A DNA stretch of 64,000 nt from Chondrosia reniformis (taxonomy: Eukaryota; Porifera; Demospongiae; Chondrillida; Chondrillidae): assembly GCA_947172415.1 (NCBI GenBank), contig OX359191.1, positions 8,913,130 through 8,977,129 on the forward strand, written 5' to 3'. Below the pieces are notes generated by a model. It was given only the letters and a program-made list of their open reading frames with translations, made no database searches and had not been told where the DNA came from. Both the position numbers and the translations under genes were made by a program. Shown piece after piece: positions 1 to 64,000 of the stretch (positions are counted from its first letter, which is position 1; the number at the start of each line of letters is the position of its first letter).

Positions 1-115
1 ATTTCCCCTTACTATAACCAGGTGTAGTCTTTAGTGGTAAATCCATTTATATGGTCTGGTGTAATAGACCAGTAGTCAACCATTTTGTTTAGTCACATGT
101 CTCCTAATATATCAG

Positions 116-3100
116 GTGGTGCTGCTGTAGTGGGCGAGTCCAGTGGAACTGAGAGTTTACAGACAAACAGCAAAGGAAACAGTCCTCTTCACAAACTGTA
201 AGTTCCCAACCATTCCTCTTATCCAGTTTACATGCTCTAACATGTGACATCATCACCTGTTATCAACAAATGTAATTCCTTAGACCACAAGTCCTTTCCA
301 AATAGTGAATGTCTGTAGCATTAACTCACAAAAATTATCAAAATGCCATTTCCCTTTGCCAATGACTAGCATATTATGCATACCAATGAAGATTCAACTT
401 TCTTATCTTTCTCCCTCTTCCCTTTCAACTGGGCCACTTTGACCTTTATCTTAGTTCTTTGAAAAGCCTTTATAAGTTTGGCATGTATACATATATCCTC
501 AATACAAACTAGCTGCTGTTTGATGTACTCATTTCAAATGTATTTTTCTGATTTTGGAATGGGAGTGTGTTCTTGAGAGCCCTGTTATCGCCTTGGTGTG
601 GTTATGTGCAATAGTTGTTAATGCTTCTATTGATTCAATAGGCCATGCCATTGTTGTTAATATTAAATTATGTAGTGGGCAAGTTGTAAGGTTTCATTTT
701 CTCTCTGAGTGACAGTTAAGTGAGAACCTTTAGTTTAAGAGTCCCACCCTTTTGAGCTATCATGGATAATGTCTCAAGGAAGGTGTAAGTCTACGAGTTG
801 GAAATGCTAGTTTGACCTCCCTCTTAAAGTTTACTTGAAAAACTCCCTGAATTACTTTACTTTGTATATTTGGACTAAGATTTATTTTTATAAGGCACTT
901 CTGAGCTCTTCTTCTAGAGATACCCAAGGCTCTTCTTCTAGAGATACCTGAGGCTCTTCTTCTAGAGATACCTGAGGCTCTTCTTCTAGAGATACCTGAG
1001 GCTCTTCTCCTAGAGATACCTCAGGCTCTTCTCCTAGAGATACCTCAGGCTCTTCTTCTAGAGATACCTCAGGCTCTTCTTCTAGAGATACCTGAGGCTC
1101 TTCTCCTAGAGATACCTGAGGCTCTTCTCCTAGAGATACCTCAGGCTCTTCTTCTAGAGATACCTCAGGCTCTTCTTCTAGAGATACATTCCTAAGGCTC
1201 TTCTTCTAGAGATACATTCCTAAGGCTCTTCTTCTAGAGATACCCAAGGCTCTTCTTCTAGAGATACCCAAGGCTCTTCTTCTAGAGATACCTGAGGCTC
1301 TTCTTCTAAGAAAACAATCTCCAGTAATCTTTTATTTCAACATTCAGTTTCTAATCAGTGAATCTGTCTATATTGCCACTTTCTGTCTCTCATTACTGAT
1401 CACACCTTCGCCATAAGGAATCACTTGAGATGAGTTTTGTTCCTACGTAATTGTTGCCTTGTTTTAATACTGTGTCACATGTATGCACATGAATACATAA
1501 TCATACAGTTTTCATTGGCTTGATTCCCATTTTGCTTGTTGAATAGGAAGAAGCTTTTAGTTTCAAGATCCTTTCACCAAACAAACTTGCGTGACCAGAG
1601 AAGGGCAAAGCCGAGGAGAAGACCCAAGTCCAGCGTTCTCTCCGACACAGACCTTAGCACCCAGGAGAATACTACTCCGGCACCTTACTCTTCAGACACA
1701 CACGAAGACCTCGACTCCTCTCCTGGAGGGGAATCCCCTGATTGTCCTCCTAAGACTGATAGTGTTCTCTACATGGAGCCAGAAGAGGTCAACAACATTT
1801 CTGAAGATAACTATTATGAAGCTGTCGAGCCTGTTAGTATAGTGGAGTTATCGCCATCCTATCCACCTAAGATTAAGAAGAAGATGGAGGAGGAGAACTC
1901 TTCAGCTGTCACGTCAGACATTGACTACAAGTCTTCAAAGGACAAGAGGAAGAAGAAGCCATGGAAACCTAACTCAGACATCTCCACTACTGGTCCACTC
2001 TCCACAGAAACATCCGACATAGATACCTCAGCAAATGAACAGGGTCAGGAGTCTAGAACTCAAAGGGCCAAGAAACGGTTCAGCACTCTCTTCTCCTTCG
2101 GGTTCAGCTTTGGGTCCAAGAGCAAGGAGAAGGGAAAGAATGAGGAGGAAGTTAAAGATGGGTCCACCTTCTACATGCCATCTCCCACTCCTATAAAGAG
2201 GCAGAATAGTGAACCACAAATCTCCGAACTGGCCAAGGAAGAAAAGGAGCTCATTGAAATGACAACTTCTCGTTCAGCCATAACTCCTGAACCTGCCAGA
2301 AAGCATAAGATTCAAGCTTACAGCGATGGCTGTAATCTCCTTGTTGTTGACAAGAAGGACAACTCTCACACTGCTGTAGGGAGGTCTCTGGGAAGAGCTG
2401 CCAAGTCTGATGTAGTCCTCTCCATCGCCGATCGAATAGCCATCCTCAAGCATAAGGCCGGAGAATCAGATTCAAGTGAAGACACAAAGAAGAAGAAGGG
2501 CAGCGATGCCAAGGATGACCTTGACAGTGGCTCTTCAACGAGCAGCCTCCCAGCTCGTAGCTCCAGGATTCAGGCAGCTATACAGCTATTTGAGGGACAT
2601 TCCACAAATACCAGCCCATCACCCTTGCACGGCAAAGCAGCCAAAACAGATGGTTCAGCTGCCACTAAAGACAAAACAACTGAGTCAGCAGCTGAAGATA
2701 CTAAACCTCTCAAATCGGACGCTTCAGAAACTAAACCTCTCAAATCAGACGCTTCAGAAACTAAACCTCTCAAATCGGATGCTTCAGAAACTAAACCTCT
2801 CAAATCGGACGCTTCAGAAACTAAACCTCTCAAATCGGATGCTTCAGAAACTAAACCTCTCAAATCGGACGCTTCAGAAACTAAACCTCTCAAATCGGAT
2901 GCTTCAGAAACTAAACCTCTCAAATCGGACGCTTCAGAAACTAAACCTCTCAAATTGGACGCTTCAGAAACTAAACCTCTTAAATCAGATGCTTCTTTCC
3001 ACTCGGTGTCTGAAAGGACAGATGAGACAGCTGAAAGGACTGTTACTGAACCAAAGGAGGACAACAAGGCTGTTGTTGCTAAGCTACAGACTGCTGCTTC

Positions 3101-6100
3101 AAAGGGAGTAAGGCAGTCCAATTCTTCTGACGTCCCAGTTGATGAAGTTAGGAGGCCAACCAAAGGCAACACTAGTTCACAGCCCAAGCTTGTATCAGTG
3201 TCAGCTGCCAAGAGGAGCTTGCCAGATCCTCCTCCTGACAGCCCCCCTCTACTGAACAAGAGAAGTCTGCCAGATCCTCCTTCTGGGAGCCCCCCTCTCT
3301 TGGACAAGAAGATGGCCGGCAGGCAAGGTGCTCGCGAGGAGTCTCCCACTCTCACCAGCCCCAGCACCCCTCCCTCAGTCCCCACCCGGACCCAGTCCAA
3401 GGACGAGCTGACCACTAGCCTGCCCAGACAGATAAACAAGGTCCGCTCACCCTCTCCAGCTCTGGAGAAGAAGAGGTTATCTGCTCAGTTTTCCTCAGTA
3501 CCCCCAAGGGAGAGTAACTTTACCAGTCTGGGGAATGACCTTCGCAGTTTCCTGGACGAGGCCTTTGCTGATGAAAATACAAATCGTTTCCAATCTGGTG
3601 GCAGCCGGGAGTCCTCAAAGACCCCAGAGTTGAGGAGTAACACTGCAACAAGAAAGCTACTCAACAGAGCCAAGTCTGATCGGGTGGAGAAGAGGTTTTC
3701 TGTCGGTGTGCTTATGGACGACCACACGAGAACCATTGACAGGATACATCGGACCCCTTCCATGGACGCCTTGAATGACCGAACAGACCGTCTGAGTCGT
3801 CACTTTTTTGGATCCAGTAGTGACGAGGAGGACCAACTGGAGGAAGGCGAGATGGCCCAGAGAGGAAGACTAGACAGTAAGTGCAGTCTTGCTTTGCATC
3901 AGTAGGAGTATTGATTAGTTCACAAATAGTGAGTTTTGTAATTAATGGGGTTGAGTGTTGTTGAGTGCTCACTTTGCAAGAGGTTGTATGATTAGTGTAT
4001 AGTGTACACCAAGTTAGCAAGTCTAACTTGATTGGTCCCTGGAATGTCTGCCCTGTAGAGTAGTTAGTATTACAGAATGTGCACCTGATATTGTTATTCA
4101 TTTAACTGTTAATTGGCTTATGATTGAGTTCGTTAAGCCCTGAATATCACCTCTAATCTATACTTGTATGTTTAGTGTAGCACCTGTTATGTATTAACTT
4201 GCAAAATATATTATTTAAATAATTATTCACTTTCTATCGCTCTTGGATCAAGCATTCTCTATACATTGTAGTATGTTTCTTATGTGGTAGTTAGTAATAT
4301 AAATAATGTGTAAAATTAACAATATATAGTTTGACCTTACCTGTCTCCTCTTACGTACATACGTAGGTCTCCCTCCCCTCCCCTCCTCTCCCCAAGAGGT
4401 CCTGGGCTCTCTGAGCACGTCCTTGATGTCAATGGAAGTGAGTTTTGTGACTTGCATGACTCTTAAGTCTTCTTGGAGTTATACATGCCCTTATATGGAG
4501 TGAGTGTGCTTTATTTGGAGTGGTTTGAAGTGAAAGGTGTTGTACACTTCTTAGACAGTCACTTTTGATTGTCTCACATTTACACTTGTTAGTATTGTGA
4601 TGTGTTGTGTTTCTATTTTGTAGAAGACTGTGTTCTCTGATTGGCAGGAGGGAGAAGGTACGCGTGTGTAGGCGTAGCAAGCAACTGGCTGTCCTCCATA
4701 ATATGTATGTTTATTTACTGTATATGTGTACATGAGGTGTGGAGAAGAAGAGAAGGAGAAGGAGAAGACTCTTGTATCCTCATCCAAAGCTCTCATTAGG
4801 TTTAGTTCCCTAGAGGCTTTTACTCTAAAGTAGTGTATGTAGCATGTAAGAAAAATGGTGTATCAGATTATTCATGAGGTGTAAGTTTGTAGGCCAGAAG
4901 AACCTTTGGGAGAACTAATTACCTACATATATTACTGTTGGGTTCGTTGAATATTCATACGTACGTACTTTGGGGTATACTGGTATGTTATCTGAATGGT
5001 TGGGTTTGTTTACCCATTTGTTTACTCAATCTTGTTTACCACAGAACCACTCTACCAATATGTGAACTATGCCCAGATACAGAGTACAGCAATACCTCTT
5101 AAGAGCACCGGTCAACCCTCCAACTCCTCTTCTCTGCAAGCCTCTGTCTACGAGGCACTTGGTCGGAGGAGAGAGAGCATGTCAGCTGCTCCAGGTCTGG
5201 GATCAATGAAGATTAAGCTTTGGAGGGAGCTTGATGAAGTACGTATAGATATCATGTATCTTCTAATGTTAGTACTGTATACATATGTATGCCATTAGGG
5301 TTAGGAGTACATATGTACGTACGTATATATTGAATGTTGGTATGCTATGTGCATAATTCACTGTCTCCGTGTGTTCCAGGTGATTGACAGTGGAGTATTG
5401 GAAGAGCTGTCAGATGATCAAATATCAATCCAGGAAGTAGGTAGTTACATTTAGTTGGTGGTATAACTTTAGTGTAGGCATGTTACATCTTCTCCATATA
5501 CGTACAAATGATGTTTCTAGACCTTCCTCCATTTAACTGGATATGCTTCTCAAATGTGAGGATGTGGATTGAATGCATGTGTATATCTGATAATCAAACC
5601 ACAAGTACTTAATTTTACACATCGTTAAGAGGAAAAACATGTATTGTGCCTGTGTGCAGTGCATTGAGGGATCATGTATTGTGTTTACCGTTGCAGGCAT
5701 TTTATGAGATCTTCACTACAGAAAACTCATATGGGTACAGTTTGGATGTGTTGATATCAGAATTTGTAGAAGACCCTCACATCAACCCTCACTCAGGTGG
5801 AGATTGCATCATCTCAAAAAGAGATTTTCAAGTCAGTTGGGTACACTAGAAGGACTGAGAGAATTAAAATATCAATATCTGTCAAGTGTCACCGATTCTA
5901 TCTCTCTTGTCTCTTCTAAGGTTTTGTTTTCAAATGTCCGAGAATGTCGTGAGGTTAGCAGAAGCTTTTATAATGCTTTGGATGCAAGGAGGAAGGAGAA
6001 TATCATCAGCAAGAATATCTGTGATATCATTGGAGATTATGTAAGTCTGTAATCTCCTACCAAGTGACTTCAGGATTGGAGCATATACTCTGGCCTACCT

Positions 6101-8473
6101 TCACATAATTGAGTCTCATCCCATTTGTAGGCCAGCAGTCACTTCAACTGTTACGTCCGCTACATCTCAAACCAGAGATACCAGGAACAATCGCTTAGAA
6201 AGCTAATGTAAGCACTCTAATCAATTCTTATCTTGTTACATACGTACGTACGTATGTAGGTTTACTCCATCATTTGGTATGTATGTACATACATTTATTA
6301 CTCTACATACAGGAATGACAATATACCTTTTAAAGAGTTCTGTCAGCGAAAAGAGAAGTCGCGTAGTTGCCAAGGCCTCGGTATCTACAGCTTCCTCCTC
6401 CTTCCCATGCAACGCATCACAAGACTGCCATTACTGGTACTCGCCATTCTTAACAGAATGTCAACTCTTGATCCGGAAAGAGAAATGAGTGAAGAAGCTT
6501 TAAAGACTCTTCAAGAGGTAGGCATGCATGAAAGTACTGCTTAACGTATTCTGTACATTGGGACTTTGATAACATTTATCAAAATGTCTTCTCTGTTAAC
6601 TGTTATCCTATAGTTGGTGGCAGAGTGCAATGATGGAGCCAAGCGTTTGGAGAGAACTGAACAACTTGTTCTGATTCACAAGCAAATTGACTTTGGCAAG
6701 ATCAAGGTACGTGCTGTTTACTTTCCTATTGTTTTCTAGTAATACTTTTTATATACGTACGTACATCTTGTTACTGAAAATGGTAATTTATGCAGTTTCA
6801 ACTGTACATACGTATGTACGTGTATATTAGGTTCAGTATGAAACTGATTATTGGATGATATTCAGTTTTGTGATTTTTCAGTATCACTCATTTTTAAGAA
6901 TTTCACTGTATTCCTAATAGTAATGTATACGTATACACATACGTATACAGTACATATATGTACATACGTATACATGTCTCTATCATAATATATAGCCAAT
7001 ACCTATTGTGTCATCTTCCCGTCACTTGGTTAAGAAAGGCAGTGTAACAGAGCTGAAGGTGCAAGATAAGTTATTTGGAAGGACCAGTACAGCGAGGAGA
7101 ACCCTACAATTATTCTCTTTTTCAGACTTTCTAATTGTGGCAAAGAAGAAGAGAGGAAGCACGTATGTTTCCTCACATGGTGTTTCTAATATTTATTGAT
7201 CAATACAATTATTAATATTACTTGATAGCCTACGTACGTATGTACATACATAATGATTGCAAGATGTATCTAATAGTATTATAAATAAAAAAATTTAGCA
7301 CTGAGTTAAATGTGACAACTTGCTCCCCTCGTTGGTCTCTCTGTAGAATGGCTCGCCTGTCAACCAATCGGCCTGATAACTATTCGGCGATTGATCACTG
7401 CTTGAAGTCGATATGCCACTGTGAACACATTCCCTGTCACCCGAATGTGTCCTATCCGAAGAATTTTGATGGCTCAATGGACAGTGACCATCTCCTGGCA
7501 CTGTGGGCGGTATCCCAATCTAAAGCTAAATATGCCTTTCTTCTCACTTTGCTGGAGAATTGTGAAAGGAGAAAGTCATCTTTTCTTTGTTTGGCACAAA
7601 ATGAGTAAGTTATTGTTAATCTCTGTCAGCTCAACTGGTCCAACTACTGACAAGAACATCAGACTATTTCATGCAGTCTATTTAAGTTTCACCTTTTGAT
7701 GTTCATATTATATACATTGTGCACAGAACTGAAATGGTCCGATGGATTGATGCATTGAATCCTCCAGCAGCTGATCAGAGTGGAAACACCACTTACGAGG
7801 CTTGGGGTACGGCTTGCATGAGTAATCGCAGTGATAATCACTGGACTGTACCTCCTCTCCCCTCACCTGCTTTCCCTCCCCTCCTCACCCTTCCACATCA
7901 CCTCCTCTCCTCTCCCCTCCCCTCCTCACCCTTCCACATCACCTCCTCTCTCTCCCTTCCACATCACCTCCTCTCCCCTCACCTGCCCTCTCCCTCCTCT
8001 CCTCTCCCTTCCACATTACCTCTAGATTATGTGCATGGATGATAACTTTCATATGCAATTACTCTTTTTCATATCCTCAGATCATCCACAATTCCAAGTT
8101 GTCTTTGACTACAATCCCCAGCAACCGGATGAGCTGAGTTTAGTGGTCGGTGATGTCATTCGTGTGTTCAAGAAAATGGCTGATGGTGAGTGTATATTTG
8201 AGATATTCTCATTGGCTCACTAGGTGTGATGTAATATGACATAATGTGATATAATTGTTGCCCCTAGGTTGGTACTACGGGGAGAATGTAAGAAACTTGG
8301 AGTGCGGTTGGTTTCCATCTAATTACACGTTTGAAATGGATACAGATCACAAGAGATGGAAAGATCTCAGACAAGAGTTTAAACGTCACTCTTATTCGAA
8401 TGCAAAAAACTACAGCACTGATTGCAAAAGTGCTATACCCATGGGTAGGGGATTGGGAGAGGTTAAATGTTAA
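116..8473 (+). CDS. Ephexin-family RhoGEF (DH-PH-SH3), 5' end outside window
   Basis: Guanine-nucleotide exchange factor for Rho GTPases, resembling NGEF/ARHGEF5/16/19/26. Exons: 116-197, 1547-3876, 5045-5238, 5380-5436, 5697-5831, 5921-6040, 6131-6207, 6313-6517, 6614-6706, 6996-7162, 7347-7604, 7727-7806, 8081-8185, 8268-8473; phases agree throughout (1369 codons visible). The large second exon is low-complexity, Ser/Lys/Pro-rich and contains a ten-unit 10-residue repeat. The DH domain starts at AFYEIFTTENSYGYSLDVL (5697) and contains VLFSNVRECREVS and the hallmark LLPMQRITRLPLL (exon 6313). The PH domain spans about 6614-7806 (YSAIDHCLKSI, AFLLTLLENCERR). The SH3 domain is in the last two exons (VVFDYNPQQPDELSLVVGD, GWYYGENV, GWFPSNY). 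Order DH-PH-SH3 is the ephexin signature, and the C-terminus after SH3 matches the ephexin tail in length. The start codon is not in the window. Family call is firm; the exact orthologue is not. Confidence 0.9.
899..1315. repeat. 24-bp minisatellite in RhoGEF intron
   Basis: About 17 tandem copies of a 24-bp unit built on AGGCTCTTCTTCTAGAGATA followed by CCTG, CCTC or CCCA variants. Two copies carry an extended ATTCCTA spacer. It lies wholly in the intron between exons 116-197 and 1547-3876. No coding role is visible. Confidence 0.9.
2700..2996 (+). repeat. In-frame 30-bp coding repeat (10 x ETKPLKSDAS)
   Basis: Ten head-to-tail copies of a 30-bp unit encode ETKPLKSDAS inside the disordered part of the RhoGEF. 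Units 3-8 alternate GAT and GAC at the Asp codon, which reveals a 60-bp higher-order unit and recent expansion by dimers. One unit has Leu instead of Ser. Confidence 0.95.
4740..4860 (+). repeat. Copy of dispersed 'GGTTTAGTTCCCTATAG' repeat
   Basis: This intronic segment shares GAGAAGACTC, CTCATTAGGTTTAGTTCCCT and GTAGCATGTAAGAAAAATGG with segments near 38.0, 39.2, 45.8, 47.5, 53.3 and 63.3 kb. It is one of at least seven copies of a short non-coding repeat family in this window. Confidence 0.75.
7850..8024 (+). repeat. Pyrimidine-rich simple repeat in RhoGEF intron
   Basis: Imperfect CCTCCTCTCCCCTCACC and CCCTTCCACATCACCTCC blocks fill the intron just before the SH3-coding exon at 8081. The same style of C/T repeat, much longer, occurs in an ALDH4A1 intron of this window. 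Confidence 0.8.
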
Positions 8474-9024
8474 TATTTCTATAAGTTCCACTAAATTTTT
8501 CAACTCAACTATACATTAACAATTTATTGATACTCATTTTATATGTAATATTAGTATATTGTAATTGTTTATAACCCACAAACTGTAAAGGGTTTAAAAT
8601 AATTAACATTCATGGATGTAAAAGTAGTTGTTGAAGTCCAATGTTGCTAACCTATAGCTACTGCAACTTACGTACATAGTTACATTAAACCACAATCCCT
8701 ATCATAAGACCCCAGCTGGAGCTGAGGTCCACCCTCCCACTGAGTTAACTTATCACGTGACGTAATGCCTAAAAATGGCTGCTGGATTTCGTCAAATAAA
8801 TTGGTCACGTGATTTGTGTAAAATGGCTTCTAGTTCGCTATACTTGCAAATACTTGTAAGAAAAACTGTTTAGAATACTAACAAAGCAAAATCTTTTCTC
8901 CTCAAAAAGGTGTGGAATTATAAATCTTGTGCTACCTCTTTGGATGGCATTTCAGCTGTTCTATGTATTGTCCCTTGCTCTGATCTCACTGAACGTATTT
9001 GGCAGTTAGTATTTTAAACAGGAT
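8474..9024 (+). promoter_or_regulatory. Intergenic region with two TCACGTGA E-box palindromes upstream of MAD2L2
   Basis: This 550-bp gap separates the RhoGEF stop from the MAD2L2 start. Two perfect TCACGTGA palindromes lie at 8753-8760 and 8805-8812, about 210-270 bp before the MAD2L2 ATG. Such sites are bound by bHLH-zip factors (USF/MITF/TFE group) in animals; use here is inferred. No ORF of note is present. Confidence 0.4.
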
Positions 9025-10198
9025 ATGGCAGAATGCGACTTTTCAGAAGGTTAATATAAGGAAAATGTATAAGTATTTCCACCATCTCGTTCAATACAAG
9101 CAGTAGGCGTCTTTATGCAAAAATAGCATGTCATACATGTATGCACCTTTTACATATTTCTAGCATATGCCGATGTTGTGGTTGAGTTTCTTGAGGTTGC
9201 CTTCCATCAAATTCTATTTACAAGGAATATATATCCATCAGCTTTCTTTGAGAGGAGGAAAGGATATGGTATTGTTGTTCAAGTGAGTCTCGGTCTCACT
9301 ATAGCAGTGACTGCAGTTTAGCCACAATTACACTGTACAATGTTTAGATGTCAGTGCATCCGGTGCTCAATGATTACCTGAAGAAGGTGCTTGCAGGAAT
9401 CAGGCCACTCCTTCTGAGGGTGAGTATGGGAGCTACTCTACCCATTGTTCACTATTTGTGGCTCTCTTCTCCAGTTGTATCTATTGGGTGTTTGTCGCGG
9501 CCATTTACTGTTGTTGTAACTCTGCTGCACATGTAGAATGAAGTTAGTGCCGTTGAATTAGTCATCCTCTCACTGGCTCACTCTCCTCTGGAGAAATTTG
9601 TCTTTTCCATTCAAAAGCTGAATCTTTCAAAGTAATGTATACATCCTTTTAATTGATGTATTTCTACACTATATGTACACTTAAAGTACTGTCATCAAAT
9701 CAATCAGTTAATTCAAAGTGATAAAGCACTCAAAAATATTGCACCTTTTGTTAATCTTTAGCCTAGATAGCACGTTTTATGAATTGGAAGATAATTTCAA
9801 GGCAGTTTTGCATTGTATTGCAACCTCTAAAAGTAAGGGTCACGGTAGTAGCACTGAAATGGCATTTGAAGTACACGTCCACACATACTGGTCTGTCGCT
9901 GCGGAACTGGAAGGAGAATCACATTTCCATGTATGGTTGTGTATTTATGATATTACTGTACTAATTTAGAGCAAGTCTTGTTGTTTGTGCCACTTGTAGG
10001 AGTTCCCTTGGATGATAGCTGAAGAGGGGGATCCCCCAGCTGTCTCTAACAGACCTGTAATTGTACCAATCAAGTCCTTTTCCAGTAGTTTGTTAAAGGT
10101 ACACGTAAAATCTGTAACTTGTGCTACTCTGTGATGTAGCATTCCTTATTCTTCTACCTACCTAGATGCAGGTCTACATTGAATGTCTTCCTGTATAG
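9025..10198 (+). CDS. MAD2L2: MAD2L2 / REV7, HORMA-domain adaptor
   Basis: REV7 is the HORMA subunit of DNA polymerase zeta, bridging REV3 and REV1 in translesion synthesis; it also acts in shieldin and in APC/C control. Exons 9025-9049, 9164-9282, 9348-9419, 9537-9631, 9762-9930, 10000-10098, 10166-10198 give 203 residues, close to the usual ~211. The protein starts MAECDFSEAYADVVVEFLEV and contains ILFTRNIYPSAFFERRKGYG, VQMSVHPVLNDYLKKVL, PLEKFVFSIQKL, then FPWMIAEE and IPIKSFSSSLLKMQVYIE in the C-terminal seatbelt region. All boundaries have GT/AG sites and matching phase. The Trp of FPW, characteristic of REV7 rather than MAD2, is present. I am confident of orthology. Confidence 0.93.
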
Positions 10199-10517
10199 AT
10201 GTACAGAACTACAATTTCCGCAGGATATGTATATATATATATATATATATATATGAATGTGTCTCATAATCTGGTGATGTACGAGATTATGAAGAACTAT
10301 GTAAAGTTACTTTTTCAATACGTTTTTGTATATATCGTACGAGATCTAGAGTAGTCGTCATTGTGCAATCGTGCATCGGATTGTGCAATTAGAGGGTCCG
10401 ATTGCATCATATTAAAGGGGAATTAACTGGATTTCTCGTTGTGTACAATCAAAGGACACCAGTCAAAGCGAAAAGACTAATTAACGTAAAAATCTTTATT
10501 AAATTGAGATTTATTGA

Positions 10518-11811
10518 ATGGCCAATAATGATCCATTTTGTGGTTGGACGTACGATGTTAGCGATGAGATCCCACAGAAGAGATTGATCTGCGCCAAATG
10601 CAAGTAAGCCCGTCCAATGATGTGTAAATGATGTGTGATTGACTGCTACTCCTAATCGGTTCTCATAGGAGGCCCCAGACCGTGTGCTTGTGTAGAAGCT
10701 TTCCAGCCAGTCCTGTCTCCATAGCCAACTCTGTCATTGTTCTGCAGCATCCTCTTGAGGTCAGCTTGTCTTGCTCAATTATCAATTATATCCTTAGCAC
10801 TTGCCCCGCCCACCCAGTCAGTGGATCCAGTCTCCTCCATGAGTGTGCCATCTTGCTTTCCTTAGGAAAACAGGTCCTTGGCAACAGTTCCTCTCCTAAA
10901 AGCTTGTCTTCCAAGCAACAAGCTAACAGTTATTAGGGATAATTCCTTTCAACCAAGCCAGTGAGTGCAACCTTTGAGCTATATATATCACATTTCTGCT
11001 ACACTGATGCAATTGGGTATATCATAAAGCACTCTAATTCAATTAGCTTTGCTGATTTTGAAGATATATTAAGATCAAGGAACACTGTTCTGGTATACCC
11101 TTCTAAGGATGGTAAGCTAGGCAGTTTCATCTCACAATACTGTTTCACCAGAAAGTGTAACATATGTAAGAAGGCATCACATATAACGTCGTGATATGCT
11201 GTACTGTTGTTAGCTGTTCAACTTTTGACATTGGAAAGAAATGATCCCAAAAATTTGGTATTTTTGGACGGAACATGGAGACAGGTGAAACAGATGTACG
11301 GACATAGTTATTGTCTGCATCACTTGAAGAAGGTATGTATGCTAGTGGTGTGCCAAGTTAGCTACATCAGTGCAGGTGGATTTAGAACAGATTGGACTTT
11401 TGCATTTTATGATTTTCCTTGATCACCCATGGCCAATTGCCTCCTCAGTGTATACTTGTGGTTTGATTATCACTTCAACTATTATTATATACGTAGTTAA
11501 TATGAAGTGCAAATTGTGTCTCCTTTTGTCAACAGATATTTTATTTTAATGTCAGAATATATACTTTGCAGGTTGTAATTGATATCGGAGAGCGGAGTGA
11601 ATATATCATTCGAAAGCAGCCGATGAAGAAGGGTCTATCTACCTTAGAATCTGTAGCTCACTCTCTAGCTTATTTTGAGGATGACCCTTCAATTAAAGAG
11701 GTATTACTCCAACCACTCAGATTGCTGTGTCAGCATCAAATTGATCACGGAGGTGACCCAGTTAGGTATAGCGATGACTCTGAAGATGAACAGGAAGATC
11801 TCAACCATTAA
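10518..11811 (+). CDS. DTWD2: DTWD2-type tRNA-uridine aminocarboxypropyltransferase
   Basis: DTW-domain enzyme; the family transfers a 3-amino-3-carboxypropyl group from SAM to uridine in the tRNA D-loop. Exons 10518-10603, 10669-10759, 10866-10960, 11047-11111, 11214-11332, 11572-11811 give 231 residues. Visible landmarks in order: zinc-site-like CAKCKRPQTVCLCRSFPA, QHPLE plus ENRSLATVPLLKACLP (the QHP-E and RTxxLL region), TVLVYPS, then the DTW core LVFLDGTWRQVKQM with the D-G-T-W tetrad, YIIRKQP and GLSTLESVAHSLAYFE. The acidic tail SDDSEDEQED is short. The third exon's frame was chosen because the alternative reading frame has a stop and no family similarity. The choice of DTWD2 over DTWD1 rests on overall resemblance. 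Confidence 0.88.
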
Positions 11812-11921
11812 ATTAATTAAATTAATTGTTTCAATTTTTATAGATTACAAAATTGACTTGTATTTTTTGTTAAATATTATCTTTTTAGAATAGTGATATA
11901 TACAGTATATATATATACCAA

Positions 11922-11927
11922 AATAAA
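11922..11927 (+). terminator. AATAAA polyadenylation signal of DTWD2
   Basis: A canonical AATAAA lies 111 bp after the DTWD2 stop, in the 156-bp gap between the two convergent genes DTWD2 and SPR. Confidence 0.55.
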
Positions 11928-11967
11928 GCTACTGAGTTAATAAAAACTATTTCTCTATATTAAGTGT

Positions 11968-12786
11968 CTATACCCCAACCAACTTTTTGTCATCAAAATA
12001 ATCGACAGTGGCACCATTTTCAAAGGAATTGCCAATTAACAGTGCAACTAGTTTGCCAATGGAGACATCTGGGTCCAGTATCTCTCCACGTTCAAAGGAT
12101 CCAATAGCACTCTGCCTTGCATTCTCATCAAAGTGCTCTTTACGCAGAGTCCTTTGCATGTCCGTTTCACAGGGACCAGGGCTGTAGTTTAGAACTCTTA
12201 TACTTGGGTTTTCCTTCGCCAACATGGCGAGGTACTGCCCCCTAGCTGCTCTGGATGCACCATACAGGCTGTAACCAGGATAGGCTACTGTAGCCAAAAT
12301 AGAAGTCATGTTTATAATTAACTTAACCTCGCAGTTCACAGCAATTTTCTGCATAAAAAAGGATGTCAGACCAACAAAAGAGTTAAAATTGACATCCATG
12401 TATCTGGCTGCATCTGCTCCAGAGAAATCAATGGACCGTTTGGATGAATCAAGTGTTCCTGCATTGTGAACCAGAAGAGCTCTGGAATACTGCACACCTT
12501 TCTCAAAAATGTTTAAAATCTGTGAGTATAATTCTTCCAGTTTATCAAGATTTCCTAGATCACTTTCAATAAGATGAATCTTGACAGAACTATTTTCAAG
12601 TTCTTTGCACACAATAATTTTGGTTTCTTCAAGTCCATCCCTTGACTTGGCGATTAGGATTAGATCCACCTCAGAGCTGCACTTTGCCCATTCTTTGCTA
12701 AAGAGCTTAGAAATACTTCTTCCTAGGCCGCGACTTGCGCCTGTGATAATGCAGAATGTACGGGTTAATCTTTCAAAGAGCGCCAT
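11968..12786 (-). CDS. SPR: Sepiapterin reductase (short-chain dehydrogenase)
   Basis: NADPH-dependent reductase for the last step of tetrahydrobiopterin synthesis; cytosolic. This is one uninterrupted exon of 272 residues if the start is taken at MALFERLTR (12786); an ATG four codons upstream is also in frame. The Rossmann glycine motif ITGASRGLG is near residue 17. NMTSIL supplies the catalytic Ser, and YSLYGASRAAR the Tyr and a variant of the YxxxK region (the Lys position reads Arg-rich; GASRAAR parallels CAGKAAR of vertebrate SPR). LNYSPGPCETDMQ is the SPR-specific substrate-pocket motif. Length agrees with the ~261-residue family. It is intronless here, whereas animal SPR genes usually have a few introns. 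Convergent with DTWD2. Confidence 0.87.
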   Translation of the reverse strand: MALFERLTRTFCIITGASRGLGRSISKLFSKEWAKCSSEVDLILIAKSRDGLEETKIIVCKELENSSVKIHLIESDLGNLDKLEELYSQILNIFEKGVQYSRALLVHNAGTLDSSKRSIDFSGADAARYMDVNFNSFVGLTSFFMQKIAVNCEVKLIINMTSILATVAYPGYSLYGASRAARGQYLAMLAKENPSIRVLNYSPGPCETDMQRTLRKEHFDENARQSAIGSFERGEILDPDVSIGKLVALLIGNSFENGATVDYFDDKKLVGV

Positions 12787-12794
12787 TTTTAATC

Positions 12795-12802
12795 TCACGT
12801 GA
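12795..12802. promoter_or_regulatory. TCACGTGA E-box palindrome at SPR start
   Basis: A perfect TCACGTGA palindrome lies 9 bp upstream of the chosen SPR start codon on the minus strand and overlaps the alternative upstream ATG. It resembles the two sites upstream of MAD2L2. Function is inferred from sequence only. Confidence 0.35.
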
Positions 12803-13058
12803 CTCGATTAATTATCAGGACTTTCCCTTGGCGCTTCCTGTTACCACTGGCTCCAACCAGTTGCAGCTGGTTCAGTGTACACATCAATAGTAACGCAGGT
12901 CAAAGTTAAGCCCACAGTTTAATATACTTGACAGAGCGTATAGCAAATGGGTTGGTGATGAACCTTTTTATGTCTATACAATCAATAATACATTGAATAA
13001 CAACACATTTTAATAATACAAAAGAATGTATGCAGGTAAAAGATTAATTGCAAGCATC

Positions 13059-14630
13059 TTACAGTTGTCCACTTAAAACTGATAGGATTACCCAAAAGGT
13101 TTCTTTTACTCCTTCATATCTTATAATATTGCCTGTAAATTTCAATGTAGGCATCCATGAATTAATTATTGAAAGTAAAGACGATAGTAGATTTCTTCTT
13201 ATCAGTGGAATAGTCAACCTTTTTCTAGAGATGCTTGCACAGCCAAACTTTGAGCATATTGGAGGGTTCTCCCCATCTCCTGTCCTGACAACTGCAGCCT
13301 TAATAGCATCTGAAAGTGTTCCACCAGCACGACAGAACAGGAGGGCCAGACTGGTTTTGCTCATATACTCCTCCTTCTTGTTGTTAATCAAATCTTGATT
13401 CATTAATTCTCTCATTTTCTTTGCAATACTTGGGGTAAAACTTGGGTTCTCACCAAACAGCTGCACCAGCCTTCTCTGGATCATTTGATTGGATGCTTCT
13501 GTTGAGATACGAATAGGTTGCTCCTCACCAAAGAAATTAGCCAAATCTAACTCATTTTTGCTTGGAATTCCTTGAACAAAATTATTGATGTCAAAGCTAT
13601 AGTCCAAGGCACGTTCTCCGTAGATAATTTGCTTTGGAGAAGGTTTCTTCCCAGTAGTAAGTTCAGTGACACAAATAGCTGCTTTACGGAGGTAGTGGCA
13701 ATTATAAGTTTGGAGAACTTTCTCATTTCCCATTTGAATCAGATTCATCAAAGTAACAGAAGAGCTTGGATGACCCACTGCAACACCTTCTTCACACACA
13801 CTGGCCCAAATTCCGTTTGCACCCTCCATCAGGCATTCCAATTGTACCTGCTGTGCCATACCCCACCTCTCATGAACATGGATCAACAGATTCCCTGATG
13901 CCCATCCATTCTTCTCCATTATTTTCCGGACTCCTGCAGTCCAAGCTGCGACCTCTTCTGGTAGAAATTGACCTGAGGCTTCTTCTACTAATATCGCCTT
14001 GGGCTTCATGCAAGATGGAAGTCTTGCGAGATACGAAACGATTGCTAGCAACCTGTCCGGAGCGATTTTCATCACGACGTGGAAATCTCTAAAATTTACC
14101 ATAACTTTGGACTCTTTGGACAAATTTTCATTAATCCATTCAATTCGACAAAGCAGCAATTTCCAAATTTTCTCCACGCCAAATTTCGCGTAGTCCACTT
14201 CGCTGTCGGCAAGATCTATTTCGAGGATAGGATTAGGTAGGCCAAGCTCCTTCATCTTTATTAAACCGGTAGGAATAACCTCATCTGGAACGCCTTCAAA
14301 TACACATTCTCTATATTCCACGAGACAATACATCGCGCAAACATCTTCTCCTAGTTCTATTAGCAGCTTAACGAAATGATCGTCCACGCGATTCGTATGA
14401 TCTAACCACGCTACGATTATTTCTTTAAAGCCACACTTCTTAACTTCTTCGTAGATTTTTAGCTTATTTTCAAGCGTGTGGCCCCTAATTTGGCCGACAG
14501 TGCTTTCACGGATCGAATTATCAAGAACGAAACAGTTTAATTCTCGCAGGCGATTCCGTCTATTTTGGGCAACACTAAAGCCTCTTCTAATGTGGGTAAT
14601 ACTTTCAGCAACATTCGAATCTCTTTCCAT
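13059..14630 (-). CDS. HMGL-like DRE-TIM enzyme, divergent paralogue without EF-hand
   Basis: Intronless gene of 523 codons when started at MERDSNVAESI (14630); the frame is open upstream to 14783, but the paralogues at 31482 and 40608 begin at the equivalent position. It shares the block LDNSIREST and GHTLENK, the HxH pair in IHVHERWG, and ECLMEGANGIWASVCEEG with those two. These correspond to the metal-binding landmarks of the DRE-TIM metallolyase superfamily (HMG-CoA lyase, isopropylmalate and homocitrate synthases). The protein is roughly half identical to its paralogues up to CRAGGTLSD, then diverges into an unrelated basic tail of about 90 residues. The EF-hand region of the others is absent. 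Substrate is unknown. It lies between SPR and ALDH4A1 on the same strand. Confidence 0.72.
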   Translation of the reverse strand: MERDSNVAESITHIRRGFSVAQNRRNRLRELNCFVLDNSIRESTVGQIRGHTLENKLKIYEEVKKCGFKEIIVAWLDHTNRVDDHFVKLLIELGEDVCAMYCLVEYRECVFEGVPDEVIPTGLIKMKELGLPNPILEIDLADSEVDYAKFGVEKIWKLLLCRIEWINENLSKESKVMVNFRDFHVVMKIAPDRLLAIVSYLARLPSCMKPKAILVEEASGQFLPEEVAAWTAGVRKIMEKNGWASGNLLIHVHERWGMAQQVQLECLMEGANGIWASVCEEGVAVGHPSSSVTLMNLIQMGNEKVLQTYNCHYLRKAAICVTELTTGKKPSPKQIIYGERALDYSFDINNFVQGIPSKNELDLANFFGEEQPIRISTEASNQMIQRRLVQLFGENPSFTPSIAKKMRELMNQDLINNKKEEYMSKTSLALLFCRAGGTLSDAIKAAVVRTGDGENPPICSKFGCASISRKRLTIPLIRRNLLSSLLSIINSWMPTLKFTGNIIRYEGVKETFWVILSVLSGQL

Positions 14631-14948
14631 GGCTCTAAAGTTTTCTTCTCTAAATTTATAGAGGTCAGGTCTAGATCTTCGAATTCTCTCTATGTTGCGT
14701 GTAGATAATATTAGTTCAAACCTAGAGCCGGGCCAATATATACGAATATACGTACTCACGGATTTCCGGGTGCCCTTGGCCAAAGCATAGGCGCAGTGAC
14801 ATGCCTATAATTACATACACAAAAGCGAACTATTCACAAACAATTGTGTCTAGAATATGCTTATTAGAAAAGGTATTAAGTTCACACAGGTAGGTATACA
14901 TCAGCAAGATCTCTACAAAGTTAGTAGCAAAGGATGTAGTTAGTTTGT

Positions 14949-17900
14949 TTAGCTGTCTCCAGCTACATTGGGATAGCTCCATTCAGTTTGAGGGATCGTG
15001 TTTTCCTTGATGGATTGTGGAGAAACCCACCGAAGGAGATAAGCCACCCCTCCAGCTTTGTCATTGGTTCCTGCAGTGGAAGGAACAAGAATGTACTTCA
15101 GTTGTGAATTTAATCTGTTTTGGATAGTTGGACATCTACCACTGAATGTACATATCTCCAAGATTTAATATATTATAGGAAGATCCATAGCCATTACATA
15201 CACTATATTATACACTATAAAAGATCGTCCTTTGGAATAGCCAATCACAAATTGTCATAGGTGTAGGAATGCCAAATAGAAAGGGGGCACCATATACCTG
15301 GTAGCTCACTTAATCTGAAAGGCACATACGGTCACAAATTATTTATATATAGCAAGACTATAGCATTACATATATCACACTTGTATTAAAAGAAAATTGT
15401 TAAGTTTCTTTCTTTTCAAATTTTTCGAGTTATCTCCTGATAGGGAACCTTGACTATCATCATGACATTGAGATATATATGGCCATATAACCAAAATAAT
15501 CGATTGATCTTTGGCGCAGGCATTTTTCCTTCGCATACCAACTGCCAGTCTGATTACAAACGTGGCCGACTTTGTCGAGGTTAGTAGAAATTATAAACAT
15601 GACTCATTCTGTTTCAGTATAATAACTTGTTGAAAGTTTACATTTAATATTTAGAATGTTAAATTTATTTCAAAATCTTTGATCCTAGTATAAATTTACT
15701 GTGAAAGATCTAGATAGTTTGGGGGGGGGGGGGGGGGGGCATCTTGAAAATAAAATTAAAGGGGGCAAGTGCCCCTGGTGCCCCCGCCCCCCGCTTCCTA
15801 CGCCTATGATTGTAAAAAGGAATATCAGTGATTTTGGACTGCAAACACTGCAACAGTCAACAATCACAATTAGCATAGGAACTTACCCGATGCCCTGGCT
15901 CCCCCAAAAGGTTGCTGTCCTACCACAGAACCAGTTGATTTATCATTGATATACAAGTTTCCAGCTGCATGCTTGAGGACGTCCATTGCCCTAATTACAA
16001 CAGAGCGGTCACGTGAGTAAATACTACCAGTTAGTCCATAAGGTGAGGTCTCATTAATCAGCTTCAAAATGTCCTCCAAATTCTCCTCATATGGATAGCA
16101 ACTGACTACTGGTCCAAATATTTCCTAACAAACAAGTCTATAGATAATACACTGAGTAGGGCAGCCATGTTTTTGGTACACATAGTGCAGTATAACAAGA
16201 GGGTGAAATTAAAACCTCCCCACTTTAATAAATCTCAGACAAACAGCATCCACTACTAGCTAACATACCTCTTGCATAATCCTGTGTTTAGGATTTGAAG
16301 TCTTGATGATGGTTGGTGGAATAAAGTACCCAACGCTGTATAATAGGTATAACAACATGTTAGGGCCATTCAAAAAACCTAGACTGATGTCACTGATAAA
16401 AAGTGGATTCCCAAAAAGAGTTTCCTAGAATCTAGCTTTGAGCTGAAGGCTACAACTGGTTATGTGACTGAAGTATTTGAATACAAACTAGCTTAATGGT
16501 ACATTAGAGAAGAAATGGGTTTTTATTGACTAATAGATACATGGTAAGAAACAAAAGTTTGCAATTAAAAGGTTAATAGCTTCACTTCAAATCACTTATC
16601 AAGTAGTAATCACGGTCACACATCCTCTTAAGTACATGGGTATGTACCTCTTGTCTGGACCCACAGAAGCGTCTGTTTCAATCTTCAGTTCCTTGTCATT
16701 CTTAGCCATTTCAATGTAGCTAGAGATTCTATCGAAAGCCTTTTCATCTATCACAGCTGACATAAAAGAGGAGAAATCTTCTGGCTACAGTGAACAAGCA
16801 TTAAACAAGAGCACATGGCAGGATGGTCGATCAATACACATAAGGTATATTGCACAAATAAATAAGATAATTACATAAGTCAAAAAATAATTGAAATTCT
16901 AATGTTTAAATAATAAATAAGATAACAATGTAAACTACAACTGAAACAACTAAACTAGGTATCTTTACCTACAAAGGTATTCATAATAATAATATGCACA
17001 TGACCTGATTGCTTTCTATAACTTCTGAAGAAAGGACTTTATTGTGGTAACAAAACACTTACAGAACCCATTTTAATTTGTTTGTGTATTGCAAGCATCT
17101 TCTCAAGAAACTACAGTGGAGCAGATAAAAATGAGCACTCATGGAAGCAGCTGCAGTGTATAGTTTATTGTATTACATTAATTATATGTGTCTTTGTAAA
17201 TGTTATTGGTGATTACTGAATTAGGTTCTCACAGACAATTGTAATTCAATATAGGTTTCCTGCTTCCTGGATACTCTATTTACACTTGTACAGGCATACC
17301 TATATATTCTGCCATTCTCCTCTCCCCCTCTCACTCCCCACTCCTCTCACTCCCCTCCTCTCGCTCCCCACTCCCCTCTCCTCTCCTCCTCTCTTCCTCT
17401 CGCTCCCCACTCCCCTCCCCTCTCCTCCTCCCACTCCCCTCCCCTCTCCCCCTCTCACTCCCCACTCCCCTCCCTCTCCTCCTCTCCTCCTCTCGCTCCC
17501 CACTCCCCTCCCCTCTCCTCCTCTCACTCCCCTCCTCTCGCTCCCCACTCCCCTCCCTCTCCTCCTCTCACTCCCCACTCCCCTCCCCTCCCCTCTCCTC
17601 CTCTCACTCCCCACTCCCCTCTCCTTCTCTCGCTCCCCACTTCCCTCTCCTTCTCTCGCTCCCCTCCCTTTTCCTTCTCTCACTCCCCACTCCCCTCTCC
17701 TTCTCTCGCTCCCCTCCCCTTTCCTTCTCTCACTCCCCACTCCCCTCTCCTCCTCTCACTCCCCACTCCCCTCTCCTTCTCTCGCTCCCCTCCCCTCTCC
17801 TCCTCTCACTCCCCACTCCCCTCCCCTCCCCTCTCCTCCTCTCACTCCCCACTCCCCTCTCCTTCTCTCGCTCCCCTCCCCTCTCCTTCTCTCGCTCCCC

Positions 17901-20900
17901 TCCCCTCTCCTCCTCTCACTCCCCACTCCCCTCCCCTCCCCTCTCCTCCTCTCGCTCCCCACTCCCCTCCCCTCTCCTCCTCCCACTCCCCTCCCCTCTC
18001 CCCCTCTCACTCCCCACTCCCCTCCCTCTCCTCCTCTCCTCCTCTCGCTCCCCACTCCCCTCCCTTCTCCTCCTCCCACTCCCCTCCCCTCTCCCCTTCT
18101 CACTCCCCACTCCCCTCCCCTCTCCTCCTCTCACTCCCCACTCCCCTCCCCTCCCCTCTCCTCCTCTCACTCCCCACTCCCCTCTCCTCTCCTCCTCTCT
18201 TCCTCTCGCTCCCCACTCCCCTCCCCTCTCCTCCTCCCACTCCCCTCCCCTCTCCCCTCCCCTCTCCCCCTCTCACTCCCCACTCCCCTCTCCTCCTCCC
18301 ACTCCCCTCCCCTCTCCCCCTCTCACTCCCCACTCCCCTCCCTCTCCTCCTCTCCTCCTCTCGCTCCCCACTCCCCTCCCTTCTCCTCCTCCCACTCCCC
18401 TCTCTCTCCTCCTCTCACTCCCCACTCCCCTCTCCTCTCCTCCTCTCACTCCCCTCCCTCTCCTCCTCTCGCTCCCCACTCCCCTCCCTCTCCTCCTCTC
18501 GCTCCCCACTCCCCTCCCTCTCCTCCTCTCACTCCCCACTCCCCTCTCCTCTCCTCCTCTCACTCCCCTCCCTCTCCACTCCCCTCCCTCTCCTCCTCTC
18601 ACTCCCCACTCCCCTCTCCTCTCCTCCTCTCACTCCCCTCCCTCTCCTCCTCTCGCTCCCCACTCCCCTCCCTCTCCTCCTCTCGCTCCCCACTCCCCTC
18701 CCTCTCCTCCTCTCGCTCCCCACTCCCCTCCCCTCTCCTCCTCTCACTCCCCTCCTCTCGCTCCCCACTCCCCTCCCTCTCCTTCTCTCGCTCCCCTCCC
18801 CTCTCCTTCTCTCGCTCCCCACTTCCCTCTCCTTCTCTCACTCCCCACTCCTCTCTCCTCCTCTCACTCCCCACTCCCCTCTCCTCCTCTCACTCCCCAC
18901 TCCCCTCCCCTCCCCTCTCCTCCTCTCACTCCCCACTCCCCTCTCCTTCTCTCGCTCCCCTCCCCTCTCCTCCTCTCACTCCCCACTCCCCTCTCCTCTC
19001 CTCCTCTCACTCCCCTCTCCTCTCCTCCTCTCGCTCCCCACTCCCCTCCCTTCTCCTCCTCTCGCTTCCCACTTCTTATATCCTCCCTCACCTCATTCCA
19101 CAGGCGCTTTGGCACATAGACTCTGGAACAAGCGGAACACTTTTGACCAGAATACTCAAATGCTGATCTTATGGTTCCCGTGGCAACACTTTCTACAGGG
19201 TATATCGATGAGGGATAAGACTGACAACGTGATCAAGGTAATACTCACAGTCTTATTACAAACAGCAGGCTACCCATACATGGAAGCTTTACTACACGAC
19301 CTCTGACCTCTACAATATGCTTATAGGGAGACCAAACTATGCACACCTACCAATGTCAGCCGAATCATGAACAAAGTGGAAATTCTTTCCTCCGCATTCT
19401 GTGAAAAAAAGAGCAATAAATAATTACAAACAGCAACACTACATGGCTCATCTAAAACACTTCTTATTACAAGGTGAATCTCTTAATCACTGTACACAGT
19501 TAGTTGCAAGTTGTACTACATATACGTATACACTACAGTGGTGACTATTACAGAACCTCCAACAAGTTTAGGGTAGGTCTTGTAGCTAGTAATCCTTTGT
19601 CCAACTTGCTGCCACAAGTGCGTAAAGGTCTTAACACTTCCAGTAAAGCTGATTCCAGCTAAATCATTGGAGCTTGTAACCACATCTCCAAAGTCTGGCA
19701 CATCGGCCGGAACAAAGTTGATAACACCTGAATGTAGACATGTAGTGACATGTAGTGACATGTAGTGACATGTAGTGACATGTGCATGTTCCAGTGCCAA
19801 CCAAAGACATATACTCAGGTGGAAATGTAGCAATAGCCTCCCTAGTGAGTGTAGTTCATCTGATGCATAGCTGACCTGGTGGGATTCCTGCTTCTTCAAA
19901 GATCTTGAACAGTATCCAGTTGGAAAGTACTGCAGTATTTGAAGGCTTCCATAGGGTCACATTACCCTAAGTGTATATACACATAATATTACGAATAATA
20001 GAAACTGTTAGGAGCTCGTCTTTGTATAGCCATATTGTCACAATTTCAGGGAGTGGGAGTGGTCTACAGGCTAGTGGGTGGGGTCTACAGGCTAGTGGGT
20101 GGGGTCTACAGGCTAGTGGGTGTGGTCTACAGGCTAGTGGGAGTGGTCTACAGGCTAGTGGGAGTGGTCTACAGGCTAGTGGGTGTGGTCTACAGGCTAG
20201 TGGGTGTGGTCTACAGGCTAGTGGGTGGGGTCTACAGGCTAGTGGGTGTGGTCTACGGGATAGTGGGTGGGGTCTACGGGCTAGTGGGTGGGGTCTACGG
20301 GCTAGTGGGTGGGGTCTACGGGCTAGTGGGTGGGGTCTACGGGCTAGTGGGTGTGGTCTACAGGCTAGTGGGTGGGGTCTACAGGCTAGTGGGAGTGGTC
20401 TACAGGCTAGTGGGTGGGGTCTACAGGCTAGTGAGTGTGGTCTACAGGCTAGTGGGTGTGGTCTACAGGCAATTAGGACAGGTACAAAGGTTAATGGAAG
20501 TGGTCTTAGTTCTGTGACATACCATTAAAGTGGGCGTGGCCCCCAGATTTCCTCCGATAGCAGTGAAATTGAAGGGACTAATGGATGCAATGAAGCCTTC
20601 CAATGCCCTGTGTTCCATTCTGTTCCAAGTGTAGGGTATTTGCTTGTCCGGCTGAACAGAGTATATATCCTGCAAGACAAGACAAGACAAGAAGTGGCAG
20701 CAAACTTTCCAATTAGTGCAGTGTATGTATATACGTCTGTACTTATATAGCCATTTGCACACATCTTGCAATGTGAGATGTAATGTGTGACTGAGTCTAA
20801 TTGGGTTGGCAAGCTTGTATAGTAGCAGCTGTTAGCTTAAGCTGTTGTGCAATAGCTTAAGATAAGCACTCACTTGAGCATAGTCAACTGCAAATCTGAA

Positions 20901-22203
20901 GAAATCAATTGTTTCACAAGTAGAATCTATCTCAGCTTGCTGAATTGTCTTGCCCTGGAAAAATGGTAGAAATGAAGATCAGAATGGGGCAGTGGACAGG
21001 TGGGAGGGGTAGTTGGGAGGGGTAGGTGGTGGGGGAGGGGCAGGTGGAGGGGTAGGTGGGAGGGGTAGATGGGAGGGGCAGGGGGAGGGGTAGGTGGGAG
21101 GGGTAGGTGGGAGGGGCAGGTGGTGGGGGAGGGGCAGGTGAGGGGCAGGGGCAGGTGGGAGGGGCAGGTGGGAGGGGCAGGTGGGAGGGGCAGGTGGTGG
21201 GGGAGGGGCAGGTGGGTGGGGCAGGTGGGAGGGTGGTAGCAAACCTGTCCCAACATGGTTGCTGCAAGGACTTCATATCTGTACTTGGTAGAGATCAGAT
21301 CAGCTATTCTCAAGAATATGGCCGCTCTGTGCTCAAAAGGGGTTCTCTCCCACTCTCTCTTTGCTGCCAAGGACATATCAATGGCCTTCTCAATCAGGTC
21401 CTTCAAGGAGGTAACACAAGATTGTGAAACTGGTATCTCTTAATACTGCTATATGGTTAGATAGGGTATATAGAAATCTGGTAGTTATGTTTGAGCGTAC
21501 ACTGAGGTATATGTAGTATCTCTTTGCTCCTCATGCAAACTTACCTTTGAGGCAAAGTGATACTCGGCAATCTTCTGTTTGTGGTCATAAGGCTGAGACA
21601 AAACATATTTGATTCCAATTATATATAAAGTGAAATGGAAATATTAGAAAAGTACAAGGGAATGAGCAAGCACAAATACTGTTTCTTGAGATCCATACAT
21701 ATTAGAAACTGTCATAATCACACATACAGATACAACTGATATGGCAACAGTTGCTATGGTAACTAGATTTCTCACCGAAACTTGAATCTGAGCATTTCCA
21801 GGATAGAACCTTTCTCCTCCTATAACACATGGAATTCTGGCTGGAGAGTTCTTCATTGCTTTGATGGTCTATACACAAACAAGTCGTTAACTTAAAATAC
21901 ACTGTACAATTATTTCAAATTAAGTGTTAATTGTGATAAACAATAATTATCTAGGACATTAATTGTGACATCAGTGTTGCTCAAACCTCTTGCACTGCTT
22001 TTCTCTCGGGGGATCCTGGTGCATATGAATGTACTGGTTCATTGTAGGCTGGGGGAAACGCTGTTCCGCTGGAGAGAGCCCTACACGAGCACCTAAACAA
22101 ATACATTATACTACTTCTACACAACCAAGTACATATATAGTAACGTCGTCGATTACCTCAGAAAGTGACGGGATGGCGAGAAACGCAAAAGTGATGCAGT
22201 CAT
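14949..22203 (-). CDS. ALDH4A1: Delta-1-pyrroline-5-carboxylate dehydrogenase, mitochondrial
   Basis: Oxidises P5C/glutamate semialdehyde to glutamate in proline breakdown in the mitochondrial matrix. Sixteen exons: 22203-22157, 22092-21987, 21868-21776, 21592-21545, 21400-21245, 20948-20874, 20670-20523, 19966-19876, 19727-19552, 19398-19351, 19192-19092, 17110-17063, 16784-16648, 16335-16269, 16124-15887, 15070-14949. They total 1701 bp, 566 residues (human 563). The N-terminus MTASLLRFSPSRHFLR is Arg/Ser-rich without acids, as expected for a targeting peptide. Landmarks: ISPFNFTAIGGN, NVTLWKPSNTA, GISFTGS, ECGGKNFHFVH, catalytic Cys in GQKCSACSRVYVP, EIFGPVVS, STGSVVGQQPFGGARASGTN. The last exon ends TEWSYPNVAGDS. 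The introns carry several satellites and one TIR element. It is head-to-head with NTMT1 and complete. Confidence 0.95.
15256..15808. mobile_element. 553-bp TIR element in the last ALDH4A1 intron
   Basis: The left end CATAGGTGTAGGAATGC...GGGGGCACC is an inverted match to the right end, which reads CATAGGCGTAGGAAGCG...GGGGGCACC on the other strand. The element is flanked exactly by a 5-bp direct repeat, ATTGT, at 15251-15255 and 15809-15813. It contains a run of 19 G at 15721-15739 and no ORF for a transposase, so it is a non-autonomous element. Superfamily not assigned. Confidence 0.65.
15721..15739. repeat. G19 homopolymer
   Basis: Nineteen consecutive G inside the TIR element of an ALDH4A1 intron. 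It is quadruplex-prone and also a likely length error in any assembly. Confidence 0.9.
17310..19080. repeat. 1.8-kb polypyrimidine minisatellite in ALDH4A1 intron
   Basis: An almost pure C/T strand with units such as CTCCTCTCACTCCCCACTCC and CCCCTCCCCTCTCC in irregular arrays; the only purines are the A of CACT and the occasional G of CGCT. It lies in the intron between exons 19192-19092 and 17110-17063 and ends about 10 bp from the splice donor at 19091. All six frames are open over long stretches only because stop codons cannot form. In the ALDH4A1 transcript it would be a G/A-rich tract with many GGGG blocks. Confidence 0.93.
19738..19785. repeat. 10-bp tandem repeat in ALDH4A1 intron
   Basis: Four to five copies of ACATGTAGTG lie immediately next to the acceptor of exon 19727-19552, in the intron. 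Confidence 0.85.
20046..20472. repeat. 21-bp minisatellite in ALDH4A1 intron
   Basis: About 20 copies of a 21-bp unit, CTAGTGGGTGTGGTCTACAG plus G, with GGGG/GTGG and ACAGG/ACGGG variants. It ends about 50 bp before the donor of exon 20670-20523. Because the unit is a multiple of three, it creates long spurious ORFs on the plus strand. Confidence 0.93.
20990..21240. repeat. G-rich minisatellite in ALDH4A1 intron
   Basis: Irregular copies of GGTGGGAGGGGCAG and GTGGTGGGGGAGGGGCAG fill most of the intron between exons 21400-21245 and 20948-20874. Quadruplex-forming potential is on the plus strand. Confidence 0.9.
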
Positions 22204-22358
22204 CCTCCTAGCAAGGATCAGTTTGTGGTTTGATCATTAGCTTAACCGGAAAAATTTAACCGGTAGGCCTATATAGATCAGCGATTGGTTACAGAGGCGT
22301 TTAAAAACAAACTGAGCGTTAATTAAAAGTCCGCGCTCTTTTTGTCAGTGGTAAAAAG
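22204..22358. promoter_or_regulatory. Bidirectional promoter of ALDH4A1 and NTMT1
   Basis: Only 155 bp separate the ALDH4A1 start (minus) from the NTMT1 start (plus). The gap has no TATA box and contains CCGGAAAAAT (ETS-like) and two ACCGG elements. The head-to-head layout implies a shared promoter. Confidence 0.55.
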
Positions 22359-23096
22359 ATGGCGGTGCAAGAAAAGCGGTGCCCAGAAAGCAAGGATTGT
22401 GTTTACGATAGAGCAGGAGTGGTTGAACTTAAAACAGAAGAAGATAGTAAACGTTTTTATGAAGATGCAATAGATTACTGGAAGGCAATTCCGTCCACAG
22501 TGGACGGCGTCATGGGAGGTTTGGCTAATATTTCGGGTACAGATGTTACAGGTTCTAGAAAGTTGCTTAAAAAGGTCAAAGAACTAAGGCCAAACTGCCA
22601 AACCAAATATGCATTAGACTGTGGAGCTGGTATTGGTAGGGTAAGTAAGAGATTGCTTCTGCCTTTATTTGATAAGGTAGATCTTGTGGAACAAAATCCC
22701 CAGTTCTTAGAGAAGGCTAAGAAATATATTGGAGCAGCTGTGGATCGAGTAGGCAATTTCTTTCCTACAGGGCTGCAGGATTTCACTCCTGAAACATCCA
22801 AGTATGATGTGATTTGGTGCCAGTGGGTATTGTCACATCTTACAGACTCTGATTTGGTGTCATTCCTTGTGCGATGTGCCTCTGGGTTAAGTGATGGAGG
22901 CCTGATTATTGTAAAGGAGAACATATCAAACGAGGAGTCGGTGTTGGATGAAGTGGATAGCAGTGTGACAAGAAGTAAAAGTGACTTTGTGAAAGTGTTT
23001 GAGGAAGCTCACTTGAAGATTATTGAAGAAGTTGTACAGGATAGCTTCCCTAAAGAACTGTATGATGTTTGTATGTTTGTGTTGGAACCACGGTAG
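22359..23096 (+). CDS. NTMT1: N-terminal Xaa-Pro-Lys methyltransferase 1
   Basis: SAM-dependent alpha-N-methyltransferase acting on proteins whose processed N-terminus is X-Pro-Lys, such as RCC1. A single 245-codon exon starts at ATGGCGGTGCAAG. FYEDAIDYWKAIPSTVDGVM and GGLANISGTDV match the family N-terminus. The SAM site is ALDCGAGIGRVSKRLLLP, followed by VDLVEQNP. GLQDFTPE, DVIWCQWVLSHLTD and IIVKENIS follow in order, and DEVDSSVTRS matches the conserved DDVDSSVCR segment. Length is slightly above the ~223-residue vertebrate protein because of a longer N-terminus. It is intronless here. Fragments of this gene recur at 26322-26372 and 26550-26578. Confidence 0.93.
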   Translation: MAVQEKRCPESKDCVYDRAGVVELKTEEDSKRFYEDAIDYWKAIPSTVDGVMGGLANISGTDVTGSRKLLKKVKELRPNCQTKYALDCGAGIGRVSKRLLLPLFDKVDLVEQNPQFLEKAKKYIGAAVDRVGNFFPTGLQDFTPETSKYDVIWCQWVLSHLTDSDLVSFLVRCASGLSDGGLIIVKENISNEESVLDEVDSSVTRSKSDFVKVFEEAHLKIIEEVVQDSFPKELYDVCMFVLEPR

Positions 23097-23571
23097 TCAT
23101 GAAATATTCTATATTTTTGGAGCAGAGTTGTGTATTTTAAACCCTTATTTTATGTATGTTGTACTGTTTATGCCAAAGATCCACCCTGAATCACGATTTA
23201 ATAATCAGACTTGGATGTCAGTTACTGCAGCCATAGATTATCTAAACTACATATTAAGTGTGTATCACACCCATAACCAAATCACAAGATCTCAATTATA
23301 TTGCTGGTTAGAGAAAGGCTTCAGAGAGATTCGACAGACGACTCCTTTATATATTTATACATCGCAAATTTGTAAAGTTTCAATTAACCAGGGATTGCGA
23401 TGAAATTGTACTCGCGCCTTTCCTCAATTTTGACAGTTAGCACTTCGTCAGCCATTTTGTTTCTATTGCGAAAGTGCCAGCTCAAGAAACTATAATTAAG
23501 GCTGACGTCATCTCTACACGTGACCGGAAATTCCTAATAAGGAGTTTGCGCGGGAAAATTTGAATGCTGCC

Positions 23572-24260
23572 ATATAAAAGATGACGAGGTGTGAAAATCT
23601 TCAGTTTACCCCCAGTGGCTTACTTGACGCGTGAGATTGCTAAAGTTTCTGTGCCTGACGGTGGTCTTTCCTTATCCCGAGTAGTCCTGTTCGGAGCGCT
23701 AGACAAGTAGACCCAGGATTCCCCTCGGCTCCGCCAGCGAGCTGAGAATGCGGCCTGGTGTCACGTTGGATATGCAATCTGATCAGGAACTCAGTGGGAG
23801 GGTTGGTGCTTGGGATTGGTCCTCACTAGCTCTGGCTTCGGCTGGGGTCTGACGGCACGGAGATTGAGGTAATCACGTAACTATGTAAGTTGAAGTCGGT
23901 TGTCGACACCTGATTTGGGCAGTTGTTTCGCCAGTCCCCACTTCAAGGACGTCATCCGATCCTGAGGAGTTAAAGGTGTGGCAACACACTGATTCTCATC
24001 GGGGCAGTTTGCGGTTCGGGAGGGTCGGACTTGGCATAGGCTGAAAGTGAGGCTAACGCTGATCGATTCCTATGTCATGGCTAGTAACTCCATGAGTGCA
24101 GATTACTGCGCAGTTACAGCTTCTGTTACACAATAGTTAGTGTCAACGCTGTGGGGTGGGGCACGATGTACTTTCACCTCCTCGTGGTGTGCCCTGGGGC
24201 AACTCTACTAGAGTTGTGCTGAGAGAAGTACACGACCAGTTTCAAGATCTTTTTTTTTTT
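23572..24260 (+). ncRNA. Candidate structured non-coding RNA (GC-rich, ORF-free)
   Basis: A block of about 650 bp between NTMT1 and the next gene is markedly richer in G+C (50-63% in the lines I counted) than its surroundings and has no ORF of note. It contains strong hairpins: GCTCTGGCTTCGGCTGGGG with a UUCG-type loop (near 23830), GCAACTCTACTAGAGTTGTG (near 24200) and CACCTCCTCGTGGTG (24175). An ATATAAAAG box sits at 23572-23580, and an 11-T run at 24250-24260 could end a Pol III transcript. I looked for RNase P, RNase MRP, SRP, 7SK and telomerase-template signatures and recognised none. Treat this as a hypothesis; it could also be an old repeat. Confidence 0.3.
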
Positions 24261-24524
24261 CAAGTTAAGTCACTTATGAAACATAATTGTATCATTATAT
24301 ATATTACATATTTTTTCATTTATAGAATGTGGAAGAGCTGTTTGTCTGCTATGAATTTACAGATTGTTTTCATGAAGTTGTTCATTTGATTTGACAGTGC
24401 CAATTAAGTTAACATTTTTTGAATGAATTGTTTTACAATAGTTTTATGGCTATATAGTCATTCAAACTTTAAATTAATTGCAGAAGGGTTATGAATATTT
24501 ATACATACATAATAACACTACATA

Positions 24525-24635
24525 GTGCAAGTTACAAATTCCTAGGATAATCAATCAATCTTTAGTCACACAGTTGCAGGTAGTGTCTATAGGGGTCTCA
24601 GCTAATAACCCAGAGACTATTTTGGTAACTTGCAC
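24525..24635. mobile_element. Short MITE-like element (111 bp)
   Basis: Perfect 11-bp terminal inverted repeats GTGCAAGTTAC (24525-24535) and GTAACTTGCAC (24625-24635) bound it. The body includes CCTAGGATAATCAATC and TAGGGGTCTCAGC. It is followed at once by a second inverted pair, CACACAAGGGACAT and ATGTCCTTGTGTG. A near-complete second copy lies at 26372-26476. Confidence 0.6.
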
Positions 24636-24756
24636 ACAAGGGACATCTACAAAGGCCTCAGCCTTTTATGTCCTTGTGTGTAAGTTACTAATTGGTCTCT
24701 CGAGCGAATTTGATTGGTTGGTTCTAAATTGAATATGGCGGCAAAAGATTGACAAA

Positions 24757-26308
24757 ATGGAGAAAGATTTGTTTCCTTTTGTCCAGAGAATGAAGATAAC
24801 AGAAGTAAAACCGCCTCCTGTTATGTATAGAGATAAAGAAAAGCTACTACAGCTCCTAGAAAGGAGACGCAAGTTCTTTATGGCGAAGAAGCAAACTCCT
24901 TGCGGACAGTGCTCTGATCGAGGCTCTGATGTCCCCGTCATTCCACCGGCCGCGTCCACCTTTAATCATTCTCCGCCACGTATGATTTAAATTTTAGTGT
25001 ACTCCAATCAACTATTGACTGGTTTCATCTCTTTGTATGCAGGAAGACTGGTATTAGCGGAGTATGTTGCCCAATGTGCAAAAAGAAAGAAAAACTGTAT
25101 GAAGAGAAAATCAATATCTCTTCCATTGTCTACATCGATTGACGAAACCGTTAAATCGCGAGGCTCGCCGAAGAAAGCGAGTGGCGCTGACTTGAGTATG
25201 TCTACCAGACCAAAGATAGCTTGGGATGGCTGCACTGAAACCCATACGTACCCCCTAACCAGACAGAGTGAGCAATCGTTGCCTTGTGCGGAGCCCTACA
25301 GAAAATCACTTCCTCAGCTGAGCACTCCGACTAAGAGTGGTATTCGTCAGTTATTTCGTAATATCACTGAAGGAGATGGCACTAAAACTGGAGTAGAGTC
25401 CAGCCAATCACAAAACTCATCTTTTGGAGGCATTGGCAAGGAATCGGTAAAGACAGACTTGTTCAAGGAAGAACAGAGAATTAGCAACAAGTACACGAAG
25501 AGGACAGGCGAGAGAAAACCCAAGGTCTTTCTATCAGAGAAGAGGAACAGCCTCTGTCCAGAGACCAGAGTACCTCTAGTGCCTCACAACACTCCAGAAC
25601 CAAGTAATGGGCCAATATGCATGACTTGAGAGTTAGCTCTGTGTAACCTGAACATGATACCTGTATCAAGGGTATTCCCCTTGCAATGTGTCCACATCAA
25701 GTACGTATGTATCCCCTTAATGTGTCCACATCAAGTACGTATGTATCCCCTTAATGTGTCCACATCAAGTACGTATGTATCCCCTTAATGTGTCCACATC
25801 AAGTACGTATGTATCCCCTTGCAATGTGTCCACATCAAGTATGTATTCCCCTTGCAATGGTAGGCTATGAGGAGAGTGTCACTATCATCCCGTCACTTCA
25901 TGACATCAAGAGTCAGAAGACACTGCGAGACATACTGCAAGCAATGGGTAAGAAGCAGGTAGTAGCTAATTGATGCCTAGTTGTATACAGAAAATGGACA
26001 TCATATATTATAACGCTAGTGCTATGTACTGTTGTAGTTTTGGAACAGCAGAATGCCAATAACAACATTGAAGGAGTTCGAGCAGCTACTGAGAAGAAAC
26101 TTGAACAGAATGTAAAGGCACGCATCAAATCTCAGCAAAGAGCAGAGGTCTGTACATGTATTACCTGCGTTTAGGGTTGAGCAGTTGGGAAAACAAAGTG
26201 TTTACATTACATCACTCTGCCTAACTCTCTTAGATTTATGCTCTAAATGTCCTGATGACTAAACTGGAGGAGGAGAACTTCAAAGCGCTGACTGATGCTA
26301 AAGTTTAG
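24757..26308 (+). CDS. Unrecognised five-exon gene, 350 residues
   Basis: Exons 24757-24979, 25043-25603, 25864-25947, 26038-26147, 26234-26308, all GT/AG and in phase. I do not recognise the family. The N-terminus MEKDLFPFVQRMKITEVKPP is followed by a charged helix (YRDKEKLLQLLERRRKFF) and a CGQC pair. The middle is Ser/Thr/Lys-rich and probably disordered. The C-terminal ~90 residues (SYEESVTIIPSLHDIKSQKT, VLEQQNANNNIEGVRAATEK, IYALNVLMTKLEEENFKAL) look like an extended alpha-helix or coiled coil. No signal peptide or membrane segment is visible. The compositional pattern (basic helix, disordered centre, C-terminal coiled coil) would suit a cytoskeletal or ciliary adaptor, but that is only a guess. 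Part of exon 2 (about 25160-25252) is duplicated at 26478-26595. Confidence 0.65.
25671..25856. repeat. 33-35-bp tandem repeat in intron of the unknown gene
   Basis: Four to five copies of a unit containing TGTGTCCACATCAAGTACGT then ATGTATCCCCTT(A/GCA)A, lying between exons 25043-25603 and 25864-25947. Confidence 0.85.
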
Positions 26309-26321
26309 ACATGACATGTGA

Positions 26322-26605
26322 TTTAAACAGAAGAAGATAGTAAATGTTTTTATGAAGATGCAATAGATTACTGCAAGTTAGAAATTCCTAGGATAATCAA
26401 TCTTTAGTCACACTGTTGCAGGTAGTGTCTATAGGGGTCTCAGCTTATAACCACAGAGACTATTTTGGTAACTTGCCAAAGAAAAAAGAGCGAGTGACTT
26501 GATTATGTCTACCAGACCAAAGGTAGCTTGGAAGAGCTACCCTGAAACCTGCAGGATTTCACTCCTGAAACATCCAAGCCCTGCGTACCCCTTTCTTTCT
26601 ATATA
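26322..26605 (+). pseudogene. Patchwork of fragments from NTMT1, a MITE and the upstream gene
   Basis: Directly after the stop of the unknown gene come joined copies of local sequences. 26322-26372 copies NTMT1 22430-22480; 26372-26476 copies the MITE 24525-24635; about 26478-26549 copies exon 2 of the upstream gene (from ~25162). A 29-bp exact copy of NTMT1 22774-22802 sits at 26550-26578, followed by a return to the exon-2 source (CGTACCCC). All pieces are in the same orientation. Stops interrupt any reading frame, so this is not functional coding sequence. Confidence 0.8.
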
Positions 26606-26778
26606 ATGTAATACAAGACATTCAGGTAGACCAATTATTTGCAGAGCTGATTGGCCTTTCTGTATAAATATAACTAAAACTAAACATAAATTGCTGACCA
26701 CATTAAAAGTATTTTATATTTATTTATAATTGTGGTTGATTGATGATGTATAAGTGAAGGACAACTAACAAAAATAAA

Positions 26779-27873
26779 TTATTTCTTTCTTTTTTTAGAG
26801 GCACTGACAGTAGAAGAGGAGCCAGAAGTTCGCTTATTGCGGTGTTCAGGAAACGTTGGCATCATTTCTGGTTCAATGGGAAGTGGTTTTTCTCTGAAAT
26901 AAAAGCTCTTTCTTGCTCTGTGAGCTGTTAATCTTCTCCGGGGATCGTAGCACAGCAAATCATTCAACAAGTCTATTCCAGTGTCACTCAGCCAGTGAAA
27001 CCTCTGCCTCAAGTTATTATAGGGTTGGTGCTTCAACTTAACCTTCTTCACAACAGGAAGCTGGGAAAACCCTGGCCAGATTGACTCACTTGGAGCTCCC
27101 AGGAGATCAACAATGATTGAGATCTGATTGACGTCTGATGTGCCAGGGAGAAGGGGCTTGTTCCTCAGAAGTTCTCCAAATATGCATCCAGCCGACCATA
27201 TATCCACGGCAGTGGTTTGATGTTTGGCTCCCAACAGTAGCTCAGGAGCTCTGTACCAGAGTGTGACAACCACTGGTGTCATTGGCTTAGCAGGAACCTC
27301 AAAAGTACGAGAAAGACCAAAATCTGCAATTTTTAAACAACCTTTATCAGTCATTAATAGATTAGCAACTTTTAAATCCCTGTGAACAATAAACCGATCA
27401 TGTAAATACTCTAACCCTTGTAAGAGTTGTAGCATTATACATTTCACTTGAGATTCGTTAAATGGTCGTTTCATGTTATCGACTAGACTGGCCAAGTCTT
27501 GCTCGCAATATTCCATTACCAGATATATGCTCTCCAACTCCCATCCAACCGCTACCTTTGCGAGCTGCACGATGTTCTTGTGCTTCAATCCGACTAATAA
27601 TCGTATCTCCCTGACACTACAGACAGGTAATCCGTCTTTCTCTCTTTCCATCCTTATCTTCTTTAGCGCTACTATTCCCCCGCTTTTCTTTTCTCTCGCT
27701 CGATAGACAATCCCGTATGTGCCTTCTCCGATCTGATTGAGCTTCTCATATTCATCTACGGAACAACAATTTTGTATCATTTGAGTTTTTCCTACTTCTA
27801 TACCGAAAGGCTTTGCGACCTTCTTCAAAGTGACAGGAGAAATTACCGAAAAGTCTTCCATATCTGTTGCCAT
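26779..27873 (-). CDS. CDK10: Cyclin-dependent kinase 10
   Basis: CMGC-group Ser/Thr kinase; partner cyclin M in animals, with roles in ETS2 turnover and ciliogenesis. A single exon of 364 residues. Glycine loop [20 protein letters not shown] with the ATP-binding Lys, and the CDK alpha-C helix as [11 protein letters not shown], where the CDK10 hallmark PISSLRE is changed to PVCSVRE. Then [28 protein letters not shown] with catalytic Asp, ADFGLSR, and [17 protein letters not shown] in the activation segment. The C-terminus [20 protein letters not shown] matches the CDK10-specific tail. Intronless, unlike most animal CDK10 genes. Orthology is clear. Confidence 0.94.
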
Positions 27874-28251
27874 TTTTTCTTCGGTTAATTAGTACGTCAC
27901 CTTGAGTGATGCAGGCATTTTGCATCCATCCTTATAAAGAAGTTTAAGAAACTTCGGAAAAGGAGCAAAACGGATAATAATCATTTGTTGTGGATCTTTA
28001 TGGATGCTGACACCAAGAATTAGCTTCATATTGTTCTATACCTCAGAAACTCTTTTACTATATTAAACCATGCATTTTTGTTAACTCATCACATGGAATT
28101 ATTGTAGTGATAAGATTATACTGGAAATTCAAAATTCAAAATATAGTTAGGTATATATGTCCAACTTTGAGTTCTTAAGCTCTACAACTAAGTATTCTAT
28201 TTGTATTGCTATTACTAGATTGTATTTCAAATTCCAGCTCTTTGTTTGTTA

Positions 28252-29336
28252 TTATCCAGTCCTGGAAATGCAATCCATATAAATCTGCCATTCTCCATCA
28301 ACCACCTTCCATATCACCACATACCTATATATCAACCCATGGCCATGTAATTAAGATAATTGCATATAAAATTTAAATGATATGTATATGCATGTATAAC
28401 AATCTATAATGCAAGTATGCAGTATCATCAGTTAATACTGTATGTGTATCCACATGCACATGTGCAGTCATGCATACTTTCCATATGCTACTTGGTTGCC
28501 ATCTATGTCAAAGAACTGAAAGTTAGCCCTCTCGAATGCCCACTTTTTACGTCTACTTGGTCCAAGTTCTTGGGTGTCAAAAATGACTGTTTCAGCACCG
28601 CTATCTTTCATTGATTGATAGAATCCTGCAACACCTATAATAATATAAATAATAATAATAATAATCATAATTGCTGTAGATGTTGTTATTATATTGATGA
28701 CTTAATGTTTTGTTGAACTGATTTATTTGTCATGATGTATTGGTGTGTGCCTCATAGGACAGTTTGTCCTAGTGCTATGCATGTGGCACGTTAAATAATA
28801 ATAATATAACTCACCATCCCGTCCAAATTGAGTGTCCATTCCTGGAGGCAAAATCATACCATCTTCAGAATAATATGAAGCAACTCCCTCCATATCACCT
28901 CTTTCATAAGCATCCATAATTTGCTATTTCAACATGTTTACATGGATTAAATTTATGCACGCATGCATCTTTGTATATTGCATGCTCTTGAATAATTGAA
29001 ACAGTTAAATTAGTGACTTAACGAGATTAGTTAGCCTTCTCTTTCGGTTCGAAAAACTCGTTCATAAGCTTATCTCTCTAATAAATGCTCTGCTTTTATC
29101 TACTTTCAACTCAAGTTATTTTTACTCTCGCCATTGCAGTCTAGCTTCTTTGTGTCTGTAATCGAAATTCTCGATCGTTCTCGTGGCGAACGTTTGATAT
29201 GACATATGCAAACCGTCTACAGTATATGTATAAAACTGCAATTAACCTGGTTCAAATATTCCACTTCTTCTAATGTTAAACCGCTAGCAACTATCTCTGT
29301 CATAGAAAGGAAAATTAGTGCCCAGAGAAGTTTCAT
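28252..29336 (-). CDS. Secreted SnoaL/DUF4440-like (NTF2-fold) protein with frameshifted last exon
   Basis: Exons 29336-29247, 28923-28815, 28634-28478, then a last exon starting at 28326. The first exon encodes a clear signal peptide, MKLLWALIFLSMTEIVASG. The core RGDMEGVASYYSEDG..LPPGMDTQ and VAGFYQSM match the intact paralogue at 49679-50720 exon for exon. In the last exon the reading from the only AG acceptor is K-Y-V-W-stop (TGA at 28316-28314). A two-base GT expansion in GTATGTGTGGTG shifts the frame. Removing it in thought would restore the expected VIWK..DGEW strand out to a stop at 28254-28252. So the gene either encodes a 122-residue protein lacking the final strand or is newly inactivated; assembly error is also possible. 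The family has varied small-molecule or scaffold roles; function here unknown. Confidence 0.7.
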
Positions 29337-29649
29337 GCTTGTCAGTGCTTCCAAAAGTGACTTATCGATGGATTCGTGGCCTTACAGGTTGCTCGAGCTC
29401 TATAATGGGCTCTTTTGTGTCTTTACTCTTTTTATAAGACAGCTATAAGACGTGTCTACATTTAATTAATTATTATACATGATGACATCATTCTGCATGT
29501 CAATTAAAACCGCAGGTCAATATGTCTCGAGTACGTAATTACCTTATTAGGACTTAAGAAAACTGACACTAAATTTGGCTAAAAAATAAAATACATCCCG
29601 ATGTATTAATATGATTGTTTATTATTGTGACATGCGTGCCATACAAAAA

Positions 29650-30108
29650 CTATAAGATTATAGTAAGGATGGCCCAACCAGTTTTAGGTTTATAAGTCAC
29701 ATTACAAAAGAAAATTATAGTACTTGGAAGTTCATTGCTCTTCTGGCATTGACAAAGTGCTTTAAACGTATCATAAATAAGATTAGTGATTTGTTTACTA
29801 GGATATGAAAGAGTAAAGAGGCACTTTTGCAAGAATAGAAGTGGGGGTGATATATAGTTAATACATTCACTTTCATCAAAGATTGTTAAAATTGGGACAT
29901 GCATGCATGTGATCAAAAAGTGTGTGGTATCCACAATCCGGTCCTCCAGTGGCACCTTATAGAATGTTGGATTCTGCCAAGTTTGAATTCTACTTACATG
30001 GAGTGGCAGGCATCCACACCTCAGAGACACCAGAACTCTCCTTTTGTTAACCTTTCCCATCACCACATACTCCTCCACATGCAGGGACACCCTTTCAATA
30101 GTCTGCAT
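29650..30108 (-). mobile_element. Remnant of a non-LTR retrotransposon ORF2 C-terminus
   Basis: The minus strand encodes LVSLRCGCLPLHVSRIQTW, then PLEDRIVDTTHFLITC. This matches the R(L/F)RCGCLPLxVETGR...PLEERxC...ExExHFLxxC segment common at the C-terminus of animal LINE polyproteins. The frame is open for 152 codons, but the Cys ligands are partly lost and no RT domain adjoins it, so it is a fossil fragment. Confidence 0.5.
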
Positions 30109-31401
30109 ATATAGAGAGCCAACCTATACCGTTATACCAGGCAGCTAATATTTTAAGATAAAATAGATTTATATAGTGTGCCAGCAAAGGTCTCCATGAA
30201 GTTCATCTCCTGCATATAGAAATGTATATACATTAATTGGTTGGCCAGGGCTATATATGATATGGATTGCACTATGCAGTCGACACTATGAAATCTATAC
30301 CATATACTCATCTTAATAATATATTATTATAAGTCCCATAAAAGAGTTCGAATTTCTATATAGACTATATATAAAAGAGTACTAGACTAAGTTCTATAAT
30401 ATCATGTATGGAGGAAAAGCCTAGTTGTCATTTCCTTTCAATAAAGCCTGGTACAGGGTAGGTACTAAATTATGTCACATTAGAAACACTACAACTGCAG
30501 CTGCAAGACTTTATAGGAATATATACAGATTAGTGCAAGTATTATACTGCATATATTAAGTAAACCAGGGAAGATTTAGAATTAAAAGGAACTTGTAAGG
30601 GGAGAGAGGTGTTATAGTACTTTATTTGAGGTGGATGAAACTGGTTTATAAAATGAAGAACTGTTCAAAAATGTTCCCATGCACCCATGTATGTATGCAT
30701 GCTCTCATATATGTATATTTCTGTCTTATATAACTTTTATGGCAGTTTTAACATGCACTTAAAACTATATATTTGACTTTCAACTGAGTGCCCCTTAGTA
30801 TGTTATATTACATGAAAAGACTATATATACATGAAGAAATACTGAAAGAAGGTATATATATGTTCGTATATGTTTGCATTGTGTTAAATACTATATATAT
30901 ATTATATGAAATAGCCTCAGGAATTCAAAAGAAACAGCTAGTGCTCATACTCAATCAATTTTAAAGATTTTAAAAGAAAGCCACAATTTGTAGGAAGTAT
31001 ATATTAGGATTCCTATATAACTTGATGCCATTGACTTTTCTGTATATATAGGCATCAGAGCTGCATGATGCTCATGCACACTGTGTAAATATGAACAGCT
31101 TGTACGTGCAGCTTAATCATATATAAACTTACAAACCAACCATACAATATATGGTAGCTGCATGGTGACTTGGTAGCGATGCATAGTCTATTTATACGTG
31201 TCCAGGTATAGCCTTGTGCCCCTTAACCAACTGCATGGTTGGCATTTACCTACACGTTAACTGTCTGTATATGCACGGCCGCGGGCACTTTATAATAGAC
31301 ACAGAAAAGTGATTTAATGGCCTATAAAGGTTATACAGTTAATAAAATTATAATCATGCCATACACACGTGCACATGTTCAAAAGCACCTGCAATTCAGG
31401 C
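30109..31401. other. Intergenic AT-rich region with the 5' flank of the duplicated unit
   Basis: No gene seen. 30330-30710 closely matches 35266-35770 (for example GAGGAAAAGCCTAGTTGTCA and AAAGCCTGGTACAGGGTAGG in both), and 31314-31481 is nearly identical to 40440-40607. Together these show that the 5' flank of the HMGL-EF gene was duplicated along with it. Confidence 0.7.
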
Positions 31402-31409
31402 TATATAAA
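31402..31409 (+). promoter_or_regulatory. TATA box of HMGL-EF copy A
   Basis: TATATAAA, 80 bp before the ATG, in a stretch that is conserved base for base at the same distance in copy B (40528-40535). A TATA box is unusual among the genes of this window and suggests a sharply regulated or inducible promoter. Confidence 0.6.
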
Positions 31410-31481
31410 TGTAGCAAGCACTAGTCTGAATCATTAAACCATCGATCTAAGCAAGCTCTTGGAATAAGCCTCACGATCAGA

Positions 31482-33185
31482 ATGACTACTATTGATGAGA
31501 CTGTCGCCCAAATAAAGGAAGACGTTGCTAAAGAGCTCGAAAAACGACAGCGTCTCCGAAAGTTAGACTTGTTTGTGTTGGACAATTCCATCCGTGAGAG
31601 TACCGTCGGTCAACTCCGCGGTCACACGCTAGAGAATAAATTTAAGATTTTTGAGGAGGTCAAAAAATGTGGCTTTAAGAATATCGTGGTAGCGTCATTC
31701 GCTCATATGACTCGTGTAGACGACGATTTTGTGCAGATGCTACTTGCAAAAGGTGAAGATCCTAAAACTTTGTTCAGTTTTTCAGAGGTAACGGAGAGCG
31801 TCAAGAAGGGTATTCCTGACACGACGACCGTTCCGGTTGGCTTAAAAAAGATGCAACAATTCCGCCTACAAAATCCAATCCTTGAAATTGATCTAGTCGA
31901 CAAAAGGGTCAAATACAAGAAATTTCCCACTGAGGACGTTTGCCAGCTACTTCTGCACTGGATCGAATGGTCAATTAAATATCTTCCTGGAGATCCAAAG
32001 ATTTTGGTGAACCTGCGTGATTTCCCTGATGCCATGAATCAGGCGCCCGAACGAGTGATAGCAGTTGTGCAGTTCCTAGCAAATTTACCTAAAAAGAAGC
32101 GCCCTTTCGGAATCATGTTTGAGGAACCTACTGGTCGATACCTACCAGAAGAGGTTGGAGCATGGACGGCTGGTGTTCGTAAGACCATGCAACAGAACGG
32201 ATGGGAAGCGGGGAAGCTGCTGGCGCACGTGCACAAGAGATACGCCCTTGGAGAGGTGGTTCAGCTGGAATGCTTGGTCAATGGGGCAAATGGTATCTGG
32301 GCCGGTGTTTGCGAAGAAGGAGCTGCTATGGGCCATGCATGCTCAATCGTTACGTTGATCAATCTTATTCGTATGGGGAATAAAAAAGTACTGGAAAGCT
32401 ACAACTGCAGCTATTTGAGAACAGCAGCCATCAATGTAACGAGGATAACCACTGGAAGGGACCCACATCCAAAACAAGTAATATATGGGGACCGTGCCCT
32501 TGATCTCAGTTTTGATTTTGGTGGGATAGGTGGAGGCATACTGGATAAAAAGGAATTTGATATGGCCAAGTTTTTTGACGAAGAGGCACCCATACGAATC
32601 AGTACCCTAGCTTCCAACAGTATGATTGCAAGAAGGCTGATACAGCTTTTTGGTGACAATCCGCAATTTACAGAGGAAACTGGGCAGAAGATGAAGGAAG
32701 TCATGATTGAAGACTTGAAACAAAACAGGAAAGAGGAGTATATGAGCGAAGTGGGAGTGGCCATTCTATTTGATCGTGCAGGGGGGAAGCTGACACCTAA
32801 AATGCAGGAAGTAATCCAGAACATTGAAGTAAATGGGGTTCACGAAAGAGAATTGCTTGCAAATATCCGCGAGATCTGGGATGCTTGGGATCTAAAGGAG
32901 CTTGAAAAAGGAGATGATGCCTTGGAGTTCCATTCTTTCTACAATGGCTTTATGGCTCCATATTTTGGCTGCTACAGATGTGATGACACAAGACAAGGCC
33001 TCCAAGCTATTGATATGGACACCGATGGCTTTGTGGATTGGGGTGAATTCACAGTGTATCTGAAGTGGGCTTTGCATCAGTATCCTCAAATCAAAGATGC
33101 AGATGAATTGCTATCAGTTGCCTTCCGTAAGGGTCTTATTCCTGCAATGCGTGACGAAATGCTAAAGAATAGAAAACCGAAGTAA
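31482..33185 (+). CDS. HMGL-like DRE-TIM enzyme fused to EF-hand region, copy A
   Basis: Intronless, 567 residues. Residues ~30-300 resemble the DRE-TIM metallolyase barrel. D34-x-S-I-R38-E39 fits the D-x-T-x-R-(D/E) start motif; LLAHVHKRYALGE gives the H249-x-H251 metal pair; QLECLVNGANGIWAG plus GAAMGH285 occupies the place of the N-G-x-G...G-N motif, with His where Asn is usual. Residues ~300-450 are helical, like the accessory region of synthases in this superfamily. The C-terminal ~110 residues hold an EF-hand pair: a degenerate loop (ID..LEFHSFYNGF, ~465-490) and a canonical one, DMDTDGFVDWGE (511-522), followed by a basic tail. No signal peptide or transit peptide is evident. It is one of three paralogues in the window, 94-95% identical to copy B. 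Reaction unknown; Ca2+ control of a lyase or aldol-type synthase is an inference. Confidence 0.75.
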   Translation: MTTIDETVAQIKEDVAKELEKRQRLRKLDLFVLDNSIRESTVGQLRGHTLENKFKIFEEVKKCGFKNIVVASFAHMTRVDDDFVQMLLAKGEDPKTLFSFSEVTESVKKGIPDTTTVPVGLKKMQQFRLQNPILEIDLVDKRVKYKKFPTEDVCQLLLHWIEWSIKYLPGDPKILVNLRDFPDAMNQAPERVIAVVQFLANLPKKKRPFGIMFEEPTGRYLPEEVGAWTAGVRKTMQQNGWEAGKLLAHVHKRYALGEVVQLECLVNGANGIWAGVCEEGAAMGHACSIVTLINLIRMGNKKVLESYNCSYLRTAAINVTRITTGRDPHPKQVIYGDRALDLSFDFGGIGGGILDKKEFDMAKFFDEEAPIRISTLASNSMIARRLIQLFGDNPQFTEETGQKMKEVMIEDLKQNRKEEYMSEVGVAILFDRAGGKLTPKMQEVIQNIEVNGVHERELLANIREIWDAWDLKELEKGDDALEFHSFYNGFMAPYFGCYRCDDTRQGLQAIDMDTDGFVDWGEFTVYLKWALHQYPQIKDADELLSVAFRKGLIPAMRDEMLKNRKPK

Positions 33186-33848
33186 TTTCAGGCTGATCAA
33201 CTACGTACAAATAGACATAGATATTATTGCTGGTTGTTCAAGTATACTCAACTATATAATCTCAGAATTAGGAGAGAACTACAATGTATTACTATTAATC
33301 AATTTCTGTAATCATGTTATGCTGCAGTTGAATGATTGAAATATATAGTTAAACAATGTGTACTGACATATAATATCTAGATTTCCATATTAAGTGTCAA
33401 AGTGCTGGCAGCTGTCTCGGTAATAAAATGAAGCCCAGGGAGCCTGGGTCACAAAAGAGACTTCAGCTTTGTGCTTCCAAAAAGTGATTTGTGGATGGAT
33501 TTGTGGCTTTATAAACATAGGTGGCTCTAATGGCTCTTTTGTGTCTTTGTCCCCCTTTTAGGATAACTATTGTAGCTACAAGTATCAAATATCATCAAAC
33601 TGTAATTACTCATTAGCCTAATGGATGTGATATTATTATATAATTAGCAGTCATTACAAAAAGATCCTGTAAAGAGATCACTTGTTACAAAGCCTGGTAC
33701 ATGGTAGTCATAAATCATGTCATATTAGAAGCACCACTATTGCAAGACCACTTTTATATAGGAATATTAAATATTCCCACACTACTGATTAGTTATTAGC
33801 GTTGGCATGAAAATGGTTACCTTACACAATGAAGGCATAATATATCTT

Positions 33849-34378
33849 CCAATAGCCTCCAAACCAGGAGGAAGTTACATACAATGAGGATTATCCTACA
33901 GTGCAGAACGGGCTTAGCTCCTAGCTACCTCTCCAAGCTTTTCAACCAATCTCACACAGCTATGGCACTAGAAATTCCTCCTCAGTCTTAACAATTCCAA
34001 AATACAACCGGCAACAAACCAGCTGCTCTTAATTTCTCCATTCAAGCTGCCAAACTATGGAATAGCCTCCCGAAGCATCAAGGAATACCAACCTGCAAGC
34101 TTTAAGACACCTCAGGCATATATCAGTCACCTAACCAAACTCACAACCACTCATCTTACACATCTTACATCCTAAATTATCTGCAATTGTATTTAAATTT
34201 TTATTTTAATCTGTATTATAAAGATATATTTTTCCCTTATTTTTTTATCATCTATATATATTTGTATCCACCCCACTCCCTCTTATAACTTATCTATTGT
34301 AACTTGGGCCCACTGTAAATTAGCCCATGGCTAAGGGGTACCTCAGTATAAATAATAATACTAATAATAATAATAATA
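33849..34378 (+). mobile_element. 3' end of a CR1/L2-like LINE inserted in copy A flank
   Basis: The plus strand encodes the typical LINE C-terminus RTGLAPSYLSKLFNQSH..., then AAKLWNSLPKHQGIP, broken by stops, followed by a 3' tail of (TAA)n. A 5-bp direct repeat ATCTT flanks it (33844-33848 and 34379-34383). The corresponding site in copy B (about 43071-43090) is empty and reads straight through ATATATCTTTAAAAAGG. The insert is therefore 5'-truncated and post-dates the duplication. Confidence 0.75.
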
Positions 34379-34959
34379 ATCTTTAAAAAGGTAAATTTGA
34401 TTAAAAAAAGTTAAATTTGCCCTATCTCTCACCATACATTAAGTTTGTATACTAAAATTTATTATACATTTTGTGCTATGTTGAATTGCTGTGAATGATG
34501 TACTTTGTAATTAACTTGAAATACTGTACCCTAGATTACTTATCCTCCAAAAATACCGTTATCATAAGAATGGGAAAGTGCCAACCACAATTGTTTTCTT
34601 TCAAAACAGCAAAACGCTATATATCTAGCAGACCTACGTGGTTATCACTGAAGGTCATGGATGATATCGTTTGGTATGGCCCAATTTATTTTTTAGAGTT
34701 TTCTTAGCTGTCGATTGAAGACTTTTCTCTAACTACATCTTGTATCATAACTCTTTCAAAAAAAACACTTCTAGCTAAAACTTGGCCATGCGACAATTCA
34801 GAAACAGCATACCATTTGAGATTAAACCTTTCACAAACTGCAATCACTACAACTTAGTATAATGTACATTTTAGAGCTGCAACTCTTCAAATGAACTGAT
34901 ATGATCCTAATACTTGGTGTCAACATTCCCAGACATTTATAAACCACACCCTAGCCTTT

Positions 34960-35256
34960 ATAAGCATTTATAAGCATAACCTGATTAAAACAGAGAGAGC
35001 TTTTTTTAGTATCAAACATGATTGGTGCAAGAGAGGAGAAATTAGACCATATGTGTTTAAAAGGATTGTTAGAGCATTAATTTTTCCAATTTTTGACTAT
35101 GGGAGCTTGATCTGGAGCCCTTTTATAGGACGCCCTAAGAGAGAGGTGATGAATTTGAAGATAGCTAGATTTTTTCTAGGAGTCAGCCCCTTGCATCCCA
35201 TTAATGCAGTGGAAAACGACATGGGGTGGGAAACGACAACAGAAACGTACATTTAA
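34960..35256 (+). mobile_element. LINE reverse-transcriptase C-terminal fragment
   Basis: Open frame with IKTERAFFSIKHDWCKRGEI, then KRIVRALIFPIFDYGSLIWS and MNLKIARFFLGVSPLHP..AV. This is the thumb-side region of non-LTR RTs (LFD.LV.PIL.YGSEVW...LGV...). It ends abruptly where the duplicated 5' flank resumes at 35266. Truncated at both ends. Confidence 0.6.
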
Positions 35257-35265
35257 TTATATATA

Positions 35266-35810
35266 TATAAGTCCCTAAAAGAGTTAATTGATTATAATAT
35301 CATGTATGGAGGAAAAGCCTAGTTGTCATTTCCTTTCAACCTTTCAATAAAGCCTGGTACAGGGTAGGTATACTAAATCATATCACATTAGAAACACTAC
35401 AACTGCAGCTGCAAGATTTAATTTATAGGAATATTCCAGATTAGCGCAAGTATTATACTGCATATATGAAGTAGAACAGGGAAGATTTAGAATTAAAAGG
35501 AACTTGTAAGGGGAGAGAGGTGTTAGTACTTTACTTATTTGAGGTAGAACAAACAATTATATTAATATCATGCAGGCTATATATGCAAGGGTCATATGGA
35601 ATTAAGGTGGTTGGCAAAGTATGGTATATATATATTGACTGCATGGGTACTGATGAATCAGATACATGCAGTAAGAAAATGCCATATATACATATCTCTA
35701 GAGCCGAAACCGGTTTATAAAATGAAGAACTGTTCAAAAATGTTCCCATGCACCCATGTATGTATACTCTCATATATAGGTGCACTGTATATTTCTGTCT
35801 TATATAGACT
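35266..35810. repeat. 5' flank of the duplicated unit (second copy)
   Basis: Near-identical to 30330-30730. In copy A this flank lies ~0.8 kb from the gene; here it is ~4.8 kb from copy B because TIR and foldback elements and a CPQ fragment lie between. Confidence 0.75.
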
Positions 35811-35920
35811 ATATAACTTGTGGCTAAAGTCTTGTAGCGTTTAATATACCTGATTGTAATTATTTTTGGAGCCATTTGCATCCGTATTATCAGAGTATAC
35901 GGTAGTAATCTCTAAGTATT

Positions 35921-37199
35921 GCGTAGCCCAGACCGCTATTTCGCCTCCATATTTTCTTGATGACGTCACACGGTCGGCGAAATATTATGGTCTGGTGAAT
36001 AGCAGGGCCGGCGGCATAGGGGCGGCCGGGGCGGCCATAGCCGCCCCACTTTTTTGGTCATAACAAAATTTTGCATCAAAACCTAACTGTTTATACCTTT
36101 AAGGCTTGAACCGCTCGAGCATTTTGTTGCAATCAACGCTGTATGTAGTCAGACTTTACCGACCTCCATTTTCTAATGACGTCATCGACGCGTACGTGTT
36201 TCGTTACCTGACCTACATGCGCCCAAACTGGGTCCCATACTCATTTTGTGACTGTAAATACGTGTCACCACGCCTTCTCGGACGTTTCCGCGCTCGTACA
36301 CAGTATCACTATGGCCCAGCGAATTGGTCCTATGATGGTTCAGACTGGCAGAGAATTTGTTATGGGCAGAAAGGGCAGATTAGGGACATTTAGTAACTTT
36401 AAGTAATATGTTTTTGTTTATATAGTAAAATACAGGAAATATACAAATTTACCACATGCATGCAGGTGCATGTGCACACGTTTTTGTTGTTTGTAGCTTG
36501 TATTTATGTAATAACTCTGTTCAGGCTCTGTTTAACTATCTGACTCGGATGTAGCAGCTATATATTGTATGTATACAGGTCTATTTGAGCTAGGCACTTT
36601 AAGGCATGTAGTACAAGTGAGTGATAGCTACAGTGTCACATAGCTAAGCAGTTTGAAGGTCACATAGCTGGAGAATGAAGTGACTCCAATCACCAGATTA
36701 GCTCACAGGGATAATTGTATGAGATATAGGACCAGAAGCCTCATTGGCCTCCCCACTTAAAAAGAACTGGCTCCGGCCCTGAATAGCCTATATACACCGT
36801 TTTTGTTCTGAGCCACCGGAACTTGGTGGCTCTTTAATATTCAGTTACCATGGTAATAATGATATTCATACCTTATAACGCGTTGTAACCGAGAAAGGCT
36901 TCGCGAATTGTAACGTTGCCAGCTGTAGAGAGCAGCGCGATGGAGCTTTGTTGCTTCGAAATTGTTGTCAGAATTTACGACACCGTACATGAGTTTGCTA
37001 ATCGATCAACCTGCAAAGCGCCGACTTTCCACTGTTTGCGAAGTAATTTCGTTTCTAATCGTTTTGTTAACGGAAGTTACTAGTTACTAGTTAGTTACGC
37101 CCCCCAGAACAAAAACGGTATATTCCACCAGACCCTATTTCGCCGACCGTGTGACGTCATCAAGAAAATATGAAGGCGAAATAGCGGTCTGGGCTACGC
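35921..37199. mobile_element. 1.28-kb element with ~80-bp terminal inverted repeats
   Basis: Left end 35921-36002 and right end 37123-37199 are almost perfect inverted copies (GCGTAGCCCAGACCGCTATT... with TGATGACGTCACACGGTCGG). A second nested inverted pair, ATACACCGTTTTTGTTCTG near 36790 and CAGAACAAAAACGGTATA near 37105, marks an inner element. No transposase is visible. A hAT-like element is inserted just inside the left TIR. Confidence 0.75.
36004..36779. mobile_element. Nested hAT-like non-autonomous element
   Basis: Ends AGGGCCGG (left, preceded by C) and CCGGCCC(T) (right). It is flanked by the 8-bp direct repeat TGAATAGC at 35996-36003 and 36780-36787. An 8-bp target duplication and CAGGGCCGG-type ends are hAT features. 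The interior has no transposase ORF. It interrupts the 1.28-kb TIR element, so it is younger. Confidence 0.7.
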
Positions 37200-37404
37200 G
37201 ACTATTCTGTAAGTAGGGATGGCCCGAAAAAAAAATGGATGCCGTAATTCAATGTATTACGGTAGGCAGCGAATGCGTTTTTACCTCTTTTAACCTCGTA
37301 ATGTGTCTTTTTTGTACGATTTCAATTGAGGGAAGCTGTTTTCAAGAGCGCATAAAGGCTCCAAGTTTGTAAAACGGTTTCAGGCCTACTTCCGGTTTTC
37401 CTCA

Positions 37405-37765
37405 TTGGGGCGCCGCAGGCGCCCCTATATTGTTTTCAGAAATTATGTTAACGTATGGCTTCCTGTTCGTAGTCTTGTATATCTGTCAAAAAATGGCGGA
37501 CGTTCGGCTAGCTTTCGTTTTCTAGCTTAAAATTAGCTTTCTCTTCCTTAGCGTAGAACATTGAACAAACGAAATGGACTTAAAAACCACCCTTACTAAT
37601 ATTATGTAACGTAAAGCTTGCGCAAAAACGTTTTCTACGAGATATGGCCTTGAAAAATTGACGGCCAACAAGAGTCGATCGGAAATCGGTTAACCGGATA
37701 TCTATGAGAACCAGCCAAGTAGTTCGAGTTTACTTAGGGGCGCCTGGCGCCCCACGAGTTTTTTT
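37405..37765. repeat. Segment bounded by GGGGCGCC/GGCGCCCC palindromes
   Basis: TTGGGGCGCCGCAGGCGCCC (about 37406) and GGGGCGCCTGGCGCCCC (about 37738) are two hairpin-forming GC palindromes ~330 bp apart in otherwise AT-rich DNA. It is probably another non-autonomous element; no coding sequence. Confidence 0.4.
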
Positions 37766-37882
37766 AAACTCGAACTACTTGTTTTCTTATTCTTATTCTT
37801 ATTCTTCTTCCTTTTATTTCACGCTAGTGCATAAACGCGCTTGTAGATAAATACATCTTAGGGGCATATCGTCTAAAAGTTC

Positions 37883-37884
<2 letters not shown>

Positions 37885-37941
<57 letters not shown>
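37885..37941. repeat. (TTA)n microsatellite
   Basis: About 18 TTA/ATT trinucleotide repeats. Confidence 0.95.
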
Positions 37942-37943
<2 letters not shown>

Positions 37944-37994
37944 ATTTGAGTGCTTCATGTGCTATGCACACTAGGTCTATTTAGACCCATGAAA

Positions 37995-39370
37995 AATCTA
38001 AGATACCATTTTCCTACATGCTATGCCTATTCTGTTAAAAAAGCCTATAGGGGAACTAAACCTGAAGAGAGCTTTGGATGAAGATACAGGAGTCTTTTCT
38101 TCCTTCTTTTCCCTTCTTTCATTTCTTCTCCACTGGGTCAGACAGCCGTTTCTGGGAATTCCACCCTTCTTCAGTGATCCTGGGAGTCTCTGTCTTTTTC
38201 TTTGTCTTGATCTTCTGTGAATCCTTGGCATGTAGCACTATACAACGATACATAATAGTCAAAACTGATGAATGTCTACAGTTTTGCCTTTCCCTTTCCC
38301 TTTATATATATACGTAGCTAATCAGTCATGCATTAATTGAATTCTGTGATTTAATTTCCCAGACATACGTATGTATGATTAAAAACCTGATATCTAGCTC
38401 AATAGTTCATGTTGCATACATATCACAGAAACCACAAAATTCAAAATTAATATTGACCTTCAATAGTGACCTTCAGCTTAATGGGACTGTAGCCTTCCAA
38501 ATGCACCATGTTGACTTGTCTGTTGTTTTTATTCATGGGATGCACTTTCACAATGTGATTAATCTAAATATATACAACATTTACACCATATAAAAACATG
38601 TTATAGTCAATTAGCTCTATTATTGATTGTCTGTTGTTTGTTGATGAATATGATGCATCTACTAATCCTAATGGCCTAAACCTTTTTGCCCACTTTATAC
38701 CTTATATAACATAAACAACAATGTTTATAGATATATATGCTATTATATCATTAGTCTATATGGTTAATTGGTATGTATAATTGAATAGGAAAGGTTGAAG
38801 TGGTGATGGAGTATATTGTAGGAAACACTTTACTGACATATTTTATATATTTTATTTAGTCAATCGCTACAATACATAAGTGAGCTCCAGGGCACATGGG
38901 AAAACTATATAATCACAGAAATATACAGTATTAACATTAAATTAATATTTAATATGAGTGGATAAATGATATATCATAATGAGTAAACATGCATTAGGAG
39001 TCCGGGTCAGTCATAATCATGGCTGATTGATCATGAACTCTCCATCTTCTCCAGTGTTTTTGGAAATGTGATGGTCTATAGCTGAGGAATCAAAGGGAAG
39101 CAGGACCAATTATATACACCACTGGTTTCTACTGCTACCGGACTGAAATGGTGCATGGATTCACAAAAGATCAAGAAACATACAAAACCAGGGTCACTGA
39201 TGAATGGCGGAATTCCCAAAAACATCTGTCTGGCCCATAATAAAGAGAAGACTCCTGTATCCCCATCCCATGCATGCAAACTCTCACCAGGTTTAGTTCA
39301 CTATAGGCTTTTTACATTATTACAGAGCAGGCATATAGGATGTAGTAAAAGTGTATTACTTTATATTCAT
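37995..39370. mobile_element. Foldback pair: two inverted ~230-bp copies of the dispersed repeat
   Basis: 37995-38235 and 39140-39370 are inverted copies of each other (GGAACTAAACCTGAAGAGAG, TCTTGATCTTCTGTGAATCC on one side; their complements on the other). The ~900 bp between them are AT-rich without a recognisable gene. It is either one foldback element or two independent insertions of the dispersed repeat in opposite orientation. Confidence 0.6.
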
Positions 39371-39662
39371 GTATTCCAGCAAGCAATGATTACAAGCAAC
39401 AGTGACCAAAACCACTTAATGGTATAACACAAGTGTTTACAGAGCCAAAAACATATATAACCAACATAACCCCTACCTTTTTATTATTAATTATAAATTA
39501 AATGTTTTTATTAGCAAAGTATGTGCACACAAAAATAGTTATTATAACTAAAGTCATGCAATTGGAATAATAATTACACAAATGCTCTATAATGAAAACA
39601 ATCTCTAGCTATAGCTAATTTTATAATGTTAAAGCAATGTCCATTGATCAGAGTTCATTGAA

Positions 39663-40372
39663 TTAACGAGGGAGCTTATCGTTCATGTCAGCCAGAATAA
39701 AGGCGTAGATGGCCCACACTACAGTGCAAAGGTCAATATTATCAGGGTCTTGGATACTCATATTGTCTGTAGGTGAATGGTGGTACCAGAAGTACCTTTC
39801 TCCTTCATACACATTGGAAAGGCTTCCAGTTGGTACATTCAATGATTGCCAATCCCCTATGTCTGAAATACTGGCAGAGTTAAAAAAAACCTTGAGGCAT
39901 CAATTCCTTTCAAGTTTTTCAAGTAGGTTCCTCCGATGAGCTCGAGTATGGATTTAGCTTTTTCTGAACCTGTAAATCTGATCCCAGTTGGAGTGAAGGT
40001 TGCATCATCACTTTTAAACATAAATATATATATATATACAAGGTTACGAACAGGAAGCCATACATTAACATAATTTCTGAAAACAATATAGGGGCACAAT
40101 AAACATTTAAGTTCATGAAACATCTGTATGGCATATATACCTCATATATCATCATGCAGCTACCTGAATAGGTCATTTTTCCTCCCTAGTAGCCCATCCT
40201 AATAATAAAATGTACAGATATTCTATATTATGCTGACAATTAAGTTTGAAACAATGAAATGAATGTGAATATATACATACATGTCGATGAGAAAGACTAA
40301 CATAATAGTCTCTGATATATTCCAATGTTGACTTGTTCAGCTGCTTGCATCATCCTGCGCCCTGCATAAAAA
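39663..40372 (-). pseudogene. Broken 3' fragment of carboxypeptidase Q (M28 metallopeptidase)
   Basis: The last segment 40015-39663 reads FTPTGIRFTGSEKAKSILEL, then after a one-base frameshift in an A8/T8 run (39882-39889) ISDIGDWQSLNVPTGSLSNV, RYFWYHHSPTDNMSIQDPD and WAIYAFILADMNDKLPR-stop. This is the C-terminus of CPQ/PGCP (..FFFHHS.GDTM.VMDP...). Upstream pieces at 40196-40162 and about 40372-40285 are degraded: AAEQ..GIYQ and DYYVSLSH, which together look like the WTAEEQGGxGAxQYY region, lie in different frames. The N-terminal two thirds, with most zinc ligands, is absent. The fragment ends ~70 bp from the duplicated promoter block of copy B. Confidence 0.65.
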
Positions 40373-40527
40373 GGTCAATATTGTTCAACTCATGAATCAC
40401 ATGGGAGCCATACAGACTGGTGGATTTTATATAACTGAATTAATGGCCTATAAAGGTTATACAGTTAATAAAATTATAATCATGCCATACACACATGCAC
40501 ATGTTCAAAAGCACCTGCAATTCAGGC

Positions 40528-40535
40528 TATATAAA
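40528..40535 (+). promoter_or_regulatory. TATA box of HMGL-EF copy B
   Basis: TATATAAA, 80 bp before the ATG, identical in spacing to copy A. The surrounding ~165 bp differ from copy A at only a few positions. Confidence 0.6.
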
Positions 40536-40607
40536 TGTAGCAAGCACTAGTCTGAATCATTAAACCATCGATCTAAGCAAGCTCTTGGAATAAGCCTCAC
40601 GATCAGA

Positions 40608-42311
40608 ATGACTACTATTGATGAGACTGTCGCCCAAATACAGGAAGACGTTGTTAAAGAGCTCGAAAAACGACAGCGTCTCCGAGAGTTAGACTTGTTT
40701 GTGTTGGACAATTCCATCCGTGAGAGTACCGTCGGTCAACTCCGCGGTCACACGCTAGAGAATAAATTTAAGATTTTTGAGGAGGTCAAAAATTGTGGCT
40801 TTAAGAATATCGTGGTAGCGTCATTCGCTCATATGACTCGTGTAGACGATGAATTTGTGCAGATGCTACTTGCAAAAGGTGAAGATCCTAAAACTTTGTT
40901 CAGTTTCTCAGAGGTAACGGAGAGCGTCAAGAAGGGTATTCCGGACACGACGACCGTTCCGATTGGCTTAAAAAAGATGCAACAATTCCGCCTACAAAAT
41001 CCAATCCTTGAAATTGATCTAGTCGACAAAAGGGTCAATTACGAGAAATTTACCACTGAGGACGTTTGCCAGCTACTTCTGCACTGGATTGAATGGTCAA
41101 TGAAATATCTTCCTGGAGATCCAAAGATCTTGGTGAACCTGCGTGATTTCCCTGATGCCATGATTCAATCGCTCAAACGAGTGATAGCAGTTGTGCAGTT
41201 CCTAGCAAATTTACCTGAAAAGAAGCGCCCTTTCGGAATCATGTTTGAGGAACCTACTGGTCGATACCTACCAGAAGAGGTTGGAGCATGGACGGCTGGT
41301 GTACGTAAGACCATGCAACAGAACGGATGGGGAGCGGGGAAGCTGCTGGCGCACGTGCACAAGAGATACGCCCTTGGAGAGATGGTTCAGCTGGAATGCT
41401 TGGTCAATGGGGCAAATGGTATCTGGGCCGGTGTTTGCGAAGAAGGAGCTGCTATGGGCCATGCATGCTCAATCGTTACGTTGATCAATCTTATTCGTAT
41501 GGGGAATAAAAAAGTACTGGAAAGCTACAACTGCAGCTATTTGAGAACAGCAGCCATCAATGTAACGAGGATAACCACTGGAAGGGACCCACATCCAAAA
41601 CAAGTAATATATGGGGACCGTGCCCTTGATCTCAGTTTTGATTTTGGTGGAATAGGTGGAGGCATACTGGCTAAATGCGAATTTGATATGGCCAAGTTTT
41701 TTGGCGAAGAGGCACCCATACGAATCAGTACCCTAGCTTCCAACAGTTTGATTGCAAGAAGGCTGATACAGCTTTTTGGTGACAATCCGCAATTTACAGA
41801 GGAAACTGGGCAGAAGATGAAGGAAGTCATGATTGAAGACTTGAAACAAAACAGGAAAGAGGAGTATATGAGTGAAGTGGGAGTGGCCATTCTATTTGAT
41901 CGTGCAGGGGGGAAGCTGACACCTAAAATGCAGGAAGTAATCCAGAACATTGAAGTAAATGGGGTTCACGAAAGAGAATTGCTTGCAAATATCCGCGAAA
42001 TCTGGGATGCTTGGGATCTAAAGGACATTCAAAGAGGAGATGATGCCTTGGAGTTCCATTCTTTCTACAATGGCTTTATGGCTCCATATTTTGGCTGCTA
42101 CAGATGTGATGACACAAGACAAGGCATCCAAGCTATTAATATGGACACCGATGGCTTTGTGGATTGGGGTGAATTCACAGTGTATCTGAAGTGGGCTTTG
42201 CATCAGTATCCTCAAATCAAAGATGCAGATGAATTGCTATCAGTTGCCTTCCGTAAGGGTATTATTCCTGCAATGCGTGACGAAATACTACAGAATAGAA
42301 AACCAAAGTAA
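40608..42311 (+). CDS. HMGL-like DRE-TIM enzyme fused to EF-hand region, copy B
   Basis: Intronless, 567 residues, collinear with copy A without indels. About 30 substitutions, several clustered: NQAPE to IQSLK near 186, DKKE to AKCE near 355, ELEK to DIQR near 473. All barrel landmarks (D34, R38, E39, H249, H251, H285) are kept. In the EF-hand loop the first residue is Asn instead of Asp (NMDTDGFVDWGE), which would be expected to weaken but not abolish Ca2+ binding. Reading frame and promoter are intact, so both copies are probably expressed. The duplication includes 165 bp of promoter and ~1.6 kb of 3' flank. Same functional uncertainty as copy A. Confidence 0.75.
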   Translation: MTTIDETVAQIQEDVVKELEKRQRLRELDLFVLDNSIRESTVGQLRGHTLENKFKIFEEVKNCGFKNIVVASFAHMTRVDDEFVQMLLAKGEDPKTLFSFSEVTESVKKGIPDTTTVPIGLKKMQQFRLQNPILEIDLVDKRVNYEKFTTEDVCQLLLHWIEWSMKYLPGDPKILVNLRDFPDAMIQSLKRVIAVVQFLANLPEKKRPFGIMFEEPTGRYLPEEVGAWTAGVRKTMQQNGWGAGKLLAHVHKRYALGEMVQLECLVNGANGIWAGVCEEGAAMGHACSIVTLINLIRMGNKKVLESYNCSYLRTAAINVTRITTGRDPHPKQVIYGDRALDLSFDFGGIGGGILAKCEFDMAKFFGEEAPIRISTLASNSLIARRLIQLFGDNPQFTEETGQKMKEVMIEDLKQNRKEEYMSEVGVAILFDRAGGKLTPKMQEVIQNIEVNGVHERELLANIREIWDAWDLKDIQRGDDALEFHSFYNGFMAPYFGCYRCDDTRQGIQAINMDTDGFVDWGEFTVYLKWALHQYPQIKDADELLSVAFRKGIIPAMRDEILQNRKPK

Positions 42312-43930
42312 TTTCAGGCTGATCAACTACGTACAAATATATAGACACAAATATTATTGCTGGCTGTTCAAGTATACTCAACTATATAATCTCAGAATTA
42401 GGAGAGAACTAAAGAATGTATTACTATTAATCAATTTCTGTAATGTTATGCTGCAGTTGAATAATTGAAATATATATGTAGTTAAACAGTTTTTAACAAT
42501 GTGCATGTATACTGACATATAGTATCTAGATTTCCACAGAATAAAGAGTCAAAGTGCTGGCAGCTGTCTATAGGAATAAAATGAAGCCCAGGATCACAAG
42601 ACTTCAGCTTTGTGCTTTCAAAAAGTGATTTGTGGCTTTATAAACAGATGGGGCTAATGGTGTCTTTGTCCCCCTTTTAGGATAACTATTGTATCTACAA
42701 GTATCATGAGACCGGTAATTACGCATTAGCCTAATAGATGTAATATTATAGTATAATTAGTAGTCATTACTGTATCCTGTAAAGAGATCACTTGTTACAA
42801 AGCCTGGTACATGGTAGTCTGACATAGCCCGACCACCGTCCTGCCTCCATAGCAAAATGGAGGCTACGTCAAAATGGAGGAAGAATCGTGGTCGGGCTAC
42901 GTCAGACTAGGTACATGGTAGTCATAAATCATGTCACACTGTTGCAAAACCACATTTATAAAGGAATATTAAATATTCCCAGTTAAGATTGTGTTCCTTT
43001 GTAATGATGACATTCTACACTACTGATTAGTTATTAGTGTTGGCATGAAAATGGTTACCTTAAGGAAGGTCAGTATATATCTTTAAAAAGGTAAATTTGG
43101 TTAAAAAAGTTAAATTTGCTCTATCTCTCACCATACATTAAGTTCGTATACTAAAATTTATTTATACATTTTGTGCTGTAACTCAATCAAATGATATGAA
43201 ACTACGCTTGGCATTAACATATTTAGAAAACTAATATGAATTGAAAGCATTGTACCATAATTATTATCATAAGACCATAATGTAAAATCCTTAATTTTCT
43301 ATACATGGGGTCAGATAGGCTGTTCTCCTTGGCCTATTAAGACACATACAGAATCTTATCTTCTCTTATCTATTTCCTCCAGTTTCTAAATGAACCACAA
43401 ATACTGAAAATATATACGTATATAATTGCTGTGAATGATGTAATTTTGTAATTATTAAACTTGAAATACTGTACCCTAGATTACATATCTTCCAAAAGTA
43501 CTGTTATAAGAATGGGAAAGTGCCAACCACAATTGTTTTCTTTCAAAATTTTGTTGTTCAAAAAGAACAACAAAACGTTATATAGCAGGCCTACCTGGTT
43601 ATCACTGAATGTCATGGATGGTATTGTTTGGTATGGCCCAATTTATTATTTAGAGTTTTGTTAGCCGTTGATTGAAGACTTTTCTCTAATTACATCTTGT
43701 GCCATAACTCTTTCAAAATGCAACACTTTTAGCTAAAACTTGGCCATGCAACATTCCGGAAACAGTGGACCCTTTGAGATTAAACCTTTCTCAAGCTGCA
43801 ATCACTACAATTCAGTATAATGTATATTTTAGAGCTGCAACTCTTCAAATGAACTGATATGATGCTAACACTTGGTGTCAACATTCCCAGACATTTATAA
43901 AGCACACCCTAACCTTTATAATAATTCTAA
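42312..43930. repeat. 3' flank of the duplicated unit (paired with 33186-34960)
   Basis: The sequence follows copy A downstream of the gene for ~1.6 kb, e.g. GGCTGATCAACTACGTACAA, AGAATGGGAAAGTGCCAACC and ACACTTGGTGTCAACATTCC in both, with small indels. Copy A has the LINE insert; copy B has the MITE at 42815. No genes are supported in either flank. Confidence 0.85.
42815..42909. mobile_element. 95-bp MITE with 9-bp target duplication
   Basis: Terminal inverted repeats TAGTCTGACATAGCCCGACC and the complement of GGTCGGGCTACGTCAGACTA. Flanked by GGTACATGG at 42806-42814 and 42910-42918. The orthologous site in copy A (~33701) is empty. A 9-bp duplication suggests a Mutator-like family; the interior is a second palindrome (CCTCCAT/ATGGAGG). 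Confidence 0.75.
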
Positions 43931-44073
43931 TGTATAGTAATTACTAACAAACAATGATTAACTTTGTATTTATGATTTGTCAGACGCCATTTTTATTTCT
44001 TGTGTGGTTATTGCATCATACGTCATTTTATCTTGGGTGGATCAGAGAAAATCACCTCCGAATTATAGGAATA

Positions 44074-47000
44074 ATGTATGAGGATTTATCCGTGGCATAC
44101 CTTGACATAGAGAGGGAGGCGGACCTGCTGTTGTCGGGATTAGCAATGGCCACCAGATCTACTGGCAGCATGATGCACGTACTATCTACAGGAAAGCAGA
44201 ACAATGAAGCGGATCGGCTGACTAGAGATAATAGTACGCCATCATCCGCTGGATCGGAGAGAATTCACTCGCCTGACGGTTTTGGAGAGAGACAGGGAGC
44301 TTCGCTTTCCCCTTCTCGCGTCAAACCAGCTTTAAGCGATGAAGAAGCCGCTTTGGAAAGAGAAATTAGGTTATTGAGTGTGTCAAATTTTAATTCTGGC
44401 GAGATGAGTGGTTTCGATGTTAATAAACGTTCTTGTGAGAATGTATCTTGTCCTAAAGATGGCTCTAAAGATCTCGAGACAAAGAAGAATTTAAAGAAAT
44501 TGGCCAACAGGTGGAAACATTTCGCAGATTCATATGGTAGGTAATCTTTTGCGTTATGTCATGAGTTTAAATACACTATTTACAATCGTAGTCGCTTTTC
44601 CTTGTACAGTGTTAATAAATTGCGCTAATTATCTGTAAATTACCATGTTCATTCAACCCTTTGTACTGTGAAATTGACACGAATGCGCAGATAGTGACTG
44701 TGAAAGGTTGGCGATGTACAGAAAATATAATACAAAACAATTTAAAGGCGTTTATTGAAGGAACTTTGTACAGTTGTGAATGCTGTTTGTACAAGTACCA
44801 GAATACAAGCACGAGGTACAGTAAGTCACTAACAAACTTGTTTAATTGTATCTCGTAGGCTATTGTGTTGAATGTGGGAAGGAGGTTATGGACGCTGAAT
44901 TGGGTTGTGAGGCATTAGGTAAAGTGTACCACACAAAGTGCTTCAAGTGTAAGAAATGTGGTAAGTGGAATATCTTCTTCTGTAATCTATTGCTAGCTTT
45001 GCTAGTATACAGTACACTCAATGATTTGTAGGTGCTATCTTGGTAGGGAAGATGTTTTTTAGCATTCAGGGAAACATATTCTGTGAGAAGGATTACCTGG
45101 TAAGTAGAAGGTTTCTCTTTATTCTATTGGAAAATGTTTAGTTTACCAGAGCCATGAAAGGCCTATCCTTTACACTTCAGATATGTCTTATCATAATATA
45201 TACAAACAATAATATTAAATATTTCAAATGCTTTAATTTGATGAAATTGACCATTTAAGGACACCACCCACATTATAAACATGGAAATTGCTAGAACTGC
45301 ATTCCATTCAAATTCCTTAACACCACATCCACAACTACATAGGCAACACCAGCTGCCGCAGTGATTGATGTATATGTGTGTTTATTGCAGGAAACCTTTG
45401 AAAAATGCTACAAATGCAAAGAGCCAATCACTGATAAAGTATGTATAACATTATTACCAACATGCATGCAATAGTGTTCAATTATCCAAGTGTGTCAGTG
45501 AGTGCTGACGCAAGAGAACTTTGGTTTCCTAAACTCGTTCACCTGGGGCGGTCTCTCCATAATATTCATTTATGAGTGTTTGTGATTTAATGTGAATGAT
45601 TATGTTTGCATAGAAATTGATATAAAATATGCCTTTTACGTTTTGTATTTTGTAGATAATTAGGGCTTTGGGCGAAGCATTTCATCACAGTTGCTTCAAA
45701 TGTTCAGTTTGTGAGAAGAAGTTGGATGGGGTTCCCTTCACTGTGGATGCCTATTCTCAGCTGTATTGTGTAGAGGACTTTAACAAGTTAATCCTGCTAA
45801 TATACTATCCAATGAATAATCTAACACACCATTTTCTTACATGTTAAAGTAAAGACCTATAGGGAACTAAACCTAGTGAGAGCCTTGGATGATATTATTA
45901 TGTAACACTACCATTTTAATGTATTTACCATGAAGACATAGTATTATTTATGAGTTAAGTATTAACAAAACAATAAATAACAGCAATATTTGTGTTCATT
46001 CTACCCAGGGTTCAATCTAGTGGGGAAGCCCCTCCCCCGAAATATGTTTCCTAAAACCCTTCAACCTGACTCTAATATATCCCATTAACTGAAATGAGAA
46101 TACAATGTCTACCTGAAATCTTATCTATTTCATCCTATATAGTCTCAAACTTGATCTGTGCATATACTAAATGTGTTTCTCCTCTGTAGCAAATATGCTC
46201 CTAAATGCGGTGCTTGTAAGAAGCCTGTTATACCAGTGAAGGTATGTAGAAATACTCAACTAAGACATTTGTCAGCTTGTCTTTCCTATAAAACTGTTAT
46301 CCTATACCTGATCATCAGACACAGTTGACTTGTTTGTATGTACTTACACACTATAGAACACCAATTATCCATTTCCTGACACACTGTAAATATACCTTTT
46401 TGTAGGATTCAAAAGATAACTTCAGAATAGTTGCTATGAATGAAAGCTTCCATCCACAGTGCTACAAGTGTGAGGTTAGTGGAGCATGCCTCAGTCACAC
46501 CTCACATACACCCTCACAGTCACACCTCACATACACCCTCACAGTCACACTTCACATACACCCTCACAGTCACACCTCACATACACCCTCACAGTCACAC
46601 CTCACATACACCCTCACAGTCACACCTAACAGTCACACCTCACATACACACTCACAGTCACACCTCACAGTCACACCTCACAGTCACACCTAACAGTCAC
46701 ACCTCACATACACACTCACAGTCACACCTCACAGTCACACCTCACAGTCACACCTAACAGTCACACCTCACAGTCACACCTAACAGTCACACCTCACATA
46801 CACACTCACAGTCACACCTCACATACACACTCACAGTCACACCTCACAGTCACACCTCACATACACACTCACAGTCACACCTCACATACACACTCACAGT
46901 CACACCTCACATACACCCTCACAGGGTTGCCAACCTCAAGTTGAAAGTCATGAAATGACAAAATAGGGAAACTCCCAATAAATCAGGAGAGTTAGCAACC

Positions 47001-47270
47001 CTGGCCTCATTCCTGGCTAAGCCACACAGTCACCCTTGACTGTAATTTGTCTGACAGTGTTTCTCCTCTTTGACAAAGGCTACATGAACTGTGTTGATGG
47101 AAACATATCTTAATAAAAACTTTGAATATTCTAAATTTGTGTCTCTGTTATAGGATTGCAACAAATCTCTTATTCAGCAGGGAGAAGGATGCTATCCTTT
47201 GGACAACCTTCTCCTATGCCGAGACTGCAACTCTGAGAGAATACAGACTTTAACTTCCACTTTGCTTTAA
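44074..47270 (+). CDS. Three-LIM-domain protein of the Ajuba/zyxin group
   Basis: Adaptor expected at cell adhesions and in Hippo-pathway control. Exons 44074-44536, 44859-44960, 45032-45099, 45391-45438, 45656-45786, 46190-46241, 46406-46474, 47154-47270 give 349 residues. The start is MYEDLSVAYLDIEREADLLL; an upstream in-frame ATG at 43954 encodes hydrophobic sequence and is less likely. LDIEREADLLLSGL resembles an LD-type motif. The next ~130 residues are Ser-rich. LIM1 begins YCVECGKEV and ends IFCEKDYL. LIM2 has CYKCKEPI..HHSCFKCSVC and GVPFTVDAYSQLYCVEDF. LIM3 has KYAPKCGACKKPVIP, HPQCYKCEDC, GEGCYPLDNLLLCRDC. GVPFTVD and APKCxxCxxPI in LIM2-3 are Ajuba/LIMD1/zyxin signatures. Member within the group undecided. 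Confidence 0.88.
45815..45893 (-). repeat. Copy of the dispersed repeat
   Basis: In a LIM-gene intron: CACACCATTTTCTTACATGT and CCTATAGGGAACTAAACCTA match the family near 4.8, 38.0 and 53.3 kb. Confidence 0.7.
46495..46924. repeat. CACACCTCACA minisatellite in LIM-gene intron
   Basis: Compound array of CACCTCACATACACCCTCAC and CACCTCACAGTCA / CACCTAACAGTCA units in the last intron of the LIM gene. It starts ~20 bp after a splice donor. Confidence 0.92.
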
Positions 47271-47769
47271 CTTGTTATATTATCAAATGTATATACCCAA
47301 TTATATTATTCTTATTATGTCCTGATATCCCTAGTAACAGACTGGTGGGACTGTTGTTGGACATTCAGTGTATGTACGTATTTCTTTTATGATTCTCTGG
47401 AGATGTTCCAAAGAATCAACAGATGAACTTCCAAAAAGATAGAGTTGGATATATAATCAATACACCATTTTTCTTACATGCTACTGCTACTTGAGTAAAT
47501 GGATGCATTTAGCTGATATACATATTTATTTTGTGTATTGTTTTTTTTTTCTAATTCCTTTCTATGGTACTTTACACCCAATACAATGAATGTGAGTGTT
47601 ACTATGGAAACCTAATTATGTATGTGTAACAAATATAACACTTTGTAGTTGAATCAAATATTTTGTTGTACATAGGCTTATATTTGTGTTTAGGTTAAAT
47701 GTACCATATAATCTACTAGATCATCCTGCTGATCTGCTAAGCTACACTATGATTAAGTTCCATTGGCTA
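47271..47769. other. Short intergenic gap between convergent LIM and trefoil genes
   Basis: No gene. 47460-47505 carries the end of the dispersed repeat (ACACCATTTTTCTTACATGC). Confidence 0.6.
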
Positions 47770-48908
47770 CTAAGCGGCAGCTTCAAATTTAGTTGGTTCA
47801 TAGCACCAAGGGCTATGATCAGTAGTTGGACTGAAACAGCATTCATTCTCATTCACGCAAACGTCCGGAGTTATACAACCCCAACCTGAACATAAGATAA
47901 TAGTATGTACTATGATACAGAGCTTGTGTAACTAATTTTAGGTGATCAAGCAATTGTTAACAGATGCTTGTGACTAGCGTGTGACTTGCATGTGACTTGA
48001 AAGTCAATACTAACAAACTGTATAACTTGTGTAAAATCAGCCTTAGTGCAATTATATAAAACTGCCTTATTTCATACTCAATTGTACATGTTATATAACC
48101 TACCACAGTCCACCCTTTCCTCATGTGTTGCACAAGCGACACCTTCCTGTCTAACCTTGTAAAAGCACCATGGCTGCTCGTCTCCCTACATGTGATATAG
48201 GATAAGGAATGAAAATAGTAAATGTTAAGTCAATATATGTGACTGCCATAAATGCATGTAAGTGTGGTTGAGTCCTGTAAATGCAACTTATATACTTCTT
48301 CTGCAGGAGACCAGCAGCATCCTCTCTCTTCGCATTTTTCTTGATCAATGCCAAACCATCCTGTAAATAATAGACATGCATATCCCATGTTAGTGCCTTT
48401 ATACCTAAATATATATTTTATATTTACCACACTCAAGTCTGGCTGAATCAGGTTGGCACATAAGGCTGGTGTCCTCCTTGAAGAAGCACCAAGGTACTCC
48501 CTATAATAGAGGGAACAGTTAAATATTATAATATTCATAAAGTAGGTTAGATTTGTTTTTGGAACTTGAACTTGTCCTGTTACTCAAGAGTATATGTATG
48601 CTAAATGGTTTGCTATCAATTAATGATAGAACATGTACAGAAACTTTACCTCCACATCACTTTCTTCCCAGCAACATCCTTTAGTCCTAACACATTCAGT
48701 TTCTCCAATTCCATAATATCCTACGTATATGTATGCATTTGTACTATAATCATGTATATAGTTTGTATTTATATATATCACACCAGTATGAAGCTGTGCA
48801 TGTGCAATTCATACCACATTCAGCCTTAGCTGACACGTCACATGTCAAGCTGTCTGCATTTATCTGGTTAACAAGATAAAGGCTTAACAATCCAAAAATG
48901 ATTTTCAT
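47770..48908 (-). CDS. Secreted protein with three trefoil (P-type) domains
   Basis: Exons 48908-48815, 48720-48650, 48500-48428, 48360-48296, 48185-48104, 47885-47770 give 166 residues. A signal peptide is clear: MKIIFGLLSLYLVNQINA. Trefoil 1: CDVSAKAECGYYGIGETEC, RTKGCCW, GVPWCFF. Trefoil 2: LECGWFGIDQEKCEERGCCW, then QPWCFY. Trefoil 3: RVDCGWGCITPDVCVNENEC, then CF...PWCYEP. Each has the C-x-R-x-C..C.x-RGCC-W..PWC-(F/Y) skeleton of the P-type domain, and the third is the most divergent. Each domain is split by an intron between its CCW and PWC parts or at its first Cys pair, in regular phase. Trefoil proteins stabilise mucus or occur in secreted glycosidases and lectins; no other domain follows here. 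Confidence 0.82.
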
Positions 48909-49678
48909 TTTTTGTTCCTGAATATTCAAGTTCTGAACTGTTTTGTTACCCTCTGAAATATGTTCTGGTAGATGTGATCTCTCCAGTACTCCTGCCTAAT
49001 ATATATACTATCTGATGGGCTGCAAACCTATTAGTTACTGCATGGCTCCTTGTATAATATGTTCTACTTATACCATTGCTTCTATATAAATGTGTTAGCG
49101 CTGCATGTGTACTATTCGTGGTAGATACACCAGATAGGTATAGCATCAAATATAAATTTATCTCTCCATCAACCTTTCCTACTCACCCTGTACCATGCAC
49201 AGTACTGACAAGGTACACGCTGGCATGAGTTCACTCAGAAGGAGGAAAACTGTCTACCACTAAACCATTTTATAGGAATAAGTGGTTAACTACATGTACA
49301 TGTCTGTGCATCCACTAGCACTACCGTTTTGAACTACATAGTGATGCTTATACAGTATGTGATTTGGAACATAGAGAAGGACAACCACCTAAGACCGGTT
49401 GTAAACTACATGTGACTTAAGTTGTTGGGAAGACTGTAGGAGTAGTGTTATCAGTTTCCATGGCATATTACAATAATAAACAATCATTATTACAAGTTGT
49501 AGTGTCGGGAGATTTAGGAAAGTTCACTTCGTCCAGATAGACCTAAATAATTAATGGTCGTCGTATACTAAGGGATTTCATTCCGGAATTTATACTCGTA
49601 ACATACATACCACACGAAGCTGTTATACCATAGATTACTAGTCTATAACCCACTTACGTTCTAAAGACGTTACTCGAC
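48909..49678. other. Intergenic region, nothing recognised
   Basis: 770 bp between divergently transcribed trefoil and SnoaL-like genes. No ORF, repeat array or known element seen. It presumably holds both promoters. Confidence 0.5.
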
Positions 49679-50720
49679 ATGGAAGGTAGGTTCTACCAGG
49701 CATACTCGGCCTATTATATCATCAGTTAGTACAGTTCTGTGTTTTTGAACGAAAGTCGTAGCGCTTTCGCAGCACACAAACTTGTTACCAGATAATGTAT
49801 CCCTTTAAACGCACACTTTAGATCTGAAGAAAGCCATCGGCGAGGTGAATGCCAAAATCATGGAAGCTTACAATCGAGGCGATGCGAAAGGTGTTGCTAG
49901 TTACTATGCCGAGGATGGGAAGGTGATGCCTCCCGGAATGGAGACCCAGATTGGCAGAGAAGGTCAATATCTGAACGTTATATGCTACTTTGTGTACATA
50001 CGCATATGGGGCTGTGTGGAGTCGCATTATGGGATAACTGTTGCTTTGATCTTGAGGATTTGTTTTAAATACTTGGTTGATTAATTACATACATTGACAT
50101 TACTCTATGATGCAATATTGTTGAGTTGTGAGAGTGACAGTTTGAAAAGTAGCTTAATTTTTTCCTATTTCTTATGTCAGACGTTGCAGGATTTTATGCT
50201 AAAATGATGGAGCTGGGTGGTAAGACAGTTGTCTTTGAAACTCAAGAAATTGGACCTCTGAATTCAACTGATTCAGCTTTTGAGTGGTGTAATTTCCACT
50301 TCAAAACAGAGAAGGGAGATATTATGGTCAGAGGAAAGTTAGTTGCTAGTTAAAGATTTGCATAATTGTGGTTTTAGTGAATAGAAGGTTCAACCATAGA
50401 TGGTTCAACCGCTAATTAGCCGAATCCTAACAACTGCTGTTGGGGCTATGCTCAGAGTACAGTATGTAGTTGGTTCCTCACCATAAACTTTAGGAAATCA
50501 TAGCTTTGTCTAGCTGACTGGCATCATCATCAAGTCGCTACATAAAGAATGGTCTTTGTATAGTTTTGTAAGCATATAGATGGAATCTTCATTTTAGTAT
50601 TCTGTTTTCATTTAGTTTAATGGTTATTGCATTTATTATTATAATAGATACGTTGTCATTTGGAAGAAGATTGATGGTCAGTGGAGAGTGTATATTGACT
50701 GTGTCTCTAAAACAGAATAA
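49679..50720 (+). CDS. SnoaL/DUF4440-like NTF2-fold protein, intact
   Basis: Exons 49679-49685, 49822-49962, 50181-50337, 50648-50720 give 125 residues without a signal peptide. Sequence blocks: MEDLKKAIGEVNAKIMEAYN, RGDAKGVASYYAEDGKVMPP, VAGFYAKMMELGGKTVVFET, YVVIWKKIDGQWRVYIDCVS. This is the SnoaL-like/DUF4440 pattern (A-x-x-x-G-D...YxxD.....P). The first coding exon is only 7 bp (ATGGAAG); it was chosen because it joins in phase to the first conserved residues and has GTAGG after it. A paralogue with signal peptide lies at 29336-28252, with introns at the same positions. Function unknown; members include polyketide cyclases and steroid-isomerase-like proteins. Confidence 0.8.
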
Positions 50721-51173
50721 TCAAGCAACAGGCCTTCTTAGCTTCAATGAGTATCAAACTGAACTAAACATTTTAAACATATTCATAGTTTAGGTAATAT
50801 ATTCCATAATTAAATATGAAGCTGCATAGGATTGCCATCCTATTCCATCTCAAGAGATGATAATAATTTTTTGTTACTAAATTTACAGTAGGCTTTTTGA
50901 CGCTGCACAAGGAATTAAGAAAGAATTGCTAGGAATTTTCGATCTTGGTATGTACTTTTAAATATGTACCTGTTTCTCCTTAGCACAGAGAATTGTGAAG
51001 GAGGGTTAAGGAATGGTACACTGATTAGTTCCAAACATTGATTTAAAACCGTGAAAATTCTATAGACATAGGTACACATTATAAAATAATCTATCCTTGC
51101 AAGTTTAGAGTTACAACATCAATGTTCTTGTCAAAAGTCAAAAGTCAACAGTACGTACGAGTGTCAAAAGTTA

Positions 51174-52505
51174 TTACGGACCTGATACTGGAAGTGCAAA
51201 GTCCATTTGAGCTGTCGTGTCTACAATGGTTGTCTGGGGTTGAGGGCTCTCACTGGTGGTCATCTCAATGACTTGCTCCTCGGAGGGAAGCTGTAGTTCC
51301 GAGATATGGGACTTGGGATCAACTGCTCTGCGGTGCTTGATGCGAAGTGCACGATTTGAGGAATCAATTGCCGTACGAATTTTACAGCGAACAGCTTTTG
51401 GAGTCTCGTCAGCTTGTGGAGGAAACACAGCCATGCAGGTGTCCATAATGGCTGCTATTCTCTGTGGGTCCAGCTGGTTCTTCCCAACTCCACGACAGTT
51501 ACTCGTCAACCTCTCTTCAGGTGTAAAGAGCAGTCTAACTAAAGAGGTGGCCATGCTGGTGCGAGAGCGACACTCGTCCAAGGCAGCCTCCAATACCTCC
51601 CGGGGTATGGCATGCTTTCCACTTGTCTCTGTAGTAATGACAGACTCCACGTTACTGACCACTGGATGACCGCCTTGGGTCATCCCGTACGAGGAGGTCC
51701 CCGAGGAATGTAGTCCGGCCAGGACTGCTGCTGCATCAGCATTAAACTCTTGTTGCTGATAAGAGCTTCCGTGTGGCTCGCCGCTTGTTGTCAATTGGAC
51801 TTCGTTCACGGGGTCGTCACTGGACGCCTCAATAGTGGCCCCCGTGAGGCCCGTGGCTGTGGACTGGTGCTGGTGATGCTCCAGCGTCATCTCCTCAGCA
51901 GCTTCGCTTTGCTGTAGGTGATCAACTATAGAAGTCTCCGTTTCCGCGTTTTGCGTCGAACCTGTAGACACGTGCTGAAGTGTTTCCTTCGCAACGTGAA
52001 GATTCTGAGCTAAGGCCAATTTGGCAATGAGCGTGTTAAATTTGGTCTGGAGATCCCTTACCGTCTCCTTGAGAGCCAGGATCTCGACCTTCATCGTCGT
52101 CACGTCATTCGAGACCAAATCTAATTTTGTTGCCAGGATCACTGTAGCCGTCGTTTCGTTCTGACTCACACTTCCAGGAGAAGTTGACTGAGGACCGGGA
52201 GACTTGTAAAGATCCTTCTTCATTGAACTGTTGTTTAGCGATGATTCACCGCCGCTTTGATCTTCCCTTTCTTGTCCAGTCGAACCTTCGCCAAAAAGCA
52301 ACCGGAATCTAGCTTGGCGCGTTTCCATCGTCCCGCCTTCGTTAAACCGTTTTATTAGATAGCGAACAGCTTGACGAGTCACGTTAATTCCTTCATGTTT
52401 CGCTCTCTTGGAAACACTGGCATAAACGTAATTGTCATCGTTGTTTCTCTCCTCTTCCCATAGTTGTATTAGGCGTTTCCTTTGATATCCATCGAGCAGT
52501 GCCAT
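51174..52505 (-). CDS. HTH plus BEN-domain nuclear protein
   Basis: Single exon, 443 residues. Residues 1-70 (MALLDGYQRKRLIQLWEEER, SVSKRAKHEGINVTRQAVRY, then RFNEGGTMETR) resemble the helix-turn-helix of Tc1/mariner-type transposases and paired-like repeats. About residues 130-170 form a coiled coil (VSNDVTTMKVEILALKETVR). The middle is Gln/Ser/Thr-rich. Residues ~305-395 are a BEN domain: LVRLLFTPEERLTSNCRGVG, NQLDPQRIAAIMDTCMAVFP. BEN domains bind DNA or mediate chromatin repression (BANP, BEND, Insensitive). The combination suggests a sequence-specific transcriptional regulator. Not assigned to a named orthologue. Confidence 0.75.
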   Translation of the reverse strand: MALLDGYQRKRLIQLWEEERNNDDNYVYASVSKRAKHEGINVTRQAVRYLIKRFNEGGTMETRQARFRLLFGEGSTGQEREDQSGGESSLNNSSMKKDLYKSPGPQSTSPGSVSQNETTATVILATKLDLVSNDVTTMKVEILALKETVRDLQTKFNTLIAKLALAQNLHVAKETLQHVSTGSTQNAETETSIVDHLQQSEAAEEMTLEHHQHQSTATGLTGATIEASSDDPVNEVQLTTSGEPHGSSYQQQEFNADAAAVLAGLHSSGTSSYGMTQGGHPVVSNVESVITTETSGKHAIPREVLEAALDECRSRTSMATSLVRLLFTPEERLTSNCRGVGKNQLDPQRIAAIMDTCMAVFPPQADETPKAVRCKIRTAIDSSNRALRIKHRRAVDPKSHISELQLPSEEQVIEMTTSESPQPQTTIVDTTAQMDFALPVSGP

Positions 52506-53405
52506 CTTTATCGGTAACGGTAGAGTGTTGGACGTTTCTTACACACTATTTAACCAGTTTTAGGACAGATTCTTTCCTCGCGTTAATGAGACCTTCACGT
52601 TTCTGGTTGATATGCGATCGCACGTGAGCACGAAGACGTCATTGTATAAATACAGTAACATATTGCAAAATGGTCGCATATCTTTCCTTATACGGAAATG
52701 AAACGATTAATCGTTTTCAATTTAGGTATCTTTCGTGTTATGATGGATATGAACATACTTTATGCTAATAGTCAAACAGTCCTCAATCAATTATTAAGAA
52801 TATATACTGATAGTCACTTTAATAATAATAATAATAATATACAACAAAGTCAGCCACTATCCACTATCTAAATTGAGACCGTACTACATTCTTTTCTATA
52901 ACATATCATACTCCGTAAACGTTATGACATGTTCATTATCTCTCTCAAAAATGGTTGTAGAGCTCATATATCTCAATACCATTCCATTAATACTAGCAAC
53001 ATAAGTGAAGTGATTTTCCTCCTGTCTTGAGTTCAGATAGAGAAACGTGGCTGATTTGTCTCATTGTAACAAAAATAACAACATTGTATAAAATTAATAG
53101 TTGGATTGTTTCTCCTACACCAAACGTCACCGGATGTGTCCTCTGTATTTCATGATTCCTGCTACATTGGTCCTTGGTTTGCTCCCTGTCAACATACAGA
53201 AAAACAACTATGCCATGATAAGTGCAAAGGATAAATGGACCATTACATGATAAATAACTCAAGTTAAGGACAATTTAGGATCTAAAGATTTACAAAAAGG
53301 GTCACTGGTCCCAGAAAAAGCTGTCTGCCAAAAGTAGAAGAATAAAGAGAAGATCTTTCTATCCTCATCCTAAGCTCTCACTAGGTTTAGTTCCCTATAG
53401 GTCTC
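52506..53405. other. Intergenic region with a dispersed-repeat copy at its right end
   Basis: 900 bp without a supported gene. A short (AAT)n tract lies at 52821-52840. From 53270 to 53450 runs a copy of the dispersed repeat (GGGTCACTGGTCCC, CTCACTAGGTTTAGTTCCCT), extending into the last FAM149 exon. Confidence 0.6.
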
Positions 53406-56400
53406 TTACTGTAGAACAGATGTACGTAGTATGCAGGAAATGGTTATGTAGTACATCTCACAGAATGGACTCAAGTAGAGAGGTCCCTTCCACCCAACTG
53501 GTTCATCTGAGTCACTCTCTTCTGGTATCACCATTTCATCTTCATCTTCAAAGCGCTCTCTTGTGTCGCTATGTCTGATTGGAGCATGTCCAATAATACC
53601 ACTGAAGAGCTTGGTACGAGAGGGGAGAGTCAACAAAGTGTTTGACACTGATTGATGTGATCCTCTTCTGCCTATTGCCCTTGGCGTCTCACTCTGGGAG
53701 GATACACAATCAGTTAAAATTATCAGTTACAACACAGTCTACTATCAGCTTACCCGATAACCAGTATTTACTGTACTTGGCCTTGGGTCATTCACAGAAG
53801 AAGGATTTACTTTATAGCTGTACATTTTGGTACGTAATTCAAACAGAACAATAGTGAAGCATGAATAAGATTACATTATAAAGAAATAACAGAGTCAGCT
53901 AGTTCAAAGTGTCACTACTTACATCTCATAGTTACTTCTGTTGCTGGCTGCGGCACTGGATATTCGAGAGGAAGATTCAAAGGTGACTGCTTTGTTTTTT
54001 AGCTACACAGAAATAAGAACAGCATTTCTGGAGCATACAATCCCTTCAGTACCTGTCTGCTCATAAGATGATGCAATGCCACTCACTGCACTGTTCCTCA
54101 TTGATGGGGAGAGCCTATCATGAGGGTCCTCCAGCGGAGGCAGCTGAGTGTTACGAACCCTGTACACATGTAATATCCGTGCTACATCTTGTGAAGGTAT
54201 ATACATTCTGGTAAATAGCATACATACATACATACATACCAAGGTAACGGTGACTGGAGCATTCCCTGAGCAGATGACCCAAGCTCTGTGTGTGTACTCC
54301 TAAAAGTGTTACAACATCGGTCTGTTAAGGTAAGTATGGGAAACACACATTGGAGAGTAAGGCCTACAGTCGCTGTCCTCTCAGTCCACTGAAGTCTCTC
54401 ACTAGCTCCTCCATAGGAAGCGCTGGAGTCTTTGGCTTTTCCAGCGGCTTCAGTTGGGCATTTCTAGTTACGATAGACAGAAAATGGTTACCATAGCAAC
54501 ATATGCCAACCAAGGACACAAAAATGTTATTGCATAGTACATCTCCAAAATCAAATGTACTATGAGCATTTATGTACGTACTTTGTATACACGTACGTAC
54601 ATGTACGTAAATAGTTAATCTATATATATATATATATACAGACCTTTTATTTTTCCCTGAAACGAGTCTTGCATTTCCAAGTTGATCTGGCAGGCGAAGT
54701 TGAACAATGTTCTGAGCTCTCATTTGAAGGGGGAGAGTGCTAGTGTCTGGATGATGGTCCCACAGCTCCTGGTCGCTAGGTGACATGACACTGGTCAAAG
54801 AAACAGACAATATTGTCACTAAATAGACCTTCACATAACGAGGTTACTACTGCTAGTGCATTTAGTGTGAGGACACAATGTAGTCATACGTACCTGTTAC
54901 TGGCTAGTGATCGCTTCTGTAAAGGTAATGGTCGAATTTTCATTACTTCATTCAATTCAAGAGGTTTTGTGGAAGAAGCTTGATACTCTTTGGAGGACTG
55001 TGGCAATGGTTTCAATCTCAGAGGCTACAACCAGCAAAACACTACTCTACAGCCAACTCCAATACTCACAAGTACGTACGTATATGCATGTACACACATA
55101 CATGTATTGTATTAAATTAGTAACAGAAAGCTTCTCTGTGTTTATCTAGTATGTTCTAATAGATGCCCACTGATGAGGTCTGTGAGGATGTTGGTCTGGC
55201 TTAGCCAGACATCTTACTCTTCCAAGGACAGGGGGTGGAGCTTGAACGTACGTACTTGGGAACCAAACTGTCCAGTTGCCCTCATCAGAGTGGGCAGGTC
55301 CCTCAGGCCGGGAAACATGTGGGGCGTGGCTGTGTCCGAGATGAGCGGAGAAATGGCATCCTCCTCCAAGTCTCCATTGCACATGTAAGACAGACATCTC
55401 TCCCTCTTGTGGAGGATGGACAGACTCTCCAAGAGTGGCTGCAATGCAACACCAACCTGTCCAAGGAGAATAATACATCAGTTAAGGTCATTGACTAATT
55501 GAAGTGATAATCAAACCACAAGTAATTACAATATATAAATTTCAAATATCAAACATGAAAAATGTATGTATTACATCTGTAGAGGCCACAAGTCGAATTG
55601 ACTGTATTTCACTGTTAACATACGTATAGAGTCAAAGCAATGAAAGTGCACATTAAAGGAACAACCACTTAGAGGTAGCTTAGACTTACGTACTTCAGTC
55701 CACAACTGGTCAAAGACTTGTGAGCTGACTGTGTCCCTCACGCAAGCGTTGGGTGTGACAGGAGGTAAGAGGTGACGTCTGCGCTGTGACTGCTGTTGGT
55801 GGGAGGAATATGCACCTTCATCCTCAACCCTACATACCAGACAAAGTTGCATAACAATAGATAAGGGACACGGCCATTTATAAAACATACTGATATGTCT
55901 TGTTGCAGTTATGTAATGGACGTATATATATACAAATGCTGACATGTCTGCTTTTTAGGATAGCTGCAACTACAGTGGGAACTAACATTGAATCAAAGAC
56001 AATGTATTCTTCTACAATGCCATCAGCCGCAATGATCTCTTCTTCAATTGTTGAACAATCTAGATTAAGATATACCATTCAGAAATAAATCCATTTTAAT
56101 CACAGAGAGATCTTTTAAATGCATAATACATCAAGTTGTGGAAATGTAGGGGTTTTTCCCTTCTTTCCATATACGTATGTGTATATGTAATGTATGTCAA
56201 ACTGACATCATTTCCCCTTTCCGTACAAGATGTATACATCTGGTATTAGGAGTATTATAGACATGATATATTGATCCAATGAAGACCCCATTTAGACACG
56301 TACTATACATACATATACTTTATTGTAGGCAGACCATATGATAGTCACCTACCATCATTCAGATCAGTGTGGTCGCAGTATAGAGCCACTGGCTGAAGAT

Positions 56401-57209
56401 GGACGCCTGAAATAGTCAAGCCATTATAGTCTGGTAGTGACGTGGTTTCCCCAACAGTACGCATCTTGGGGACAGCTGTAGCAGGAGGTGTATCCATGAC
56501 AACCTCCTCTGTCCCATCAGACACTTCAGGGAACACCTGGTATCCGACAATCCTGAGATGTGGAAAGGTGTCACTCCACATACTACACTCCGCCTTCACT
56601 TCCAGATGATCACCGTCAGTACTCTCGTTATACAGTGTACCAAATAGATTATCCAAAACCTTTTGGACGTTCTGCCTAGCTGCTTGATCAAATTCCTAAA
56701 GCAATAAAGTATGGTTGTCATGTAAAGGGTAAAACCCTCAAATTTCATGATTGTAACTGAACTAGATATGCTGAAAATGAGGCATATGTCCTACCTCATG
56801 ATTTTGAAACAGTTTCTATTATACACATGATAAATGAGTAACTGTAACCAATTTGAATGTAGCAGAAACTCACATCATCTATCTCCCATGAACCGTTTGA
56901 GCTGTGTCCCGTCAGATTACCACTCCGGGAGTAGCATAAACGAGACATCCTGGAATCGAGAGGTACATCTCCTAGCGAGTCGTATTCCTCATCGCTTGGT
57001 GACACCGTGAGATTAGCTAAATCTTGTATTGTTAGACAAAAGTTTGTACCTTTCAGATCCTCTTCGACATCTTCTGGTAAGGGACGATCTTTGGACTTCA
57101 AATACATTTGACTAACGAAACAGTACGAGATTCCATAATACATCATCACTAGAATATTCTTTTTACTCACTTACCCTGGGGAGGTAGCAGATTTAATTTG
57201 GGATGTCAT
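53406..57209 (-). CDS. FAM149-family protein (FAM149B1-like)
   Basis: Vertebrate FAM149B1 is needed for normal primary cilia. Thirteen exons: 57209-57175, 57111-56874, 56695-56353, 56059-55987, 55829-55694, 55456-55256, 55024-54894, 54790-54644, 54463-54368, 54299-54240, 54159-54087, 54002-53923, 53691-53406; 632 residues. The DUF3719-type core is visible: EFDQAARQNVQKVLDNLFGT, SMWSDTFPHLRIVGYQV, EEEIIAADGIVEEYIVFDSM and VSSQVFDQLWTEV, matching the FAM149 blocks SFPHLRxxG, IIVSEGIIEEYLAFD and VFDSVW. The rest is low-complexity. The last codons and stop lie in a copy of the dispersed repeat. The first exon is 35 bp, and its ATG overlaps, on the other strand, an ATG of the TPRG1-like gene. Confidence 0.85.
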
Positions 57210-59492
57210 GTCAGTAGATCAATCCTGTATATCCATTTCTGAATCATTTCATTGTGAACATAATCGTTGGAACAGACATTTTGTGGTTAGGTTCGTTACT
57301 ATGGATATATTGCACAATCAGATAATTAACTTTAACGCGAAGCTTCAAAAAATGTCTGCGGAGGGCAGTAATAAAGAGATGGACAACGAACAAGATAACG
57401 AATTCGAGAAAGAACAAGCGACTAAAGGCGCCGTTTTGCCCGAAGATGTACCTACCGCAACAGTGCAGCCTTTTGAAGGAGAAGGTAAGGCCAAGTCTAC
57501 ACTGAAACAGGCGGATGTCACACTCCAGCGTCTCACTACGGCAGACCTCAAGCCCGTGGAGCACTACAAGGCAATGGACGTGAGTCATCACCTAGCAATG
57601 TACAGCAACACGTGTTCACTGAGGGGTGGGGAGAGGGGAAGCCAAATTATTCATAACTCTCCAGTTAATTTATGACTAATTCGATATGTGTTTCCAGAAT
57701 CAAGGTCTTCTCTATAGCGTATCTTGGCTCGTTTGTCTGGTTGAAAGGCTGATAGCGCCGCAATGATCAAAGGGTTATGCCTATATAGCCAGTGCGGTTT
57801 GGCGCTTTTTAGCCGAAATCTCTACTCGCAACTGCTGTTGTTCTTCATTTCTATTTCTATAGCAACATGCCTTGAAGGGAGCCATGGAAGCGATCAAGAC
57901 CAGATTATCAGACTCTGAGGAAGTGCAGAAAGGACCATTTGTACTGTCTGAGTAAGTTCTCTTCTGCTGGTTCACTTGTGCTTGTCAAGAGGATTTATAT
58001 AATATCAGTTTATATATGTGCATTGGTACTATACCAATTGATATTCATATATCACAATAGAAAATAGATTTATCTGCTCATTCATAACTCCTATACTCAT
58101 ATATGTACGTAGTTGTATATAGAGTGTGTTAGAGTGAGACACAGATTGGAATCTACAGTAAATTAGTGTTTACGGTTTGCAATGTTTCAATCGTAAAGTG
58201 AATCCAGTACGTTTATATTATTTCAGTTTCAACCAAAGTGCTTGTCATCACTTCCTGTTGGCTAAACCTGTCCATGTGTGGAATTAATATAACCCCCCTT
58301 TCCCTCTAGATACATACAGTTGACATACATATATAGCTAAGTAAACATAAACAGAATTGATTGAAACACTATTTCCTAGACTTTGGACTTTGGACTTAGG
58401 TCAAAGGTCAAGTCTATAGAGGATGAGTATATGTTTACCAATTGCATACCAACTTTTCCTCCTCCTGCTTATTGTCTTTAGGATAGATCACTGGGATGTA
58501 GCTAGGGAGAAGGTGGTTTTCACTTCAAAGAAAAACTTGTACTCCATCAGATTTGACTTTGTATCAAACACAGTGTATGAAATCAAAACCATTCCACTAG
58601 CTGCTATTGACGAAGCTTGTTATGGCGACATAGCCTATCCCAGATTTTCAATGATCAAGTAAGCATCTTCTTTGGAGAGACAACAAACATTGATGTAGAT
58701 TGCCCCTCAAATTGTACGTGTATATCTTATCCAGAGTTGAATAATGAGAGCTTTTAGATCAGCTTCAGTCCGCTATCTGCATTCAATAGAATCTCATTAA
58801 CACGAAATCCAAGGGTCTGCTTAGAAATTTCGTGTTAACAGTATAATGCTTAAAGTGTAGTAAGGTGTACAAATAATTATTTACATAGAATAGTAGTGAA
58901 ATTTAAACTTTATAAATATAAAGTTTAAATGTAATGGATTACATGTCTTTTCTTAAATCGTTTCTAAAAGATATTCTGTTTGGCCTGGTGAGTGTTAAAG
59001 AAATCCTTTCCCTTGTCTGCATTCTGCTACACTGAGTTAGTATATTCACCGTATATGCATACATTACACCATTTTTCTTGCATGTACGTATATAGACACA
59101 GTAATAGGGCTTATGTCTGATGAATGGTAATGTTGAAGTGTATTTCTGTTCATATTTCTAGATCACACACAGGTAAGGCCTTGAAGATGTCCTGGGGTAA
59201 GGACTACGAGCCATCGTTTTGGGAGCGCTGGAACCCTTTTTCCACAACCATCAAGCACACTGTCTTCCAATCACATGTTCTCTTTCAGAAAGGCCATGCA
59301 AGTGACGCTTTCTTGTCTGTGGAAAACTTTAAGACAGAAGTTGAGAGAGCTGTTGCCCAGGGGACAGAGAACGTGGCCTTCAAGGTGCAGGAGGGTGCTG
59401 TGGTGATAGAGAGCTATGCCGGTGTGGCCGCCCTTGTGCATAATGACAGTAATCTTGGCTTCAACAAGCGGAGAGGTGGCTTTGATTACTAA
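57208..59492 (+). CDS. TPRG1/TPRG1L-like protein (hSac2 domain)
   Basis: Family of tumour-protein-p63-regulated gene 1 and its synaptic-vesicle relative TPRG1L (mover). Exons up to 57579, then 57863-57951, 58482-58658, 59162-59492. Three in-frame starts are possible: 57208 (322 residues), 57301 and 57352 (MSAEGSNKEM, 274 residues, closest to the ~272 of TPRG1L); I favour 57352. The core IDHWDVAREKVVFTSKKNLY, IRFDFVSNTVYEIKTIPLAA and YGDIAYPRFSM is followed by WERWNPFSTTIKHTVFQSHV, AFKVQEGAVVIESYAGVAAL and NKRRGGFDY-stop. These match the hSac2 region's VDHWNNEKERLVLV..YDF, RWNPWST and ET(Y)VGLMSFI motifs. N-terminal ~100 residues are acidic and disordered. Confidence 0.87.
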
Positions 59493-59777
59493 AGCAGTTT
59501 ATACAGGATAGCTTTTGTAGATTTGTAGTGATGCTTAGTCAGAACTTGAATGTACAATTTGCTTTTGTATGGCTGAACTTGTATCATTTACCAAAATTAC
59601 AGATTACAAATCAACGTGCATTACCTAAGACTGATATCCATGGCAACATGATTTATAGCAGAGATATATTCTTTATACACAACAGAAAATACTCTATAAA
59701 ATGAATCTTTTTGTGTATGAATAAGAAACTTGTTGCTATAGCAACACTTATATGGTACCAATTTAAAATGGTCCTCT

Positions 59778-61403
59778 TTATAATTGTATACAAGTATCTT
59801 TCAGCCATTGTTTATGAGATACTTTGGTATTTCCGTCAACCTTTGAGTTTGCATAGGTTTCATTGACAAGATAAAGATTAAATTGCTTAAAGGCATTAAT
59901 CTTATCTCTCCCGTGGTGACTGGCGACCGGATGAGCTACAAAAGTACTCTTCCAATTCATGCAATGATCATGTCTGCATAGATACTCCCAAGGCAGTATT
60001 GCGACCTTCAAGAGGCGATTGGCAGAAGTGCCCAAGTGTAGATTCGCATCCTGCAGGTCACGCCAATGAATGTTCAAACTATATAGGGCCAAATTGAGGC
60101 GTTTTTGGTCATCAGTGATGCGACTATATTGTCGGCTGATAGCTCTCCAGAGTGCATCTAAAGCAGTATAAATAAATATATTATAATTATATCCATTAAA
60201 AGCCTGGTTACCTATCATAGGTGACTGGATTATCAGAGACTATTAGAAAATATGGTGTAAATTTGGGAACCAATTGGAGTGGCCACTTTAAGTTAGTGAT
60301 CATCCTACAGAGGTGGTCCTACCTACTGGTTCTATACATACACATACTGTACATGCTGCACTGGTCCAGTGGAGAAGAAGAGCAGTATAGAAAGAGTATA
60401 TACATGAAGCTCTCCTCTTGAGGTTAACCTATAACACCATCAGCACATACAACTCCAATGCTCTAGCTCACGGTGACTGGTGACATACATGTGCCAGCTG
60501 AAGACTTGAAGATTGCCATGCAAGCACATCCAGTAAATCCCCATTTCTTCTTTACAACCTCTGGAAAGCATCCTCGAGCTAAGACAACATCACTCTGAAA
60601 CATCGTTGGTAAGGAAAAAGGATTCTTCTTAACAATAGCATCAGAGTCTATTAGCATTACATCAAATCCTTGCATCAGAATATAATGAGTGACCAGTAAT
60701 CGTGCCATCCAGAGCGAGGAGAGCTTTGGATGAAAACTGTCAATTACCTCGTTTTCTAGTAAATCACTAAATTAAAGGTAAAAATTTAATTACACATACA
60801 GTGAGTATTACTTCTGCTAAAATTGAGAAAAATAATTAAATAATATTACTATGCCATCAAGTGCTAGTGCTAATTGTCTGCCACATACTGAATCATAAAC
60901 TTAATTAAGCAGAATTCTTTGCACATGCAAGCAAATCTTGGTCCGAACACTCACCTCAGCCTCATATAAACTGCAGTGACGTTCTTTCTAATAAAGAAAT
61001 GAGCATGTTCCGCATCAGTACTGAGAATCAGGACGTGTGGAAGGAGTTCTGGGACATTTCTATACAAGTTGCAGAGCCAATTTACAGTAACTAAATTATA
61101 ACTCGATGTGCTGACGAGTAGTAAAAGAAACCTTCCGCTCCCCCTTGCGGAAATTCTACTGATCATTTGGTCGATACCAGTGAAGACTGGAGAGCTCAAA
61201 TAGTCACTACGAGTAATTGCCGGATTCGGAACGGGAACACTGTTGACCAATACTTGTCTCCTGTTAATAACTTCGTAGACTACTCGCCGGACTTCATTCT
61301 GCAAAGGAACACGGTGGACCATTATTCCAACGTTGCATACTAAAATCAGAACAAGTGCGAGTGCAATTAAGATGCAAAATGCTCTACCCAGCACTCCTTT
61401 CAT
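59778..61403 (-). CDS. Type II membrane nucleotide-diphospho-sugar transferase (GT77-like)
   Basis: Golgi-type glycosyltransferase. Exons 61403-60955, 60766-60489, 60157-59778 give 368 residues. Signal anchor near the N-terminus: residues ~8-30, AFCILIALALVLILVCNVGI. Next come the Rossmann-like strand RFLLLLVSTSSYNLVTVNWL and LPHVLILSTDAEH. The metal-binding region follows: HYILMQGFDVMLIDSDAIVK with the D-x-D motif as DSD, then KNPF. GFTGCACMAIFKSS corresponds to the F..G....R.T region of PF03407 (nucleotid_trans). The C-terminus has WEYLCRHDH and a conserved-looking FVAHPVASHHGRDKINAF. The Asp triad and topology support a transferase; the donor and acceptor cannot be read from sequence. Confidence 0.78.
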
Positions 61404-61721
61404 TCCACTGTAACTATATACTGCGTATAATATAGCTACTATAATATGTATCTAGAAAGAATTCGTACTGGATCCGGAGTTTGCTCGTAATGCCAGACTT
61501 ACTTCCTGGCTTTTAATCAAATATGGGCGCCAAAGACAATTAGGTTATCCTTTAAAATGGCGGCGTGAAAGCTCCTATAGCTATATAGCACAGAACTTCA
61601 GACAATAGCTAACCTAGACTGAGATTAATGGTCTGTTCCCCGCGGAGACCAAATAAATTATCAATTTCAGCTAATTTCCCCAGCATCTATGTATTGAAGG
61701 CCTAGGCTTGGCAGGAAGAAG

Positions 61722-64000
61722 ATGGGTGTACCGAAGTTTTATCGCTGGCTTAGTGAGCGATATCCTTGTCTCAGTCAGGTTATCAACGAACACCAGGTAA
61801 GAAACGCGTTTCCTGTCTGTCTTCTACAAATACGCGGTTTAAGCCTTTCAGCCATTTCAGATATACCTCTCCAAGAATATTACTATAAACTACTCACTCA
61901 CACGATTATTTTAACTGTATATACCGTAATTATTCCAGTTTGTTATGTCAACTCCAATCCATCTCCATTTCACTTCAATGTTCTACCTACTATTCCTAAG
62001 ACCCAGGCTAGAAGATGTGTCTGTAAAGTTGACCCAGGCTAGGGAGTCCCCCTATAAAAATGATGTTCATTACATTTTATATACGTCACAGATTCCCGAG
62101 TTTGACAATCTCTATTTGGATATGAACGGGATCATCCATGCGTGCTCCCACCCAGAGGACAGCAACCCACACTTCAGGATCACTGAGGACAAGATAGTGA
62201 CTGGCATCTTCCACTACATTGAGCATCTCTTCCGTCTGATTAAGCCCCAGAAAGTGTTCTTTATGGCTGTTGATGGCGTGGCCCCTCGAGCTAAGATGAA
62301 CCAGCAAAGGACTAGGAGATTTCGGTAAGACTCACATTACTGGAATGATATAATTCAGTTCCTATATCTATCAGTTTAAATTGCAGCTACTCCATGCAGT
62401 GTTTTTGTTGTTCCTTTTTGAGTTTGTTTATTGTTTATTAGTGTAATTTGTTTACTTTTTAATGCAGCTCTGCAAAGGAAGCGGAAGATTTGATCCGTAA
62501 AGCAAGGCAATCTGGTCAAGAACTACCAAAAGATGAAAGATTTGACTCAAATTGCATAACTCCTGGTACTCACTGACAATCTTCCCATCCACCATCTACC
62601 CATCCGCCATCTTACCATCCGCCATCTTCCCATTCGCCATCTTCCCATCCACCATCTACCCATCCACCATCTTCCCATCCACCATCTACCCATCCACCAT
62701 CTTCCCATCCACCCACACTTTGTTAGGTACTGGCTTTATGGATCGATTGGACAAGCACTTAAAGTATTTTATTAACAGCAAGCTATCAACAGATCCGGGT
62801 TGGCAGAATGTCAAGATTATTTACTCAGGGCATCAGGTATTGATACAGTGTTACCAGTCACCTACATGTATATATAAGTGTGTACATGTGTGTGTGTAGG
62901 TGCCTGGTGAAGGTGAACATAAGATTATGGACTACATTCGCTACGAGAGATCGCAGCCGGGGTATAACCCTAACACTAGACACTGCCTGTATGGTCTGGA
63001 CGCTGACCTGGTAAGACAAGGCCTGGGCTAGCTCTACTGCTACATTCATCTAACAACTGTAAATTGCTACTTGTTTATAGATTCTACTTGGATTGGTCAC
63101 TCATGAGCCGCACTTTGCTCTCCTTCGAGAAGAAGTTAAATTTGGAAAGAAGGCAAACGATAAGAGAGTCACTTCACCAGATCAGCAGACATTTCATCTC
63201 CTACACTTGTCTCTCTTGAGGGACTACATTGACCTCGAGTTCTCCTGTGTGAAGGTATGCCATGTGTTGTATGAATAATCTAACACACCATTTCTCAACA
63301 TGCTACATCTGCTTTAGAGTAAAGGATCTATAATAAGGGATTTCACCTAGTAATGCTGCATGTACCATACAATATTGCTCTAACTGCACAATACTACGTA
63401 GTGATATAAGCTCATTGCGATCAATAGCAGTTTTATTTGAATTGGCTAACAAGCGTATTGTAATGCTCAGACTGATATCTTTACCATCCTGCTGCCATTT
63501 GTAAATCCTGGGGTTCTTCCTAAATGTAGCCAAAACTTGGATTTGAGTACAATCTTGAGAGGATCATTGACGATTGGGTGCTGATGGGTTTTTTGGTGGG
63601 AAATGACTTTATTCCAAATATCCCTGGCATGCATATTAAACAGGTGGGTTGTATATACGTACATGGCTGTACAGTGCTCATCTGCATATCAACGACATCT
63701 CTATCACCTGTTCTTTCAAAGGAAATATTACCCTATCTGTATGAAAGGTACACACAAACCTTACCAAGACTCCCAGGTAGGGGACAGTTATGTATTCATA
63801 GCTATTTGAGTATCAGAATACTGTTGTAGTTGTTTATTGTTGCTTTGTCTGTCTTCTGTAGATTATATAAACAATGGAGGACAGCTCAACTTGAAAAGCT
63901 TTGAGATATACCTGGAGAGCCTTGCAGAAGTATGCTTCCTTCACCTTCTCCCTCCACCTCCCTCCACCTCCCTCCACCTCCCTCCACCTCCCTCCATCTC
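61722..64000 (+). CDS. XRN1: 5'-3' exoribonuclease 1, N-terminal part (runs off window)
   Basis: Cytoplasmic 5'-3' exonuclease that degrades decapped mRNA. Exons 61722-61796, 62092-62324, 62468-62565, 62727-62836, 62900-63010, 63081-63254, 63530-63643, 63722-63776, 63862-63929 encode the first 346 residues; the window ends in the next intron. It starts [20 protein letters not shown]. Catalytic acidic residues are visible in [41 protein letters not shown] and [14 protein letters not shown], followed by [17 protein letters not shown] and [27 protein letters not shown] and [10 protein letters not shown], plus the lack of the XRN2 zinc-knuckle insert so far, favour XRN1 over XRN2. The start lies ~320 bp from the divergent glycosyltransferase start. 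Confidence 0.93.
62575..62717. repeat. CCATCTTCCCATCCA minisatellite in XRN1 intron
   Basis: About ten copies of a ~15-bp unit alternating CCATCTTCCCATCCA and CCATCTACCCATCCA, filling the intron between exons 62468-62565 and 62727-62836. Confidence 0.9.
63275..63350 (-). repeat. Degraded copy of the dispersed repeat in XRN1 intron
   Basis: AATCTAACACACCATTTCTC, CATGCTAC and a diverged CTATAATAAGGGATTTCACC match the family. A short end-only copy also lies at 59069-59092 (ACACCATTTTTCTTGCATG). Confidence 0.6.
63945..64000. repeat. CCTCCCTCCA simple repeat at window end
   Basis: Tandem CCTCCCTCCA units (10 bp) in an XRN1 intron, cut by the right edge of the window. Confidence 0.9.

What the first reader, a model, noticed from the sequence alone, without database searches (positions are those of the whole stretch)
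31482..42311. Tandem pair of intronless genes fusing a DRE-TIM (HMGL-like) barrel to a C-terminal EF-hand region
Both 567-residue proteins carry D34..R38-E39, H249-x-H251 and an N-G...G-H285 block that fit the metal site of isopropylmalate/homocitrate synthases and HMG-CoA lyase. They continue into a canonical EF-hand loop at 511-522. A metallolyase or Claisen-type synthase with its own calcium sensor is not a fusion I know from animal metabolism. A TATA box at a fixed 80 bp, recent duplication and lack of introns suggest a regulated, possibly horizontally acquired enzyme. It could act in leucine-like chain extension, secondary metabolism or a calcium-gated process.
Basis: partly seen in the sequence, partly recalled or inferred. 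Interest (0 to 1): 0.82.

Follow-up and report, generated by a model that had tools for sequence, protein, structure and literature searches.

The report
Three ilborin genes, one lacking EF-hand
These genes encode ilborin, a marine-invertebrate protein described in 2022 that joins a metal-dependent enzyme barrel to a calcium-binding tail, so the find is mostly a known family, with a tail-less copy next door and bacterial cousins.

Summary
Two 567-residue ORFs carry D34/R38/E39, H249-x-H251, N270-G271...G284-H285 and an EF-hand-like tail. [quoted passage not shown] The fusion is not new: in every feature tested it matches ilborin (Borisenko et al. 2022, PMC8864356), a major protein of sponge larval flagellated cells with unproven function. 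Added here: (1) a third paralogue at 13062-14630 (minus), about 56% identical, with no EF-hand found in the window, whereas the paper calls the EF-hand a feature of all orthologues; (2) copy 2 has Asn at the first EF-loop position, and the copy 1/2 pair shows no detectable purifying selection; (3) a gammaproteobacterial homologue, 57% identical, with the EF-hand; (4) a distant EF-less bacterial clade beside PAS-GGDEF genes in 3 of 3; (5) an active-site fingerprint that keeps the metal site but not the acetyl-CoA residues of a Claisen-type synthase, plus an invariant Glu214. Leucine-like chain extension is therefore unlikely. Horizontal acquisition is possible but unproven. Reaction, Ca2+ effect and host are inferred, not shown.

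The parts
31482..33185 (+). copy 1: ilborin-type gene, 567 aa, single ORF; barrel about 30-340, conserved linker 341-440, EF-hand region about 453-533
40608..42311 (+). copy 2: ilborin-type gene, 567 aa, 95% identical to copy 1; EF loop position 1 is Asn (N511)
13059..14630 (-). copy 3: diverged paralogue, 523 aa from the ATG at 14630 (the frame is open further upstream), 55.6% identical to copy 1 over residues 2-445, no EF-hand region (unrelated tail of 75-80 aa)
31581..31598 (+). copy 1 D34-N-S-I-R38-E39: DRE motif (R38 = superfamily arginine, E39 = metal ligand position)
   Evidence: position roles from PMC11532901 (passages)
32226..32234 (+). copy 1 H249-V-H251: metal-binding HxH
32121..32126 (+). 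copy 1 E214-E215: E214 invariant in the family; at the carbamyl-Lys position (recalled) of an oxaloacetate decarboxylase in a weak local alignment
32334..32336 (+). copy 1 H285 (GH), at the Asn position (GN) of the synthases
33012..33047 (+). copy 1 EF-hand loop residues 511-522 (DMDTDGFVDWGE), canonical
42138..42173 (+). copy 2 EF-hand loop residues 511-522 (NMDTDGFVDWGE), Asn at position 1
31307..34963 (.). duplicated segment, left unit (93.8% identical over the first 2.4 kb, broken similarity after)
40433..43921 (.). duplicated segment, right unit
31402..31409 (+). TATATAAA, 80 bp upstream of the copy 1 ATG (the same 80 bp upstream of copy 2)

Best explanation
The locus is a three-gene cluster of ilborins (my estimate for membership of copies 1 and 2: 0.95). 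Ilborin is a probably cytosolic DRE-TIM metalloenzyme with a C-terminal EF-hand region. Shown by sequence: the barrel belongs to the DRE-TIM superfamily, the metal and catalytic set R38, E39, H249, H251 is intact in all three copies, and copy 1 has one canonical Ca2+ loop, preceded by what looks like a degenerate one. Inferred: a divalent metal held by E39/H249/H251 (perhaps with H285 or E214) binds a 2-oxo or 3-hydroxy carboxylic acid, R38 stabilises the enolate, and the enzyme makes or breaks a C-C bond as an aldolase or lyase, without acetyl-CoA. Ca2+ binding to the EF-hand modulates or stabilises the enzyme. Copy 3 would be a Ca2+-independent version, and copy 2 may be less Ca2+-sensitive. 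The barrel likely came from an EF-less bacterial DRE-TIM protein like L004/L005/L011, with the EF-hand added before bacteria and animals came to share it. Stated confidence is for the whole mechanism, not for membership.
For: Family match: architecture, length, molecular weight 64.7/64.6 kDa, pI 6.05/5.68, no strongly hydrophobic 19-residue segment, several paralogues and the same Arg/Glu/His-x-His set as in PMC8864356. Barrel: hhalign 95.4%, E 1.8e-8 over 280 columns; Foldseek ranks 1-9 all DRE-TIM enzymes; three distant bacterial members hit PF00682 at 4.2e-6, 6.4e-5 and 5.9e-4, under cut-off, and citramalate/homocitrate synthase models at down to 4.2e-6, far under cut-off; family HMM against 8 reference enzymes, E 3.6e-15 to 0.47 (five of the eight had been brought in by similarity to this family). 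Catalytic set invariant. Copy 1 vs copy 3: dN 0.34 with dS saturated, i.e. long-term constraint. EF loop pattern in copy 1 and L001. Against acetyl-CoA chemistry: only three invariant His (249, 251, 285), none after them.
Against: No enzyme activity or Ca2+ binding was measured here, and the 2022 paper says functional studies lie ahead. AlphaFold2 confidence is low (mean pLDDT 53.7 for the whole, about 30-45 in the tail). The tail folded as a single sequence gave pLDDT 49 and no EF-hand match. Pfam EF-hand hits are under cut-off and copy 2 has none at E <= 1. The paper allows Asn at EF position 1, so N511 may not weaken binding. Window sequences alone against the DRE-TIM alignment reached only probability 17.8, and the family against single references 1.0-16.7. 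A very abundant larval protein could be structural. Membership could not be tested against deposited ilborin sequences.
Confidence: 0.55

Rival explanations
1. It is a Claisen-type synthase: acetyl-CoA plus a 2-oxo acid gives an alkylmalate, Ca2+-regulated.
For: Best canonical matches are citramalate/isopropylmalate/homocitrate synthases; arginine, metal carboxylate and HxH are present.
Against: The Gln after RD is Val42 (6 of 6), the substrate Thr of the PDT-G strand is Pro/Ala/Asp216 (7 of 7), and no His is conserved after residue 285. In MAMS the alanine mutants of Gln93, Thr257 and His388 were inactive, though H388N kept a kcat 25- to 35-fold lower (passages). The registers come; those of Thr257 and His388 were fixed by counting and by eye.
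Confidence: 0.12
2. It is mainly a structural, storage or Ca2+-buffering protein that has kept an enzyme fold (pseudo-enzyme).
For: Reported as a major protein band of larval flagellated cells and seen around choanocyte flagella (PMC8864356).
Against: The metal and arginine positions are invariant across animal and bacterial members, and copy 3 keeps the barrel without the EF-hand.
Confidence: 0.2
3. It is an HMG-CoA-lyase-like ketogenic or pyruvate-carboxyltransferase-like enzyme of energy metabolism, as proposed in the ilborin paper.
For: The paper's HHpred hits to homocitrate synthase and HMG-CoA lyase; Foldseek ranks human HMG-CoA lyase 9th; the OAD-type GH motif aligns with G284-H285.
Against: The one canonical HMG-CoA lyase tested was the worst of 8 references in the HMM test (E 0.47), and the best local hhalign to it was 33 columns. 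The carbamylated lysine of carboxyltransferases (recalled) is Glu214 here (weak alignment).
Confidence: 0.13
4. The L001 bacterial homologue is a mis-binned contig (of a eukaryote or another bacterium), so this gammaproteobacterium does not carry the gene. This is a side question and not an alternative to the three above.
For: It sits on a 6.1-kb MAG contig, and none of 39 further genomes of its genus had a match at E <= 1e-5.
Against: 86-bp spacing to a 1357-aa cyclase-ATPase-TPR gene, about 50% GC, both genes uninterrupted. The ilborin paper independently reports two cyanobacterial proteins of the same domain structure.
Confidence: 0.15

Closest known systems
Ilborin (Halisarca dujardini ilborins A-D; Borisenko et al. 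2022, Open Biol 12:210336)
   Same: aldolase-type TIM barrel plus C-terminal EF-hand, 560-610 aa, acidic, several paralogues, conserved Arg, Glu and His-x-His, no significant Pfam hit
   Different: one of the three window genes lacks the EF-hand and one has Asn at loop position 1; sequence identity to deposited ilborins could not be computed here; the paper's two in-situ-probe primers have no site in the window at up to 3 mismatches
Citramalate/isopropylmalate synthases (Claisen-like DRE-TIM, TIGR00977/CimA, LeuA)
   Same: barrel fold, D-x-x-x-R-[DE], HxH, G-x-x-x-P after the strand before HxH
   Different: no Gln after RD, no Thr in the PDT-G strand, no conserved post-barrel His, an EF-hand region at the C-terminus
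Oxaloacetate decarboxylase / pyruvate carboxylase carboxyltransferase barrels
   Same: HxH and a GH motif where the synthases have GN (weak alignments only)
   Different: the carbamylated lysine (recalled) is an invariant Glu214; no biotin domain seen
EF-less bacterial DRE-TIM proteins L004/L005/L011 (no family name found, 430-441 aa)
   Same: 27-29% identical to copy 1 over residues 110-440, all metal residues, E214 and H285
   Different: end at the linker, no EF-hand; lie beside PAS-GGDEF genes

Membership tests
Ilborin family (PMC8864356) | TIM barrel followed by a C-terminal EF-hand | tested here: met
   Met for copies 1 and 2 by barrel profile and loop sequence, though EF Pfam scores are under cut-off or absent and the tail model is inconclusive; not met for copy 3
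Ilborin family (PMC8864356) | length 560-610 aa, acidic, no signal peptide or TM segment | tested here: met
   567 aa, pI 6.05/5.68, highest 19-residue hydropathy 1.24 for copies 1 and 2 (a crude test; no signal-peptide program was run); copy 3 is 523 aa, pI 7.49
Ilborin family (PMC8864356) | conserved substrate Arg, metal Glu and two metal His | tested here: met
   R38, E39, H249, H251 in 3 of 3 window copies
Ilborin family (PMC8864356) | sequence clusters with deposited ilborins MT559266-MT559269 | not testable with these tools
DRE-TIM metallolyase superfamily | TIM barrel with D-x-x-x-R-[DE] on strand 1 and HxH on strand 7 | tested here: met
Pfam PF00682 HMGL-like | score over gathering cut-off (29 bits) | tested here: not met
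   no PF00682 hit for the three window copies; L001 15.7, L004 19.8, L005 26.8, L011 22.9 bits
Claisen-like DRE-TIM subgroup (IPMS, MAMS, HCS) | acetyl-CoA Gln after RD, substrate Thr, catalytic post-barrel His (as in MAMS) | tested here: not met
   V42; P/A/D216; invariant His only at 249, 251, 285; registers partly by eye
EF-hand | 12-residue loop D-x-D-x-D-G-x-[ILV]-x-x-x-E | tested here: met
   copy 1 and L001 match, copy 2 fails at position 1 (Asn), copy 3 and the 3 distant members have none (pattern recalled)
EF-hand | helix-loop-helix fold | tested here: inconclusive
   helices flank both loops in a very low-confidence model; the tail alone matched no EF-hand structure
EF-hand | Ca2+ binding and Ca2+-dependent conformational change | not testable with these tools
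   needs calorimetry or terbium binding on purified protein

The most novel reading that the evidence does not exclude
Ilborins plus their EF-less bacterial sister clade form a DRE-TIM subgroup, undescribed as far as reach, with its own metal sphere (invariant Glu214 at the carbamyl-lysine position and His285 at the asparagine position) and CoA-independent chemistry. Bacteria built it next to second-messenger enzymes (cyclase, PAS-GGDEF) and coupled it to Ca2+, and early animals acquired it as a Ca2+-switched enzyme. Some animals then split it into Ca2+-sensitive, Ca2+-blunted and EF-less paralogues, as in this window.
Probability: 0.2. Interest if true: 0.7.

Novelty: new member of a known kind. 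Interest (0 to 1): 0.4.

Why it matters
Ilborin is reported as a major protein of sponge larval flagellated cells, and its reaction is unknown. This window supplies a natural set for testing: a copy with an intact Ca2+ loop, a copy with a changed loop and a copy without the EF-hand. The active-site fingerprint points to metal-dependent lyase or aldolase reactions without acetyl-CoA. The bacterial relatives give intronless proteins for assay and hint at a link with second-messenger signalling.

Tried and rejected
Pfam and NCBIfam scans of the window proteins gave nothing above cut-off. phmmer against the PDB gave only weak EF-hand hits for copy 1 (calcineurin B E 0.46, polcalcin E 0.6). With the family profile, PDB hits were mostly DRE-TIM enzymes but weak (best E 0.039, mixed with G-protein chains). 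L005's best PDB hits were an unrelated cyclic-nucleotide-binding protein (0.0025) and an oxaloacetate decarboxylase (0.0028). No relatives of copy 1 in phages or plasmids or of L001 in plasmids. The plasmid hit for L005 (Burkholderia stagnalis, 23%) is by its motifs a canonical DRE-TIM gene and served only as a reference sequence. Three viral-contig scans found no relative. The folded tail gave no EF-hand match; I had meant to give an alignment but sent one sequence, so this test is weak. Profile comparisons of the family with single canonical sequences were weak (LeuA probability 16.7, HMG-CoA lyase 1.0, OadA 1.3). Only the comparison with a 4-sequence DRE-TIM alignment was strong, and one of those four (L012) had been found by similarity to L005. 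G372's 18-bit, 64-residue match was not followed. Intronlessness and base composition as evidence for horizontal transfer were rejected: unrelated neighbours are also long single ORFs, and GC is 0.41-0.45 in copies and neighbours (third-position GC of copies 1 and 2 is a little higher, 0.45 against 0.38-0.42). A paper on prokaryotic genes in the Amphimedon genome (PMC4784904) has none of five terms for such an enzyme in its main text (passages by word search; supplements not opened). The TATA-at-80-bp argument was rejected because the promoters are duplicates. The host is not identified: the paper's H. dujardini primers did not match the window, and a sponge or other early-branching animal is inference.
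Full report
WHAT IS THERE. Both ORFs exist as described: 31482-33185 and 40608-42311 on the + strand, 567 codons each, no interruption, 537/567 residues identical. By Nei-Gojobori counts they differ by 11 synonymous and 32 non-synonymous changes (dS 0.031, dN 0.024, ratio 0.79). That is not significantly fewer non-synonymous changes than neutrality predicts (binomial P 0.30). The duplication covers about 3.6 kb with gaps (31307-34963 against 40433-43921), including the promoter, so the shared TATA at 80 bp is inherited and not independent evidence. Of the 30 amino-acid differences, 5 fall in the two EF loops as I drew them (26 of 567 positions; P 0.009, chosen after seeing the data). One is D511N at the first ligand of the canonical loop in copy 2; the ilborin paper notes that Asp or Asn is usual there.

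A THIRD COPY. The finding does not mention a third paralogue on the minus strand at 13062-14630 (523 aa from its ATG). It is 55.6% identical to copy 1 over residues 2-445. Against copy 1 its dN is 0.34 with saturated dS, so the barrel has been under constraint. It ends in an unrelated tail of 75-80 residues. A tblastn of the EF region against the window finds only copies 1 and 2 at significant E, so within this window copy 3 has no EF-hand.

THE FOLD. Pfam and NCBIfam see nothing above cut-off in the window proteins. Relatives bridge the gap. A prokaryote scan, which used two short peptide patterns, found one close homologue, L001, in a gammaproteobacterial MAG. Genome searches found three distant homologues of 430-441 aa (L004, L005, L011), which touch PF00682 at E 5.9e-4, 4.2e-6 and 6.4e-5, all under its cut-off. 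The 7-sequence family alignment against four canonical DRE-TIM proteins gave probability 95.4 and E 1.8e-8 over 280 columns; window sequences alone gave 17.8. A family HMM scored seven of eight reference enzymes at E 0.0068 or better in that 8-sequence set, best an isopropylmalate synthase at 3.6e-15, and missed an HMG-CoA lyase (0.47). Five of the eight (L007, L008, L009, L012, L020) had been fetched by similarity to this family, so only the other three (LeuA 3.2e-4, OadA 0.0068, HMG-CoA lyase 0.47) are an independent check. AlphaFold2 on window plus L001 sequences had low confidence (pLDDT 53.7) but gave an alternating strand-helix pattern. Foldseek then ranked DRE-TIM enzymes first to ninth (LeuA, homocitrate synthase, citramalate synthase, isopropylmalate synthase, HMG-CoA lyase), with 8 matches at E <= 0.001.

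THE ACTIVE SITE. In register with the references, D34/R38/E39 sit on D-x-x-x-R-[DE] in 5 of 8 (two of these in segments of insignificant score; the other three were not aligned there) and H249/H251 on HxH in 7 of 8. In MAMS the residue after the arginine and the two histidines bind the metal (PMC11532901, passages). The same paper reports that alanine mutants of Gln93, Thr257 and His388 were inactive, while H388N kept weak activity. Here the Gln position is Val42 and the Thr position is Pro/Ala/Asp216, and the only invariant histidines are 249, 251 and 285. The acetyl-CoA machinery of that synthase is therefore missing. E214 is invariant in 7 of 7 members, where the five references that aligned have Pro, Cys or Ala. 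It aligns with the lysine of an oxaloacetate decarboxylase in a weak local alignment (probability 1.3), so its equation with the carbamylated lysine (recalled) is a lead, not a result. H285 stands where five references have Asn, one has Met and the decarboxylase has His.

THE TAIL. Copy 1 residues 511-523 and L001 residues 407-419 (numbered from the contig edge) match the EF-hand pattern (recalled); 48 of 20,000 shuffles of copy 1 do. Pfam EF-hand scores are under cut-off (copy 1 E 0.087; L001 E 9.7e-4; copy 2 none at E <= 1). The full-length model puts helices at 453-468, 479-495, 501-508 and 520-533 around two loops, at very low confidence. The first loop (470-483) lacks the ligand pattern. 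The tail folded alone gave no EF-hand match. The EF-hand reading rests on the loop sequence and its conservation, not on a model.

WHAT IT IS. A text search for 'pyruvate carboxyltransferase' with 'EF-hand' returned the ilborin paper, whose main text I read in parts 1-5 of 7. Ilborins have an aldolase-type TIM barrel (22-354), an EF-hand region (458-540) with a Ca site at 514-526, 560-610 residues, several paralogues in many species, no significant Pfam hit, conserved Arg, Glu and two His (the first two absent only in shortened sequences), and remote similarity to homocitrate synthase and HMG-CoA lyase. They occur in sponges, cnidarians, ctenophores, one flatworm and echinoderms, with two cyanobacterial homologues and a full-length HHblits hit to a Hondaea protein. 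Copies 1 and 2 fit the features I could test. I could not compare sequences directly. A search for 'ilborin' in the library found only this paper, so within the library searched no function has been reported since.

WHAT IS ADDED. (1) Copy 3 departs from the paper's statement that the EF-hand is a characteristic feature of all orthologues. (2) L001 is 56.8% identical to copy 1 over residues 110-440, about as close as copy 3 is (57.6%), and carries the EF-hand; copy 3 and L001 share 51.5%. L001 lacks the first 109 residues at the contig edge. It lies 86 bp before a 1357-aa protein with cyclase, AAA ATPase and TPR-like domains (the TPR hits are under cut-off). The family is rare where I could look: the close homologue appeared only in its own genome among 398, 244, 150, 369 and 40 genomes at phylum, order, family, class and genus level (overlapping draws, profiles and E limits differing from 1e-3 to 1e-8). 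Other matches in those draws were two distant members, a fragment match not followed and four canonical DRE-TIM ORFs judged by their motifs. A draw of 46 genomes around G489 gave two distant members, one of them new. Only one phylum could be reached this way. (3) The distant EF-less clade lies beside a PAS-GGDEF gene in 3 of 3 genomes and a MerR gene in 2 of 3. (4) The tree of 7 sequences separates the distant clade clearly but leaves L001, copy 3 and copies 1/2 unresolved, with long branches (support 44/0 for the three window copies together; alternatives p-AU 0.44 and 0.51). Transfer between bacteria and animals is possible, but its direction and date cannot be told.

HOW IT LIKELY WORKS. 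Shown: superfamily, metal-site residues, EF loop sequence. Inferred: a metal-bound 2-oxo or 3-hydroxy acid undergoes aldol or retro-aldol type cleavage or decarboxylation without CoA; Ca2+ on the EF-hand tunes it; copy 2 may be, and copy 3 should be, freed from Ca2+. The relaxed divergence of copies 1 and 2 and the changes in the EF loops agree with this but do not prove it.

VERDICT. A well-seen observation and a correct fold call. The fusion is a described family, the suggested chemistry is unlikely, and the useful additions are the EF-less paralogue, the bacterial relatives and the active-site fingerprint.

Noticed in passing
17316-19056: Minisatellite of about 1.7 kb, C-rich on the + strand (GC skew -0.66 in 18001-20000), lying among aldehyde-dehydrogenase-like exons on the minus strand (18867-21439; Pfam Aldedh only for 20930-21439 at E 4.1e-4, under cut-off; the rest by eye).
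   Followed up: partly
20052-20470: 21-bp tandem repeat, 20 copies, 94% matches, near the same ALDH-like exons, open in several frames on both strands.
   Followed up: no
46492-46924: 13/25-bp tandem repeat encoding His-Thr-Ser-rich peptide, directly after a LIM-like exon fragment (by eye).
   Followed up: no
901-1308 and 2696-2995: Minisatellites open for coding (24-bp and 30-bp units), the second inside a 789-aa ORF at 1536-3905.
   Followed up: no
11971-12801 (-), 22362-23093 (+), 26782-27873 (-): Other long single-ORF genes: a short-chain dehydrogenase directly downstream of copy 3, a proline N-methyltransferase and a protein kinase (Pfam; cyclin-dependent type by eye).
   Followed up: partly
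34900-35253: Reverse-transcriptase-like fragment (by eye; no Pfam hit at E <= 0.001) at the edge of the left duplicated unit.
   Followed up: partly
L001:1458-5531: Cyclase-AAA-TPR-like protein of 1357 aa, an architecture resembling soluble adenylyl cyclase (recalled), next to the bacterial EF-hand DRE-TIM gene.
   Followed up: partly
L004, L005, L011 (L016-L018): Bacterial DRE-TIM family without a name found, beside PAS-GGDEF (3 of 3), MerR and NAD-dependent epimerase (2 of 3).
   Followed up: partly
window residue C277 of copies 1/2 (32310-32312, 41436-41438): Cys conserved in copies 1-3 and L001 but not in the 3 distant members, 8 residues before H285, close to the spacing of the catalytic loop Cys in HMG-CoA lyase (recalled).
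   Followed up: no
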